From Membranipora membranacea (Eukaryota; Bryozoa; Gymnolaemata; Cheilostomatida; Membraniporidae), in NCBI GenBank assembly GCA_914767715.1, contig OU612069.1:3536001-3600000 (forward strand): a stretch of DNA of 64,000 nucleotides, written 5' to 3'. Each line of letters opens with the position of its first letter. The stretch's first letter is position 1. Shown here piece by piece: positions 1 through 64,000 of this stretch. The position numbers and the translations under genes are program-made. The notes under the pieces were generated by a model, which worked only from the letters and a program-made list of their open reading frames with translations, was not told the origin of the DNA and did not search any database.

Positions 1-137
1 TGCGAATTTTATCTCCTCGGAATTGTTTCTTTACTTATTGCCAAAGATGGTAGATTCCAACAAATAAGTATCATGGTTGAGATTCGTAATGATAATAAGT
101 ATATTGGCAACGTAACTCTCATCTGCCTGTATTTCAG

Positions 138-206
138 GTCCCTCCCTCCTACTGTTAATTTGCCGACTTACGGCTTGAGGGGGAGTAACTCCAAATTAAA
201 GCAAGC
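138..206 (+). CDS. FRY: Tentative Furry exon at the window edge
   Basis: An acceptor (tatttcag) precedes a 69-nt open stretch reading [22 protein letters not shown]. It ends in phase 2 at a weak donor (GC|GTGATC), which matches the phase-2 start of the certain exon at 284. The intervening intron would be only 77 nt. The weak donor is the main doubt; the alternative is that this is intronic. Confidence 0.4.
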
Positions 207-3200
207 GTGATCAAACTTGATCTAGAATTTACTAAAAAAACTTATAATAGAATTGACACTTTCTCATGCCTTGTTTATTTCAGCGACACTGGTGCTAAAC
301 TGACTACGCAATTGACTCAGGACAACAGTCAACATAAAACAAGCAGAGCTGAGCCTTTTCCTCTACCCATGCCTGCATTTGGAGGGTATCATGCCCCGCT
401 ATGTAACTACATGCCTGCAGATGGTCCTCTGGCTATCAATAATCTTCAAAGGTAGTTATTGAGTGAAATAATTTTATAAATATCAAAACTAACAAAGTGT
501 ATTTGTCAGTGTTTGAGTATATTACTATCATGTATTTTTGGACTTGTTGGTTCGGAGTTACATTTTGTACTGCTATTATCAGTCAGAATCAGTTGTCCGG
601 AAATTGAATTTAATGATTAAATGTTAGCTATTGTCTAGGTAGTTTGGCAGTAGCCTAACGTTTGCTAACACTGTGTTTCTGCTAGCCGAGTTATCAGTTT
701 ATTTAAAGTTTCGAGGGTGAGTAAAAGTAAATGATAGCTAGCTTTAAATTTAGCTACTTCAAGCCTCTGCTTAATATATATTCTATGTTTATTTTGGAGA
801 AGAATAAGTCCTTAGGACTTGTACCCAGAAAACAGAAAAAATTGATAAAAATATGGTGTAGAATTGAAAAGACATGTAACTAAAAATCAAGAACAATGAC
901 AGGTAAAATTACAACGTACACGCAGGCATTAATTAGCAGTAAAACATTACAAAAGTTGATACACAATAGCTAGGAAAAGAAAAGTTAGAACAATGTAGCA
1001 GTAGGCTAAAATGAAATCATAAGAACTGAGTCATTAATTGAGAAGTTTGAGGACGTGGCTCCGAGTGGCATTTTACTTTACTCACCCAAATGCTGTTTTT
1101 GGAGTTGTTCATACATGAAAAAACATCAGGCGACTCCCCATCACATGAGATAAATGATTAAAATTTCACCAATTTTAACAGATTTTAAACTTTTTACAGT
1201 TTTATAAATTTTAAAATTGTTAACAGTTTCAACAATTTTAACAGTTTAATATGACATATTATTGCTGCAGGTGTTTTCTGTCGCTCTGTGCCATATCAGA
1301 CTTATTTATTGACAATCAGCACATTGATTGGACGATGCATATGCCGACTCTCCTGCAAGTGGCCATTCTGGGTGAGTGAATTTATTCAATTTAAATTTAA
1401 ATCTTGATGCATTTTCCAAAAGCATGATAGGTGGATCTGGCCCTTATTTATCTACGTGTACCATCTATGCCGCTAATATAATTGGAATGAAGCCTTTTTA
1501 ATTATTTGGTTCAAATATCAGCTCAGGTTATGAATAATTGACTAGAGCTATGTAATTAAGGTTCAATTATGTTGCTAAAAACTGCCCTAAATAAATGGAA
1601 GGGCTGAGTATAGTGTAGGTCATAAGAGAACATGTAATGTTCCCCTCTTCCTGACAGATTCGAGATTCCAGCTCACACAATGAAATTAATCTATTAATGA
1701 AACTTACCAAAATAATAAAAATAAATAAATATAGTAGAATGAATAAAACTGAATGAAATAAAATAATAAATATAAAGAAAAATGAAATAAAAGTGAGATA
1801 AAATATTAAATAAATAACTAAAACTTAATGAAATAAAAGTGATATGAAATAATGAATGAGATAAATAAAAATTTTATTAAACTCGTGTTTATTTATTTAT
1901 TTTTCCTTACAGGATGTGATCACGCTAAGTCGTTAGTATATGATCATTGTAAGAAGATAATCCTCTCCCTTATACTCTGTGTTCTGGATAAGAGTGATCA
2001 TATCCTGAGTCAGGTCCTGGAGTCACTCACTCTGCTACATAGCTCTATATATGGCAATACGTCAGTGTGTAAATCTCCTAGTGGTATATACTATCAACTC
2101 AACCCTAAATCAGGTATGTGTATTAGATGGAGTCGTCACTGTGTCTTTGAAGCTATAGTTACGCCTCCCCATATTTGGTATCATTTTGAAGGTCTCAGTC
2201 TAATTGAGAGCACCATGGTAACCTATTGAATAGCCTCTGGACACAGTTGAAACCATGACCTTTACTAAAAATAAAAATTTTCTCAACTTTTCTCAATCAC
2301 TAAGGTTCTCCCCTCTTTAGCGCTCTTTAACATAAAAAGTTGAGAAAAATTTTCATTTTTAGTAAAGGTCATGGTTTCAACTGTGTCCAGAGGCTATTCA
2401 ATAGGTTACCATGGTGCTCTCAATTAGACTGAGACCTTCAAAATGATACCAAATATGGGGAGGCGTAACTATAGCTTTAAGGAGGGGTTTTGTGATTGTC
2501 TGTCTATTTTAAAGAGCCTTGTTGCGAGAATATACAAGCTACAAACACCAATTTATATTATATGGCTTACTGTAATCAATCAATCAATCTAATATCTTCA
2601 AATGAACAACCGCGCATCTCAGAAAGAGTCTGTATTTAGAGGGATTGATTTGTTTAATTAATTATTTGAGAGCAACTGCCACCGTTCCTGCGAATTTATT
2701 TTCTAGTCTGTAGCTCAGTTTCTATAAGAATGGAGTGCCGTTTATAAGATATTTTTTCCTCCAAGCCCTGTAGCTAAGTTTCTTAGGTTGATTCATATCT
2801 TCATGTTTCTCTACAGCTCTAAACTTCATATACGTAGACAATGATTTTCTCAACTCTTCTGTTCTTCTTCAGCGTTGAACAGCGAAAACACATCATCACT
2901 GAAGGTGACACATTCCACTCTCAGTATCACAAGTATCTGTACTCTAACACCAGAGAGTGAATCTCAGCCTCCGCCGGCCTCGCCTGTAACCATCGGGGGA
3001 GATAATCCATCGTCTCCACTGTCTCACGTAGGAGGAGCGGCGGGTAGGAGCAAAGTGGTCAAACAAGCTGTCGAGAATGTGGTGCATATGTTCAAAAATA
3101 GGTGAGTGTAGATAAACTTGAGTCAACTACTGCGTACTGATCACGTGATATACTATTGCTTGTAATATCACTATTTGATAGAGCATGAGAAACTCCGTAC

Positions 3201-6200
3201 AACCTAAGAACCTTCACAAGGATGGTGTGACAACCCATATAAGAATTATAGAATCGGTGATAGCACTACTCTTTAGGTCCTTCCTCAGATTAAGTTGACT
3301 CTTATTGATCAGAGAGGCGCATCATAATAGAACTAATGGTAAAAACCTACTGGTAAAAATAATTTATTTTGATGAATATTGTGAGCTGCTATGACAGTGA
3401 CATCAGGGTTTCAATGAGACGTAAAATCACTAAATAAGGAATATTTACTGATGTTGCCTTATAAACAGGACAGAACAAATTTTTATCATACTAATTTGTG
3501 GGATGGATACTAGCATGGGATTCAGGCGAAACATTAGACGATTTGTCAGTTATCAGAGCGTGTATGTAAGGCTCCGAGTGCCAGGATACCCGGCTATATT
3601 GATTCATTTTAACCTAATATTTCCCTCCCACTTTGATTGTGCTTACAGAGAGAACAGACCTCTGTGGAGTTATGAGACTGTAACACCTCGACAGAAGGAC
3701 CTGAAATCTCTAGTCATCATGAACGACTTATTGACTCACCTCGTGTCCATATTCAAGCAGTGCCTACCTCAGAGCCTGATTGACCTGAGGTGGTGTCAGA
3801 CAAGCCTACAGTTTGCTATGAGCTGTCCATCCAGACACTACGCTGGCAGATCACTGCAGGTGAGTATTCATTCCTTAATTTAATGCCCTGGAGGAGACAA
3901 TATTGGCTAGTTTTAAGTTTAGCTGGTTTTAAGCTGGACTTTATTTTGGCTGGCACATAAGTTTTGCTATATAAGGTGGTTATTTATAATACAATGTAAT
4001 GAGGTTGAGCAGTTTTTTAACTTCTGGCTAACTTATGCCCAACTTTTCTTCATGTGGCTACTCAACTGCTCTTGAATATCAAAACTTATGCAGGCTGTTC
4101 ATGTGGATTAGGGATTGTCTACACTTAGTTATAACCCCATCTATAACACCTATCACTATATATATATGTTATACAGGTGTTTAGACTGATCGGTATACCA
4201 ATGAACACTCAGATGTTATCTGAGATAACGTCACGTCTTGTGGAGGTAGTTTGTGAGACTGCAGAGGAGATGCAGGGATTCGTTACTGAGATACTGCAGA
4301 CTATAGAGAAGGCAGTGTCATCTCTAGATATAGGTGTTATTGGTGAGTAGATCAGGATGTTGAGTATGACAAAGATTTATGGTATAGAGTTAATTGTACA
4401 GTACAAGCCCATTAATGGCCACACCTATAAAAAAACCAATGAAATTGATCAGAGCACTTTACAGACAGACAGCTACTGGTATAGTGACACAAGATGTTCA
4501 AATTGAATAAATTGAAAGCTCTGCTGGGGATTTTTCAATTAGAAACAGCCAAAATCGCAATCTGATCGCTCACTCAGTGAGTGAGCGATACCTGCTAGGG
4601 GTCTCGCTTTCAGATCACTCAGTCACTTGAATGAACTATATACATTCTGTGTGAGCGATTTTGTCTAATTGAAATACCAAGTGAGTGATAATTTTGAGCG
4701 ATGTGATAGTGATAACATGCTTTAGTAAAGCATTGCTTTTTCTAATTGAAAGACCCCCTGGGTAGAAACATGTTGGTAGCCATAGAAATCATCCGCTCCT
4801 GTTGAGTATGACGAAGATATGTGGTATGGAGTTAAGTGTACAGTACAAGCCCAATAAACAGCCATATATATAAAAAAATTATGAATTTCCCAAAGAAGAC
4901 CCACCCCTCCCAAAGTCAAATTGACTAAAGGGTTCTATCACGGCTTTGCTGATTAGATTGATATTTTTGGGTCAAGCAAGAATTGCTTTTGAAGGTTGAA
5001 ATGCTATTAAAGTCGTTTTTTTCAATACAGGAACTTTCTCTGTTGCCCTGAAGATTTTGTATTATGATACTCCTTGTAATTCCATGCTCCATCCATCCAT
5101 CAATTCATGAACTGTTTGTGATCTACTGTGCCTCTAGGTTTAACATTTTATTGCCTCATGACAAGAGCAGGTAAATTCAATGATAAAACTCATGGGTATA
5201 TTCTGTTGACTGTTTGGTTTTGGGAATTGATTAGAACTCTTTACAAACCACTCTACTGTACCACTGGGTGCACTGACTATCTATGGCCGCCCCTTTGCTT
5301 GGTGAAAGTATATCTAAGATCTAAGGGTTTCTGTATATGGAGTCTAACGTAATTTTTGTTCACTGAAGTTAAGAGTGTTAGTAAACTCAGCACAAAAGGA
5401 CTTCTGGCTTAACCCCTGTTTGTTACGGTAGTTGGAAAAGATTTAATCTTAATCCCAAACCACTCTACTCTGATATCAGTATCATATCGCACAGGCAAAC
5501 TAATACAGAAAGTACACAAACACTGCTTCACTACCAAATTCGTTCATCTAGTATTATGAAATCGCAATACAGTGCAATTATGCAATCACGATTGACTTTA
5601 ACGAGGCACATGATTCAGATTCACGGTTTCTACCTTTTCACAGGCACAGACAATACTAAAGATCTCTTCATCTCGACACCGAACCTGAAATCTTCGGAGC
5701 GGGTGCTCAGCACAGGAATGTTAGGTATTAAGAAGAGCACTACTGGTGGCAACTTGAACCCTGCTGCCGCTGCAGCCCCTCCCTCCTCGCGTTCACACAA
5801 ACGCAGTACTAGTGTATCCATATCAAGTGTTACTAAACGTGCTGCCGGCCCTCCGTCATCTAACCAACACCACGGTGCTGCTAACTCCTCCCACTCCCCA
5901 GGTTTGTGGTCAAGGTCACGTTTTTTAATAATAAGGTAGTGGAATGCAACCAAAGGCGAGGTTTTTTTGTCAAATGCTTACTGATTGGTCAATGGCAAAA
6001 GTCAATGTCTTACTGGTCAATCATGTGTTAACCATGTTTAACAAAAGCAAATTGTATAAATAGTAGGTGGGTCGTCTTTGGTATTATTTTGTCTCGATCA
6101 TTGCAGGCCATTAATACTCTGCTGCTTAAGTTTTTGTTGTGTCTATTTGCATCTAAGTGTCAAAGAGTTTGGACTATGCTCCTAATACTGTTACCAGAAT

Positions 6201-9200
6201 ATTTAAGTTATTGGGTAATTGTAGTCGTTTAGAATACAAGACTGACTGGCCTAACAGCAAATTGCTCATCAGTGTCGGTACTAAATCTTGAGTCTGGTGA
6301 GCGGTTTGGAGATGCACCTTGTCTCTCTGACTCTAGATCAAAGTATTTTGTATACAAACCGTAGACATTATTGTTATGATAAATTTTAATTGATGAATGA
6401 TGGAACTGTAATCCTATGTAATCCTATGTAATCCTATATATCAAGTTAGTTCCATAAGTCTGTATATGAGCTCTTGGAGTAGATTAGAGTAACCTTGATC
6501 TAACTAAACATGTCTGCTAGTTGTTTCACTAACTTGATGTTATTTGTTTGTTGTTAATTCAAAATTTAATTAATTTAATTTAATTTTAATACTTTAATCA
6601 AGCTAGAAGTCATTTCCATTTATTGGTCACCAAGGAGAATAATTAATCACAGTCCCTACCATGCATGCAACTCCCTCCTAGCCAGCCAGCAAATATGAAA
6701 TACCCTTTGTATTTCAAAATGAAAACATTGAGTACTATATTCTGCCCTGAGCAAGCAAAACACTGTATCTGTGAAATTTGAAATTTCATGGGAGAGACAA
6801 AAAACAAACAAATGTATGCAAATTACTCAAATTCAGAATTTTGTTTGCCTCACAATTGAGGTTAGGGTGCAGTGTTTTGGCAGCTCAGGGCAGCATTGTC
6901 ATACAATATGCCCCTACATTAGCAGCAAATTATTCACAATCTTCACTTTATGGAACTATATATATGTATATAATTGGGATGAAAATGTTTATGTTTAATG
7001 TTGATGTTTGATTTTACTTGAACAGCTAAGATCCGTCCACTTTCTGAGTTTAATCCCGCATCTCCAGATGGAGTTGAAGGCCATGATGACTCTATCACAG
7101 ATGATGTCAGGTAGGACTTAGGTCTGAGCTATGAACACTATGACATGTATTATGTGTATTACATGTACCTATTACATTACATGTATTATTACTGTAACCT
7201 CCATTTAATTCAAGCCTCTGGAGACCAACACTTAAGTCCTAGTTAAATTGGTCTCGACTAATTAATGTTAGAATGCATTGAGATTTGACTGAAGAGACCA
7301 ACACTTCTTGTATCAATTACCTGGGGTCCTGAGCTATAAAGATTGATTAAGTGACTGCACATTATTATTACTCTCAAAATTCCATAAACTTTGTGTTCTC
7401 CATCCTAGCACCCCTCAAAGAATTAAAGTATTAAAAATAAAATGCCGGTGATGATTATAATACTAGCTATCTCCACTTCTTTTTTTGTCGTCCCCTCAAA
7501 AGACTAGACGGGGAGCATAAATTGACCTTCATATACGTATTTAGTTTTCCCTCTTGTTTTCCCAGACTACAGAACATAGATGAGAAGTTATCCACGCTTG
7601 TGCAGATGTTCTGGTTAGGTGCTTCATTACTGGAGTCTGATTATGAATATGAGTTTCTATTAGCTGTTAATCTGCTCAAACAGGTGAGAAAGTGGTTGAA
7701 TTGAAAAATGAAAAACCATAAAAACATTTTTGATATTTTCAAAAGCTTGTCATTCAATCAATTCAAATGTGCCTTGATGCCCTGCGATTGGAGGAGATAT
7801 ACTGTAAATGAAATGATGAAAATAGATAATTGATCGACTGACATGAGTTGGTCTGGCAAGACTCATTAATCTGCTCATATGTTTCATTGTCATAACTAGT
7901 TGCGTTATTTATTATTAAATGCGATAGGTGCTCAACTACCTGAAGCCGGATAGATTAGAATGCCGAGAAAAAATGGAAAAGACACTGAAACAACTAAAGT
8001 GGCTGAAGTTCCCAGGTCTGCACGGACTTGTGGTCAAGGTAAAGTTCTATTACTCCAGGTCTTCTATATAAGCCCGCTGACAACAACAATTCAATATGTT
8101 ATTGCTAGGATAGATCCTTATGTCGAATTGCTCATTTCGTCCAGGAGTTGTCTGCCCAGTTTCATTAGTTGTCCCCTCTTGTAAGATTTCAATATTGTGA
8201 GCAAATAGCATGCCTGTTTGAGCCAATGCAGCCATTCTGTGAGTCGGATATTGATTGTTTACATTCTTTGTGTAATCTAGAGCTTATCAAATACCGATGT
8301 TCCACGTATTAAGACATAACATAGACTGCCTATACATACCTATATCAAATATTATGTTCCGTTAAACAGGGTCTGACATCAGCACAGACATGTAATGATA
8401 CATGGACACTACTCAGTCAGCTTACGTTGTGTATCAGTGCTCCAGTTATTTCTCACAGTGAAACTCTTGGTTAGTAAAGCTGCAACACTGTTAAATCATA
8501 ACTTGTCAAAAACTCATAGATCTGCGACTGACTGAAACAAAAACTATTATTTTTGCTTGTTTTGTCGTTGAAAATATTTGGAAGGTATCAATACCATACA
8601 CTGATTTTTTGTCAGCTGTAATTGAGTTTTTTCTTTTTTAAATACTGGCATTTTGAGCTTTAACTGCTAGCTATAACCATAGCGGGATAACTCTATGGCT
8701 ATAACTGGCACAAACTAATTTTGTTCGAATCACAACAGGAGTTGTCTTCCCAAAGCGCCAGACAACTCTTATACTTCTCAGCCTTGATGACAGCCTATGT
8801 GGTTATCTTTTAATTCTGTAGGATTCCCAGTGAATGTCATGTGCTTATTGCCTTATATGGTTCAGCACTATGAGGAGCCAACTCCCATTTGTACAGAGGC
8901 AGCTGATAATATTGCTCAGGTATTTATTTGTGGTTTCAGTATTATATATTCGGCTGTTGGTTGGAGTAGAAAAATTCAAATACAGGCCAAAGTATTATGA
9001 TTTCCCTAATGTCATTCTCCATTGGGAGTGGTCTTCAGTCTGTCGATAGCAATTCCCAGATCATCGTCTCCACCAAGGGCTTGTATGACCAGCACTGTGA
9101 ATTGAACTTTGTTATACTACAGAGGGGACAACTACATAATTGGTTTCATATAAAAACTAGCCATCTAATAACTCAGTTAAACTGTTTCATGATAAGATCA

Positions 9201-12200
9201 TTAGTAGTCTCAATAATGAGAGATTCTGCTTCTTATCTCCATCAGATTTTAACATATCACAACTCATGAGGCAATACGCATCGAGAGGCCCGCAGGAAAT
9301 TGAATAGGCCTATTAGCTCCACTTTCTAGGGATGTACTGTCAATTAACATAATCATGAAAATCAAGATTTTATATGCTTTCGTGAATATTTGAGTGTGTG
9401 GTCAAGCTCTAGTTTACCTTTGCGTACCATATGTAAAACACATTTTCGAATTACTCCTTTGTGTCCGGATGTTCATATCTAGTCGTAAAAAGTAAGGCCA
9501 TAGTAATATCATATATATTATATAAGAGGTCATTTCAGAGTTATTCACCCTCTCCCCTGATAATCTTTGGTCACTCAAAAACATCGCACTTTAATTGATC
9601 AATGTGCTCTAAGCTATTTTATTTATCTTCACAGATGGCTCTGGAGATCTCAAACAAACTCGACAACCTTGCAACAGTGATGAGATTATACAGCCGGGGT
9701 ACTTTTGGTAAAGATGCGCATCAGTGGACCAAATGTGTCGTCAAATATCTAACGGATATTTATGAGACTGAACATCTACATGTCATTACTCTGCTGTTAG
9801 AAGTAATTAAATGAATAATAAATGATAATAACTATGCCATGATATACTAACCATCAATACACAATGTTGAATAACATTATCTCCTAGAATAGTAAAGTCC
9901 CCCGTGTCTCTCAGACTTGAAACAGCGAATTTATTGCTAGCCAACTTATCCTCTTCATATACCATTTTATGTTAATCCTTGTGGCTATGATTCTTTCTTG
10001 CTTTGAACAAACAATCATTCTTAACATAATAATTATTATAGCAACGGTGAAATAATTGCCTTGAACCATTAAATTGCAGTTGTTTTACCTGGGAAAAACA
10101 TCCCTTGATTTGTTAAACACATTCCCTCCAGTCCATAAAGATCATATGCCATGTTTTACTTTTTTTTGTTTAAAGGTTTTAGAGCAAGGCACAGCCAGTA
10201 CCCAAGCAGCTATCCTTCTGATATTACACTGTACACTACATTACATAGATATCAACTCTCTACCTAGTCCTACCATGGCCTCAGATCTCATATACACTGT
10301 TTCAAAATTCGTTGAGGTAAGGATATGTATCAACAAAGCTTTATTTATTGATTATGGGAAAGTTTGTTATTGATCTTCAATATGTTGAGCATAAGTGTTT
10401 GCAATGACAACGCATGAGTCTTGTGATAATTAATAAAAACTCACGTCCAATTAAAGTCTCGATACCCTGTGATACCATGTAAGAAACCTTGATGTTGCTT
10501 GTTTTTTTTTGTTTCCGGTATCAGTACGGGTCTACCGACTGGGTCCTGATAGGGCACAGGAGCATTTGAGGTCGGATTTGATAATTGATGATATCTCCAA
10601 AGTGATCTAGCTGGTGTACTTGTTTGCTTAGTCTCTTCTTTATTGGTGATATCCCAGCCCGCAGTTGATAAGACTGCCATATTTGCATGCTGTGAGTTTA
10701 CAGTGTCAGCGTATTCATATAGCTTGTGGTGTGGTCGCTCGATGTTCAATTGCTGGAATCCCATCAAAAAAGGCTGCACCTGGATTTGTCTGAACATTAA
10801 ACATATTTTCCAGGGTCCACATTGGAATGAAGCTCAAAAGATTTTAAAGCTAGCTGTGAAATCTTCCTCCCACCTGATACCAGTCAACAAATCTCCATAC
10901 AACGGTAACGGGCAGTCAGCACATGGTGGTAGTGGTGGGATACAGGGACTGGCCTCACTACATACCCACACCTCATTCGCTGAGGCAGAGATCCTTGTTA
11001 GGAAGGATCTACCAGGTACGTGCGTCAAAGTGCTTCTTGATGGTATTTAGTCTGATGATCATCCAATAGGGGCATTTTTCCACTTTATCGTGGGAGTTAT
11101 AATAGTGTTAATAACCAACTCTGGCCACACTAAACATGTGTAAGATTGTTTTTACTTCCATTTGATTGTGTCTATGCAGCAGAGAACAGCAGTCTGCCAA
11201 CTTAAACAACCCTAGATCAAGTTTGAATTGTTTAGGAAAGCAAAAAACAACCAACCTTTTAGATCAAAGTATTCTCATAGCAATGGACAAAAATACTAAA
11301 TTGACTCGCACAAGGACATTAATGAATGATTATAACCAAATTCAAAGTGGAAAAACTCAGGGTCTAGAGATGTTATCTCCCCTAACACAGATTAACTTAA
11401 AATATCCTTGCCTAGGCCACCTTTGACCATTACTGATTTGTGATAATTTCTGATGATTGTGTAGCAGCCTTGTAACTGTCCTAGGCAATCCAGGCTAGGC
11501 CTACTGTAATACTGTTTGTAGATCATGATTTTAGTGTAAAATTGTAACAGGGGAGATAACATACTCTAGACCCTGGATTTTCACACTATGAAATTGGTTA
11601 TATAATTCAAAAATGTTCTAGTGCGAGTAAATTTTATTTTTTTGTTCATTGCTATGAGAATGTTTTTATATGAACAATGGTTGTTTTCTGCTTACCTAAA
11701 AACTTTAATCCAGATTTGTTTGCAGCTGATCAGTAGACGTGGAGCAACGCAAACTTGATCTATGTTGAACTTTCCCAAACCGAAACCCACCTTAGGCATA
11801 TGAGTTCACTTTCAGCCTGTATGCTATTATTTTCTGACATTTTCGATCATTTTTTTTAGGAAGAACTTTGGACTTCTCATTTGATGTGTCCTCCACACCG
11901 GTGATTGGTGAGAGGTTTCTGCACCCGATGACCGATGAGCGCAACGTACAGCCAAACAGTAAAATCTCTGGTGGAAAACAGAATGGTCCCACACTCAGTA
12001 GTCCTAGCGTCTCCAGCGCAGGTAATAATTTTCAAAACTCCCACAAGAGTCAACTTGACACCACTCTGTCACACAACAACCTCAATTATTTTCTCCCTGT
12101 AAGCCCATTGTAGATTTGTTTGTAAAACAACAACAACAAAAAGCTAATATTGGTCTGTCGATGACTTTTGATATACAACCTGATAATTCTGATATCTAGT

Positions 12201-15200
12201 ACTGTAGCGATTTTGTCATTAATTTGCTAGCCTTGGACGAATTCCCACAAATATCTTTTTTATATTCACCTTCAGATTTTACTCATTTTAATTGACGACG
12301 CTTTGAAATCATTGTTTTTCAACAATTTTATGTAGTATAATTCATAAATAAATATCATATATATTAAAGTACATATCATAGTAAACATAGTCATAAATGT
12401 TGCATTATATATAATATTATATATTATTTTTATTGTTCTCAGATAGTACAGGTAACTGGAGAAGACCTCACCACTCACAGCCTCGTGTTAGAGAGAGATT
12501 TGTGTGTCTACTAGCTACTCTCGGTCAGCGTGTAGGAGTTATCAAAAGTCCCTCTGTAAGTAAACACTCTCAGTCCTTACTAATACAAAATTTGTGAGGT
12601 AACTTAACACAAAGGCCTTAAACAGTTACTCATTTAGTGTGAATAGCTAATATTTCAAGCTGAACTTTCTAGTCAGTTTTAATAATTCATGCCAATGTGC
12701 TGACTCCGATCAGGTTCAATTCGTTCTCAATGGATCTGATTGGCTCCAATTGGCCCGGAGCTAGAACAAGTGTATTCCAATTGCCTGCATTCCAGTTGGT
12801 CCCTTCCACTGGTCACACCGCAGATAAAGGCCTTTGCCTGCAGTGTGACCAGTGGATCGGAAGCAACTCCGAATGCAGCCAAACGGACCAAATGTGGTCT
12901 AGCAGGGAGCCGACACATTGGCTTTGCTTCAGTTAGACTTATGATAACCAGCTCACATCACGGCATTGGCAACATCAGCACATCGTTGTTATTATTCTGC
13001 TTCACACTTCTGAAGGGGAAACTTCTAGACCAATGGGTAATGCATCGTGCATTTAGAAATCCCGCTCATTTGCTACTGTTCAACTAGAACGTTGTTACAA
13101 ATTCATCTGGCATGCCTTGGTGAAATTGTTCACTGGGAGGCCAAAATAACCTTGACTTTGTAACTCGAAAATTGTGACTCTCAGAGAAAATTTATTTAAT
13201 AACAGCATTGCAAATTGAACCAACTTCGCTACTCGCTTCAACAATAGATTACTACAATACAGTAGCAAATGATGCGCGGTAGGCAATGGCTTATCATAGC
13301 AGTCAAAATAATTTCCAAGTTGTGTCCCTATACTATTTTGTGTGGAAATACTAAAAGAAAACCTGGTTATGTGTTTCACAGATTTACCCCAGAAGTTCCC
13401 CAATTGTGTAAAGAGATAGAAAAATTGATACTACTTTCTTTGATGTTGTGGATTTGATTTACTTTATTAAATTTTGATTGCCCTTTAACGATGAAAGTGT
13501 TTCCTGTATCATTATGGTTGTCCCTCTTGCTTTGCTTGCTGTTAGAAGTAGAGTACAGTTGAACTAAAAGGCAGGAATGCCATAACAATGGAAAGCCTAT
13601 TAGGCAGTGGTGTGTAAACAAGAGGTCAAGGGTCATCAAGCAGACAAGACTTGGATGCAGACATTCACAGTTCCATTGTAATTGATCTGGAATAGTAGTT
13701 GGTGGTAAGACACATCATGAGTTCCACATAATATGTCTATGGTTGTGTTGCTTTACTGACATTATATTATCATTGTGTTTTGATTCCAGAACCAAGCTGT
13801 AAGTCATTCATTAGGTTGCATTAGGAGATTAATGTCCTATGTCATTCAATAATAGTGTCCAATAAATTAAGTGAAAACGCAAACGCAATCCATCTAACTT
13901 GGGATGTCATGATTTAAGCATGTAACACCCTTGCTAAAGTTAAAAACTTTTTTCGCAGTAAATCCAGATTATCGGATTGTTTTAAGATTCATGATTTATT
14001 AACGAGTATATTTTTGCCTGCGCATCATTAATTTCAATGTCTATAGAATCTATTACAAATCATTGTATTTAACTAATCGCATATTTATTTTTCAAATCCC
14101 TTCCTTGCTTTGCCTTGGTGGCTTTGCTCTGATGTATGTGAGAATGATTTCAATTCAGTAACTGTTCACGCTGACATCGAGATCACACTATAACCATGTT
14201 TATCTCTGATCATAAGAGCCAATTTAGTTTGAGAACCTCTTGACTCTGACCCCTGACTCTAGAAATCAATCTCGGGTTGTCAGCTCAAATCCCGACTGAA
14301 GGTTCTCTTAGCCCTGTTCACACGGCCAAAACCTGTGGCCGTGTGAACAGGGCTAAGGTTCTCTAGCTACATGGATAAAGTCATGCTCTATCGATCAGGG
14401 GTACACACACTATAGTATATCACATGATCAGTGTGGTAACTGTTAGTAGCTTATGATTTATTGATTTTGGTGTAGTGGATGTGATTGGATGATTTATTGC
14501 GGCTTACATTGAGATGTTAACCTCTTCTGGTGGCGCTGGGTTTCCAAACTTTGCCTCCTTCACATTCTGCCAGCTGTGCATCATGTTCCGCTTATCACTG
14601 ATGCTTCTAATCGTTTCACACAGTGTACAGATTGATCCATAATATCTGCATAGAGTTATTCCTCCTCCTCACTGAATGCAGGCCAGATTTATCAAACTCA
14701 ATTTGGTTAAAGGGGACTCATATCTGATAAGATTCTGAGAACCCCTTGGCCTTGGAAACATCACTATTGGGCTTCCGCTGCAAAGCCTTAGCGAACCTCT
14801 TTTCTTGAGATTGATTGCCTAGAGCTGAGAATTACTAGTTAAAGGTGCTGAGTTTGGGGTTTATTACACTCTCCTTCTCTTTTTTCAGGTTATTTTCAGT
14901 CAAGTGAGTGAGCCTGTTGATAGACAGATGAGTATGTGCTCTAGCAGTGAGGAGACTGGATCCATTACTGATCAAGGTTAGGCCTTATTACGCCACACTT
15001 ACTATTGTTTGGATTCATCTTTTTTGTCCTAGTGTGAGGGTAATGGGTTATCCGATTGGCTGTCTCCCCTTCCAAAAGTCAATCTAACAAATTGGTTATA
15101 TTTTTCCATCGAATGTACAATTCAGCTCCCTCACAAAGTTTTTCAACTTCGATAGCTGTGCCAGCATCAATCGCTTTCAGTACATATCACTTCTACTTGA

Positions 15201-18200
15201 ACCCCAAATTGCCCTCTACTGCTTATTAACTTTCATTATGTTTAATTTGAATCTCAAAATGTTAAATTGACCTGTTTTTAACAGATAAGACACAAGAGGA
15301 CAGTTCGGTATCTGATCAGTTTGGAGATCAGTACTTTAAGGATTTTGACTTCCTTGACAATGAGACTGAGCACATTGATGATGAGGTGGAGGATCAATTT
15401 AACTGGGGAGTGAAGAGGCAGCACAGTATTAATGAGCTGGATATGACTGAGGTTACTAAACAGGATATCATGCAGCGGATGAATGCCAGGAAGGCTGAGA
15501 GAGGAAATACACAGGAGACTGAGAGCAGTGCTAAATCAACTGATGATGAGGGTGGGGATGAACCGGAGGTAAATGGACTCGCTAAAATATTATTTGTTTC
15601 CTACTTAGTTGTGTTCAGATTAAGATATTTCATTAACATGAAGGATAGAGGCCATGTCCATGCAAAGTGCCTTTTATGAAGACATCAATTGTTTGCTGCA
15701 TAGATGCAAGTTTTTATATACTAAATCTATGATACATACAAATATGAATTGAAGAGAGGTAGGCTCAATATGATGGAGATTGCTATGCATTCAGAGCATT
15801 TATGTCATGAGAAACTGTTAATTAATAACAACAAATATCAATACATTCTTTGTAGCAGAGTGCGTCACCAGTTGATGAGGTATTGACAGGGGTGGTACCT
15901 CCCACCACCCTTTCTCTGTCACCAGTTGCGCCTTTATCTCCTCCCAAAGAAGAGGATATGACTATCATAAAGGGAGATATCTCTGATAATACAGAAAGCA
16001 TACACAGTAACTGTAGTGACACTGAGACTGGAGGTTATCTCAACAATACATGTACTAGTAATGGTAGGTATGCATGTGGAGACAACATGGTCCCAGTGAA
16101 ATGGGTGGATTAAAGGGTCTTGTGTAATACAATGATAAAGATATTTGGTTACTGAGAGCCTATGGTAGTTTGGCCTCATCTGTTTGGAGAATCAAGACCT
16201 GTTTTGAGTTATGGGAATGTTGTAGGGACATGCTGCATTTAACCTTCATGATCCCAACATTTGCAATACTACTGCTGCTATCCTAGACAATTAATGTACT
16301 TCTATTCTGAATGTCTTATCAATCTCAATTGCTAAGAGTGCTTAGGTCATGGTTTGGGTCAGGAAATATTAGTCATATAAAGTTTCTAATTTTTCTTCAG
16401 AAATCCAAACATTCCTGAGTTTGACTGGTGATGAGGTGGAGGAGAATTGGACCAATCACGTGACACTTCTTATGACATCATCAGCTGCAGACAACTCCAC
16501 AGGAAGTGATGACGCCGGAGAAGGCGTGACGCTGGTGAACATGTACACTCTGTTCAACAGACTCTTCAAGGTAAGGATGGATTAGTTTTAATTTCAATTA
16601 ATTTTCTGCGTGAAGTCTTATCAGAGTTATTGATTATCGAAGGGTTGAAGATTAATCGAAACGTTGATCACATACTTATAGTATCTCTGATAAGGCCCAT
16701 TACTTATTTCAGTTTTTAATTTGATTCTCTTTTTTGGCATCAGCATCATCATCAATTACAAAATGTGTTCCATGACCTTGTGATCTTTAACCTTAAAAAT
16801 TATTTATTCATGTTGTACAAAAAAAATTGTTGATTGCATTTTACCAACAGATATGCATTAGTCTTCTCTGGTGTTACGGGGTTGTTGTGTATACAATTTC
16901 ACATGTCCCCATGTGATGTAGCTCGTGCAGACCTGATGGCAATTTGATAAAAAATTTCCAATATGCTGTTAGAGTGAATTATTTCATGTTTTACAGGAAA
17001 AGAAGAGGAAACTATCCAACCTGACAAAGGAGGTCTGCTTCTATTTATCTAAAACTCCGAGCCTTAGGAGCATTTCATCTCAATTTATGAAAACGCTGGA
17101 GATACTTATCACTCAGGCTGAGTGCCCGTTCACATATATCGACACTGAAACTGTGAGTGATCTTAATTGTTGGTAAAACTATGAATACGCTAGATATTAT
17201 TAAACTCAGAATCCCCCCAAAAAACAATCATATCATACTTCTATATTCAAAACTATTTCACCGAAAAGTTCTTTCATCTGTTAAAGAGGTTGTGCAGAAC
17301 CAGGTTCTTGGTATCATTCTAGAGTCCTCAGTCTAATTTAGAATACTGCTCCAACTCAATAATGAGCCTGTGGCCCAGGTTCAACTAATTTACTTGAGAT
17401 GAGAAAGTACTAAAAAGGTACTATTTTGTATTATGCAGAAAACTCTAGAATGATACCAAAAATGTGATTCTGACACAATTACTTTAACCGATAGTAACCC
17501 AGGGATGTAGGAAGTGTGACATAGCACCATGATGACTTAACACGCCTCAGCTCTTGATTAAGTAACCATGTACACAATTATGGTTTATTATGATTTCAGG
17601 CCTCTAGTGTACGGATGACAGACACACAGAAGTTTACTCTGCTCGAGTTACATGAAGCTTATCTAACTTATCTGGACAGGAAAGAGCTGGCGTTAGAGGT
17701 CAGTAACTTGGATTACAGTGTTGTCTGATAGATTGATATACTGATTGAGACTGCGCTCAAAATAGCAAATGTTAAATCCTTGAAGTTTGATCAACTGAAG
17801 CCAATATTGTTAGTCAAAGTGACTATGCACTAAATTTGACTAGAAAATTGAAAGAATGATATTTGTTATACCCATCTATTTTTCTTTTATCTTTAAATTA
17901 TATGAAATGTGTATACTTGTAACCTTGAAGGAACCATGGAAACTGTTTTTGATTGCAAAAAAGGCAGAATTAAGACTTTTCCCCACAAAATTATATTGAA
18001 ATAATTATCATAATTTTGTGAGGGAACAACTCTCACCTTTGTCTGCTACAAATATCAAAAGGCATTCCCCTAGAGGACAACCAGTATTGTATAGACAAAC
18101 GAGCTAGCTTTACTCCTCTTGTGAATGAACTAAATGGTTGATTATTTACAGAGTTTGGAGAACATTAAAAGTTCTATAAAGATGCAGTCGCTGGGAACTC

Positions 18201-21200
18201 ATGTCTCTGATTTCTGCGGGGATGAACAGGTAATAGCCACAACACCTCACCTGGTCGTATTTAACAAAATTGCATAATTTACTCAATGTCATACATCAAC
18301 GTGACCACTTCCTAGGATTTTTCTTTTAACTAGTTAGCTTGTGTTAACAACAATAGCAAAACAATCAGACCATTGATGTATGTTTGCGCCAAATTACTAT
18401 GATATATAAAATCAAAACGTATTAGAGCAAAAATAGTTCGTTGAGTTTATTGAAAACCTCGTTTCTTAGTGTCTTAAAATTTGATTTCCGTCTTCTTTAT
18501 TAGCATGATGTAAGTATTTTTGAGAAGGTCAGCTGCAGTTCTGCTTTACTTTCATTTCAGCATGACTATGTCTGTATGTTTGTATTACTTGGTTTAGTCA
18601 TGCATGCTATCAGGCCTGTCAAAACTAGGTTAAGTGCTCAAACATAGCTCAGGTTGCTGGTTTTGGCTTTTCGTTATCAACAACACCTCTAGCGTCGTGA
18701 GGAAAATAATGTGGTTGATAATGAAATACAACTTCCATCAACCCGGGCAATGCTTTTGTCACAGCCAGGGGAAGTTTCCTCATTGAACGATAACAAGAAC
18801 ATGAAAACTGTCAATCATGACATTGACTTGAAATGTTGCAACCAAATATATTTATAGCATGGTATTTTGCATCTTGTCATTATATCCCTTATGACCATCG
18901 GAGTCTTCATTAGGGAAATGTTTTATGGTTCCTCATGGCTCTCCGCCTACCTCACAGGGCAAGACCTTTATTCCTGTCATCTTTAGATCAGATTATCTAT
19001 CCACATCACACCAATTACTATCTCACTCCACTCAAAGACTCCCTCCTTTCCCCCTTATAATCACTGGTAGAATGTTTCCTTGAATAAGCAACAACTCCTT
19101 CCTCCAAACTCCACCCCTAGTTTGGGATTGTCAAACCTGGACCTGTTCAGTTCCCTCTTTGCCTTGCGGATAAAACTGGCCAACAATGTGTTGCCTCTCA
19201 TCCACTTGATTGGTTGGTTGGGGGGGGGGAATAGATGCCAGATCAGATGGTACTGCACACTGAACATATCTAGACAGATATAATGTAAAGGAAAAACTCC
19301 ATGGGGACATTTTCTGAACTGGCATTGGCTCTCTCTCCACCCACCCATACAATCAGATAAGATCCAACACCAGTGGCTAGTTTCAACTCACACATTATAA
19401 CTAAGTACAGTTTATATTGTTATTGTTGATATTTACTTTACAGCGGATGGAGTTGTGTAACAGCTTATACAGACTTCAGTTCCAGCTGGTTGTTCTCTAT
19501 ACTGATTATATGAGACTGATAACATCACTGAAACAGACATGTGATTCTGAAGAGGTTAGTTTTGATTGGTCAATTCCATTCAATGGAGGAGTTCAATATG
19601 CTGGCTTGGACGTTTTGCTGCTGATTTGATTGGTGGAGTCTAAGGAATATGTAGCCCAGTAAAATGAAAGTGAAAAATTGAATACTACTATAGCATCTCA
19701 GTGCTTTTTACACAAATAAACAAACCTGACATGATGCCCAATCCGCAGCTAACAAAATCAACTGTCCTTGGTGGGTGATAATCCTATAGAGCTCATAAAT
19801 ATAATATATATATAGATATGTATATATCTATTCTTCATTTGTCAGGTACTAGATATGTCAGGTGAAGTAGCCAAGTTAGCCTCAGATCTCCAACAGGCAG
19901 TCAATACTGTGGAGACCGATCCCTCCAGCCCGTGTGATGTTGATACCAATGAAATAACTAAATCTGATGCCGAGGAGAATCTTGTAGAGATGCTGACATC
20001 TGATATCAAAAGGTAAAAGGTTCAATTCTATGTGGTTGTGATTTGCACTGTGAGGCCCAACTTTGTTTAAATGCAATTTTTGAAATGCTTAAAGCTGCTT
20101 TTGTTTGGAACGATATGCTGTGTATGCTCTGCTATGACTGGCTTGATATTTCACAGCTCCCTTTTCAAAAGCATGGGACTAACACTCAGCATCACACTTC
20201 GAGATTGTAGTAGATTAAGTGCTCAAATTGTGCGGGATAGCTGGTAGGAGCTACTACCAGCTATCCCGCCACAGTTTTAGCGCTAAGATTGCAGAATTTT
20301 TTACAAATTGCGGTTGGGGTTGGAGATGCAAGCGATGTAAGTGGCAGCATTTGAGCTTAGGTAGCCATTATTGGCCAACTATGATACACATGTGAGATCC
20401 CGTCCAATCTTCGGTTGTACAGCTTCACACCCATGTCGTATTCGAAATTATTAATATTATATTATATATTTTGTGTTGCAGAGTAGTAGAATGTATCAGC
20501 TATATAAGGTCTATAAGGCAGGTGCATCCCGGTGATTTATTTGGAGTTAGCTCCCATGATGATGTCGCAGCATGTATGAGTATATACTGTAAAAATAAGG
20601 CTTCTCATGTCAAGAATGGTGAGTACAGGGCAAATGATAACAAAAACCACTCAATTTGAAAATCTCCAAATCATATTGTAATTGATCCTTGCTGTGAAAC
20701 CTTCTCTGCCCTAGGCTTTGTTACAGAAAGGGTCACCACATGATATGTTCTTTTGGGTGAAGGAATTGGAGGCGAATCATCCTGTTGGAGGTTAGAAGAG
20801 CCAGGTGTTGATCAAAGTGATTGTGTGGTTTGGATCAAAGTACCCCATATGCTAATTGAGAGACTGAGGATCTTCGACTGACTATTGTAGATATAGTCTT
20901 TTGATTTGAAGGGGTTTCAAAAATCACATAATCACATCACATCTCATCACTAGATATTTTTTCATATTATGTTACAACCCTCATACCCAGGAAATTTTGT
21001 AGATGATTGGATCTTCATCCCATTTGAACCTTAACATAGCGGCATTACCCAGTTCGACGTCTTGGATGGATGATCTCAACTGAAAAGTTGATTTAAAAAA
21101 AATTATTTCATTGGTTTCAGTTTTGTAGGCGTCAGTTAAACACATGTTCCTGTATTGTAGGTTTGCTTGTCATTGCGAGACGTGCACCAGCAGACACATC

Positions 21201-21570
21201 CTCTCTGAGTAAACAGCTTCTGGAACTAAAGCTACAACTCAACACAGTCCTCAAACAACTCTCACAAACAGCTAAGGTAGAGGTCATACATCAGCTAGCA
21301 GGCGCAACCTCAGAGAAATCTTTACAAGTATTAGAGAACAAAACATCCACATCACCAACCTCAGCCAAATCACGCCCACTTAGCCCGAGATTCATACCTA
21401 TAGACACACAGACACCGGCTAGCCCTAAATCCCAAAGTGCTCAAGTATCACCTGTGGGCCAAGCCAATTCAGCTGTAGGGAACGTATCCGCTTCACCCTC
21501 AAATAGTGAGGAGGACAGATGCGGGGCACAGAAGCTACCTGACACTGTGGTTGCATCAAGTGCTTTGTGA
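138..21570 (+). CDS. FRY: Furry (FRY/FRYL) homologue, C-terminal half, multi-exon, 5' end outside window
   Basis: Furry is a very large HEAT/armadillo-type scaffold that activates NDR/Trc kinases and acts at the cortex and on microtubules in polarised cell growth (family knowledge). Phase-consistent exons: 138-206 (tentative), 284-451, 1271-1371, 1913-2113, 2873-3101, 3649-3859, 4177-4342, 5644-5901, 7026-7110, 7566-7683, 7928-8038, 8370-8469, 8822-8919, 9635-9802, 10176-10316, 10814-11015, 11860-12021, 12443-12555, 13790-13798 (microexon), 14889-14976, 15285-15568, 15859-16063, 16401-16570, 16997-17152, 17600-17698, 18152-18229, 19444-19554, 19846-20012, 20482-20618, 21161-21570. Together about 1,510 codons; animal Furry proteins are near 3,000, so this is roughly the second half. 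Landmarks I recognise: FGGYHAPL (first sure exon), [12 protein letters not shown] (7566 exon), GRTLDFSFD (11860 exon) and DQFNWGVKR (15285 exon). The 5644 and 21161 exons are Ser/Pro/Ala-rich and probably disordered. Every junction keeps phase and no frame break was found. FRY and FRYL cannot be separated here. Confidence 0.88.
2150..2477. repeat. Long near-perfect inverted repeat in a Furry intron
   Basis: Arms of about 142 bp (2150-2291 and 2335-2477) are reverse complements with only one mismatch and one 1-nt length difference seen, near the loop. They are separated by about 43 bp. The left arm begins 36 bp after the donor of the exon ending at 2113, so the pre-mRNA would fold into a long hairpin beside that 5' splice site. 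It could be a fold-back MITE or a local inverted duplication; the near identity suggests recent origin or ongoing conversion. Confidence 0.9.
11219..11712. repeat. Diverged fold-back element in a Furry intron
   Basis: The stretch 11,219-11,391 reappears in reverse complement at 11,548-11,712. Shared blocks include ctcatagcaatg / cattgctatgag and ggtctagagatgttatctcccc / ggggagataacatactctagacc, in the right order, with scattered mismatches and indels. The whole spans about 500 bp with a central spacer of about 155 bp. It has no coding capacity and resembles an old fold-back MITE. Confidence 0.7.
12730..12915. repeat. Fold-back (MITE-like) element in a Furry intron
   Basis: Nearly the whole stretch is self-complementary about a centre near 12,822. 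The inner stem is ccactggtcacaccgcag / ctgcagtgtgaccagtgg, and the outer ends begin gctcc and end ggagc. It encodes no plausible protein: the open frames across it on both strands are products of the palindrome. Confidence 0.65.
13790..13798 (+). CDS. FRY: Candidate 9-nt Furry microexon (Asn-Gln-Ala)
   Basis: AACCAAGCT lies between a pyrimidine-rich acceptor (tgtgttttgattccag) and a consensus donor (GTAAGT). The flanking Furry exons end and begin in phase 0, so inclusion adds exactly three residues between IKSPS and VIFSQ without a frame change. Very short in-frame exons are usually alternatively spliced. The call rests on splice signals and phase only. Confidence 0.5.
14307..14356. repeat. 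Perfect 21-bp hairpin in a Furry intron
   Basis: The arm cttagccctgttcacacggc is repeated exactly in reverse complement around a loop of about 9 nt. The repeated flank aaggttctc appears on both sides. It may be a minimal fold-back element or a structured RNA. Confidence 0.8.
14504..14645 (-). other. Antisense exon-like open frame inside a Furry intron
   Basis: On the minus strand an acceptor (tctatgcag) at 14,646 is followed by 46 sense codons, with a protein-like composition including [17 protein letters not shown], then a TAA at 14,506-14,504. An AATAAA follows within 10 nt (14,498-14,493). This could be the last exon of a nested antisense gene or a retrocopy fragment. I do not recognise the protein and found no convincing upstream exon. 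Confidence 0.3.
20232..20269. repeat. Perfect 16-bp hairpin in a Furry intron
   Basis: The arms gcgggatagctggtag and ctaccagctatcccgc are exact reverse complements around a 6-nt loop (gagcta). No gene or element boundary explains it. Confidence 0.8.
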
Positions 21571-21990
21571 TTTCAAATCAACAGGTCCATTTGTTCACCT
21601 TTTTAATTTGACTTGTGAGTTCAGTTCAACTGTAGCTTCCTTTCAAATCTAGCAGTCTTAACAGTAATGAGACAACTCCGCATTAACTTGTAGTCATTAT
21701 ATGTTCACAGCAGTGACAGTATTATATAATATGAACTGCTCTTCATGACAAAGCCAACTGACAGAACTGATTCTCATGAATATTTGAACACAGCATTTCG
21801 TTCACCTGGTTTTTCTGTATTGCAATGTTTCACCTTGTTTTATTTCAAAGAGTTTCTATTTATTTTCATACATTTGTAAATTCTTACCGAATTTATTGGT
21901 ACTTACAACGAATCAACTTCTTTTCCTACAGCTATAGTTCATTGTACATAGCTAGATAATAAAATCATTGCTTGAATTAATGTAGAATAT
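21571..21990 (+). other. FRY: Furry 3' UTR with polyadenylation signal
   Basis: After the TGA at 21,568-21,570 the sequence is AT-rich and non-coding. An AATAAA hexamer lies at about 21,955, about 390 nt downstream of the stop, with GT/T-rich sequence after it. This is the most likely end of the transcript. Confidence 0.6.
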
Positions 21991-22214
21991 ATTTTCTCTC
22001 ATCACAATTAATCTTCTGTGCTAGCTGGAGGGTAACTTAAAAGAAGGATAACTCCCAAAGGGGTTATTCAAATATAGATTAACTCGAAAAACAGGAAACT
22101 CTTGATGTCTATACTGTGCAGCAAAGGAGTTTGGGAGTTGTTGTCCCAAACTCACTGAAGCAGCTGCCTGGGAACCTCTTGGGTTCATGAGACACAACCT
22201 ATCAATTTAAGTAA

Positions 22215-22340
22215 TGAGGTTAGGTGTAGGTGGCTGCTCGGCATGCGATAGTCTGCCGCAGCATTCAGACCAGGGCCTCCAACACTAGCCTGTTACAGAT
22301 GAGGCGCTCTCACCAACTAAGCCGCCCTCCTAGTGTAATG
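22215..22340 (-). mobile_element. tRNA-derived SINE fragment
   Basis: In reverse complement the sequence reads ggcttagttggtgagagcgcc, an A-box-like tRNA head, followed by a diverged body. It shares this head style with the SINEs at 42,300, 46,775, 47,452 and 48,597. Confidence 0.55.
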
Positions 22341-22479
22341 AATAGCTGACTGAAAATCAGCCGATATTTGAACCTTGTGTTGTGAGCAAATTATTTTCTC
22401 GCACTCGGGTTTATAGGATGAAGACTTTTCAGGCTGTTTAATCACAGCACTGGCATGTTGATGGTGATAGAAACTTAAA

Positions 22480-22878
22480 GCTGCGTTTATATTATGCCGT
22501 CTTTTGGCCCAGTCTTGAGTCTGACCGACAAATTACTAAGACGGAGGCTGAGACTGTGTAGTGTGAATAAAAAAAAACGATTGACTGACCTTGTCTGACC
22601 GGCTTTTAAGACGGTGTCTGGCAATTCGAGCAGTGCTCGTTTTGCCGTCTCAAGACTGTCCGTCTTAACACAAATTCCTAATTTAGCGATCACAATACTG
22701 CCCTTTGTTCTATCACTCACATTTATTTTCTGTTTACATTACTCTGAGACTGACATTGGCTAAGCCGGTGCTATGTAAACACATGCCAGTCTCAGACTCT
22801 GGCTCGGACTTGGGGTTAAAGATTGCTCAGTCTTGAGTTGGTGGCCAGCTGACGGAGACGGCCTAATGTAAACGCAGC
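22480..22878. mobile_element. MITE with 23-bp terminal inverted repeats
   Basis: The left end gctgcgtttatattatgccg and the right end (reverse complement gctgcgtttacattaggccg) match at 18 of the first 20 positions. The interior of about 350 bp has no credible coding capacity and repeats agtctgag/gtctgaccg motifs in both orientations. A target duplication is not clear. Confidence 0.65.
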
Positions 22879-24259
22879 ATTAGACTTTGTATCTAGACCT
22901 GGACATAAAATTTAGACTAAGATCTTATACTTAAACTAAGATCTCTCGGACCTAGAACTTAGACCTAAATATTGGCAGCATGGTAGGGGAATCCAGCATA
23001 GCAGCGTAAGATTGTTTATTATTATATAAGAAAGAATGTGATTTATAAAGTTATAATATTATTATATGTTTGTATTTCTGAAGCCTTTCTTTGCCAAAGC
23101 CAACAAAATTCTATTCCTATAGCATTGTGGTATGCACAGTGGAAAAATAGACTGTCTTTGATTACTTTAATTGTAACAATGCTGGAAAATGAATTGTCCT
23201 TCCATCTGAATGTTGCATATTCTAGGTTTGCACAACAGCAACTGAGCCAATAGCCCGCCTTGACATGCTCTGCAGGTGGGGTGGGAGGAACACCCCCACC
23301 TACAAAGCTGGTTTTCACAATGGCAACTAAGCCAGATGATTTGCGACGAGCTTCGTACTTCTTCTGTACCTTAAACTATTATATTTGCAGTGGGAATGTT
23401 ATAATTATAATGTTATGTTATAATTTCCCATTTTGAAACGTTATTATTACCATCAGGCCTAGGAAGAACAAATAATACTAAACACAACTTGTATATTTTA
23501 GGTGTAAAGGGAAATGGTGGAAACTTACTTTTATATCCTACACACTGAAAATTTACGTTTGACTTCACATTTAAAAATTCTTAGCGACAATGGAAGAGTT
23601 ATAAAAATTATAAAATAATGCATAATTGTAAATCACAACACTTTCAGTAGTGGTGGTTGCTAGGTACCAGCTTTTAGACGTTTGAGACTAATATAATGAA
23701 AACTCAGATATATGTGCCAGTCACAATGCCTGTGTTTATTCTAACAATAATAGGTTCAAACTGCAGCGTGAAATAAGCATCCTGCATGGGAAATGAATGT
23801 TAATGGTTTAGTCAATAAAAGTTTTTGTTAGGCGTGTTTTTGTTAGCCTATCCGAGATTTCTTTTGTTCCACAAATAACAAAAGCAATGATATTGTTCAC
23901 TGATGCTGTTAGGTGCTCCCATGATAAAGACAATATCACACCTAATAAGAACCTAATTAAATGTGAGAACTAATTGTAATTATTGAATTATGAAATCTGC
24001 ACAGTTTAATTATCATATCAAACCTAGCATTAGTGAAAGACGGAAGCTAGAGCAGCTACCATTTATTGCAAGCGAAAGAAAAAAGGGCAGCGTTTTGTTC
24101 AACTAGACATTTGCAAACTTTAGAAACACAACAAGGCAGGATAAGCTGAGCCTTAGAGGAATGTGTAGGCTTTGGTTGTCTCCCCTGTATCCCTGGGTGA
24201 CTGAGCTTGCACTACGCCAGAGGCAATAGGCATCAAGGTACGGAGCTGCTGCCGCTAAT

Positions 24260-27200
24260 ATGATTCCTGCTAGGAAACTAAAGTTATCGATTATAACTGT
24301 ACTCGCTGTGTCATTAATCGCTACGGCTTTTATCTGGAATGCTAAAACCTTCTCTAACGGAGCTGAAGTACGACTAGAACATCAACTAGACTTAGAGATC
24401 AGGTGAGAACTGAAGTACGACTAGAACATCATCTAGACTTAGAGATAAGGTGAGAACTGAAGTACGCCTAGAACATCATCTAGACTTAGAGATAAGGTGA
24501 GAACTGAGTACGACTAGAACATCATCTATACTTAGAGATCAGGTGAGAACTGAAGTACGACTAGAACATCATCTAGACTTAGAGATAAGGTGAGAACTGA
24601 AGTACGACTAGAACATCATCTAGACTTAGAGATAAGGTGAGAACTGAAGTACGACTAGAACATCATCTAGACTTAGAGATAAGGTGAGAACTGAAGTACG
24701 ACTAGAACATCATCTAGACTTAGAGATCAGGTGAGAACTGAAGTACGACTAGAACATCATCTAGACTTAGAGATAAGGTGAGAACTGAAGTACGACTAGA
24801 ACATCATCTAGACTTAGAGATAAGGTGAGAACTGAAGTACGACTAGAACATCATCTAGACTTAGAGATAAGGTGAGAACTGAAGTACGACTAGAACATCA
24901 TCTAGACTTAGAGATAAGGTGAGAACTGAAGTACGACTAGAACATCATCTATACTTAGAGATAAGGTGAGAACTGAAGTACGACTAGAACATCATCTAGA
25001 CTTAGAGATACGGTGAGAACTGAAGTACGACTAGAACATCATCTAGACTTAGAGATAAGGTGAGAACTGAAGTACGACTAGAACATCATCTAGACTTAGA
25101 GATCAGGTGAGAACTGAAGTACGACTAGAACATCATCTAGACTTAGAGATAAGGTGAGAACTGAAGTACGACTAGAACATCATCTAGACTTAGAGATAAG
25201 GTGAGAACTGAAGTACGACTAGAACATCATCTAGACTTAGAGATAAGGTGAGAACTGAAGTACGACTAGAACATCATCTAGACTTAGAGATAAGGTGAGA
25301 ACTGAAGTACGACTAGAACATCATCTAGACTTAGAGATAAGGTGAGAACTGAAGTACGACTAGAACATCATCTAGACTTAGAGATCAGGTGAGAACTGAA
25401 GTACGACTAGAACATCATCTAGACTTAGAGATCAGGTGAGAACTGAAGTACGACTAGAACATCATCTAGACTTAGAGATAAGGTGAGAACTGAAGTACGA
25501 CTAGAACATCATCTAGACTTAGAGATAAGGTGAGAACTGAAGTACGACTAGAACATCATCTAGACTTAGAGATAAGGTGAGAACTGAAGTACGACTAGAA
25601 CATCATCTAGACTTAGAGATAAGGTGAGAACTGAAGTACGACTAGAACATCATCTAGACTTAGAGATCAGGTGAGAACTGAAGTACGACTAGAACATCAT
25701 CTAGACTTAGAGATAAGGTGAGAACTGAAGTACGACTAGAACATCATCTAGACTTAGAGATAAGGTGAGAACTGAAGTACGACTAGAACATCATCTATAC
25801 TTAGAGATAAGGTGAGAACTGAAGTACGACTAGAACATCATCTAGACTTAGAGATACGGTGAGAACTGAAGTACGACTAGAACATCATCTAGACTTAGAG
25901 ATAAGGTGAGAACTGAAGTACGACTAGAACATCATCTAGACTTAGAGATCAGGTGAGAACTGAAGTACGACTAGAACATCATCTAGACTTAGAGATAAGG
26001 TGAGAACTGAAGTACGACTAGAACATCATCTAGACTTAGAGATAAGGTGAGAACTGAAGTACGACTAAAACATCATCTAGACTTAGAGATAAGGTGAGAA
26101 CTGAAGTACGACTAGAACATCATCTAGACTTAGAGATAAGGTGAGAACTGAAGTACGACTAGAACATCATCTAGACTTAGAGATAAGGTGAGAACTGAAG
26201 TACGACTAGAACATCATCTAGACTTAGAGATCAGGTGAGAACTGAAGTACGACTAGAACATCATCTAGACTTAGAGATCAGGTGAGAACTGAAGTACGAC
26301 TAGAACATCATCTAGACTTAGAGATAAGGTGAGAACTGAAGTACGACTAGAACATCATCTAGACTTAGAGATAAGGTGAGAACTGAAGTACGACTAGAAC
26401 ATCATCTAGACTTAGAGATAAGGTGAGAACTGAAGTACGACTAGAACATCATCTAGACTTAGAGATCAGGTGAGAACTGAAGTACGACTAGAACATCATC
26501 TAGACTTAGAGATAAGGTGAGAACTGAAGTACGACTAGAACATCATCTACACTTAGAGATCAGGTGAGAACTGAAGTACGACTAGAACATCATCTAGACT
26601 TAGAGATCAGGTGAGAACTGAAGTACGACTAGAACATCATCTACACTTAGAGATCAGGTGAGAACTGAAGTACGACTAGAACATCATCTAGACTTAGAGA
26701 TAAGGTGAGAACTGAAGTACGACTAGAACATCATCTAGACTTAGAGATAAGGTGAGAACTGAAGTACGACTAGAACATCATCTAGACTTAGAGATAAGGT
26801 GAGAACTGAAGTACGACTAGAACATCATCTAGACTTAGAGATAAGGTGAGAACTGAAGTACGACTAGAACATCATCTAGACTTAGAGATAAGGTGAGAAC
26901 TGAAGTACGACTAGAACATCATCTAGACTTAGAGATAAGGTGAGAACTGAAGTACAACTAGAACATCAACTAGACTTAGAGATCAGGTGAGATCTGAAGT
27001 ACGACTAGAACATCATCTAGACTTAGAGATCAGGTGAGAACTGAAGTACGACTAGAACATCATCTAGACTTAGAGATAAGGTGAGAACTGAAGTACGACT
27101 AGAACATCATCTAGACTTAGAGATAAGGTGAGAACTGAAGTACGACTAGAACATCATCTAGACTTAGAGATAAGGTGAGAACTGAAGTACGACTAGAACA

Positions 27201-30200
27201 TCATCTAGACTTAGAGATAAGGTGAGAACTGAAGTACGACTAGAACATCATCTAGACTTAGAGATAAGGTGAGAACTGAAGTACGACTAGAACATCGTCT
27301 AGACTTAGAGATAAGGTGAGAACTGAAGTACGACTAGAACATCATCTAGACTTAGAGATCAGGTGAGAACTGAAGTACGACTAGAACATCATCTAGACTT
27401 AGAGATAAGGTGAGAACTGAAGTACGACTAGAACATCATCTACACTTAGAGATCAGGTGAGAACTGAAGTACGACTAGAACATCATCTAGACTTAGAGAT
27501 CAGGTGAGAACTGAAGTACGACTAGAACATCATCTAGACTTAGAGATAAGGTGAGAACTGAAGTACGACTAGAACATCATCTAGACTTAGAGATAAGGTG
27601 AAAACTGAAGTATGACTAGAACATTATCTAGACTTAGAGATAAGGTGAGAACTGAAGTACGACTAGAACATCAACTAGACTTAGAGATCAGGTGAGAACT
27701 GAAGTACGACTAGAACATCATCTAGACTTAGAGATCAGGTGAGATCTGAAGTACGACTAGAACATCATCTAGACTTAGAGATCAGGTGAGAACTGAAGTA
27801 TGACTACAACATCATCTAGACTTAGAGATCAGGTGAGAACTGAAGTACGACTAGAACATCAACTAGACTTAGAGATAAGGTGAGAACGGGAGGTGTTTGT
27901 GAGTGTTAACGTTCTCTGCCTTTTTACGTCTCCTGTTTCTGTATGATCATATTATAACTTTTTTCGGTGGATATGCGGGCATTCGGGCTGGGAGATGCTC
28001 TAAAAATCCACTCCTCGTAAAAATCTTGTTTTGCAAAGCTTTCAAATTATTATGTTGTCTTGTCTTCAATGGGGGATCACACAACAAGATTGTATTATCA
28101 AAGTCGAGGTGCCCATAGGACTCAAAGGCCCTGGAGAGCAAGTTTGCTCTTGTATCTAAAATTTATCAAAATTGCATGACTGACAAATTAAGTCGACATG
28201 GTATTTTTGGCTTCCTGGATGACAGTTGGTTTATCCAGAGTGTGAGTGATAATGTCTTGGGAAATTTCCTAATGATGTGAATGTGAATTTAAATGGATTT
28301 CACTATACCAAGTTTGTTTCATTTTCTTATATTTGGAGTTGCTCCCCTCCTCTGGTCATGACGCACTGGGAGGGGAGCTGCTCCCCTCCCAGTGCATCAT
28401 GACCAGAGGAGGGGGAGCAACTCCTAGTATGCAGGCAAACTGGGTCAAACTTGCTTTAGGTTTGCACCACAACCAGGACAAGAGGGCTCATCGGATAATC
28501 TTAGTATAGTCAGGTGACACCTGAAATGTCCATGACCTGTGATTGTGTTGATTATTATTATGATGTTCCTCACGGGAATGAAATTGGGTCATGGTTTTCT
28601 AAACTCATTCTGTTGAAAATCTTTTTTAAACAAGGTTTTTTACAATTAGTTGCTAAGCGATACAGTGACTAGAATCCTAACCATTGTTTGTGCAGTCTTA
28701 TCTGCGCGATGAGAGAATATAACAATTACTTGGAAGCTGCTAACTAAAGTTAACCAAATTTGTATTCTCTTCTCAGAAATCCTCTGAGTGACCTACTTCG
28801 CTCATGGAGCGGAACTGAGAAGGACAATGGGAAAATAGATCAAAATAAAACCTCAGACATTGCTAGAGTGGTCTCTGATCCAGAAGAGAAACAACATGAC
28901 ATACTACGGTCAAAGGTCACTGAAGCAACCAAAGACAGGAAATTCAAAAAGAAGAAAGTTTACTTTTTGAAGATGCACAAGTCAGCCAGCTCAACAGTGG
29001 CCAGTATTCTCAGCTACTGGGGTCTGAGAAATAACTTGACATTTGCCCTTCCTAAAAGTAAGTTTAAATGGACTCTCTGTGTTGTACCAAAATTCTTACA
29101 TTTCTTTTTTGAAAGACAGATCTCAACCATTCATTTAAAGCCGCTGATTTGAATTTTTCACTCCAGATTTTATACATACCTCAGTGTTTAAAACTTTATT
29201 ATTGTTACCTATAAAGCCACACTCAGAAATATAATCTTTTTTGATAATTTCATGCTGCAATTTAGACAGCAGTAAACCATTTTTTAGTTTATTTTTGTTG
29301 TTTTTATATTCATAATTGTCACTAACTGTTATTTGAATGTTAAATAGGCAACATCAAAGTCAATTATCAGCAGTTATAGAGTTAATTCTTTCGTCTAGAG
29401 TTGGTTATTCCATTCTTTTTTTATCTACTGAATTTACATACGACAATGGTTTTGTTTGCAGAGCTGCATCAGTTTTGGCCACATAAGTTTGTGAGATCAA
29501 AGATGATGTCACTTGGAGGACGAGAGCCAGATATATTCATGTCACATGTCATAGACTCAGATTCAATAGACGAACTGATGCCTCGACACGAGACGGTCTA
29601 CTTCACAGCAGTCAGGGAGCCGGTAACTCTACTAGAGTCTGCTTTTAACTACTTCGCAACGGGTGAGCAACAGAGTAGACAAGCCTTAGATCCATATTGT
29701 TTTGGATAAAAAAGCAAGTTGGTATAGAAGGCCACAATGTTCTATCTCAGTCTGTAGACTGAGATTGAGTCTGTAGGTAGGTTAAAGTAAACCTTATAGT
29801 CAGCTGACTACTGGCTGAGCTACCTCCTACTTTGGGAAGATGGAGATGCTGTTTTGAATATTTTGTTGAGGGAGTTGATTCTACAGATCAGTTGCTGACC
29901 ATGGGTAGCACACAATTCATAGAGACCAAATATTGAACAACTGGTGGATGAACCCATTGGCCGTTTATTAGTGTATTGCTGCGTATAATACAGCGTTGGC
30001 AATTACGGATAATCCTACACCATAAATATGCACAACCTCAAAACAAAATATTGAAATCTGCTGTTATTTTGATAAAAGAATTTCTTAAAGAAAGGCATTT
30101 TGTGACTAACATCAATGTGCAAGTCTGTTTTGGTTTGGGTAAATTGAAGAGTTAAGTGGAATTATATCTGAGTTACCTTTTCTTTGCACAGTAGTGGATA

Positions 30201-33200
30201 ACTCCCCATAAAATAATTTATATTTCACATCCTTTTTTTTCAGGTCAATGCACTGGTTACGATTTTAACACTTTCTTCCACAAAGGACATCATATAAGAC
30301 GGCCAGAAAGTAAACACTGTGAATTTACAGATTATCTACACAACATCATGGCATTTGATCTCGGCCTAACTGTAAGTATGAACTCATCCTGTTTTCAACA
30401 TATACATGATCCATAGACTTAATAATAAACCTAGACAGGACACCATATACAGCTGAATTGTGGGGCGACGTAACGTCGTTAGATGGTGCAGAAACAATGA
30501 TGCTTTCATTGATTCACTGTCCATGATCCAGGTTTTTTGTCGTTAACTCGATAAATTTTGATCGGGTTTTGAATTTTAAAATTGCTTTATGATCACCAGC
30601 ATCTTGTCATCAACTTGAAGTTGTTTCTCAATCAAAACAATTTTTTTGCCTAATATTAGTATCAACCTGTTCTGGACAAGCTGCTAAATCTATTGTAATT
30701 TTCAAATTCCGAAATCAAAATTCTACACCTTCCAATGTCGTTACATCGCCCAAAATTAAATGCATCAGTGCCTCGATGCTAATGCACCATATAGTGTCCT
30801 GTCTAAGTTTATCATTAAGTCTATGGTAGGATCTTATCTCATCCGAAATGACCATCAACTGCAGTATACAAACCAGAGTACCTCCAAGTGCGCATGAAAA
30901 CTGAACAAAATACAATGCCCCCTTTGCCGAGCCGGACAAACTATAGCATGCACACCCCACCTATACCGATGCTCTAGTCTCTGTTTGTTACAATGTCGCT
31001 TTATTATTATCTGACAGCCCAATGACTCTGATAACGCGAGTAGAGTTCACGACCTCATACAGAGAGCAGATAAGAGATTTGACCTTGTCCTGCTTACGGA
31101 GAGGCTCGATGAATGTCTCATATTACTCAGAGGTCAGTCAGAGGTCATCTCCTCTCATATTAAACTGAGCACATCATTCTGTGAGATTGATTATGGCCAG
31201 GTGTCATTAGAATGATGGTTCAGTAAATCATATATTTTAACAAACAATCATTTTGATTTTGTTGCAAAGACCAATGAGTAACTGCTATTCCCTTCTTTAA
31301 CAGAGAAGTGTTTATATCGAATGTTTTCTCTAGCACTATTACATTCATCTGAACCCATTACCTCGCATCTATTTTTCTCGGTTGAAAAGGTGTTATGAAA
31401 GTGACAGTTCCAATTTTGTTATAATGCTTTTTGGATAGTTGTCCTCTCTTTTGATCCGTGGAGATAATTTCTAACCAAACCCAGTTATGTGAGGTTTTTA
31501 ACTGTCTAGCAAAATTATTGTCTCTGTGCTCAAATTTTGAGATACTGTAGATTGGTCACGCTATTTTTTATTGTTTTGGAAAACTGGTTGTATACATGGT
31601 ATTCAATTTTATAACAGATTTGATTGGTGCAACAACAGAGGATATTGCAGTGCTGAAAAACAACTTTAGAAAATCAGAAGCTAAATCTCCGATCATGGCT
31701 GAGACTAGGGAGATTATAGAGAGTTGGAACTGGGCGGATAAAATCATATATGAACATTTCAAAAATAAAACTGAAGCTCTGCTCGAAGAAAAGAGAGAAT
31801 ATATACAAGCAGGTTAGTCTGAGCACACAGATGCTTAGGTTAGTCTGAGAACACAGATACTTAGGTTAGTCTGAGTACACCAATACATTGGTTAGTCTGA
31901 GTACACCAATGCTTTGGTAAGTCTCTGCATATAGATAATTATGTTTTTTCTTTCTATACACTAGATCTTACTTGACTGTCATGTTTAACAGGCCCCCTTG
32001 CCCGCGGTTGCAGGCTATTTTTTTTTTAAGAGGCAGAGGGGGATCTTTATACTGCTTGCAAGCCGAAAAAGGCCTTGTGTATTTATGGTCCTGATCTAAA
32101 CAGACCTGGTTAGGTCGAATGGCTCGACAGTGCCAAATCAGATATGACCTCTTGCGCCGTAAATTGAACCTGGATCATTTGATCACAAGTCCTTACCCTT
32201 AACCGTCAGACCATTTATGTTACTCTATGTTGACAAAAGGGAAGCTTCATCTGAGCACACAAATACTTAGGTTAGTCTGAGCACACAAATACTTAGGTTA
32301 GTCTGAGCACACAGACACTTAGGTTAGTCTGAGTACACAGATACTTAGGTTAGTCTGAGTACACATACACTAAGGTTAGTCTGAGCACACAAATACTTAG
32401 GTTAGTCTGAGCACACAGATACTTAGGTTAGTCTGAGCACACAGATACTTTGGTTAGTCTGAGTACACAGATACTTAGGTTAGTCTGAGCACACAGATAC
32501 TTAGGTCAGTCTGAGCACACAGATACTTGGGTTAGTCTGAGCACACAGATACTTTGGTTAGTCTGAGCACACAGACACTTAGGTTAGTTTGAGTACACAG
32601 ATACTCAGGTTAGTCTGAGTACACATACACTAAGGTTAGTCTGAGCACACAAATACTTTGGTTAGTCTGAGCACACAGATACTCAGGTTAGTCTGAGTAC
32701 AAAGATACTTAGGTTAGTCTGAGCACACAGATACTTAGGTCAGTCTGAGCACACAGATACTTTGGTTAGTCTGAGCACACAGACACTTAGGTTAGTCTGA
32801 GTACACATACACTAAGGTTAGTCTGAGCACACAAATACTTAGGTTAGTCTGAGTACACAGATACTTAGGTTAGTCTGAGTACACAGATACTTAGGTTAGT
32901 CTGAGTACACAGATAATCAGGTTAGTCTCAGTACACAGATACTTAGGGTAGTCTGAGTACACAGATACTTAGGTTAGTCTGAGCACACAGATACTCAGGT
33001 TAGTCTGAGTACACAGAAACTTAGGGTAGTCTGAGTACACAGATATTGATGTTAGTCTGAGCACACAGATACTTAGGGTAGTCTGAGCACACAGGTACTC
33101 AAGTTAGTCTGAGCACACAGACACTAAGGTTAGCTCTATAAGCCAACAGCATGGCTTTTAAAATTCTCATTTTTCTGATTCTCAGAACTCATCAAATTGA

Positions 33201-33415
33201 AAACAGCTAGAAGTTTGATACAGCAGCTGTGTATAGCGGGAGAAAGTGAGAAAAGTGGACTCGTTAAGGGAATGAAAGTATATGGACGTGGCACTCTAGG
33301 CTATGTTCTTACGGAGGAGGGCCAGAACAACTCCATGTGTGTTATGAAATCTTCTCCAGAGACAGCAATAGTAGGAATGATTCGACAGAAAATGGCCGCC
33401 CTCCAAACAGTCTGA
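24260..33415 (+). CDS. Galactose-3-O-sulfotransferase (Gal3ST family), complete seven-exon gene
   Basis: Gal3ST enzymes transfer sulfate from PAPS to the 3-OH of galactose on glycolipids and glycans in the Golgi. Exons: 24260-24402, 28777-29057, 29462-29662, 30244-30371, 31018-31132, 31618-31812, 33186-33415; total 1,293 nt, 430 residues, the usual family length. The start is chosen because it gives a type II signal anchor: short basic tail (PARKLK), then a hydrophobic segment at about residues 9-26. The 5'-phosphosulfate-binding motif is FLKMHKSASST at about 111-121. The 3'-phosphate-binding region is YFTAVREPVTLLESAFNYF at about 188-206. Later family-like stretches are FDLVLLTERLDE and SWNWADKIIYEHF. 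Introns 1 and 6 are almost filled by minisatellites starting at their donors. Galactosylceramide and glycan acceptors cannot be told apart from sequence alone. Confidence 0.88.
24365..27887 (+). repeat. 47-bp minisatellite, about 75 units, starting inside exon 1 and spanning its splice donor
   Basis: The unit is 47 bp: 38 bp matching the 3' end of coding exon 1 (from gaagtacgactagaac to gagatcag or gagataag) plus 9 bp of intron start (gtgagaact). The span equals 75 units less 2 nt, and one unit with a 1-nt deletion was seen near 24,496. The first unit is the real exon end; all others are intronic copies that each carry the AG|GTGAGAAC donor. Most internal units read catcatctag, while the exon and a few late units (near 26,965, 27,670, 27,860) read catcaactag. 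Rare variants (ctacactt, ctatactt) recur in blocks, as expected from array turnover. Confidence 0.97.
28335..28424. repeat. 90-bp near-perfect GC-rich palindrome in sulfotransferase intron 1
   Basis: Arms of about 45 bp run from ggagttgctcccctcctctg to cagaggagggggagcaactc with almost no spacer. The centre is gggaggggagctgctcccctccc. Only one or two mismatches are seen. It stands out from the AT-rich surroundings and could extrude as a cruciform or fold into an RNA hairpin. Confidence 0.9.
29775..29835 (-). mobile_element. Short SINE head fragment in sulfotransferase intron 3
   Basis: The reverse complement contains gtaggaggtagctcagcca, matching the head of the SINEs at 42,300 and 48,597. 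Only the tRNA-like head is evident. Confidence 0.35.
31813..33134 (+). repeat. 26-bp minisatellite, about 38 units, starting exactly at the intron 6 donor
   Basis: The unit gttagtctgagcacacagat + acttag is 26 bp. Four units follow the exon directly (31,813-31,916), then an insertion, then about 34 units from 32,249 to 33,134. The intron's own 5' splice site (GCAG|GTTAGTCTGAG) is the start of unit 1, and each later unit ends in AG before the next GTTAGT, repeating a good donor. Variants include gtacac for gcacac and ctcagg or tttgg at the unit end. The array stops about 50 bp before the acceptor at 33,185. Confidence 0.96.
31985..32235 (-). mobile_element. Probable tRNA-derived SINE inserted in the 26-bp array
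   Basis: The 26-bp array is interrupted between about 31,917 and 32,248. In reverse complement the insert reads gtctgacggttaagggtaag followed by a B-box-like ccaggttcaattt, resembling a tRNA head. The array resumes afterwards in the same orientation, so the insertion came after array growth. An internal poly-T tract is present. Confidence 0.5.
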
Positions 33416-35094
33416 GGTGTCCTCACTCGCCCACAACATAAGATGCTGCTCCTGGAAATATGTTGAGTCTAGTTTGAAAATCAAACTCCTTGTTTTATTC
33501 AACGAACACTGGAAGTCGAAGATGATGCTTAAGGTTACTGTTTATGTGTGATGCCAGTGCGCTTGCACGAAGAGTTACCTCCTTGGTTTGCAGGCTTGAA
33601 CAGCATTATTCATAGAGGTAGTTTATATAGATATCGATTCCATAAAACCTCCCAAGAATCAGTAAGAGTTCGGAGAATGGCAATAATTTCAATAGAGCTG
33701 TTAATCAAAAGAGTGACTCAGAGCCTCAGAGCCTTATATTGTTATGAAGGCTTGAGCTTGAGCTTGGCCAGAGGGATTACAAAGGGGGAATTGTCTCCTC
33801 TTTACTAAGCTTGAATAATCGCTAAATTTCTTCCGTTTTTGAGAGCTTTGACTCGTAACATTCATTTTTTTTGGTCCAGCTGCACTACTGTGAACCTTTT
33901 TTAATATTCAATATTGATCTCAATGTATTATTTTATTCAAAATTGCTCAAGAACAAACTTCCAGCATTAATGAATCATTTAAGCGAAAGCTTTCCATATT
34001 TCCAATGTTTACCAATAGTTCTTTACATATGTATAGGTATTACTGGCTTTCGTGTCTGTGAGATAATGTGGTATATTTCAATGTCCTGAAAGGGTCTCAA
34101 TCTTTTCATGCTAAACTCTGATAATATGACTTTCGTGGTTTTTGAGAACTTTTTTCCAATAGGTGAGAGTGAAAAAAAAGATACAATGTATTTTATTCTC
34201 TCAATCTCACCGAGGACTTTTCTACTACAATAGAACCATTGTCCAGGTCTTGTTGTTTGATGTATAATCATTTCTCAGGAGATAAATGGAATGTACTCCA
34301 AAAGCTTAATTACTTGGGAAGCTAACGGTTAAAACAGTTTGTCCTGTTTACTCTTTTTAGTTTAGGGTTTCGGTGGTTTAAGTGCTCGAACGCTGCCTGT
34401 ATTGCTAGTAATGGCATTGCGGTTATCAGCCATGGGATGTAGCTGATTATGTTATGCAACCACCAGCAAACCTTAACTAGAATCTCTGAAAATACATGGC
34501 TTACCATTGTTTGGGTTGATCATCGGCGCAATCATTCATTTTTGGTTAAAGCACCACATAGTTTTTGTCAATGCTTTGCTTCGCACAATGCAACATTCAG
34601 AAATTCCAAGTTATATATGGTAAATGATAATACATGTGTATGTAATACAGTCTTTGGATCCAAAATTCTCAAATACACAGAGACTAGCTAGCTAGCTAGA
34701 GTCTGAACCCTGAATGTTCTTATCCATGATTATCATTATGATGATTATGCCAATAAAGTTTAAAAAAATGATGTCGCCAAATCCCATAGTTATCTTCTCC
34801 TGTTACATAAAAGTGACGTCACATGAAAAAAGACTTTTATTACAGTGAGTAGGAGTTACTTTCTCACAACACTAGAAAAGACAACCTCTTATACTGTACC
34901 TGGACTCATAAGTGTTCTTGTACCACATTGCAGGTGAAAAGAGATATTTTTCTGGGGCAGAACTTGATGATCTCACATTCGAAGACTGAATATGTAAGCT
35001 CTTTATTGATGAGGTGTTCACACAACAAAACTGTGAGTCACCTCAGTACAGACAATTCAGTAAGACATTATTACGGTATGGTTAGACTGACTTT
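33416..35094. other. Intergenic region downstream of the sulfotransferase gene
   Basis: No exon is supported. It probably includes the sulfotransferase 3' UTR; the clearest AATAAA is at about 34,752, far from the stop, and the interval before it has no alternative exact hexamer that I noticed. A short (ctag)n tract lies near 34,686. Confidence 0.45.
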
Positions 35095-35846
35095 GAAGAC
35101 AGATATTAACCAAAGAACTGGAGGGGGTGTTTAGAAGATGCAGGATTAAAAGTGAGTAGGCCAAAGGCAGAACATCTACCACCAGCCGGAAACTTACAAA
35201 GGATAGAAATGAAGAAGTATGATGGAGAAGGTTCAACTGATCTGCCGCAGGTCTCAACATTGAAATTCCTGGAACCACAATAGATCAAGAGGGAGGATGC
35301 GGAATAGAAATTGTAAAGAGGATAGAGAAGGCATGGAATAGATGGAGAGCTGACAGGAGTGCTTTGCGATAAGAAAATTCCCACCAAGCTCAAGGTTCTA
35401 TTGTACAAGACAGCAATAAAACCTACACTGATGTATGGAAATGAGATCTGGCCACTGACTCAAAGACAAGAAGACAAGATAAGTGCAACTGAGATGAGGA
35501 TGCTCCGACACATTTATAATATAGACTGGGAAGACCATAAAACAAATGAGAGTATAAGGGAGGAGGCCAAAATAGAAGCAATTGCAATAGGTATGAGGAG
35601 GAGACGTCTTCAATGGTATGGACATGTACGCAGGAGAGATAGGGAGGAAGATATTAGAATGGTGGCTGAGATGAGAATACAGGGAAAGAGAGGGAGGCCA
35701 AAGAAAAGATGGATGGATACAGCGAAGGATGACATGCTGAGATGGAGCCTCTCAGATGAAGATGTTGATGATAGAATCAGATGGCATTCTCTGATAGAAC
35801 TTGGTGCCCTGCAGGACCGCCACCCATCCAGGAACACGGCGGACTA
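35095..35846 (+). pseudogene. Non-LTR retrotransposon (LINE) reverse-transcriptase C-terminal fragment
   Basis: The clean part (35,359-35,846) encodes the C-terminal region typical of LINE pol: DKKIPTKLKVLLYKTAIKPT, then MYGNEIWPLTQRQEDKI, TEMRMLRHIYNIDWED, LQWYGHVRRRDREED and GRPKKRWMDTAKDDMLRWS. Just upstream, in other frames, STLKFLEPQ- and WRADRSA-like stretches match the region preceding this in the family, so there are frameshifts or stops. The polymerase core is missing, consistent with 5' truncation. A related 3' fragment lies at 50,505-50,662. Confidence 0.85.
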
Positions 35847-36450
35847 GGTGAGAAAAGATGAGAATCAACCAAAGAAATTGCTGTGTTTACTTCAACAAAG
35901 CGTTGATCAAAAGGATGGCACTATTCAAATGTCAAGCCAATAAGTTAACTGCTTCAATTTTATATATGGATGGAAAATTTCCTGTTAGTCTACCCAACAC
36001 ATTCAAATGCACTATTCTCGATATTGGGAATATTGGCCTGATCAATGGCATGTCACAAATAGATTTAAAATAACTTTCGGAATGATAGTAATGACAGTTG
36101 TGTTTCCACTTTATTTTTATTTATGGATGGAAAATTAAAAAAACATAGTTGTCAAATGTACTTTTTGATCAATATTGATTACTGGTTTGTTTTCATTATC
36201 ATTTTATAACATGTTACTTTGATGTTGGTAGTGAGAGAAATTGATGTTGATAGAAATAATAGAGTTATCACTATGACTTTAGCAGTTAAAAGCCAAATAC
36301 TACATTCCTGATGGAGCAATTAAAAAAAAAAATTTTTGTTGTTCTCTTGCTTTGTTGTTCAAGTTTGCGCCAAATTATAAGTGTATGAGTGCAGTCGACA
36401 TCAGCAAATGTATATTATTATCTCCCTGAAAATTCTAACAGGATTTATTA

Positions 36451-39400
36451 TTATGTATGATACCAAGAACGAGGTGCATCTGTCCTCACCACTGGAGCAG
36501 TAACTGGACACACCGAGCTAGCATATGCAGTAAACCTTTCTGAGAGTGATTTGGAGGATTCACATCCGCTCTCAGTTAATCCAGCCAGACATTCAACGGT
36601 GCTCCCAATGTTAGTGCTGCAATTAGAAATTTAGAAATGCACCATACAATGTATCACTATTGTAATATAGACCTAGAAGGTGGATTCTGGAATTTTAAGG
36701 CAGTGACATAGATTACCATGAACCAACATCAAACAAATATTTGACCAACTAAGAAGACCACCTTCAGATAACCGTGACTTGGTCATGACAAGAATATGAT
36801 ACTTTTACTGGTTAAAACTCAGAGGCTCTCCAGCAGGCTGTAATACTTACTTACTTACAGTCACTTACACTTCAGTGGAAGCTCCCTGGAGGTTCTAAGT
36901 GGGTAAGTTTTATAAATTTTTTTAGTTTTCCTGTTTCCACTCGTCACCGAAAAAAGTTATTGAGGGTTTTGCATCAGGCTTTGCAGCCAAATCTTCTTTC
37001 GTAATCGATGTAAACCCAAAAAGATTGTATAGAATTTTGCATCAGGATTTGCAGCCTCATCTATTTTCGTAGTTGAGGCAAGTTAAATTTGCCTCTTTTC
37101 TTAATGATGAAACTACTCTTAGTTTAACAACTTACTTGTTTTTCCCACATATGATATCATCATTCTCTTCTGTAGTAAAGCACTGATCATCTGGAAGACA
37201 ACCTACGAGAGTGAGATCAGATATTTTTATAACAAAGCAACTAGACGGTTGTAAAACATGACCCCCACAAAGATGTTGCTGTGCAACGGCTACAAAAGAC
37301 ATTTGGGAGACAACCTACAAGAATCAAAGAGTTGTATTTGTTACGCAAATTATTTGTGGTATATTTGAGTATTTGAGGGTCTTTAAACATTACACCCGCG
37401 AGGATGTTGCAACTGTTTGCTTTTGGTTTATGATTTGACCACGAATCAGGAACTATCCAATATGTTGGGTCTGATTGGATTGGTGAAGTGAATCAATCAA
37501 TCAATCAGACGGGCCAACACATTGGCTAACCAGGACCCATCTTTTAATTTAAAAGCACATGAATATTCAGTTCTCGTCTTACTTTGCTCAAAAGGGCCCA
37601 CTTCTGCATCTTGACATAGCAACTGGTGGTAAAATCTGTTTTGACTTTGCCTGAATAAGAAAGCTCCGCGAAGAACTGAGTCATCATCACATTCAACAAG
37701 TTCATCCCAGAGGAGTGCCAGAGATCTGAAATAAGATGGTATTCCATTGAGGATACCCACTTCGTAAGCAATTATACAGGCATAGTCACCCTATCGAACG
37801 ATAACTAAAAAATGCAATAATAAAACATGTTAATTGAGGTCATGCCTGGCCTAGGATGCTAACTTGAGAACTACTGGTCCAATTTTATTGACTTAAGATT
37901 GCATTTTCAGCTATTCCTTGTTGAGAAAATTCCAAAACCTCCATTATCTTTAATATAACTTCTTATGATTGTGATAGCAATTTAGAAAACTTAACTTGTC
38001 TTTATTCGTATCAAACCAGGATTGACAGCACAAGGTAGTCCCAACAAAATTGTTTTGATACAATAATTAAATAAAGCTGTATGATATAAAACTGCAATAA
38101 ATCTTACAGATCACATCTTCCAGCCTCTGCCGTCGTCTTAGCAAGGATTTGAGTGTCTTGTGCTGCCACCTCGCAATCTGGAAAAGCAGATTTTGTTTCA
38201 GGTTGGTGAGAAAATCAAAACATATAGTTCTGTACAAGTGTAAGTGAGTTTCCATAACTAGGAGGCATTTAGGACCAAAACATTTGGATGCAAGACTTGA
38301 AAACAATCTTTGGAGGATATGCAGCAAAGGAGCGAAATTGGTTCGAGGGAGGGAGAGGTACAACTTGTTGAGCTACAAACAAGATTAAATGAATTATTTG
38401 AGCACTTGGCTGATGTAACATACAAAAAGCTACTGATTGTTGATGATCTATATCCACTCACCAGTTTGACAAACCCTCGCCAGGAATTTTGAGTATCTTC
38501 TAACAGCTTTGGCAGCAATCTCACATCCGGCTGTCGCGTACTGTGCATAACAACTCAAAATGCCAATCCGTTTCTCACTGCAACAGCAAATGAGAAGCTT
38601 TATCTGATTGTAAAATAATTAGGCTGGCAGCAAACAAAATTAACATTGCATACGTGAACCTCTTACCCTACAATGCTACCGCATGACACTGTTCACTATT
38701 GCTTGAAACTGCGTGATTCCATGGCATGATGTCTCATTGATGTCCATGTTGAATCCCCATTGAAGTGGGCTCAGGTCGTGGTACAAGATCTCGAAATAGG
38801 CAAACAGTGGAGCTTAAAAACTGTTTTGAGAGTAATCATATAGTCATATATTGCTTTTTGATTATAATTTTATAGACACCTAGCCAGTGAATCAGTTACT
38901 TCGCAGTATACTTACTTATAGTAACCGCAACCTGCATTGATGTAAGTCTCAGGATTCAAAGTAGAGCAGGATAACATACCGTCACATGCTAAAGAAACAT
39001 AAATGATGGGAGGGTGATCTGTCATGTCCGCCAAATCAGTTCTCAAGCCCTTGTACCGCAAGTTTTACTTCCCAACAGAAAATCTTTTACTAATTTGTAC
39101 ACAGATATCGCATCAACCAGAGTTTAGTTTATCTGCCAACTGCCATGCCAAGAAAAATTGACAGTTACAATGGTTCTTGAGTTCATTGCCCTTGTATTAG
39201 CTTGAACTCTGTATCACTTCTATAAAGGAATACAGGAATTTGCCTTGCATCAGTACAAAGGTGTTATAATATACATTAATCAATAAAGTCATTTGGATAG
39301 ATGTTGTTTTGCCAGCAACATGGTTATTTTTAGATGGGCTTCATTTCACTCAAAAGTGCATGAGACAAGCTATAGAATATGAATTAATGGATTAGTGGTA

Positions 39401-41140
39401 AAATACACAGTATGGTATTTGTGGAGAAATTACATCAGTAATATAACTTTGTGTCAGTAATTGGATCTAGCCAAAATTCTGGCAACTTTAAGGTTATGCA
39501 TTGACTGACGTCCCAGTAACGAGGTTTAAAAACTCAGGCAACCTACTTGACAAATGTTAACAAGGGGTCGGCTGTAGCATTACTGAACTTTTGGATCAAT
39601 CAAAGATGAGAAAATGTTCCAGCAATCATACATAAAAATGCCATATGGTTGGTCAGGGCAAGATATGTTCCCCTTATCCATGATTATATATCAGTGGCTA
39701 TAGTCATTAAGTTTTGTATCAAAGCCTAAATGGTTCAGGTATGTGATGACAATAAGCTCACCAGAAGGGGAAACTGTAAAGTCTACTAAATCAGCTCTCA
39801 AGACCTAGTACTGTTTTTTTTCTAAATTGCGAATCTTATACTTATTGGGACACTCTTTATTGGGGATAAATGGAGATGGTTTATCTTCAACACCTTTACA
39901 TTACCTTGATATCGGTATAACTAATATAAGCTTTTTATCACTACAATGGTTTGATATTGTCCATAAATCATTCCAAACATAATGAATAACTGTTATTTTG
40001 TGAGCAACTTGATCATCTTAAGATAGATTGCATACTTCCTGCAAATTTTGTAATGATAAAAATGACAAATGTAAAACAACAATAAGCTCACCAGAAGGGA
40101 AAGAAGTAAGATTTAGGTTACTGAGTGGACATCCAGATGTAGAGTAAGAGAATAGAGAGGAGATACAGAGAGGAGGTCATCTATCCTATCCTCAGTCTCA
40201 TTACATGTCAGGTCAAAAGAGACAACCTTCTCTGCGGCTCCGGTAATACAACGTTCTAAATATGAGAGTTAGTCTAAACTAGTGTGTCAAAATCAAAAGA
40301 TGCAGTAAGATGCAGTAAATTTTAGCTATATTTCCGTATTGTGAGATTTTTGGTGACATCATGTTAGCTCGCTGTAAATCTTGGCCAGCTGAAGTGTGAA
40401 GTGAAAGAAAATACAAAAAATCATAATAATTAAATGTCTACACCTGAAAGATCTTCTCTAGCTCAAGAACTTCACAATGGGCACAAAACTTTTATGGAAA
40501 TCTGAAACTTACGCAAGACAATCTCCAGCACTGATTGATTCTTTTACTTCTTCAAGTACAGGACCGACATCACTTACACAACCTGCAGGAATAAAATGAT
40601 TTATCTACAAGTGCTTGCATGAACAATGGAATGTACTTGCTAAGGATGCGATCTGGCTTCGATGTTAACAATTTACGGGAAGCTTTAGGTTTAGCAACAT
40701 AATTTCCAAAGCAGGAAGATGAAATATGTAAAAGATAATCTACGTAATTACTAACACTTGGCTTAGTTGTAGCACTACTTGGCTGGTCAGGTTGCTAATA
40801 TGGTGCATTATTTCTACCAATGCTACAGTTCCTTTGCTCTATCATCAACCGTTCTCTCCTCATCACAGATAGTTGAAGATAGGACAATGGGACTGTAACA
40901 TTGAGAAGAAGCAATTCAGAAAAAAGATAAAAAATTCAGGCTAACAAGATCTATGTACCTGACGATCTTCTAAAACTGAGAACTATCCTGATTATCTCAA
41001 GCAATTAAGAGCAGCAACACACCACGCAACGCAACACAGGTAATAAATGAAGTACCAAACCTACCTCTCTGTTGCTGACACTACACTGAGCAGAAGATCA
41101 GTGCCATAGTCAGCAGTGGGATTAAATCATGATCCACCAT
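36451..41140 (-). CDS. Cryptic minus-strand gene: secreted cysteine-rich repeat protein, family unknown, possibly damaged
   Basis: Exons on the minus strand, 5' to 3': 41140-41065 (signal peptide MVDHDLIPLLTMALIFCSV), 40892-40818, 40582-40513, 40255-40122, 38988-38916, 38812-38680, 38577-38462, 38177-38108, 37725-37583, 37202-37136, 36616-36451 (TAA). The first three join in phase, and the last six join in phase at all five junctions, each with a GT..AG intron. The two middle exons do not match their neighbours' phases, so small exons are missing from the model or the gene is broken. There is also an in-frame TAG at 41,083-41,081 just after the signal peptide. The exons at 38,577 and 36,616 are related: IG...(S/E)C.A..T..GCE.......R(Y/F)..(F/Y)...VC; the 38,988 exon (MLSCSTLNPETYINAGC) looks like a third copy. 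I do not recognise the family. A secreted or extracellular role is inferred from the signal peptide and paired cysteines. Confidence 0.55.
36950..37070 (-). repeat. Two-copy 68-bp tandem repeat downstream of exon 37202-37136
   Basis: On the minus strand gctgcaaatcctgatgcaaa and gctgcaaagcctgatgcaaa occur 68 bp apart. The second is in an open frame ending TFFGDEWKQEN-stop. The period is not a multiple of 3, so both copies cannot share one frame. It is probably intronic in the minus-strand gene. Confidence 0.4.
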
Positions 41141-41289
41141 GTCCTCTTTTCTCTCTGATTCGTTTCTGTCTGTATAGGTAGTGATAGATGGTCACACTGA
41201 GGACGAGCTGTGGGCAGAATCTTTTTATATGATCATTTTTACTAAAGATTTTAGCTGACTGATTTATTGCTGCATTTTTATAACTTGTT

Positions 41290-43260
41290 TTAATCAATAT
41301 GATTAATGTACATGAAGAACATTTACTGTTTGATCCATGTGCTTTTTGGTAATGATTGAGTTCAAGTTGAAAGGGTAATAAAATTCATTTGATATCCCTT
41401 TGGGAGAAAATTGAGGAAACCTGTGAAATGAGTTCATTGCCCAATGCTAGCCCTTCATTTCAAGCTTGAAAGGTAGGAGTTACAGAAATAAAATTTAATA
41501 CCAGCTAGACTTGACAACATAATGCATTCTCTATATCCAGTTTGTCTTGATAATTGTGGAAAGCGATAAATCATCTTAATCTACTTAAAGGGCAACCAAG
41601 GTTTCGCAGCGATGCATTAATTGGTAGGAAATAATGTGCTGGGCAGCATCAGCTTTGTGCATTACGCGATGCAAAACTCAAAGTAGTTGCTGACTCTAAG
41701 CTGGGTAACACTTCAGTTTAGGGGAGGTTCCAAGACTTTGCTGTAATAATTATAGAGCACAGGCTAAATAATAACAGGAACAGGAAACTGCTATGTGGTA
41801 TTCTCTTTTAGCTGAGTTTGAGTGCCTGATGGAAGAAATGTTTCACAAGAATTCTGGCTGAATAATCATCCGAATTATATTTTGTCTTTTTCCCCATGCA
41901 GAAGGTGCAATCTGCTATTAATCAATGGCCATCAATGGGAAGTTGTTTGAAACCTTGGTTGCCCTTTAATAATCAACTCCTACCGTCATGATTGATAGTT
42001 TTCCCATCAGAAATGAGAGGGCAATAAACTCATTTGATAGGTTTCCTAGATCTTCTCCCAAGAAAATTAACCAAAGCCTACAACTGGTGGAAAACTTCCT
42101 GAGCCACCTTTTCCCAGGGGCGATAGTATCTGTCTGGCTATAAATCTACTAGCAATAGAAAGACAGACAACAAAGGCAGAATAGGGTTTGGTTTGAGATT
42201 ATATATCTGACATGTTGACCCCGAAGTAAATGCCTTCATTAAAGATTTCTTGCGTAAGTGCTCGGAATTTTCCGTCGCATTTATGAGCTCTTTGTAATGT
42301 AGGAGTAGGAGGTAGCTCTGTTGGTTAGAGCGCTTGCCCTCTAATTCGCAAGTGTTTGAGTGTTGATACCCCAGGTGAGTTCAGGCCTGCCTGCAAACTG
42401 ATAGCAACTTGGCGCTGACTATGGGAGTCGTTCCCTTAAGGCACCTTTTATTTCTCAAACTTCCGACAGAAACAGGGCTTGTGATTTCAACCCACATTTA
42501 TCCCATTGGTTAGAAAACATTTTTATGTTATAGACATTGAGTGCCACAACCAAGAACAGGCGACACTTTAGTATGTTATCTCACAAATGGAATACAATTT
42601 AAAAACGTAATCAGTATGATTGATGTACACACAAGGTGTTTACTGTATGATCTATGTACTTCCATATTTTGGCAAATGATTGAGGTATAGTTGAGAGGGT
42701 CTCAAAGGGCAAAAAAAAATCAAATATTGAAGATCGATTCAATGTATAAAGTTAAATTTAGGAAACAGTCAAGTGACTTTGAATACTAGCTAGACTTGAC
42801 AGAATTTGTTTCAATCACATTCCTGATTTTCGTGTTTGTCAAGATTATTATGGGAAGCAATAAATCATCTTAAGTAGCTATGTTAATCTTCATCTACTTT
42901 ATAATCACCTCCTACATGTCTTGTTTGATGAGGCTAGCATAGGGCAATGAAATCCTCTCACAGGTTTCCTCGACTTCTCCTGAAACTTTAGTTATTTGTT
43001 GAGAAGCCTACGAGTGACAACAAACTTCATATCCCCAGGGGCCACAATATCTGTCCTGCTTTAAATTGATTTACATTCATGCTAAGCAATAGAAAGAGAG
43101 ACAAGAAAAGGGTGAATCGAGTTTGTTAACCCAAAATTTACTGTGTCCACCATTCTTGCAAAAGTGCTAGGAAATTTCCGTTGCAGTCATGTGCTCTTTG
43201 TAACGCTTATTATCTGGAGAAATATGCTAATGTATAAACATTGTATTGCTATGATCAAGA
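41290..43260. repeat. Local tandem duplication (about 41,290-42,300 and 42,600-43,260)
   Basis: Ordered shared blocks include tatgattaatgtacatgaag / tatgattgatgtacacacaa, tagctagacttgaca, ataaatcatcttaa, ccaggggcgatagtatctgt / ccaggggccacaatatctgt, and a closing block of aagtgctcggaattttccgt / aagtgctaggaaatttccgt with gctctttgtaa. The copies differ by indels; the first holds extra sequence. No coding potential was found. Confidence 0.65.
42300..42480 (+). mobile_element. tRNA-derived SINE
   Basis: The head gtaggaggtagctctgttgg continues ttagagcgcttgccctctaa, a tRNA A-box-like start. The body block cctgcctgcaaactgatagc is shared with the minus-strand copy at 48,330-48,597, showing one family. 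Confidence 0.75.
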
Positions 43261-43689
43261 ACATGCAACTCCATAGTGTGTTAACTCATAAATGGAATAC
43301 TGTTTTGAAGAAGACTTGTAGCTTATGCTCCCCTCTATTGTGAGTAATGATGGAAAAAGGAATGTAGTGTGTCACAGTCATATTGGTGTGTTATGTAAAG
43401 ATGGTAGTAATTCCTTAGTAGTATGAACAGCGAAGCCATCTCCAAGATACATGTACAAGATACATGCACAAAGAACATGTACAATGTACATGACAATAAA
43501 CCTTATGATAGGAATACATTTTATGTTTTGCGCCAATCTGGCAGCTCATCTCTGTACTGCTTCTAGTGAAGTCTTCTGCTTAGTTGTCAGGGTGGAATCC
43601 CAGCCTATACATGAGTATTCCATAACAGGCCTCAGGAGCTGCTTGGATCATGCCCTAAACAGTGAATAGTTTGCAGGTTCGGAGAGGCA

Positions 43690-44660
43690 AAACTATCAAA
43701 TTTTGACAAAAATTTTGACCGTTACTCCTAAAATAAAACCACAAGATTCAAACATCCCCATATCCGGAAGTTAATATTAGCATCCTATCATTATATAAAA
43801 TGAAATTGGTATATAGCCAACAATAGCAAAAAGTTCCCAGGACCGTATTAAGTGAAATTGTCAATTTTAGACAGGAAATTTTACCGACTTGAAATCGTTT
43901 GAGATTTTATTCTCATCCTTCCAATGTTGCCTGCATATCAGGTTCTTCATATTGGCTCCCTATCATTATACTAAAAAAAGTTGGTATATGGCCAAAAATG
44001 GTCAAAATTACCCAAGATCGTATGGGGCAAAAATGTCGGTTTTTGACAAGAAATTTTACTGACATGAAATTGTTTGAAATTCTATCCTCAACATTCCAAC
44101 GTTGCTGGCATTTCAGGCACTAAATATAAGCCCCATATCATTCATTACACTATAAAAATTTGGCATTTAGTCAAAAATGGCGATAAGTTCCCAGGTCCGA
44201 AAAAGGCGAATTTTTCAAGTTTTGACAAGAAATTCTAAACCAAATATTCGAATTTTGCCCACATATAAGGCATTAAATAAAAGCGCTCTAATAGTATACT
44301 GAAAAAGTTGGTACTTAGCCAAAAACAGTGAAATGTTTGCAGATCTGGATAAGGCGAAATTCTCAACGTTTGACAGGAAATTTTAAATGCTCAAAATCGC
44401 TTGAAAATATATCCTAATCATTCCAATGTTGCTCAAAAATCAGGCATTGAATAAAAGCGCTCTAATAATATACTAAAACAAGTTGGTATTTAGCCAAAAA
44501 CAGTGAAAAGTTCCCAGGTTCGAATTAGGTGAAATTGTCAATTTCAGACAGGAAATTTTACCTACTTTATCCAAAAACTAAACGTCGCCTGCATATCAGG
44601 CACTTAATATAAATCACCTATCATTATTCTGAAAAAAACTTGGTGTTTAGCCAAAATTAT
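43690..44660 (+). repeat. Diverged tandem array, unit about 175 bp, five to six copies
   Basis: The landmark ttggtat(at/tt)agccaa recurs near 43,807, 43,981, 44,160, 44,305, 44,481 and 44,640, with spacings of about 145-179. Other shared blocks are gacaggaaattttac, attccaatgttgc and gcatatcaggcactta. Divergence between units is high, so the array looks old. Confidence 0.8.
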
Positions 44661-45365
44661 ATGGAAGTTATGTGCTCACTGTAACATAGAGCAGACAACT
44701 TACATATTAGATAAATTTAATATTGATTTTTGAAACTTGAGGTCATCGTCTGTGTTCATTGATATGAATTCATCGATTCGTGGTTAAGTATACAGTATTG
44801 CAATTTGTGATTAAGTTTCATCATTAGATAAATTTGCATCAGAAATAGAATACAGCTAAAAATCGGGCAGCTTTTACGATTTGATTGGCTTCCCAGTAAC
44901 AGCTTTGCAAAACCTAGGCAGGCTTTGTTACAAAAGTTTTACAAATTGACAGCTGTAACATCTAATATAAGTAAACCATTCCTATAACAGTTATAAAATG
45001 CTGTGTGCTTGTGGAGGGTCAGATATATTCCCCTAATCAATGAATATATCAGTGGCTATGTTGTATGGGGTCAATATGAATCACTGATGTATGTACATAT
45101 ATGCTTTGCCATCATGGTGAGGGGGGTCGCTAATGAGTCCACCAGCAAACATCCACAATGAAAGACCAAGTGAGTTGAAACTAAGGCAGTTCAGCTAAAA
45201 GAGATAGTAGATGAAAAGATATTTACATGTCTACAATTGACAATGAAAATACCTTACATTCTTTTCAAACATACTTTTGCAAAGCCAGAAAAGGTTGTAC
45301 GGACTAGTAAAAATGACTGAATTTTGATTCTACAATATCTGTTAGAGATCCTTCTAGCTTCGGGT

Positions 45366-45424
45366 ATGGCGAGATATTCCCATCTAGCTATCATCATTCT
45401 GACAGTTTTTGTCAATGGCTGTTG
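45366..45424 (+). CDS. Signal-peptide exon of the propeller/EGF gene
   Basis: The ATG at 45,366 opens 19 codons and a phase-2 end at TG|GTAAGT. The encoded MARYSHLAIIILTVFVNG is a typical signal sequence with a hydrophobic core. It joins in phase to the exon at 46,029. This exon gives the gene its start. Confidence 0.75.
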
Positions 45425-48400
45425 GTAAGTAAACATTCGACAAAGCTCAAGTCTAAACTCTCAAAGTGTACTTCTTATCAGTGTGGCAGAGAAAGTAGTG
45501 CAGTTTCTTTTGAGGAATAAAAAGTGCAGTAGCAATGAGAGTTTTGATATGCATCATTCTTCTGATCTCATCAAGATGCGATCGGATAAATCGAACAGGA
45601 AATGAAAATACCTTTAAATCATACTTTCAGCCTCTTTAGATGTTAATGAGATGGTGCAATTTGTTTGCGCAGTCGCTATTCATGTGGGTTCGAGACCCAC
45701 TGAGGGAGCTTTCAAGGTTGATTGTTCCAGCCCCCAGCACCCTCGGGTCCCTAAACCTCATTAGACCTTAACCAAGATAGCCAGTATAGATTACCTGGGT
45801 GACTGATTTAACTAATAGAAGCTCGGAGTCGATATGGGGTGATGACTGACTGAGTACCCATAACATGCATTCTTTACACATAAATGGCTGTCATAACAAA
45901 TCACCTTTTCTATGTCTTCTATAAATGTGACTATTGCCATTACTGAACTTACAGTAATTTTAGACCTTTGAAGGTCTTGGAAGCAAAATAAATCTCAACC
46001 CTATGACATTCAATTTTTATATGTTCAGGTGTCGATCTTGGCCAAACCTTCAATATTGGATATTAAAGGAGGCAGGGTGGGAAATGAGTAACGTCGCTGG
46101 AGTTAATAGTCTTGATTTCGTAGACAACTTTATGATAGTAAGTTATGGTATTGCTTATCTATGTGTTGCGAATGGTTTGATGATTATGTATGGAAAGGCT
46201 GTATATATCCATGCCTTAAAGGACGCCAAGAAGAGGTCACCATACAAGGCAAATCGTTAATACCATGATGTGCGGAGGAATCATTTACATGGCTACACAA
46301 ACTTTCATTGGATTTGAATAACATGACATATGCACAGCTGTTAGCCAATAGGAGCTCAGCATGAATTGTGCATTCATACAATCATGAGGGAATTAGGCGC
46401 ATCATCATTAGCCTTAATCGACTGAGGCATGTTTTTGAGCTTGCAGCTAGACATGAGTTTATTTCAGAAGCTGCCAAGGGCGCCTTATAGGTTCAAATGC
46501 TATGTATAGGTATAGGTATGTAAAATACTCTTTAGCAGAAAAGAGCTGCTGAGGAAGCTGCTCAAACTGTTATGAATTTTGTAGCCTTGCCGACATGATC
46601 CAAAACAGATCATGGTGGGAAATGGTCATGGATATTCACCGAGTACTGGTGAGGGGTGCATACAGATATACTACCTGCGGAATAGAAATAAATCGGTTAA
46701 GAGTGAGTCAATCAATTGGTACTTCAATCCTTCCCTCTTTATTTATTCACAGAAACTACCTAACTACCTGAGAAGCCCAGTTGGTTAGGGTGTTCCAATA
46801 AGTACCAGCGCTTCATGCGATGTAGGTTCCCATTAGCCAGGGTTGGCTATGGAGTGCTTGGACCCAGTGATCGGGCGGTAATGATGTAGTGTTCACCGCT
46901 AAGAATTACCCATTGTGGCTTACATTAAGCGGTATATAGATGAACCCGTTATTATTATTATTATTATTATTATGTCCATTTTAGAGCTTGCTGGTAAGTG
47001 CTCCCGTCATATTCCGAGTAACTTCAACTACGAGGATGGATATGGATTAAATGCTCGATTAATGTGGCCAGACCATGGTTATATCACCAAAGATGGTAGA
47101 TGGGTTTTGTTTGTGGATAACCAGTCATGTGCACGAAAGATGAGATTGCCAACCAGAATTGTGACAACTGTGATAGGTATGGGTTATAGATTTGTCATAA
47201 TTTGATATGCCATAGTTCAGTATTGAAATGAAGTTTCTTTCATATTGAACTATTATTTGGTAATTATTTTCGAACAGTTTTAATACCATGAACAACAATA
47301 AAGATAATTAGTTTTATCAAATAGCTAGCACTTAAGAATGATGCAACATTATAACATTTCAATGTGCTTGTGAGATGCAAGTGCCCAACTCTGAGTAGTG
47401 AAAAAAAGGCTCTCCAATCAACCCATTATCTTTTTTGAGGGTGAGGAGATGGCGGAATTGGTTAGAGCACATGCTATTCACCGCCAGGCAACAGGAGTCA
47501 TGGATTTAAATCCCATTGTGGGAGGTTTCAAGGTCTATCTTACCTGCCTCTAAACTGTACAATATATCAGCATAGTTCCGTTTTCAGTCTCCGACAGGTT
47601 GAGCTTGCTGATGAGGGTTTAACATCTATGCGACAGCGCTGTATTACACGTGTTTACATTTTGTTGTCAATTAGTCCACCAAAATTGGCTTGTTGGGGTA
47701 TCTATGTAGACAGACAGACAATCAAACGGACAAACAGACGGACGGACAGTGATCGTCATCGTCATTACAAATTGTTTCTATCAATAAAATCAATTTCAGG
47801 CTTTTGACTTTGCTGCCGCAATATGATATTTCACTGATGTGCAATGTTGATAGGTCAATGTAGCATTGGAACACTTGATTTGAGTCTGCATGGTCAGGCT
47901 CGGACTGTGATCGGGATGGTATATCTAGATGAGAAAGACTTCTGGGTTTTCTCTGTTCAGTCGGTAAGTGTCAATTGCGCTAAAACAATGAAATTAGTGT
48001 TTCCTAGATATGTTTTGATTGGTATGGTAAAAATAATAAGCGCACATCAATAATCTTGTCTGCCAGCAAACATGAGGTGAAATATTTTTATCAGATTGTT
48101 GAAACAGTTACAGTCGAAGCGTTGGAAATTTATATCAAAGAATTGTTGCGCCGGATAATACACAATACACAGTGTTTGAGAAGAATTCATGAATGAAATG
48201 CTAAGAACCATTCAATAGGGTAAAGTTGTTATTGGTGAATATCAATGATGTAGTTGATCCAATTGAATTAGGTTAGACCTCCCATTTACTCCTCATTGGT
48301 CCTTGGTTACTGATTGGTTGGACTGCATATATGATTGATTAAAAAATTGATTAAAATCAGATGACATATCACACGCCACAGCCGGAAGCATGGGCGGCGA

Positions 48401-51400
48401 AATTTTAGTTGCCTTAGGGGCTAGGCTGCAATATCTGCGCCCATTTGCTCTCAGTTTGCAGGCAGATCGGAGCACACCTGGGGGTCCAACCAAACCTCAG
48501 CAGTAAGTAGACTTCAGTGGGATTAGAATGCACGACCTTCAACATTTGCATGCTGAAGGGACGGCGCTCTAACCAACTGAGCTACCTCCTACTTGCATAT
48601 AAACTGTTTTTATTTATACTTTGAAGGGACTCTATATTTATTCCTGGAGTGGAGTTTTCAACCGGAAAGTTGCAAATCGTGATCAAATGAGTAATCGTCA
48701 TAATTGGAACTCAGCAGCTGGGCTAATAACAAAAAGCACGCACGATAATTTTCAGGTGTTCCAAAAGGTGCAATATGGTGAGAACATTTAAATCCATACT
48801 GTTTCACTAATATTCATGATAATGTCACCTTTAAATAATCATGCAGGAAGTGCAAAATTCCTGCCAAAGTATTTGTGAGCAAGTTTCAGTGATGCCTGAG
48901 TTCGATGAGCAGAACTACTCGCCCAAATGAGCTGTTCTGAGGCAAATTTTGTAAATAAATTGCATGTAATCGTTAAAGATAACAGCAGGACCAAAGCAAT
49001 ATATAGTTTGGCTGCTAGCACTGCAGTAGTTAAATGCAATATTTCGACACTGAAATAATTCATGGCGCTACTAGGTAGAGATTAAGCGTAGCATTACAAA
49101 TTTCCCCCAACTTTCATCAATGCCAACCGTGAAGTAACAAAATTTAGTGCTGTACCGGCGTAAAAATATTTGGAAATAGTAACATATTATGTTACTGCTC
49201 CCAAATATTTGTAATTACTGATTTTTTCCACATTGGTCAAGCATTAAATATAGTTTCTGTGTCGAGGCCATTTTAGGATAGCAGATAGTGATGTCAATAT
49301 TTTCTTGACAGCGTGTTGCATTGAGATTTCTATATTGAGATTGAATCCTGATAATATGTAACATAGATTGATGTGAGAGCCTTGAAAACAGTTTCTATTT
49401 AGAACTGTATGGTATTCAGATTTCACTATTCTAGGCAGTGTTTACCTTTCGAAGTAATTCTCACACTTCTGACTTGTGGGCGAGGACAACCCAAAAGTGT
49501 GAAAATCAAAACTAGATACGACTTAGTTTTTGATGTGTCTAAAAAAATTTCCGTTAATGGTGTTGGTGTTGAGGTAAATGTTTGTATTATTCTTCAGGCG
49601 TGACTTCCTACAACTTCAGCGGCATAACCCTTACAAATCACACGTTTAGTAACAACGACCTACGACCAGACAAACTATTCAGGTGGGTTCAACAGAGACT
49701 TCACATGTTACCATTAAAGAGCCTTTGGATAGAATTAATACTTATTACTTACCGTGTCTTTTATAACCAAATCTACATCAAATAAAACATTCTGCATATT
49801 CCAAATAACATTAAACAATTAATATGTTTTTCTTGGTATTTTCCATCAAGTCAAAATCCAATTCCTGCAAATGAATATTGAAAGAATTAATTGCGAAATG
49901 GGGTATTGAAGTAATATAGAATCAATATTTGATGTCAGAATTTATTAGAACTCTTGTGCCTCATTTCACAGCTAGATAACATTGATTTTTATTGTATCTA
50001 TTTGATTTCCTCTTTTACTACTGCTATCGCTTGTATCCCGGCCTCTCCTCTATATAGCACATTATGACTTCTAACCTCTGTGACTATGACCAATTGTCAT
50101 TTTTATACATATGCGTAGACTTGATTGCAGTTTTAACAATTGAATTTAGTTGTAATAGTATCAAATTCCCTTCATTCCACTGGCAATTTAAATAATCTCT
50201 GACATTTTGACATTTTGACACCATTATATTTTTTAATATTTACAGCTTGAGACCAAGTCCCGATCCTTCTGCCATGTGGAAATACAGTGCGCATTCAAGT
50301 TGGATACGAATGGGCTCTGGCAATGGCCATGTGTCTCAACATCCATATTACCGAGAGCTTCTGATGGTCGCTGATTGGAGTATGGCTTCGATTTATGTGC
50401 TCAATACTGACGATGGTGAATATAACTAATATCGTAATCGCTATGTTATAATGAATATTTCTACATCTCGTACTATCTAACGAAAAAATACATCCTCACC
50501 CATCCTCACATATCTGCGCTCTGTCCTGTTCGGGTAGCGGGTGCCTGCCAGAGGCCTAGCTCTATTAAACTTCTCCATCTAATCCTGTCCTGAGCATCCT
50601 TTTCACTGAGGGAACGGGATAGGAGATCCTTCCTGATGGTGTCCTTCCATCTATGCTTTAGAAAAAATATATTATCATGTAGGTCAGTAGTTCTAGGGAG
50701 GCAGGGACGCTCTGCCTCCCCTATATTGCCAAATAGAGTGGCCTTAAATTGGTATAATTGAATATTACATTTTAGAATCAGCTCATTTTTTTACTTCCAT
50801 TTACTTTTAATATGCCTCAAATTTTTCAGTAAGGAACATATTGTTGACGCTCTGAACTCACCACAAACTTTTGCCTCCCCTACCATTTCTGCTAAACTGC
50901 AGCCCTGTAATGCATTACATTGAGTTTCTTGTTATCAGGTAAAGTCAGTAAATACTGCAAAGGTGCTACAGGTACTCCCTACATTATAACGTCAACCAAT
51001 GTGCACAGCTGTCGTCTTACAACATTGAAAAGCACCATGTGGGTTGGTGGGAAATCTTTGTCTGCGCTTGTTGTGGATAGAACATCATGGCTGGTACACA
51101 AACTCCTCTTAGGTATGTTTAGTTTTATGTAATAATTGAATGAAAAGCCTTAATATCTATCATACACAGTAATATTCATGGTTCAACTCATGAGAGCCAC
51201 AAACGTACTTCAGGGGTTTCAACTAACAAATCAGGGTCAATTCTTTAATCCGTAGGTCTGTTAGAACTTTTAGGTCAAGTGTATTTTGGTAGTAAAATTA
51301 CCTACAGCTTGCAAGTCATGCTAAACCGATCAAACTATTAGTGTGATTTCTAGTGAAGCAAATCATTTATGATTTGTCACAGGTGAGTCCATTCATTGCA

Positions 51401-54400
51401 GCCAAGACAATTAGATCTTCTTTTGTGGGTTTGAGCAACCCTTAATGATATAGTGGTCGTCAGAAACTGACATGAGGTTAGGATGAAAAATACAGCAGAA
51501 ACTATGCTGTGCTTATGGGGTGCATAATTAGAGTCGCTAATAGAATTCTGTGGAATAACACCTTTAATAGCGTGTTTCCTTAACACGTTACATTGTTCTT
51601 ACCAATAATTCATACCTTCACAAACTTGCAGAAACAATGCTGCATCTTACTTCATACATTGACAGCAAATACAATTTTCTTCTATTCATAAGTTAACCAC
51701 AAACAGACATTTAACTCGAGATGTATGCCCTGCTACAATGGAGCAGGTTATTCATCTTGTTACGACACGAGGGATGGAAGTATTAAGTGTGTGTGCATAA
51801 TCGGCTACGAAGGACCAAATTGTGAATCCCGTAAGTTCTCTATGCCGTTACAGCAGCTAACCAAACTCAGCCTGTAGGCGGACAGGAAACTCAATAGTCA
51901 TTACCCATAATAACCAGGCAAATGTAATATGATCATAGCAACCTAGTTCAAAGGTCAATGGTCATAGCAACATAGGTCAAAGGTCACAGGTCATGGGTCA
52001 CAGTAACATCATCTCTGGTATCCGGTGATAACGATGAGCCTGACCCCCCTCTAAAGTTAGATATCACTATACATATGTTGGCAAAGAATCCAATTAAATA
52101 ATTTCACGAGACTGGATTATGCACCTTGACAAAGTTTTATACCGGTCCATTTGCCAGTGAATTGTATAAAAAATCTGTCTCAGATAACCCTAGTCTCTCA
52201 GATTGCCCCAGTCTCTCGGATAGCCCCAGTCTCTAAGTAAGCCCCAGTCTCTCAGATAGCACCAGTATCTAAGTCAGCCCTAGTCTCTCAGATAGCCCCA
52301 ATGTCTCAGATAACCCTCATCTCTCAGATAGCCCCAGTCTCTCAGATAGCCCTAGTCCCTCAGATAGCCCCAGTCTCTCAGATAGCCCCAGTCTCTAAGT
52401 TAGCCCCAGTCTCTAAGTTAGCCCCAGTATCTCAGTCAGCCCCAGTATCTCAGTCAGCCCTAGTCTCTCAGATAGCCAAAGTCCCTCAGATCATTGAATA
52501 TATGGGCTTTTCAGAGACGGTCCTTCCCTCCACTGGTATGCCATTTATATGTATCCACTGTGACTGAATGAATATATACTATCCGCTTCATTATTTATTA
52601 CTGTCAATATAATTTAGCTCTTTATCACTAACTGCCTTTGGCTCACAATGAGGTTTTCTTTACAGTGATATGCCGCCCAAATAAATGTAATGGCCATGGA
52701 GTATGCTCATACGATTATTCCAATACGGGTAAATGCGTGTGTAACAATGGCTGGAGAGGTGAAACATGCAATATCCAGTAAGATTTACAGAGTATCATAA
52801 ACCATTTCTGTATTAAAATATAACTACCTATATAATGTTAACGGATTTTTTTTTTTCTGAAAAAAATAATTATTTGTTGCAAATTTATACATACACTCAT
52901 TATGTCAAGCCTGTAGTTCTAGGGGAGGCAGGGACACTCTGCCTCGCCTAGAAGGCTTAATAGAGTGGCCAAAAAATGCTATATTTGTCTATTCCAGGTC
53001 AGAATCAGCTCATTTTGGACTTCCATTTACACCATTGAAACGCTCCAGACTTAATTTTTTACAGCAGGGGCTTACAATGTCCAATATGTGGCCACTTCAT
53101 ACCCTCAGGGTATTTCCCCCCCCCCCTGTTGAACCCTCAAACGTCGCAAACGTCAAAACGTCGCAATCTAGCGTTCCACTAATCCGTTCTGCAATCCAAA
53201 AAACGTCGCAACGAAGGGTTTTTAAAACGTCGCAAACCCACAAATGTCGCAATTTTTTAAACGTCGCAATAGCTTGAACCCACTAACGTCGCAAATGTTG
53301 AAATATACTGTCATGTTTGATATAGGCTATGCTTAAAGTTGTTAAGAGGCTTTTAAACTACTTGAAATACCATAAATGTTAAATCATTTATGCATGAATC
53401 CTTTATCCATTTATCTCTTTATGACTTACCCTTTATCTACTGAATAAGGAATTGTTACATCATTCCCAAGATGCAACTTTACGGTTTTATGCTATGATAA
53501 TAAAACCTCAACCGGATACCATAGGAACCATTAGCAATAGCATACAATAGGATGCGATATTACACCTTGCATTGCGTAACGGCAATTGTATTTTCATCAC
53601 TAGAATTATATGCAGTTTGTAAACTCAAATCCTGGGTTATGGACATGAGACCTTGACAGTGGGTCAATGATAGTGCAGTTGAAAATTTACAGAATTTAAT
53701 ATCGCTTTGTGACCCAGCGGCTTATTGTTAATGGCCATGGTTGTATAATAAATGGGTTTCCCTAAAAAATTTAAGTCAAATTATAATTAGCCTCAATATA
53801 CTTTGGTAATTCCATAGATATGCATTAGGTAAATTCGCACCCTTGGTATCTATATTAAATAATCATTAATCATATTCATGGGGAAATCCAACTGAATAGA
53901 TTTTATGATTAGGTATACGGTTTTTCAATGATTGTGACATGAAACTTAGAATTATCTCCTCATTGGTAATAGGGAGCCAACTTGAATTCAAGTTGGATTC
54001 AGTTGGATTTCCCCATGAAAATGATTATGATTAATGATTATTTAATATAGATACCAAGGGCGCGAAGTTACCTATTAGGGAGCCGTTCACCTCTTAAATT
54101 TTATTGAATTTGTTATTGTATACTCTCTGAAAGAGAAGTCTTCAAAGTGACACATCCTGCAAGACCATGGCAAACAGTGGCCTTTCTTGACAAGCATTGC
54201 TGGAAGGAGAGGGGAACCCCTCCGACAAAGCTTGTCAAGACAGGGTAAGGGACCAGCAGATGAAATTTTTTGAGATATCGTGATTTGCTTGATTAGTAAT
54301 TCAATCAATTAAAAAAAATTGCAGCTCAACTATGCCTGGGTACCCAAAGACTATTATCCTACCTCTAAATATTCAACCTGCTTTTGCCTATCTAGCCAGC

Positions 54401-57400
54401 AAGTTAAGCAGTATCTATCTATTCTACCTATACATACAGTGGGCTGCCTATACTATCTATTCAGTGGTATGGAGGAGGGTCAATGAATAAAATAATAAAG
54501 AGCTGAGAAGATCTGCTGTAGCCATAGCCTACTTATTATCTATATTGATAAATAAATCTAACATGGTCAGCCAAAACAATCAAACTAAAATTAACTCATT
54601 AAACACGCTCAGGGCTCTCAGATTGTTGTTCATGTACATCTGATTGTAATCAAGGTTCATTAATGTTCAACCAGGGAGAATGGATGAACTTTCTACCATA
54701 CCATTTTATTTCATAAGTGGGATGTAGAAAACATGTTATGAGTCATTCTGTTTTACTTTGTGAGGAAACAACTGCCAACAAAATGAAAATTAAAAAATTA
54801 CATGGTACATGGTATAAACAAAAGTTTGACTTTATTTATCTGGGAAATCCAAAGCGTTGCATCATGGGAAGGCTGTGCAATTTGATGGATTAAGGCCATG
54901 TCAGCAAGAGGAAAAATATAGCACTCAATCCAACTGTATCAATACCTCTTGACAAGTTCAATCTTTGGCTAAATCAAACATTAAGGTACATCAAACATTG
55001 GTATGTCACTATATCTGCTAGATAGTGATTAGCATCCCTTTTATGGCAGCATTAATGGATTTTGAGGTAACAAAAAACGACCCTAGGAAGTGAAAAAATG
55101 ATTCAGATAACCCGAGAAATACTCAACAATTATCCATAGCACAATATATAATGTTGATATTCAATTCCCCACCGTGTATTGAAGCTCATATGCTCCTTTC
55201 TACTTCTCGCAACATATCATCATCACCAATTTGCATCAAATGAGAAGACAACTTCGTATTTTTGTTGAGTTGCGACATTTGCGACGTTAGTGGGTTCGGG
55301 CTATTGCGACATTTAAAAAATTGCGACGTTTGTGGGTTTGCGACGTTTGAAAAACCCTTCGTTGCGACGTTTTGACGTTTGCGACGTTTGTGGCTTCAAC
55401 ACCCCCCCTACACTTTTCCTTAATATACGGCCCCGCATGTTGACTACTTACTTTTATCATACTCAGACGAACTTTAGCATTGGAGTACGTTGGTGGCACA
55501 GTGATTGAATTAGCACAGGGTAGCGGATCCACAGTAAGAAAAGCTCGGATTGGAGAAGGATTTCTTTTGGTGGGTTTAATCAATTGTTTGAACAATAAGA
55601 TGACCACAATGTATTTTAGAAGGAGTACATCATTACGCATGAAATATCAAAATATAAATTTTGTGGTTGTCTGCCACTTTAAGCAGAACACGTCACAAGC
55701 CGTATTTTCCATAGGATAGGGGCACTTTTTAGTACGGCCAGATCCATAGGATGGCTGAGTTAGATCTACCAGATGCCCCAGTTGGGCTAACAAACTTGCA
55801 TGTTCTATCTGTAGTACGACCAGCTTAATTTAATTACTAAATAGTGATTGATTTAATTGATTCAAGTTGAACAAAAGGAAGGCAAAGCAGACCCAAATTG
55901 TATTGTTATTGAAAGTAATAGGCCTAGTTATGAAGAGGCCTGTGTAGCAACTTGACCAATCCAAAGCCTATTTATAAGTTCGCCAATCCTATGGATAGTA
56001 CGGCATGTTGAGCCTTACCTTAACAAGTGCATATCTTTCCTCAGTTTACATGATAATGTCAATTATTGGTCAATCAGATAAGCATTCAGGAAATTTATTT
56101 TACAGCAGAGCATACTTTATGCTGGAAAGTCTATCAATAATAAAAAGAAATCTGCCTGTTTTAGGGGTAAAAAATTGAGTAGGGACATGGGGAGAATAAG
56201 TCACAATAAATCCGATTTTGTCACAAGGTTGTTTAGCTGTACACAGGCATCTGATATTTTTCATGTAAAATTATACTCAATTGTTATATCATCCTTGATA
56301 ATGAGGATTTCTCATTCCTGGTCAGAACTTGAGCTTATCATTTTTTAGAAGAAGTTTGGCGACCCATCCGTGTTAATCGTTGGTTACGTAGATTGGAGTT
56401 GGAGTAACGACAAAGAGGGAGCAATCGGATACTATCGGCAAGGACATTTTATGAAGTTTTTTATTAGTAAGAAATATTTTATATGTATTGAACAAATACT
56501 CATAGCAATGTTTAACTATTTATTGTCACTTGGAGAGCATTGGCGTGGTTGTTCGATTGAATTCCAGTCTGTTCTAAGTTCTGTTTGTCGGTTGCTATAG
56601 ATTGGGTTACCCACAGAGAAAATAGATGCGGGAAATACCGATAATTGGGCATAGGTAGGTGCGAAAATAAAATCAATAAATGAAATTTTGTCTATTTTTA
56701 TCTTGAGTATTCTCTATAATGCAACATCTCGTGCCTTGGATAATCACAAAATACAGACAAAGTGAAATAAATAGTTATTTCACTCATTTGAAAACATTCG
56801 GGTCTTTTGGTGTATTTTAGGTCAATAAAAACATCATCAGAAATGACATTACAATGACTTGCACTTGACTTCAAGGTCCTGCGCAGGTGGCGGATGGCTA
56901 CCAAACTCCTCCGTCGCACTTGCACGTAAAAATATGTGAAAACCGCATTTAGATTGGAATTTTCTTTGGGAAAGGAGCAACCCCTAAGGCCCTTCTGAGA
57001 GCAATAAGCATTGATTGTGGACCAAATGAAGCTCTTGTGTTAAAAAAGGGCTATAACAAGAAGGCCTATACTGCAGTCTCTCAGAGGCAGGCTGTAAACT
57101 CAATACTCATTTCAACCGGCTAATTTAATTTCAACATAATAATATCATGTACAGTAATCAACGATATCGGAATTACCTACCAACATATCATTTTTATGTA
57201 TTTCCAAGTTTTTAATCAACATCTCTACTCGAATTGAAATGAATGTCTCAGGAATTCAGAAGAAAATCCAATAACTCATAAGCTTTTGCCTACAACGTAA
57301 TTCTGCACTAGATTTGGCGTAATAATATAAGCCTCTGAAATCCAGTCATTTTTTAGTGTATTACACAACTGTTCACAGTCTGAAATTTTAATTCCTGTCT

Positions 57401-60400
57401 TTTACTGTAGGAATTTCCTCCTCTAGTACTTAACATTCATGTCCAGGATTGTTACTACGGTTTATTGGATATAAATAATTTTGTTTGGAATTTTTTCGTC
57501 CTGCCAATCTTGGTTTTATAGGAATAAACGGTTGGGAGGCGTCTGAGCCTGATGCTCCCAGTTATTGGCAGCTCCTATTCTTTTGCATTGGCACTAGTGG
57601 CTTAAATTTCTAAAATTGCAATCGCAATCATTAGAAGTTATATTAAAGAAAATTAGTGGTTTTGAAATTTGCGAAACAAGGAATTGCTACGATTAGAATG
57701 TAAAATTGAGAAAATTGAACCAGTAGTTCTCAAGTTAGTATCCTAGGCGAAGCATGACCGTAAGGATTTATCCATGTCTGTGTAACTTTTTGTTTATTTG
57801 GTAAAATAAATACATAATTGCCATTAATTTTTCGAGGGGCTTGTCATACATTAAAAAATACCGATACGATTGTTGTTTTACATTTTAACTATTTGTATCA
57901 TAATAATTCTGCTATTCAGGTCAAAAACTAACAGGTGTTGGCAAACATGTAAAATCAAACCACTTTTGTTTAGTGGATCCTTATAACAACCGAGCAATTC
58001 AGAGTTCCTTGTACAAGATATTACAAGAAATTATTTGAGTTATCTGTATGAACCATCTTCAATTTTTAGATGCCATTGTTAGTTGTTGGGGTAGTCTCTT
58101 AGAAAGTTTAATGGCATATTTAGCTTTCCTAGTGATTCTTTAGGATTATGCCATTTTCAAAAACTGTTAGTGCTTTGAAGATGATGTCAGAAGCCCTGGT
58201 AAACACCTACAACAAAATACCACTGCCTATATCTGGCATTGCACCATTACAACAACCGATAACTTATTCCATTTAAGATCTTGCCGGAAGCCTGAGTAGA
58301 CCTCGAGAGCCAAATAAATACAACGATGGTATCGGTAGTGGAGCTCATATTGTGAAACCCATGTTTGGTGTCCAACAGCTAAATGGAAAATGGCTGCACT
58401 TTGTCGATACTTGGTCATGTGCAAGGCGGCTTAATCTTGAAGAGAATCTTCAAGTGTCTACATGGATTGGTAAGTATTTATTTTCATTGTGTTTTCATTT
58501 AAAAGTATAACTTGCTTTCATTTACCTTTTTTTTAGAAGAACTGAATGAATAATGATATTCAAATTGCATCGAAACTGGCATGATTTTAAAGTTTTTTAG
58601 TTTTAATGACGCGTGATTTCCAGGCAATGCAGCTTACTGTTAGAGTAAAATTTGAATTCAATTCAATTCACTCTGGGCTGCATGACCCCAAAACTCTATG
58701 CTATAAATAAGGTGTGAAGAGAAGAAAGAATAATATAAATTCATCATTCTTGGTCAATCTTAAAACTATCTGATACTCGCAACGATAAAAGAAACTTTAA
58801 CTTTTTGCAAATCTGTGCTCTATAATTTTTTGAAGGTAAAGTTTCTATCAATTTCTAATCCTTGTAACTTGGTGGAGGAAATTGATTCTATTCAATTGTT
58901 TACCATACTAACATTAAAAACTTAAGAATCCTCTATTTTTGTAAGGTCCTTTAAAAAGGACCTGGAGAGTGTTTGTGTCGTCTGCAAATAAAATGTATTC
59001 CAATTGAGGAGCAGAGTTGATAAGGATGTTAATGAAAAAAACAAAAACACCATTGGTCCCAGTACAAATCCCTGAGGTACACCAAGTTTCACTTCTTTTG
59101 TGGAAGAACAGCAATCGCCCAACTTTACAAATTGCGAGCGAAAATTAGATTGGGCGTCATTAAATTTATGGCGCCAGGAGATAAATTATAATATGGTAGT
59201 TTTTTAAGTAAAATGTCATAGTCATTACAATCAAAAGCATTAATAAAGTCTAAAAATATACATTGTTTGGTTTCACTTTTATTAAAAATCTCAATAAAAA
59301 GATTTTCTCATTAATATCGAGATTGGCAAACATGTGTTTTTCCTTCCTTGTACCAACATGATTCTTTTTGGATAAATTGTTCATTTCAAATTGGAAACAA
59401 AATCGTGTTGCTAAAACTTGAGCAGAGCTATGATAAACACAACCTTTCACTAGGAAAGCAAATGCACTATCTTGGATCTGGGCTTTGAACCTTGTTATGG
59501 CCCCAGTCAGCACTTATATAGTGGAATATATTTATGTTACTCTTTGTGCTGAAGCTGACCAGGTGGGGTAGACCTAGAGTATAGCTCAATGTTCTCGTTA
59601 CCGACGTCATATAGAAACAGTTTTGTTCACCTGTTACTGAGGGGAGATAATATGTTTTGATAATGATGTTCATGATCTTCATGTAGGATATGACGATCAT
59701 CAATAGCTTGTATTTCTTGTATCTTCATTTCAAGCTCACATATATCTTCTTTGTGAATGTAGGTTTAGGACGATGTGGTAATGGAACATTAGATTTAGCT
59801 GTATACGGAACCCTATGCAAAGTTAAAGGCATGACAATACTGGAATTTACAGACCGAAGCTTCTTTGTGTTCTCAGGTCCATTTGTAAGTTGATTATGTG
59901 ATTCTCATAAACACTATAATTGATCCAATTATTGCTGTATACCAATTAGACTAGTTAAATAGTTGATTTAACCTGTTTGAAATTGAACTGGATTTTTCAA
60001 AAGGACCTGGATTGAGATTCATTTCATTTTGATAGGCAGGCATGAGGTCATATTTTTTTAAAGTTGTATAACACTATAAAAAGCGGTCACTTCGAGTCAT
60101 TCTATCATTTTAGGGTATTTATATATATGCATGGAATGGCAATAGTAAAAGGCAAGTAGTTGAAACTAGCCAGGCAAGCTTTTACGCTGCTGAGCTGATA
60201 TCTGAAGCTTATCGTGATATTGCTGGATCATTGACAAAGAGAAGCCAAGTCAACACTGCTTATGTGTACCATAACACAGCATACGGTATGTCATAACTTA
60301 ACCTTTGAACCTGTTCACCTAACATGATTCATCCCCACCTTCAAACATAAGGAATATACTTAGCTGGTCCAAACTTCATCAAATTTCAATGCTTTCCTTT

Positions 60401-62039
60401 GTAAAGGTGCATTTTGATTTTGTAGGATAAGAGTTGGGAATTGAAACTTTGCATTGTCTCACGTTAATGGGTTTAGCATATAAGTATGTTAGTGGTATGC
60501 AGTGAGGAGTCCATATTGGTGATGTTAATCATACTTCATCCATAATAATCTGCTAGATTGAGTTGGGATGGTAATATTTGCAACAAATGTGCTATTCTCT
60601 AGTAATGTACAGTAGTGAATAGTTTGCAAGAGACTGCAAGGATTTCTTCCTGGTTGAGTGAAATGAAGTTCAATAATAAATTTTAACCAGAAACAGCAAT
60701 GCCGAGGACCTGTAACTGTGTTTAAACGGAGTAATGGGTGTGGGATTTCTTATTCATTCCATTTCATGTCAAAAAAATGACTGTTTTAATATCATCACTG
60801 CGATAATTGATGAATATTTGGTTGTTTTGATTGATAGGAATCACTAGATACAACTTTGATCAGGTGACTGTTACAAACAAGAAACCAAGCGTCACCAGAA
60901 TCGCTAGGTGAGAAATCACCTTCATAATAAATGAAGTAATTACCTATTACTATTGTTTATAAGTTAACCAACTCTCTGCCTCAGTGATTCAATGTTGAAT
61001 CCCTTCAAGATTTTTTGAAATGCCCAAGTGATTATTGAGTCAAACTTATTGATGTTTGATGAAGTAGGAAAGTAGAAGGTTAACCCTCAGACTATTCCTG
61101 CCCTTCCGACATGTTGAAGGTAGCAATAAATATGATCTACACACATTAAGATAAGTATCTAGAAATATTCATTGCATCAACGCATGCTGCCTGCTGAAAT
61201 GTGCACTGTTTTCCTCTTCTATGAAGATGACTTGTATTTGTATTGTAGCCCACTGTGTCATTATCTAGATCACTCTGATTTCCTTGACCATCTAATTGAA
61301 CAATCCCAAATATTGTTCATGCATATGCCCAAACATCCAATTTTGTTTCAGCCTTAAGCCGCACACTCCCCTGCTATTTTCACAAAACGATGACATGGCG
61401 ACTCATAACTACGACCATAATCAACCGGTTACTTTTGGACCAGGAGGAGGATCAATCGCTATTAATCCACACTACGATGACATTCTGATGGTGGCTGATA
61501 TCAGCAAAGGAAGCCTGATAATATATAACATCACAAGTGGTACGTATAGCTTTTCTGATCTTTTACAATCAAACAACTATTGGCTGGTTATGTTTATAAT
61601 GATATATAATATGACAAGTGGTATGCTCAGTCTTCCTTATAATATGCAAAATTATAAAAAATTTGTTTAAATTGTTGCGTTTTTTGCTGCAAACATAAAT
61701 GACAAGTTTCATTATGAAATGAAAGTAAATATGGTTCTTTGTTGAAAAAGATACCTGTCTCTTCAACGGCGATGATAGCGAGAATTGATAATATGACCCC
61801 ATGCATTTGAAGTGTGCCTGATATCATCTTTGTTACATACATGCATTTTTTTTTCAGGGAATAAATTGTCAGTTGGCAAGCAAGACATTTCACCTCCTTA
61901 TAGTATCACGTTGTCAGCGAATGCAGCAACATGTCAATGGGTGATATTGAGGAGCGCAATGTGGCTGACTCAAACTACAGCGTTGGTTACTGATTCTTGG
62001 TTGAATGGAAAACTTTATAAAATCAGCTTCAGTAAGTGA
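45366..62039 (+). CDS. Secreted propeller-like / EGF / propeller-like protein, 19 exons, internally duplicated
   Basis: Exons: 45366-45424, 46029-46137, 46585-46702, 46985-47176, 47854-47963, 48627-48777, 49598-49682, 50246-50415, 50939-51112, 51693-51830, 52666-52777, 55467-55569, 56349-56466, 58278-58469, 59763-59884, 60114-60285, 60838-60907, 61352-61539, 61858-62039. Total 2,565 nt, 854 residues, phase kept at all 18 junctions. Residues 1-19 form a signal peptide (MARYSHLAIIILTVFVNGC). Exons 2-9 (about 20-389) form module A, exons 10-11 two EGF-like domains, exons 12-19 (about 473-854) module B, a diverged copy of A. Repeated short strands such as ELLMVADWSMASIYVLNT and GRWVLFVDNQSCARKM resemble blades of NHL/YWTD-type beta-propellers; that fold is my inference. 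No transmembrane segment was seen, so it is probably secreted. The last exon could instead splice at its GTAAGT (62,032). Confidence 0.75.
45635..45870 (+). mobile_element. tRNA-like SINE in intron 1 of the propeller/EGF gene
   Basis: A head-like stretch (gagatggtgcaatttgtttg) is followed by a strong B-box-like gggttcgagacccactg. The downstream body differs from the 42,300 family. It may be a separate SINE family or a diverged head. Confidence 0.5.
46775..46975 (+). mobile_element. tRNA-derived SINE with (att)n tail
   Basis: The head gagaagcccagttggttagg resembles a tRNA A-box region, followed by a body that ends in ggcttacattaagcggtat and a (tta)n microsatellite of about 9 repeats at 46,945-46,972. 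The tail stops just before the acceptor (ttttag) of exon 46,985, so this SINE supplies the sequence directly upstream of a splice acceptor. The apparent frame rich in isoleucine here is a by-product of the tail. Confidence 0.75.
47452..47765 (+). mobile_element. tRNA-derived SINE with (gaca)n tract
   Basis: The head gagatggcggaattggttag resembles a leucine-tRNA start. The body contains cctgcctctaaactgtaca, related to the 42,300 family. It is followed by a degenerate (gaca)n tract at about 47,707-47,750. Confidence 0.6.
48330..48597 (-). mobile_element. tRNA-derived SINE, fullest copy
   Basis: In reverse complement it starts gtaggaggtagctcagttgg, then ttagagcgcc, a B-box-like ggtcgtgcattctaatccca, and a body with ctgcctgcaaactgagagc. 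It matches the 42,300 copy in head and body. It lies just upstream of the exon 48,627 acceptor. Confidence 0.8.
50505..50662 (-). pseudogene. LINE 3'-terminal coding fragment
   Basis: The reverse complement reads HRWKDTIRKDLLSRSLSEKD, then AQDRIRWRSLIELGLWQAP and a stop. It is collinear with the end of the LINE fragment at 35,700-35,846 (RWMDTAKDDMLRWSLSDED, RIRWHSLIELGALQDR), so both come from one LINE clade. Only the last 50 or so codons are kept. Confidence 0.8.
50682..50908 (+). mobile_element. MITE family copy 1 (GGGGAGGC ends)
   Basis: It begins agtagttctagggaggcagg and ends cctcccctaccatttctgct + aaactgcagccctg. The two ends are imperfect inverted repeats. The same ends and internal agaatcagctca block occur in copies at 52,907 and 62,279. 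Confidence 0.7.
51693..52777 (+). other. Two EGF-like domain exons between the modules
   Basis: Exon 51,693-51,830 encodes CMPCYNGAGYSSCYDTRD and ends in CVCIIGYEGPNCES. Exon 52,666-52,777 encodes CRPNKCNGHGVCSYDYSN followed by CVCNNGWRGETCNI. Each has six cysteines in EGF spacing with the CxC..G(Y/W).G..C ending. The second is a textbook match; the first has a shorter first loop. Confidence 0.88.
52180..52490 (+). repeat. 18-bp minisatellite in the intron between the two EGF exons
   Basis: The unit cagtctctcagatagccc recurs about 17 times with point changes. Because 18 is a multiple of 3, it creates an open frame of hexapeptide repeats (SQIAPV-like) to 52,567. That frame is not joined in phase to either EGF exon and is judged non-coding. 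Confidence 0.85.
53127..55401. mobile_element. 2.3-kb inverted-repeat element with AACGTCGCAA repeat arrays in its ends
   Basis: The ends are TGTTGAA... and ...TTCAACA. Inverted arms of about 130-165 bp (53,127-53,300 and 55,262-55,401) each hold seven or eight copies of AACGTCGCAA or a close variant; the left arm has an extra 43-bp block. Both ends abut C-runs (11 and 7), consistent with insertion into, and duplication of, a C tract. The interior of about 1.95 kb has no credible transposase frame, so it looks non-autonomous. A smaller fold-back (53,826-54,077) lies inside it. Confidence 0.8.
53826..54077. repeat. Fold-back MITE inside the 2.3-kb element
   Basis: Arms of about 75 bp (from aggtaaattcgcacccttgg to gaaatccaactgaat; and attcagttggatttccccat to ccaagggcgcgaagttacct) are reverse complements with few mismatches. 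A 3-bp ATT flanks both ends, a possible target duplication. Spacer about 100 bp. Confidence 0.75.
55467..62039 (+). other. Module B (exons 12-19), duplicated propeller-like domain and C-terminus
   Basis: Exon lengths are 103, 118, 192, 122, 172, 70, 188 and 174 (to the donor-like site), with the same end phases as module A: 0,1,1,0,1,2,1,1. Four lengths (118, 192, 174 and the overall order) coincide with module A. Aligned blocks include DPSVLIVGY vs DPKQIMVGN, LHFVDTWSCARRLNL vs VLFVDNQSCARKMRL, and DDILMVADISKGSLIIYN vs RELLMVADWSMASIYVLN. Reading on past the donor-like GTAAGT gives a TGA at 62,037. Confidence 0.65.
58920..59450 (-). pseudogene. Decayed non-LTR reverse-transcriptase core
   Basis: On the minus strand, in shifting frames, the order is FLDFINAFDCNDYDILLKKL, then KLGVPQGFVLGPMVF, then FINILINSAPQLEYILFADD followed by TNTL. 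These are the RT motifs A, B (GVPQGS-like) and C (FADD) of Jockey/CR1-like elements. At least two frameshifts and a stop separate them. It lies in the intron between exons 58,278 and 59,763. Confidence 0.85.
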
Positions 62040-62815
62040 ATATGAGATCTGCCTCCTTAGGTTATCACATTTGAAATAAAAATAGATTCTTACATCCAGC
62101 TTGATCCAGCTTGAGACATACTCAGTAATGCTCTCATTCCTAAATGCTTTTTGTCTGAATGATTTGAAAATCAGCTTTTGAGTCATGAGCTGATGCTATG
62201 TACTGAATGCATCCATCAGTGGGTACAATAAAACGAAAAATCAGACCGAATAAAGAGAATCAGCAGACAGTCTCAGGGCCGAAGTTTAGAAAACATGGTA
62301 GGGGAGGCTAAGTCCGAGGTGAGTCCAAAGCATCACCAGGAGGGGTGCTTTAAGCTCCTCCCCAAGCAATTTAAGTTATATAAATAGAATATAGAAATCC
62401 GAGAGGAGCTGATCCTGACATGGATTATTCAATTATAGTGATTTAGGTCACTTTATTTAGCTTTCTAGGGGAGGCAGTGTCTCCCTGCCTCCCCTAGAAC
62501 TACGGGCCTGAGTCTAGAAGGTACTAAGGATTAAGGCTAATTTAATTCATATCTCTAATTCATAATCCTTATCTCATCTGACCTATTACTGGCAGCACAA
62601 AAGATAAATTGCGTGTATGGAAAATAGCTCCGTATTCAAGGTTGTTTGATGTGTTTCAGCTATCCTTGATCACATTTAGGTAAAAGGTTCTTAACAACAG
62701 ATATTGATCGGATCTAGCTTGAACAGGGTTTGACAACACTTGAGATAGACATGGCCAAACAGGAAAAAGAAAGGTTAAACATACTATATCCATAAACCTC
62801 AGTTAGGGAAACACA
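62040..62815. other. Downstream flank of the propeller/EGF gene
   Basis: AATAAA hexamers at about 62,227 and 62,248 could terminate the propeller/EGF transcript if exon 19 is last. No further EGF-like exon was found. A MITE copy lies at 62,279-62,517. Confidence 0.5.
62279..62517 (-). mobile_element. MITE family copy 3
   Basis: In reverse complement it starts ggcccgtagttctaggggag and ends tcccctaccatgttttctaa + acttcggccct, matching both ends of the 50,682 copy. The internal block gtcaggatcagctcctctcg matches the shared agaatcagctca segment. Confidence 0.75.
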
Positions 62816-63995
62816 TCACACTTGGGTAGCTATTAGCAAACATAATTGGTCGGATGGTGATTGCTTTTTGCTATTAACGATGATATTTACTTGTGGCGGT
62901 GAGTTTTTGAGGCTCGAAATAAGTTCTGGTTGGTGGTGTGAGCAGGTTCGACAACTATTCACAGTGCTGGCTATATCATGAGATATGCCAGGCCACCAAG
63001 CGTTTCTCATTCTCAGCACTTCTGTATTCCTAGATCACAGGAGTGAAGGCCTTTCAGAATACCATCTCGCTGGTTATCTCTATTTATAAAGAAGTAGGTT
63101 GTCAGCACGTGATAAAATAGTTTCTCCTTGCCAGTATGGTTTGGGGTTTGTCTTTACATCAAGAGATAATCAGGCCATCAATAAATGACAAAGTGTTTCA
63201 CCTGTTGAAGAGTTGTACATTTTATTAGCTCATGTAGGGGGTGGCCACTTGCAGGAAGTGATGTATAAGTAGATATGACTGCTAATTTTAATTCTCTATC
63301 GAGCCGTTTATCTTTACCTTAGCCTTAATCTTGTTCAGACAGTGGTTGTCTGAAGAGTAGATTGCCCATATTGTTGCATTTACAATGTTATGTTCTTCTA
63401 TGTTCAGAGTCGTTTATGCTTTTAAGTTGAAGATCGATCTGCGTGGTTTGATGTCAGTTCGCTTGTTACATTGGTATATCCTAAAGTGAACATCCTAAAC
63501 TTCATGCAGAATGACGCTTTATATAATGCTTCTAACTCGATAGTCGACCATCTTTATTCAGCATCTGTTAGACCTCTAAACTTAACACGATCACAACAGT
63601 AAAACCCAAATGAAGTGATGAAACAGTATGCAGCCGGGAGTCGTTTTCTAGTGGTGTCTGATTACACCCTGAGGTTGATCCAGTTTTTATATGAATTTTG
63701 CTCCTGAAAGCTTGGCTAAAATTTTGTCAACAGGACTTATAGGATGTGTTACGGCCCTTTGAAGTTTAGACACGGAAGAATATGTGGATTTCCTATAGGT
63801 ACTTGAACCATACCGGAGCACCCTTTAGATACCATACCCTTACTCTCCATCGTGTCTAGCTGCTTTTTGACTATCAGTAGTCGCGACTGAGACACCTCGA
63901 ACGGCGTGTGTATTACAGAGTTGGTTACATATCCTCCCTTAGCTGGATTCCATACAGCTTGGTGACATTGACTTTGCCTAAACTTGGGAATAAAT
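62816..63995 (-). pseudogene. Degenerate Ty3/Gypsy-type LTR retrotransposon pol
   Basis: Read on the minus strand from 63,995 downward: an RT N-terminal stretch (TPFEVSQSR...DTMESKGMVSKG, then VQVPIGNP), an RT palm stretch near 63,760-63,580 (ILAKLSGAKFI, with stops, then HFIWVLLL), and at 63,019-62,816 an integrase zinc-binding region (RMRNAWWPGISHDIASTVNS, then CRTCSHHQP). Order is RT, RNase H interval, integrase, as in Ty3/Gypsy. Many stops and frameshifts show it is dead. LTRs were not found; the element runs off the window end. Confidence 0.75.
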
Positions 63996-64000
63996 ATCAG

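Follow-up and report, generated by a model that had tools for sequence, protein, structure and literature searches.

A 75-unit minisatellite across an exon–intron boundary of a bryozoan sulfotransferase gene is probably tolerated rather than functional

How does a gene make its enzyme when its first intron opens with a long series of copies of the end of exon 1, each with its own splice donor? The question is raised by a 64,000-nucleotide stretch of the genome of the bryozoan Membranipora membranacea (contig OU612069.1; hereafter the window), for which an earlier note had described a minisatellite of this composition and had suggested either that splicing selects the first donor or that the array tunes the output of the gene.

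Gene model and single-copy paralogue

The host gene encodes an intact galactose-3-O-sulfotransferase with a PF06990 domain (E 2.3e-49; bit score 168.8, cut-off 27). Its exons, taken from the exon model, and the repeats associated with its donors are arranged as follows (the slash in motifs marks the splice site).

24260..24402 (+), coding exon 1; starts with ATG and ends in phase 2, with an N-terminal membrane anchor recognised by eye; the same exon is found in the paralogue
24363..27887 (+), 47-bp minisatellite of 75 units (TRF and unit parsing); unit 1 is common to exon 1
24403..24408 (+), authentic 5' splice site of intron 1, CAG/GTGAGA (sequence and exon model)
28777..29057 (+), exon 2; its acceptor, ttctcag, ends at 28776
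29462..29662 (+), exon 3
30244..30371 (+), exon 4
31018..31132 (+), exon 5
31127..31147 (+), 11-bp duplication (1.9 copies) overlapping the donor of exon 5, present in diverged form in the paralogue
31618..31812 (+), exon 6
31811..31924 (+), first block of a 26-bp minisatellite (TRF), beginning at the exon 6 donor, 2 bp before it
31925..32249 (+), spacer dividing the 26-bp array; 69 bp match background stretch L016 at 81%
32250..33133 (+), second block of the 26-bp minisatellite (TRF), 34 copies
33186..33417 (+), exon 7 with the stop codon

The phase match with exon 2, the presence of the same exon and donor in a paralogue, and the constraint on the protein make it very likely that exon 1 and its donor are genuine. 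The paralogue, located 3 Mb away, shares exon 1, the donor (with C at position −3), the phase and exon 2, all in single copy and without an array. This backs the gene model and dates the array to after the gene duplication. Introns 1 and 6 of the paralogue occupy the same positions as in the array-bearing gene, its intron 6 is likewise free of an array, and its protein has an anchor-like start (by eye). The dN/dS ratio between the two genes is 0.19 (396 of 430 codons); given this value and the intact reading frame, donor 1 must be spliced productively, barring a recent loss of function.

A search of predicted proteins with the 430-aa product gave 24 matches among the 7998 scored candidates that shared most words with it; within this set, the best match reached 35% identity, a value shared by the highest-ranking named protein, which comes from Bugula neritina. 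The first 141 residues had no match among predicted proteins, and solved structures yielded none at E up to 1. No Rfam family reached the gathering score in the whole window, and ARAGORN found no tRNA genes.

Structure of the 47-bp array

Both TRF (period 47, 75.0 copies, 97% matches, score 6721) and direct parsing, which recovered 75 donor motifs, confirm the copy number of about 75 given in the earlier note. Consecutive motifs are 47 bp apart in 73 of 74 cases and 46 bp in the remaining one, so no unit was missed. Unit 1 joins the 3' end of exon 1 to the donor that follows it. In the phase reported by TRF, the unit comprises 40 bp of exonic and 7 bp of intronic sequence; the 38 + 9 bp division proposed previously differs only in where the cut is placed. 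The unit thus spans the boundary between exon 1 and intron 1 and its copies keep the splice signal, the donor GT being intact in 75/75 units.

The further donors had been described as identical or nearly identical to the real one, and this holds: CAG/GTGAGA occurs 23 times (the real donor and 22 others), AAG/GTGAGA 49 times, and the weaker forms ACG/GTGAGA and AAG/GTGAAA twice and once, respectively. The stronger statement that these are some 75 equal sites is accurate for the 22 exact copies but not for the 52 of 75 units with a derived A at −3, where the real donor has C; modelled U1 pairing is −9.6 kcal/mol with A at −3 as against −11.1 kcal/mol.

The array comprises 16 unit variants, the commonest accounting for 42 of the 75 units. 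A run of 16 units recurs 18 units further along, with a weighted score that none of 2000 shuffles of unit order reached; a simpler test on run lengths found no significant block structure (454/2000 shuffles). The period, the length and this repeated run are far beyond chance, and the repeated run may point indirectly to differences in length among alleles. Eight of the ten one-copy unit types lie within units 1–4 and 63–75, the pattern expected if the array ends escape homogenisation. Three variant types fall in the nine donor positions versus 12 in the remaining 38 positions of the unit; donor positions therefore vary about as often as the others, which suggests that the donors of the copies are under no special constraint.

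Some potential roles of the units were rejected. By a simple pyrimidine count, none of the 508 AGs in the array follows an acceptor-like tract (at least 11 pyrimidines in the 15 bases upstream), which speaks against recursive splicing or the creation of new small exons. Protection from early polyadenylation was likewise discarded, the array containing neither AATAAA nor ATTAAA.

Donors that yield the enzyme

Reading through the first donor had been said to lead to an immediate in-frame TGA. Translation from the ATG of the gene through donors 2, 3, 4, 11 and 75 bears this out, each product stopping at codon 49, and because the TGA lies directly behind donor 1, the remaining later donors must stop likewise. 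The related claim that only the 5'-most donor is productive stands for the gene's own ATG and needs qualification beyond it: units 70 and 74 each contain a derived ATG whose frame is open into exon 2 via donors 71 and 75, so that anchor-less products are possible. That such internal starts serve to make an anchor-less enzyme is nevertheless highly improbable; both frames are open and the relatives P0002 and P0003, as listed, lack an N-terminal anchor (by eye), but just two of the 75 units have such ATGs, and the paralogue and P0001 show an anchor-like start (by eye).

A detached copy on another chromosome

A second 47-bp array, of 43 copies, is present on another chromosome (C8), with no part of exon 1 beyond the unit and with approximately 28 bp of the intron 1 flank. 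The repeat thus grows and moves as DNA. Among the 41 C8 units counted, position −3 is C in 38 and T in 3, and the donor GT is lost in six, compared with none of the 75 units in the gene (Fisher P 0.0015). This difference might hint at constraint within the gene, but all six GT-less units are of one variant and are unlikely to represent independent events.

A second donor-anchored array in intron 6

The same gene carries another donor-anchored array, in intron 6, with a 26 bp unit and 39 unit positions. It crosses the exon boundary by 2 bp and retains GT in 36 and AG/GT in 27 of the 39 positions; TAG is found in 21 of the 39, the real donor being CAG. Two of the six donors of the gene reach a donor-anchoring score of at least 50 and three a score of at least 10, calculated as for the background minus one pre-filter. 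The corresponding background counts are 46 and 83 of 3224 GT sites, from 16 of 18 stretches; L014 and L019, which hold large satellites, are not among these, and their omission makes the background lower. The first array had been picked by the earlier reader, so what chance has to account for is a single array at the five remaining donors, with a probability of about 7%. The clustering is accordingly suggestive only. Still, the second array hints at a donor-specific process, which counts against a plainly neutral reading. A genome-wide tendency of tandem repeats to hold donors was rejected: eighteen 10-kb stretches of a single chromosome contained 18 arrays (period at least 10, at least 3 copies), of which only one, a 335-bp satellite, scored at least 8 bits with a donor matrix.

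Interpretation and alternative explanations

We consider it probable that the 47-bp array is a largely neutral minisatellite of the "mirage" type described below, which the gene tolerates through use of the first donor. After the split from the paralogue, a 47-bp segment covering the exon 1 terminus and the intron 1 donor would have been duplicated in tandem and expanded to 75 units by unequal exchange. The 5'-most donor, beside the capped first exon, would be spliced to give the enzyme, the other 74 being intronic and mostly skipped; a likely route is that the cap-proximal donor is chosen early, before transcription of the array is complete. Later donors are probably used by mistake in some transcripts, which contain the stop and are lost. 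The array itself would mainly reflect neutral DNA turnover and was probably endured rather than purpose-built. Besides the full retention of GT in the gene and the second array noted above, two observations count against this explanation. Of two comparable donors, the intron-proximal one is reported to be favoured (PMC6002489), the opposite of the choice required here, and local folding predicts the first donor to be the least accessible of all 75, which also led us to reject a structure-based choice of that donor.

The suggestion that the array tunes enzyme output, through unproductive transcripts or U1 binding, is unsupported although not refuted, and we regard it as unlikely. Under this scenario, a share of transcripts would use later donors, meet the TGA at codon 49 and be degraded, with unit number or U1 supply setting expression. 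It fits with donor 1 being the only productive one from the ATG of the gene, with the 22 identical donors and the universal retention of GT, and the reported intron-proximal preference (PMC6002489) would shift use downstream. However, the donor positions of the copies vary like the others, the paralogue manages without an array, the C8 copy has no gene, and RT-PCR in amphioxus suggests normal splicing of comparable repeats (PMC3087553). A broader proposal strikes us as a long shot: in this animal, the choice of a first-exon donor would follow transcription order rather than the proximal rule, which would let the gene live with 75 competing donors, the array would be a U1-binding intronic element with decoys weakened at −3, and unit number would set the productive share.

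It is very unlikely that the decoys were weakened by selection through the spread of the derived A at −3, with its poorer U1 pairing, among the copies in the gene and not into the real donor. The distribution of this base among the paralogue, the C8 units and the gene, the modelled pairing energies and the TAG-bearing positions of intron 6 agree with such selection, but a single mutation spread by unit turnover would give the same pattern, 22 strong copies persist, several of them close to the 3' end, and the comparison involves two arrays only. An assembly artefact, with one or few units at the true locus, is hardly credible even though arrays are prone to misassembly. A 3.5-kb array is short relative to HiFi reads. 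The genome note, which names the HiFi run ERR6406215 and an alternate haplotype (GCA_914767555.1), gives 66-fold HiFi coverage, and the internal order of 16 unit types and the separate C8 array also argue against an artefact.

Comparison with known systems

Minisatellite-like tandem duplications of exon–intron boundaries, termed mirages, have been described in amphioxus Adh3, the globins BflGb6 and BflGb9 and troponin C, with a similar case in PGBD5; they repeat splice signals, reportedly without disturbing splicing (PMC3087553, PMC3902484). The bryozoan array is likewise a tandem repeat of such a boundary with its splice signals, and looks like an extreme case of this known kind. BflGb6 haplotypes are reported to have 6 and 3 units, with the acceptor side repeated, and BflGb9 to repeat the 3' boundary of an exon; the bryozoan array, with 75 units, far exceeds the BflGb6 counts, and it differs from the amphioxus cases also in that its host gene contains another array and that a detached copy lies on a different chromosome. 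The host is a bryozoan whereas mirages were first described in a cephalochordate, which we take as a matter of the place of description, not of mechanism.

In human IFI6 (6-16, G1P3), a minisatellite with a 12-bp unit provides multiple donors; its copies preserve the frame, so that several of the donors lead to protein, unlike the later donors of the sulfotransferase array, which give a stop. The IFI6 papers PMC2915984 and PMC2572611 point to a reference by Turri. Intron gain by tandem duplication of an AG/GT-containing sequence is discussed in PMC3087553 and, for human tandem repeats, in PMC2812944. There too, exon ends with splice signals are duplicated, but in the sulfotransferase gene intron 1 pre-existed, no new intron arose and the units lack an acceptor-like tract; intron gain was rejected, the paralogue having introns 1 and 6 at the same places. 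Intronic minisatellites also feature in an earthworm paper (PMC12783039), and alternative donors are treated in PMC4222953.

Implications

How one of two comparable donors comes to be favoured is called not known in PMC6002489, and the array offers a natural test of spliceosome choice among many near-identical donors, each in its own exon context; the genome note names a Membranipora RNA-seq run (ERR6464929). With this locus, minisatellites at exon–intron boundaries, so far described in amphioxus, most likely reach into the bryozoans, and it provides an example of such a minisatellite relocated to another chromosome.

The array at the exon 1 donor

A tandem array with a 47-bp unit occupies window positions 24363-27887 (75.0 copies, 97% matches by TRF), bearing out the earlier note, which had claimed about 75 copies of an exon end plus its own splice donor. 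All told, 75 donor motifs were parsed, spaced by 47 bp in 73 of the 74 intervals and by 46 bp in one; in the TRF phase, unit 1 joins the final 40 coding bp of exon 1 to the initial 7 bp of intron 1 of a galactose-3-O-sulfotransferase gene. The units fall into 16 variants, the commonest accounting for 42 of 75, and their donors (slash, exon-intron boundary) read AAG/GTGAGA in 49 units, CAG/GTGAGA in 23, the real donor included, ACG/GTGAGA in 2 and AAG/GTGAAA in 1. The Membranipora membranacea genome note gives a HiFi coverage of 66-fold (PMC10290214). The gene comprises the following exons.

Exons of the galactose-3-O-sulfotransferase gene (window positions, strand)
24260-24402, +, exon 1 (coding)
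28777-29057, +, exon 2
29462-29662, +, exon 3
30244-30371, +, exon 4
31018-31132, +, exon 5
31618-31812, +, exon 6
33186-33417, +, exon 7

Joined, the seven exons encode a protein of 430 residues with no internal stop. It matches PF06990 (galactose-3-O-sulfotransferase, E 2.3e-49), and its N-terminus resembles, by eye, a Golgi enzyme's membrane anchor; among the candidates scored, its best named relative (35%) comes from another bryozoan, Bugula neritina. The first in-frame ATG of exon 2 lies inside the core motif LKMHKSASST, so the protein must have its start further upstream; the phase 2 in which exon 1 ends fits exon 2. Upstream, exons of a Furry gene were seen at 7441-15679 (of 10 ORFs scanned, 4 hit the MOR2-PAG1_C and Fry_C families).

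A paralogue without the two arrays and a detached copy

The paralogue, near C5:577,900 on the minus strand of chromosome 5, which also carries the window (C5:3536001-3600000), retains all seven exons in recognisable form. Its exon 1 ends ...GAGATCAG/GTGAGAGCTG, with donor and phase as in the array gene but in single copy, which is independent evidence for exon 1 from outside the window. Between the two genes, dN is 0.097 and dS 0.500 (ratio 0.19, 396 of 430 codons in aligned blocks), and the gene has, overall, been under constraint; the ratio is 0.45 for exon 1 alone and 1.03 for residues 48-78 alone, which indicates weak constraint at the N-terminal end. The paralogue exon 2 (L011:380-529 of the paralogue stretch and surroundings, minus strand) harbours about 8 copies of an 18-bp coding repeat (HDQQGS); an extra intron seems to split this exon.

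The array gene has a second array, with a 26-bp unit, in intron 6 (31811-31924 and 32250-33133), beginning 2 bases 5' of the exon 6 donor. GT is kept at 36 of its 39 unit positions and AG/GT at 27 of 39; the commonest donor is TAG/GTTAGT (16 of 39), the real one being CAG/GTTAGT. The 325-bp spacer dividing this array may be an inserted dispersed repeat, since 69 bp of it match one background stretch at 81%. The paralogue intron 6 starts GTTAGTCTTAGCACC and carries no array, and the 7 TRF tandem repeats in the 27-kb paralogue stretch all lie away from the exon 1 and exon 6 donors. Most simply, both arrays would be younger than the gene duplication; the alternative is that they were present before it and were then lost in the paralogue.

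Smaller duplications span the exon 5 donor (11 bp, 31127-31147, with a diverged form in the paralogue) and, in the paralogue, the donor of exon 2 (25 bp). Donors lie in tandem repeats scoring at least 50 in 2 of 6 cases in this gene and at least 10 in 3 of 6, versus 46 and 83, respectively, of 3224 background GT sites (16 of 18 stretches used). The gene is thus rich in donor-spanning duplications, although it was the first array that prompted the search, and the remainder is suggestive only. Elsewhere, an 18-bp minisatellite (17.4 copies, 52178-52491) apparently lies, by eye, within an intron of an EGF-like gene, not at a donor, and the whole of one 10-kb stretch (C5:8500001-8510000) consists of a 335-bp satellite (99% matches).

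A second 47-bp array lies on chromosome 8 (C8) at about 23,172,232-23,174,250 (L009:6232-8250; 43.0 copies, 95% matches). It starts mid-unit, without the remainder of exon 1, and brings along about 28 bp of intron 1 from 3' of the gene's array; in the surrounding 20 kb, protein matches beyond the array itself are at chance level (E at least 3). Hence the array can persist and relocate without its gene. The genome search (339,339,785 bases, 18 contigs) scored the best candidates, so there may be more copies. In the 41 C8 units counted (first and last of 43 excluded), donors are CAG/GTGAGA in 31, CAG/AAGAGA in 6, TAG/GTGAGA in 3 and CATGTGAGA in 1. GT is lost in the 6 units in which CAGAAGAGA replaces the donor, versus 0 of 75 in the gene (Fisher P 0.0015), but these losses are one shared variant and probably one event.

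The base at -3 is A in 52 of 75 gene units, C or T in all 41 C8 units and C in the paralogue, so that A is most likely derived. With A there, modelled U1 pairing weakens from -11.1 to -9.6 kcal/mol, calculated with a U1 start sequence that we assume and that may differ from this species' own. Within the gene's array, units 11-26 recur with some mismatches as units 29-44 (no shuffle of 2000 attained the weighted score); a simpler run-length test for recurring unit blocks was not significant (454 of 2000). Eight of the ten one-copy unit types fall in units 1-4 and 63-75, as expected if array ends escape homogenisation.

Donor choice

The claim that only the 5'-most donor makes full-length enzyme holds for the gene's own ATG. 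Donors 2, 3, 4, 11 and 75, the ones translated after in silico splicing to exon 2, each give a stop at codon 49, and because TGA directly follows donor 1, this must hold for the remaining later donors too. However, derived ATGs in units 70 (27612) and 74 (27800) leave the frame open into exon 2 via donors 71 and 75, and starts there could give a product without the anchor. Given the constraint on the protein, donor 1 must be used to at least a sufficient extent. In the simplest account, the cap-proximal donor 1 would be committed first and the remaining array then handled as intron. Against this account stand the low accessibility of donor 1, predicted by local folding to be the least accessible of the 75, and a reported preference, for reasons given as unknown, for the intron-proximal of two comparable donors (PMC6002489).

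Regulation by unproductive splicing at the later donors is possible. Variant types number 3 in the 9 donor positions versus 12 in the other 38, and neither an acceptor-like tract nor a polyadenylation hexamer was found in the 47-bp array, which accordingly seems to bear no sign of selection.

Relation to known mirages

In humans, a minisatellite with multiple splice donors was reportedly described by Turri in 1995, to go by the title. Amphioxus mirages are minisatellite-like duplications of exon-intron boundaries in the Adh3, globin and troponin C genes, and PGBD5 carries similar ones; such duplications repeat splice signals, reportedly without disturbing splicing, and vary in length at Adh3 and BflGb6 (PMC3087553; PMC3902484). 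The Membranipora array likewise duplicates an exon-intron boundary with its splice signals, and no paper on a bryozoan boundary minisatellite was found by title in the literature searched, which was thin on subscription journals. In view of these precedents, the Membranipora array is an addition to the known mirage kind, remarkable for its size, for sharing its gene with a second array and for having a moved copy.
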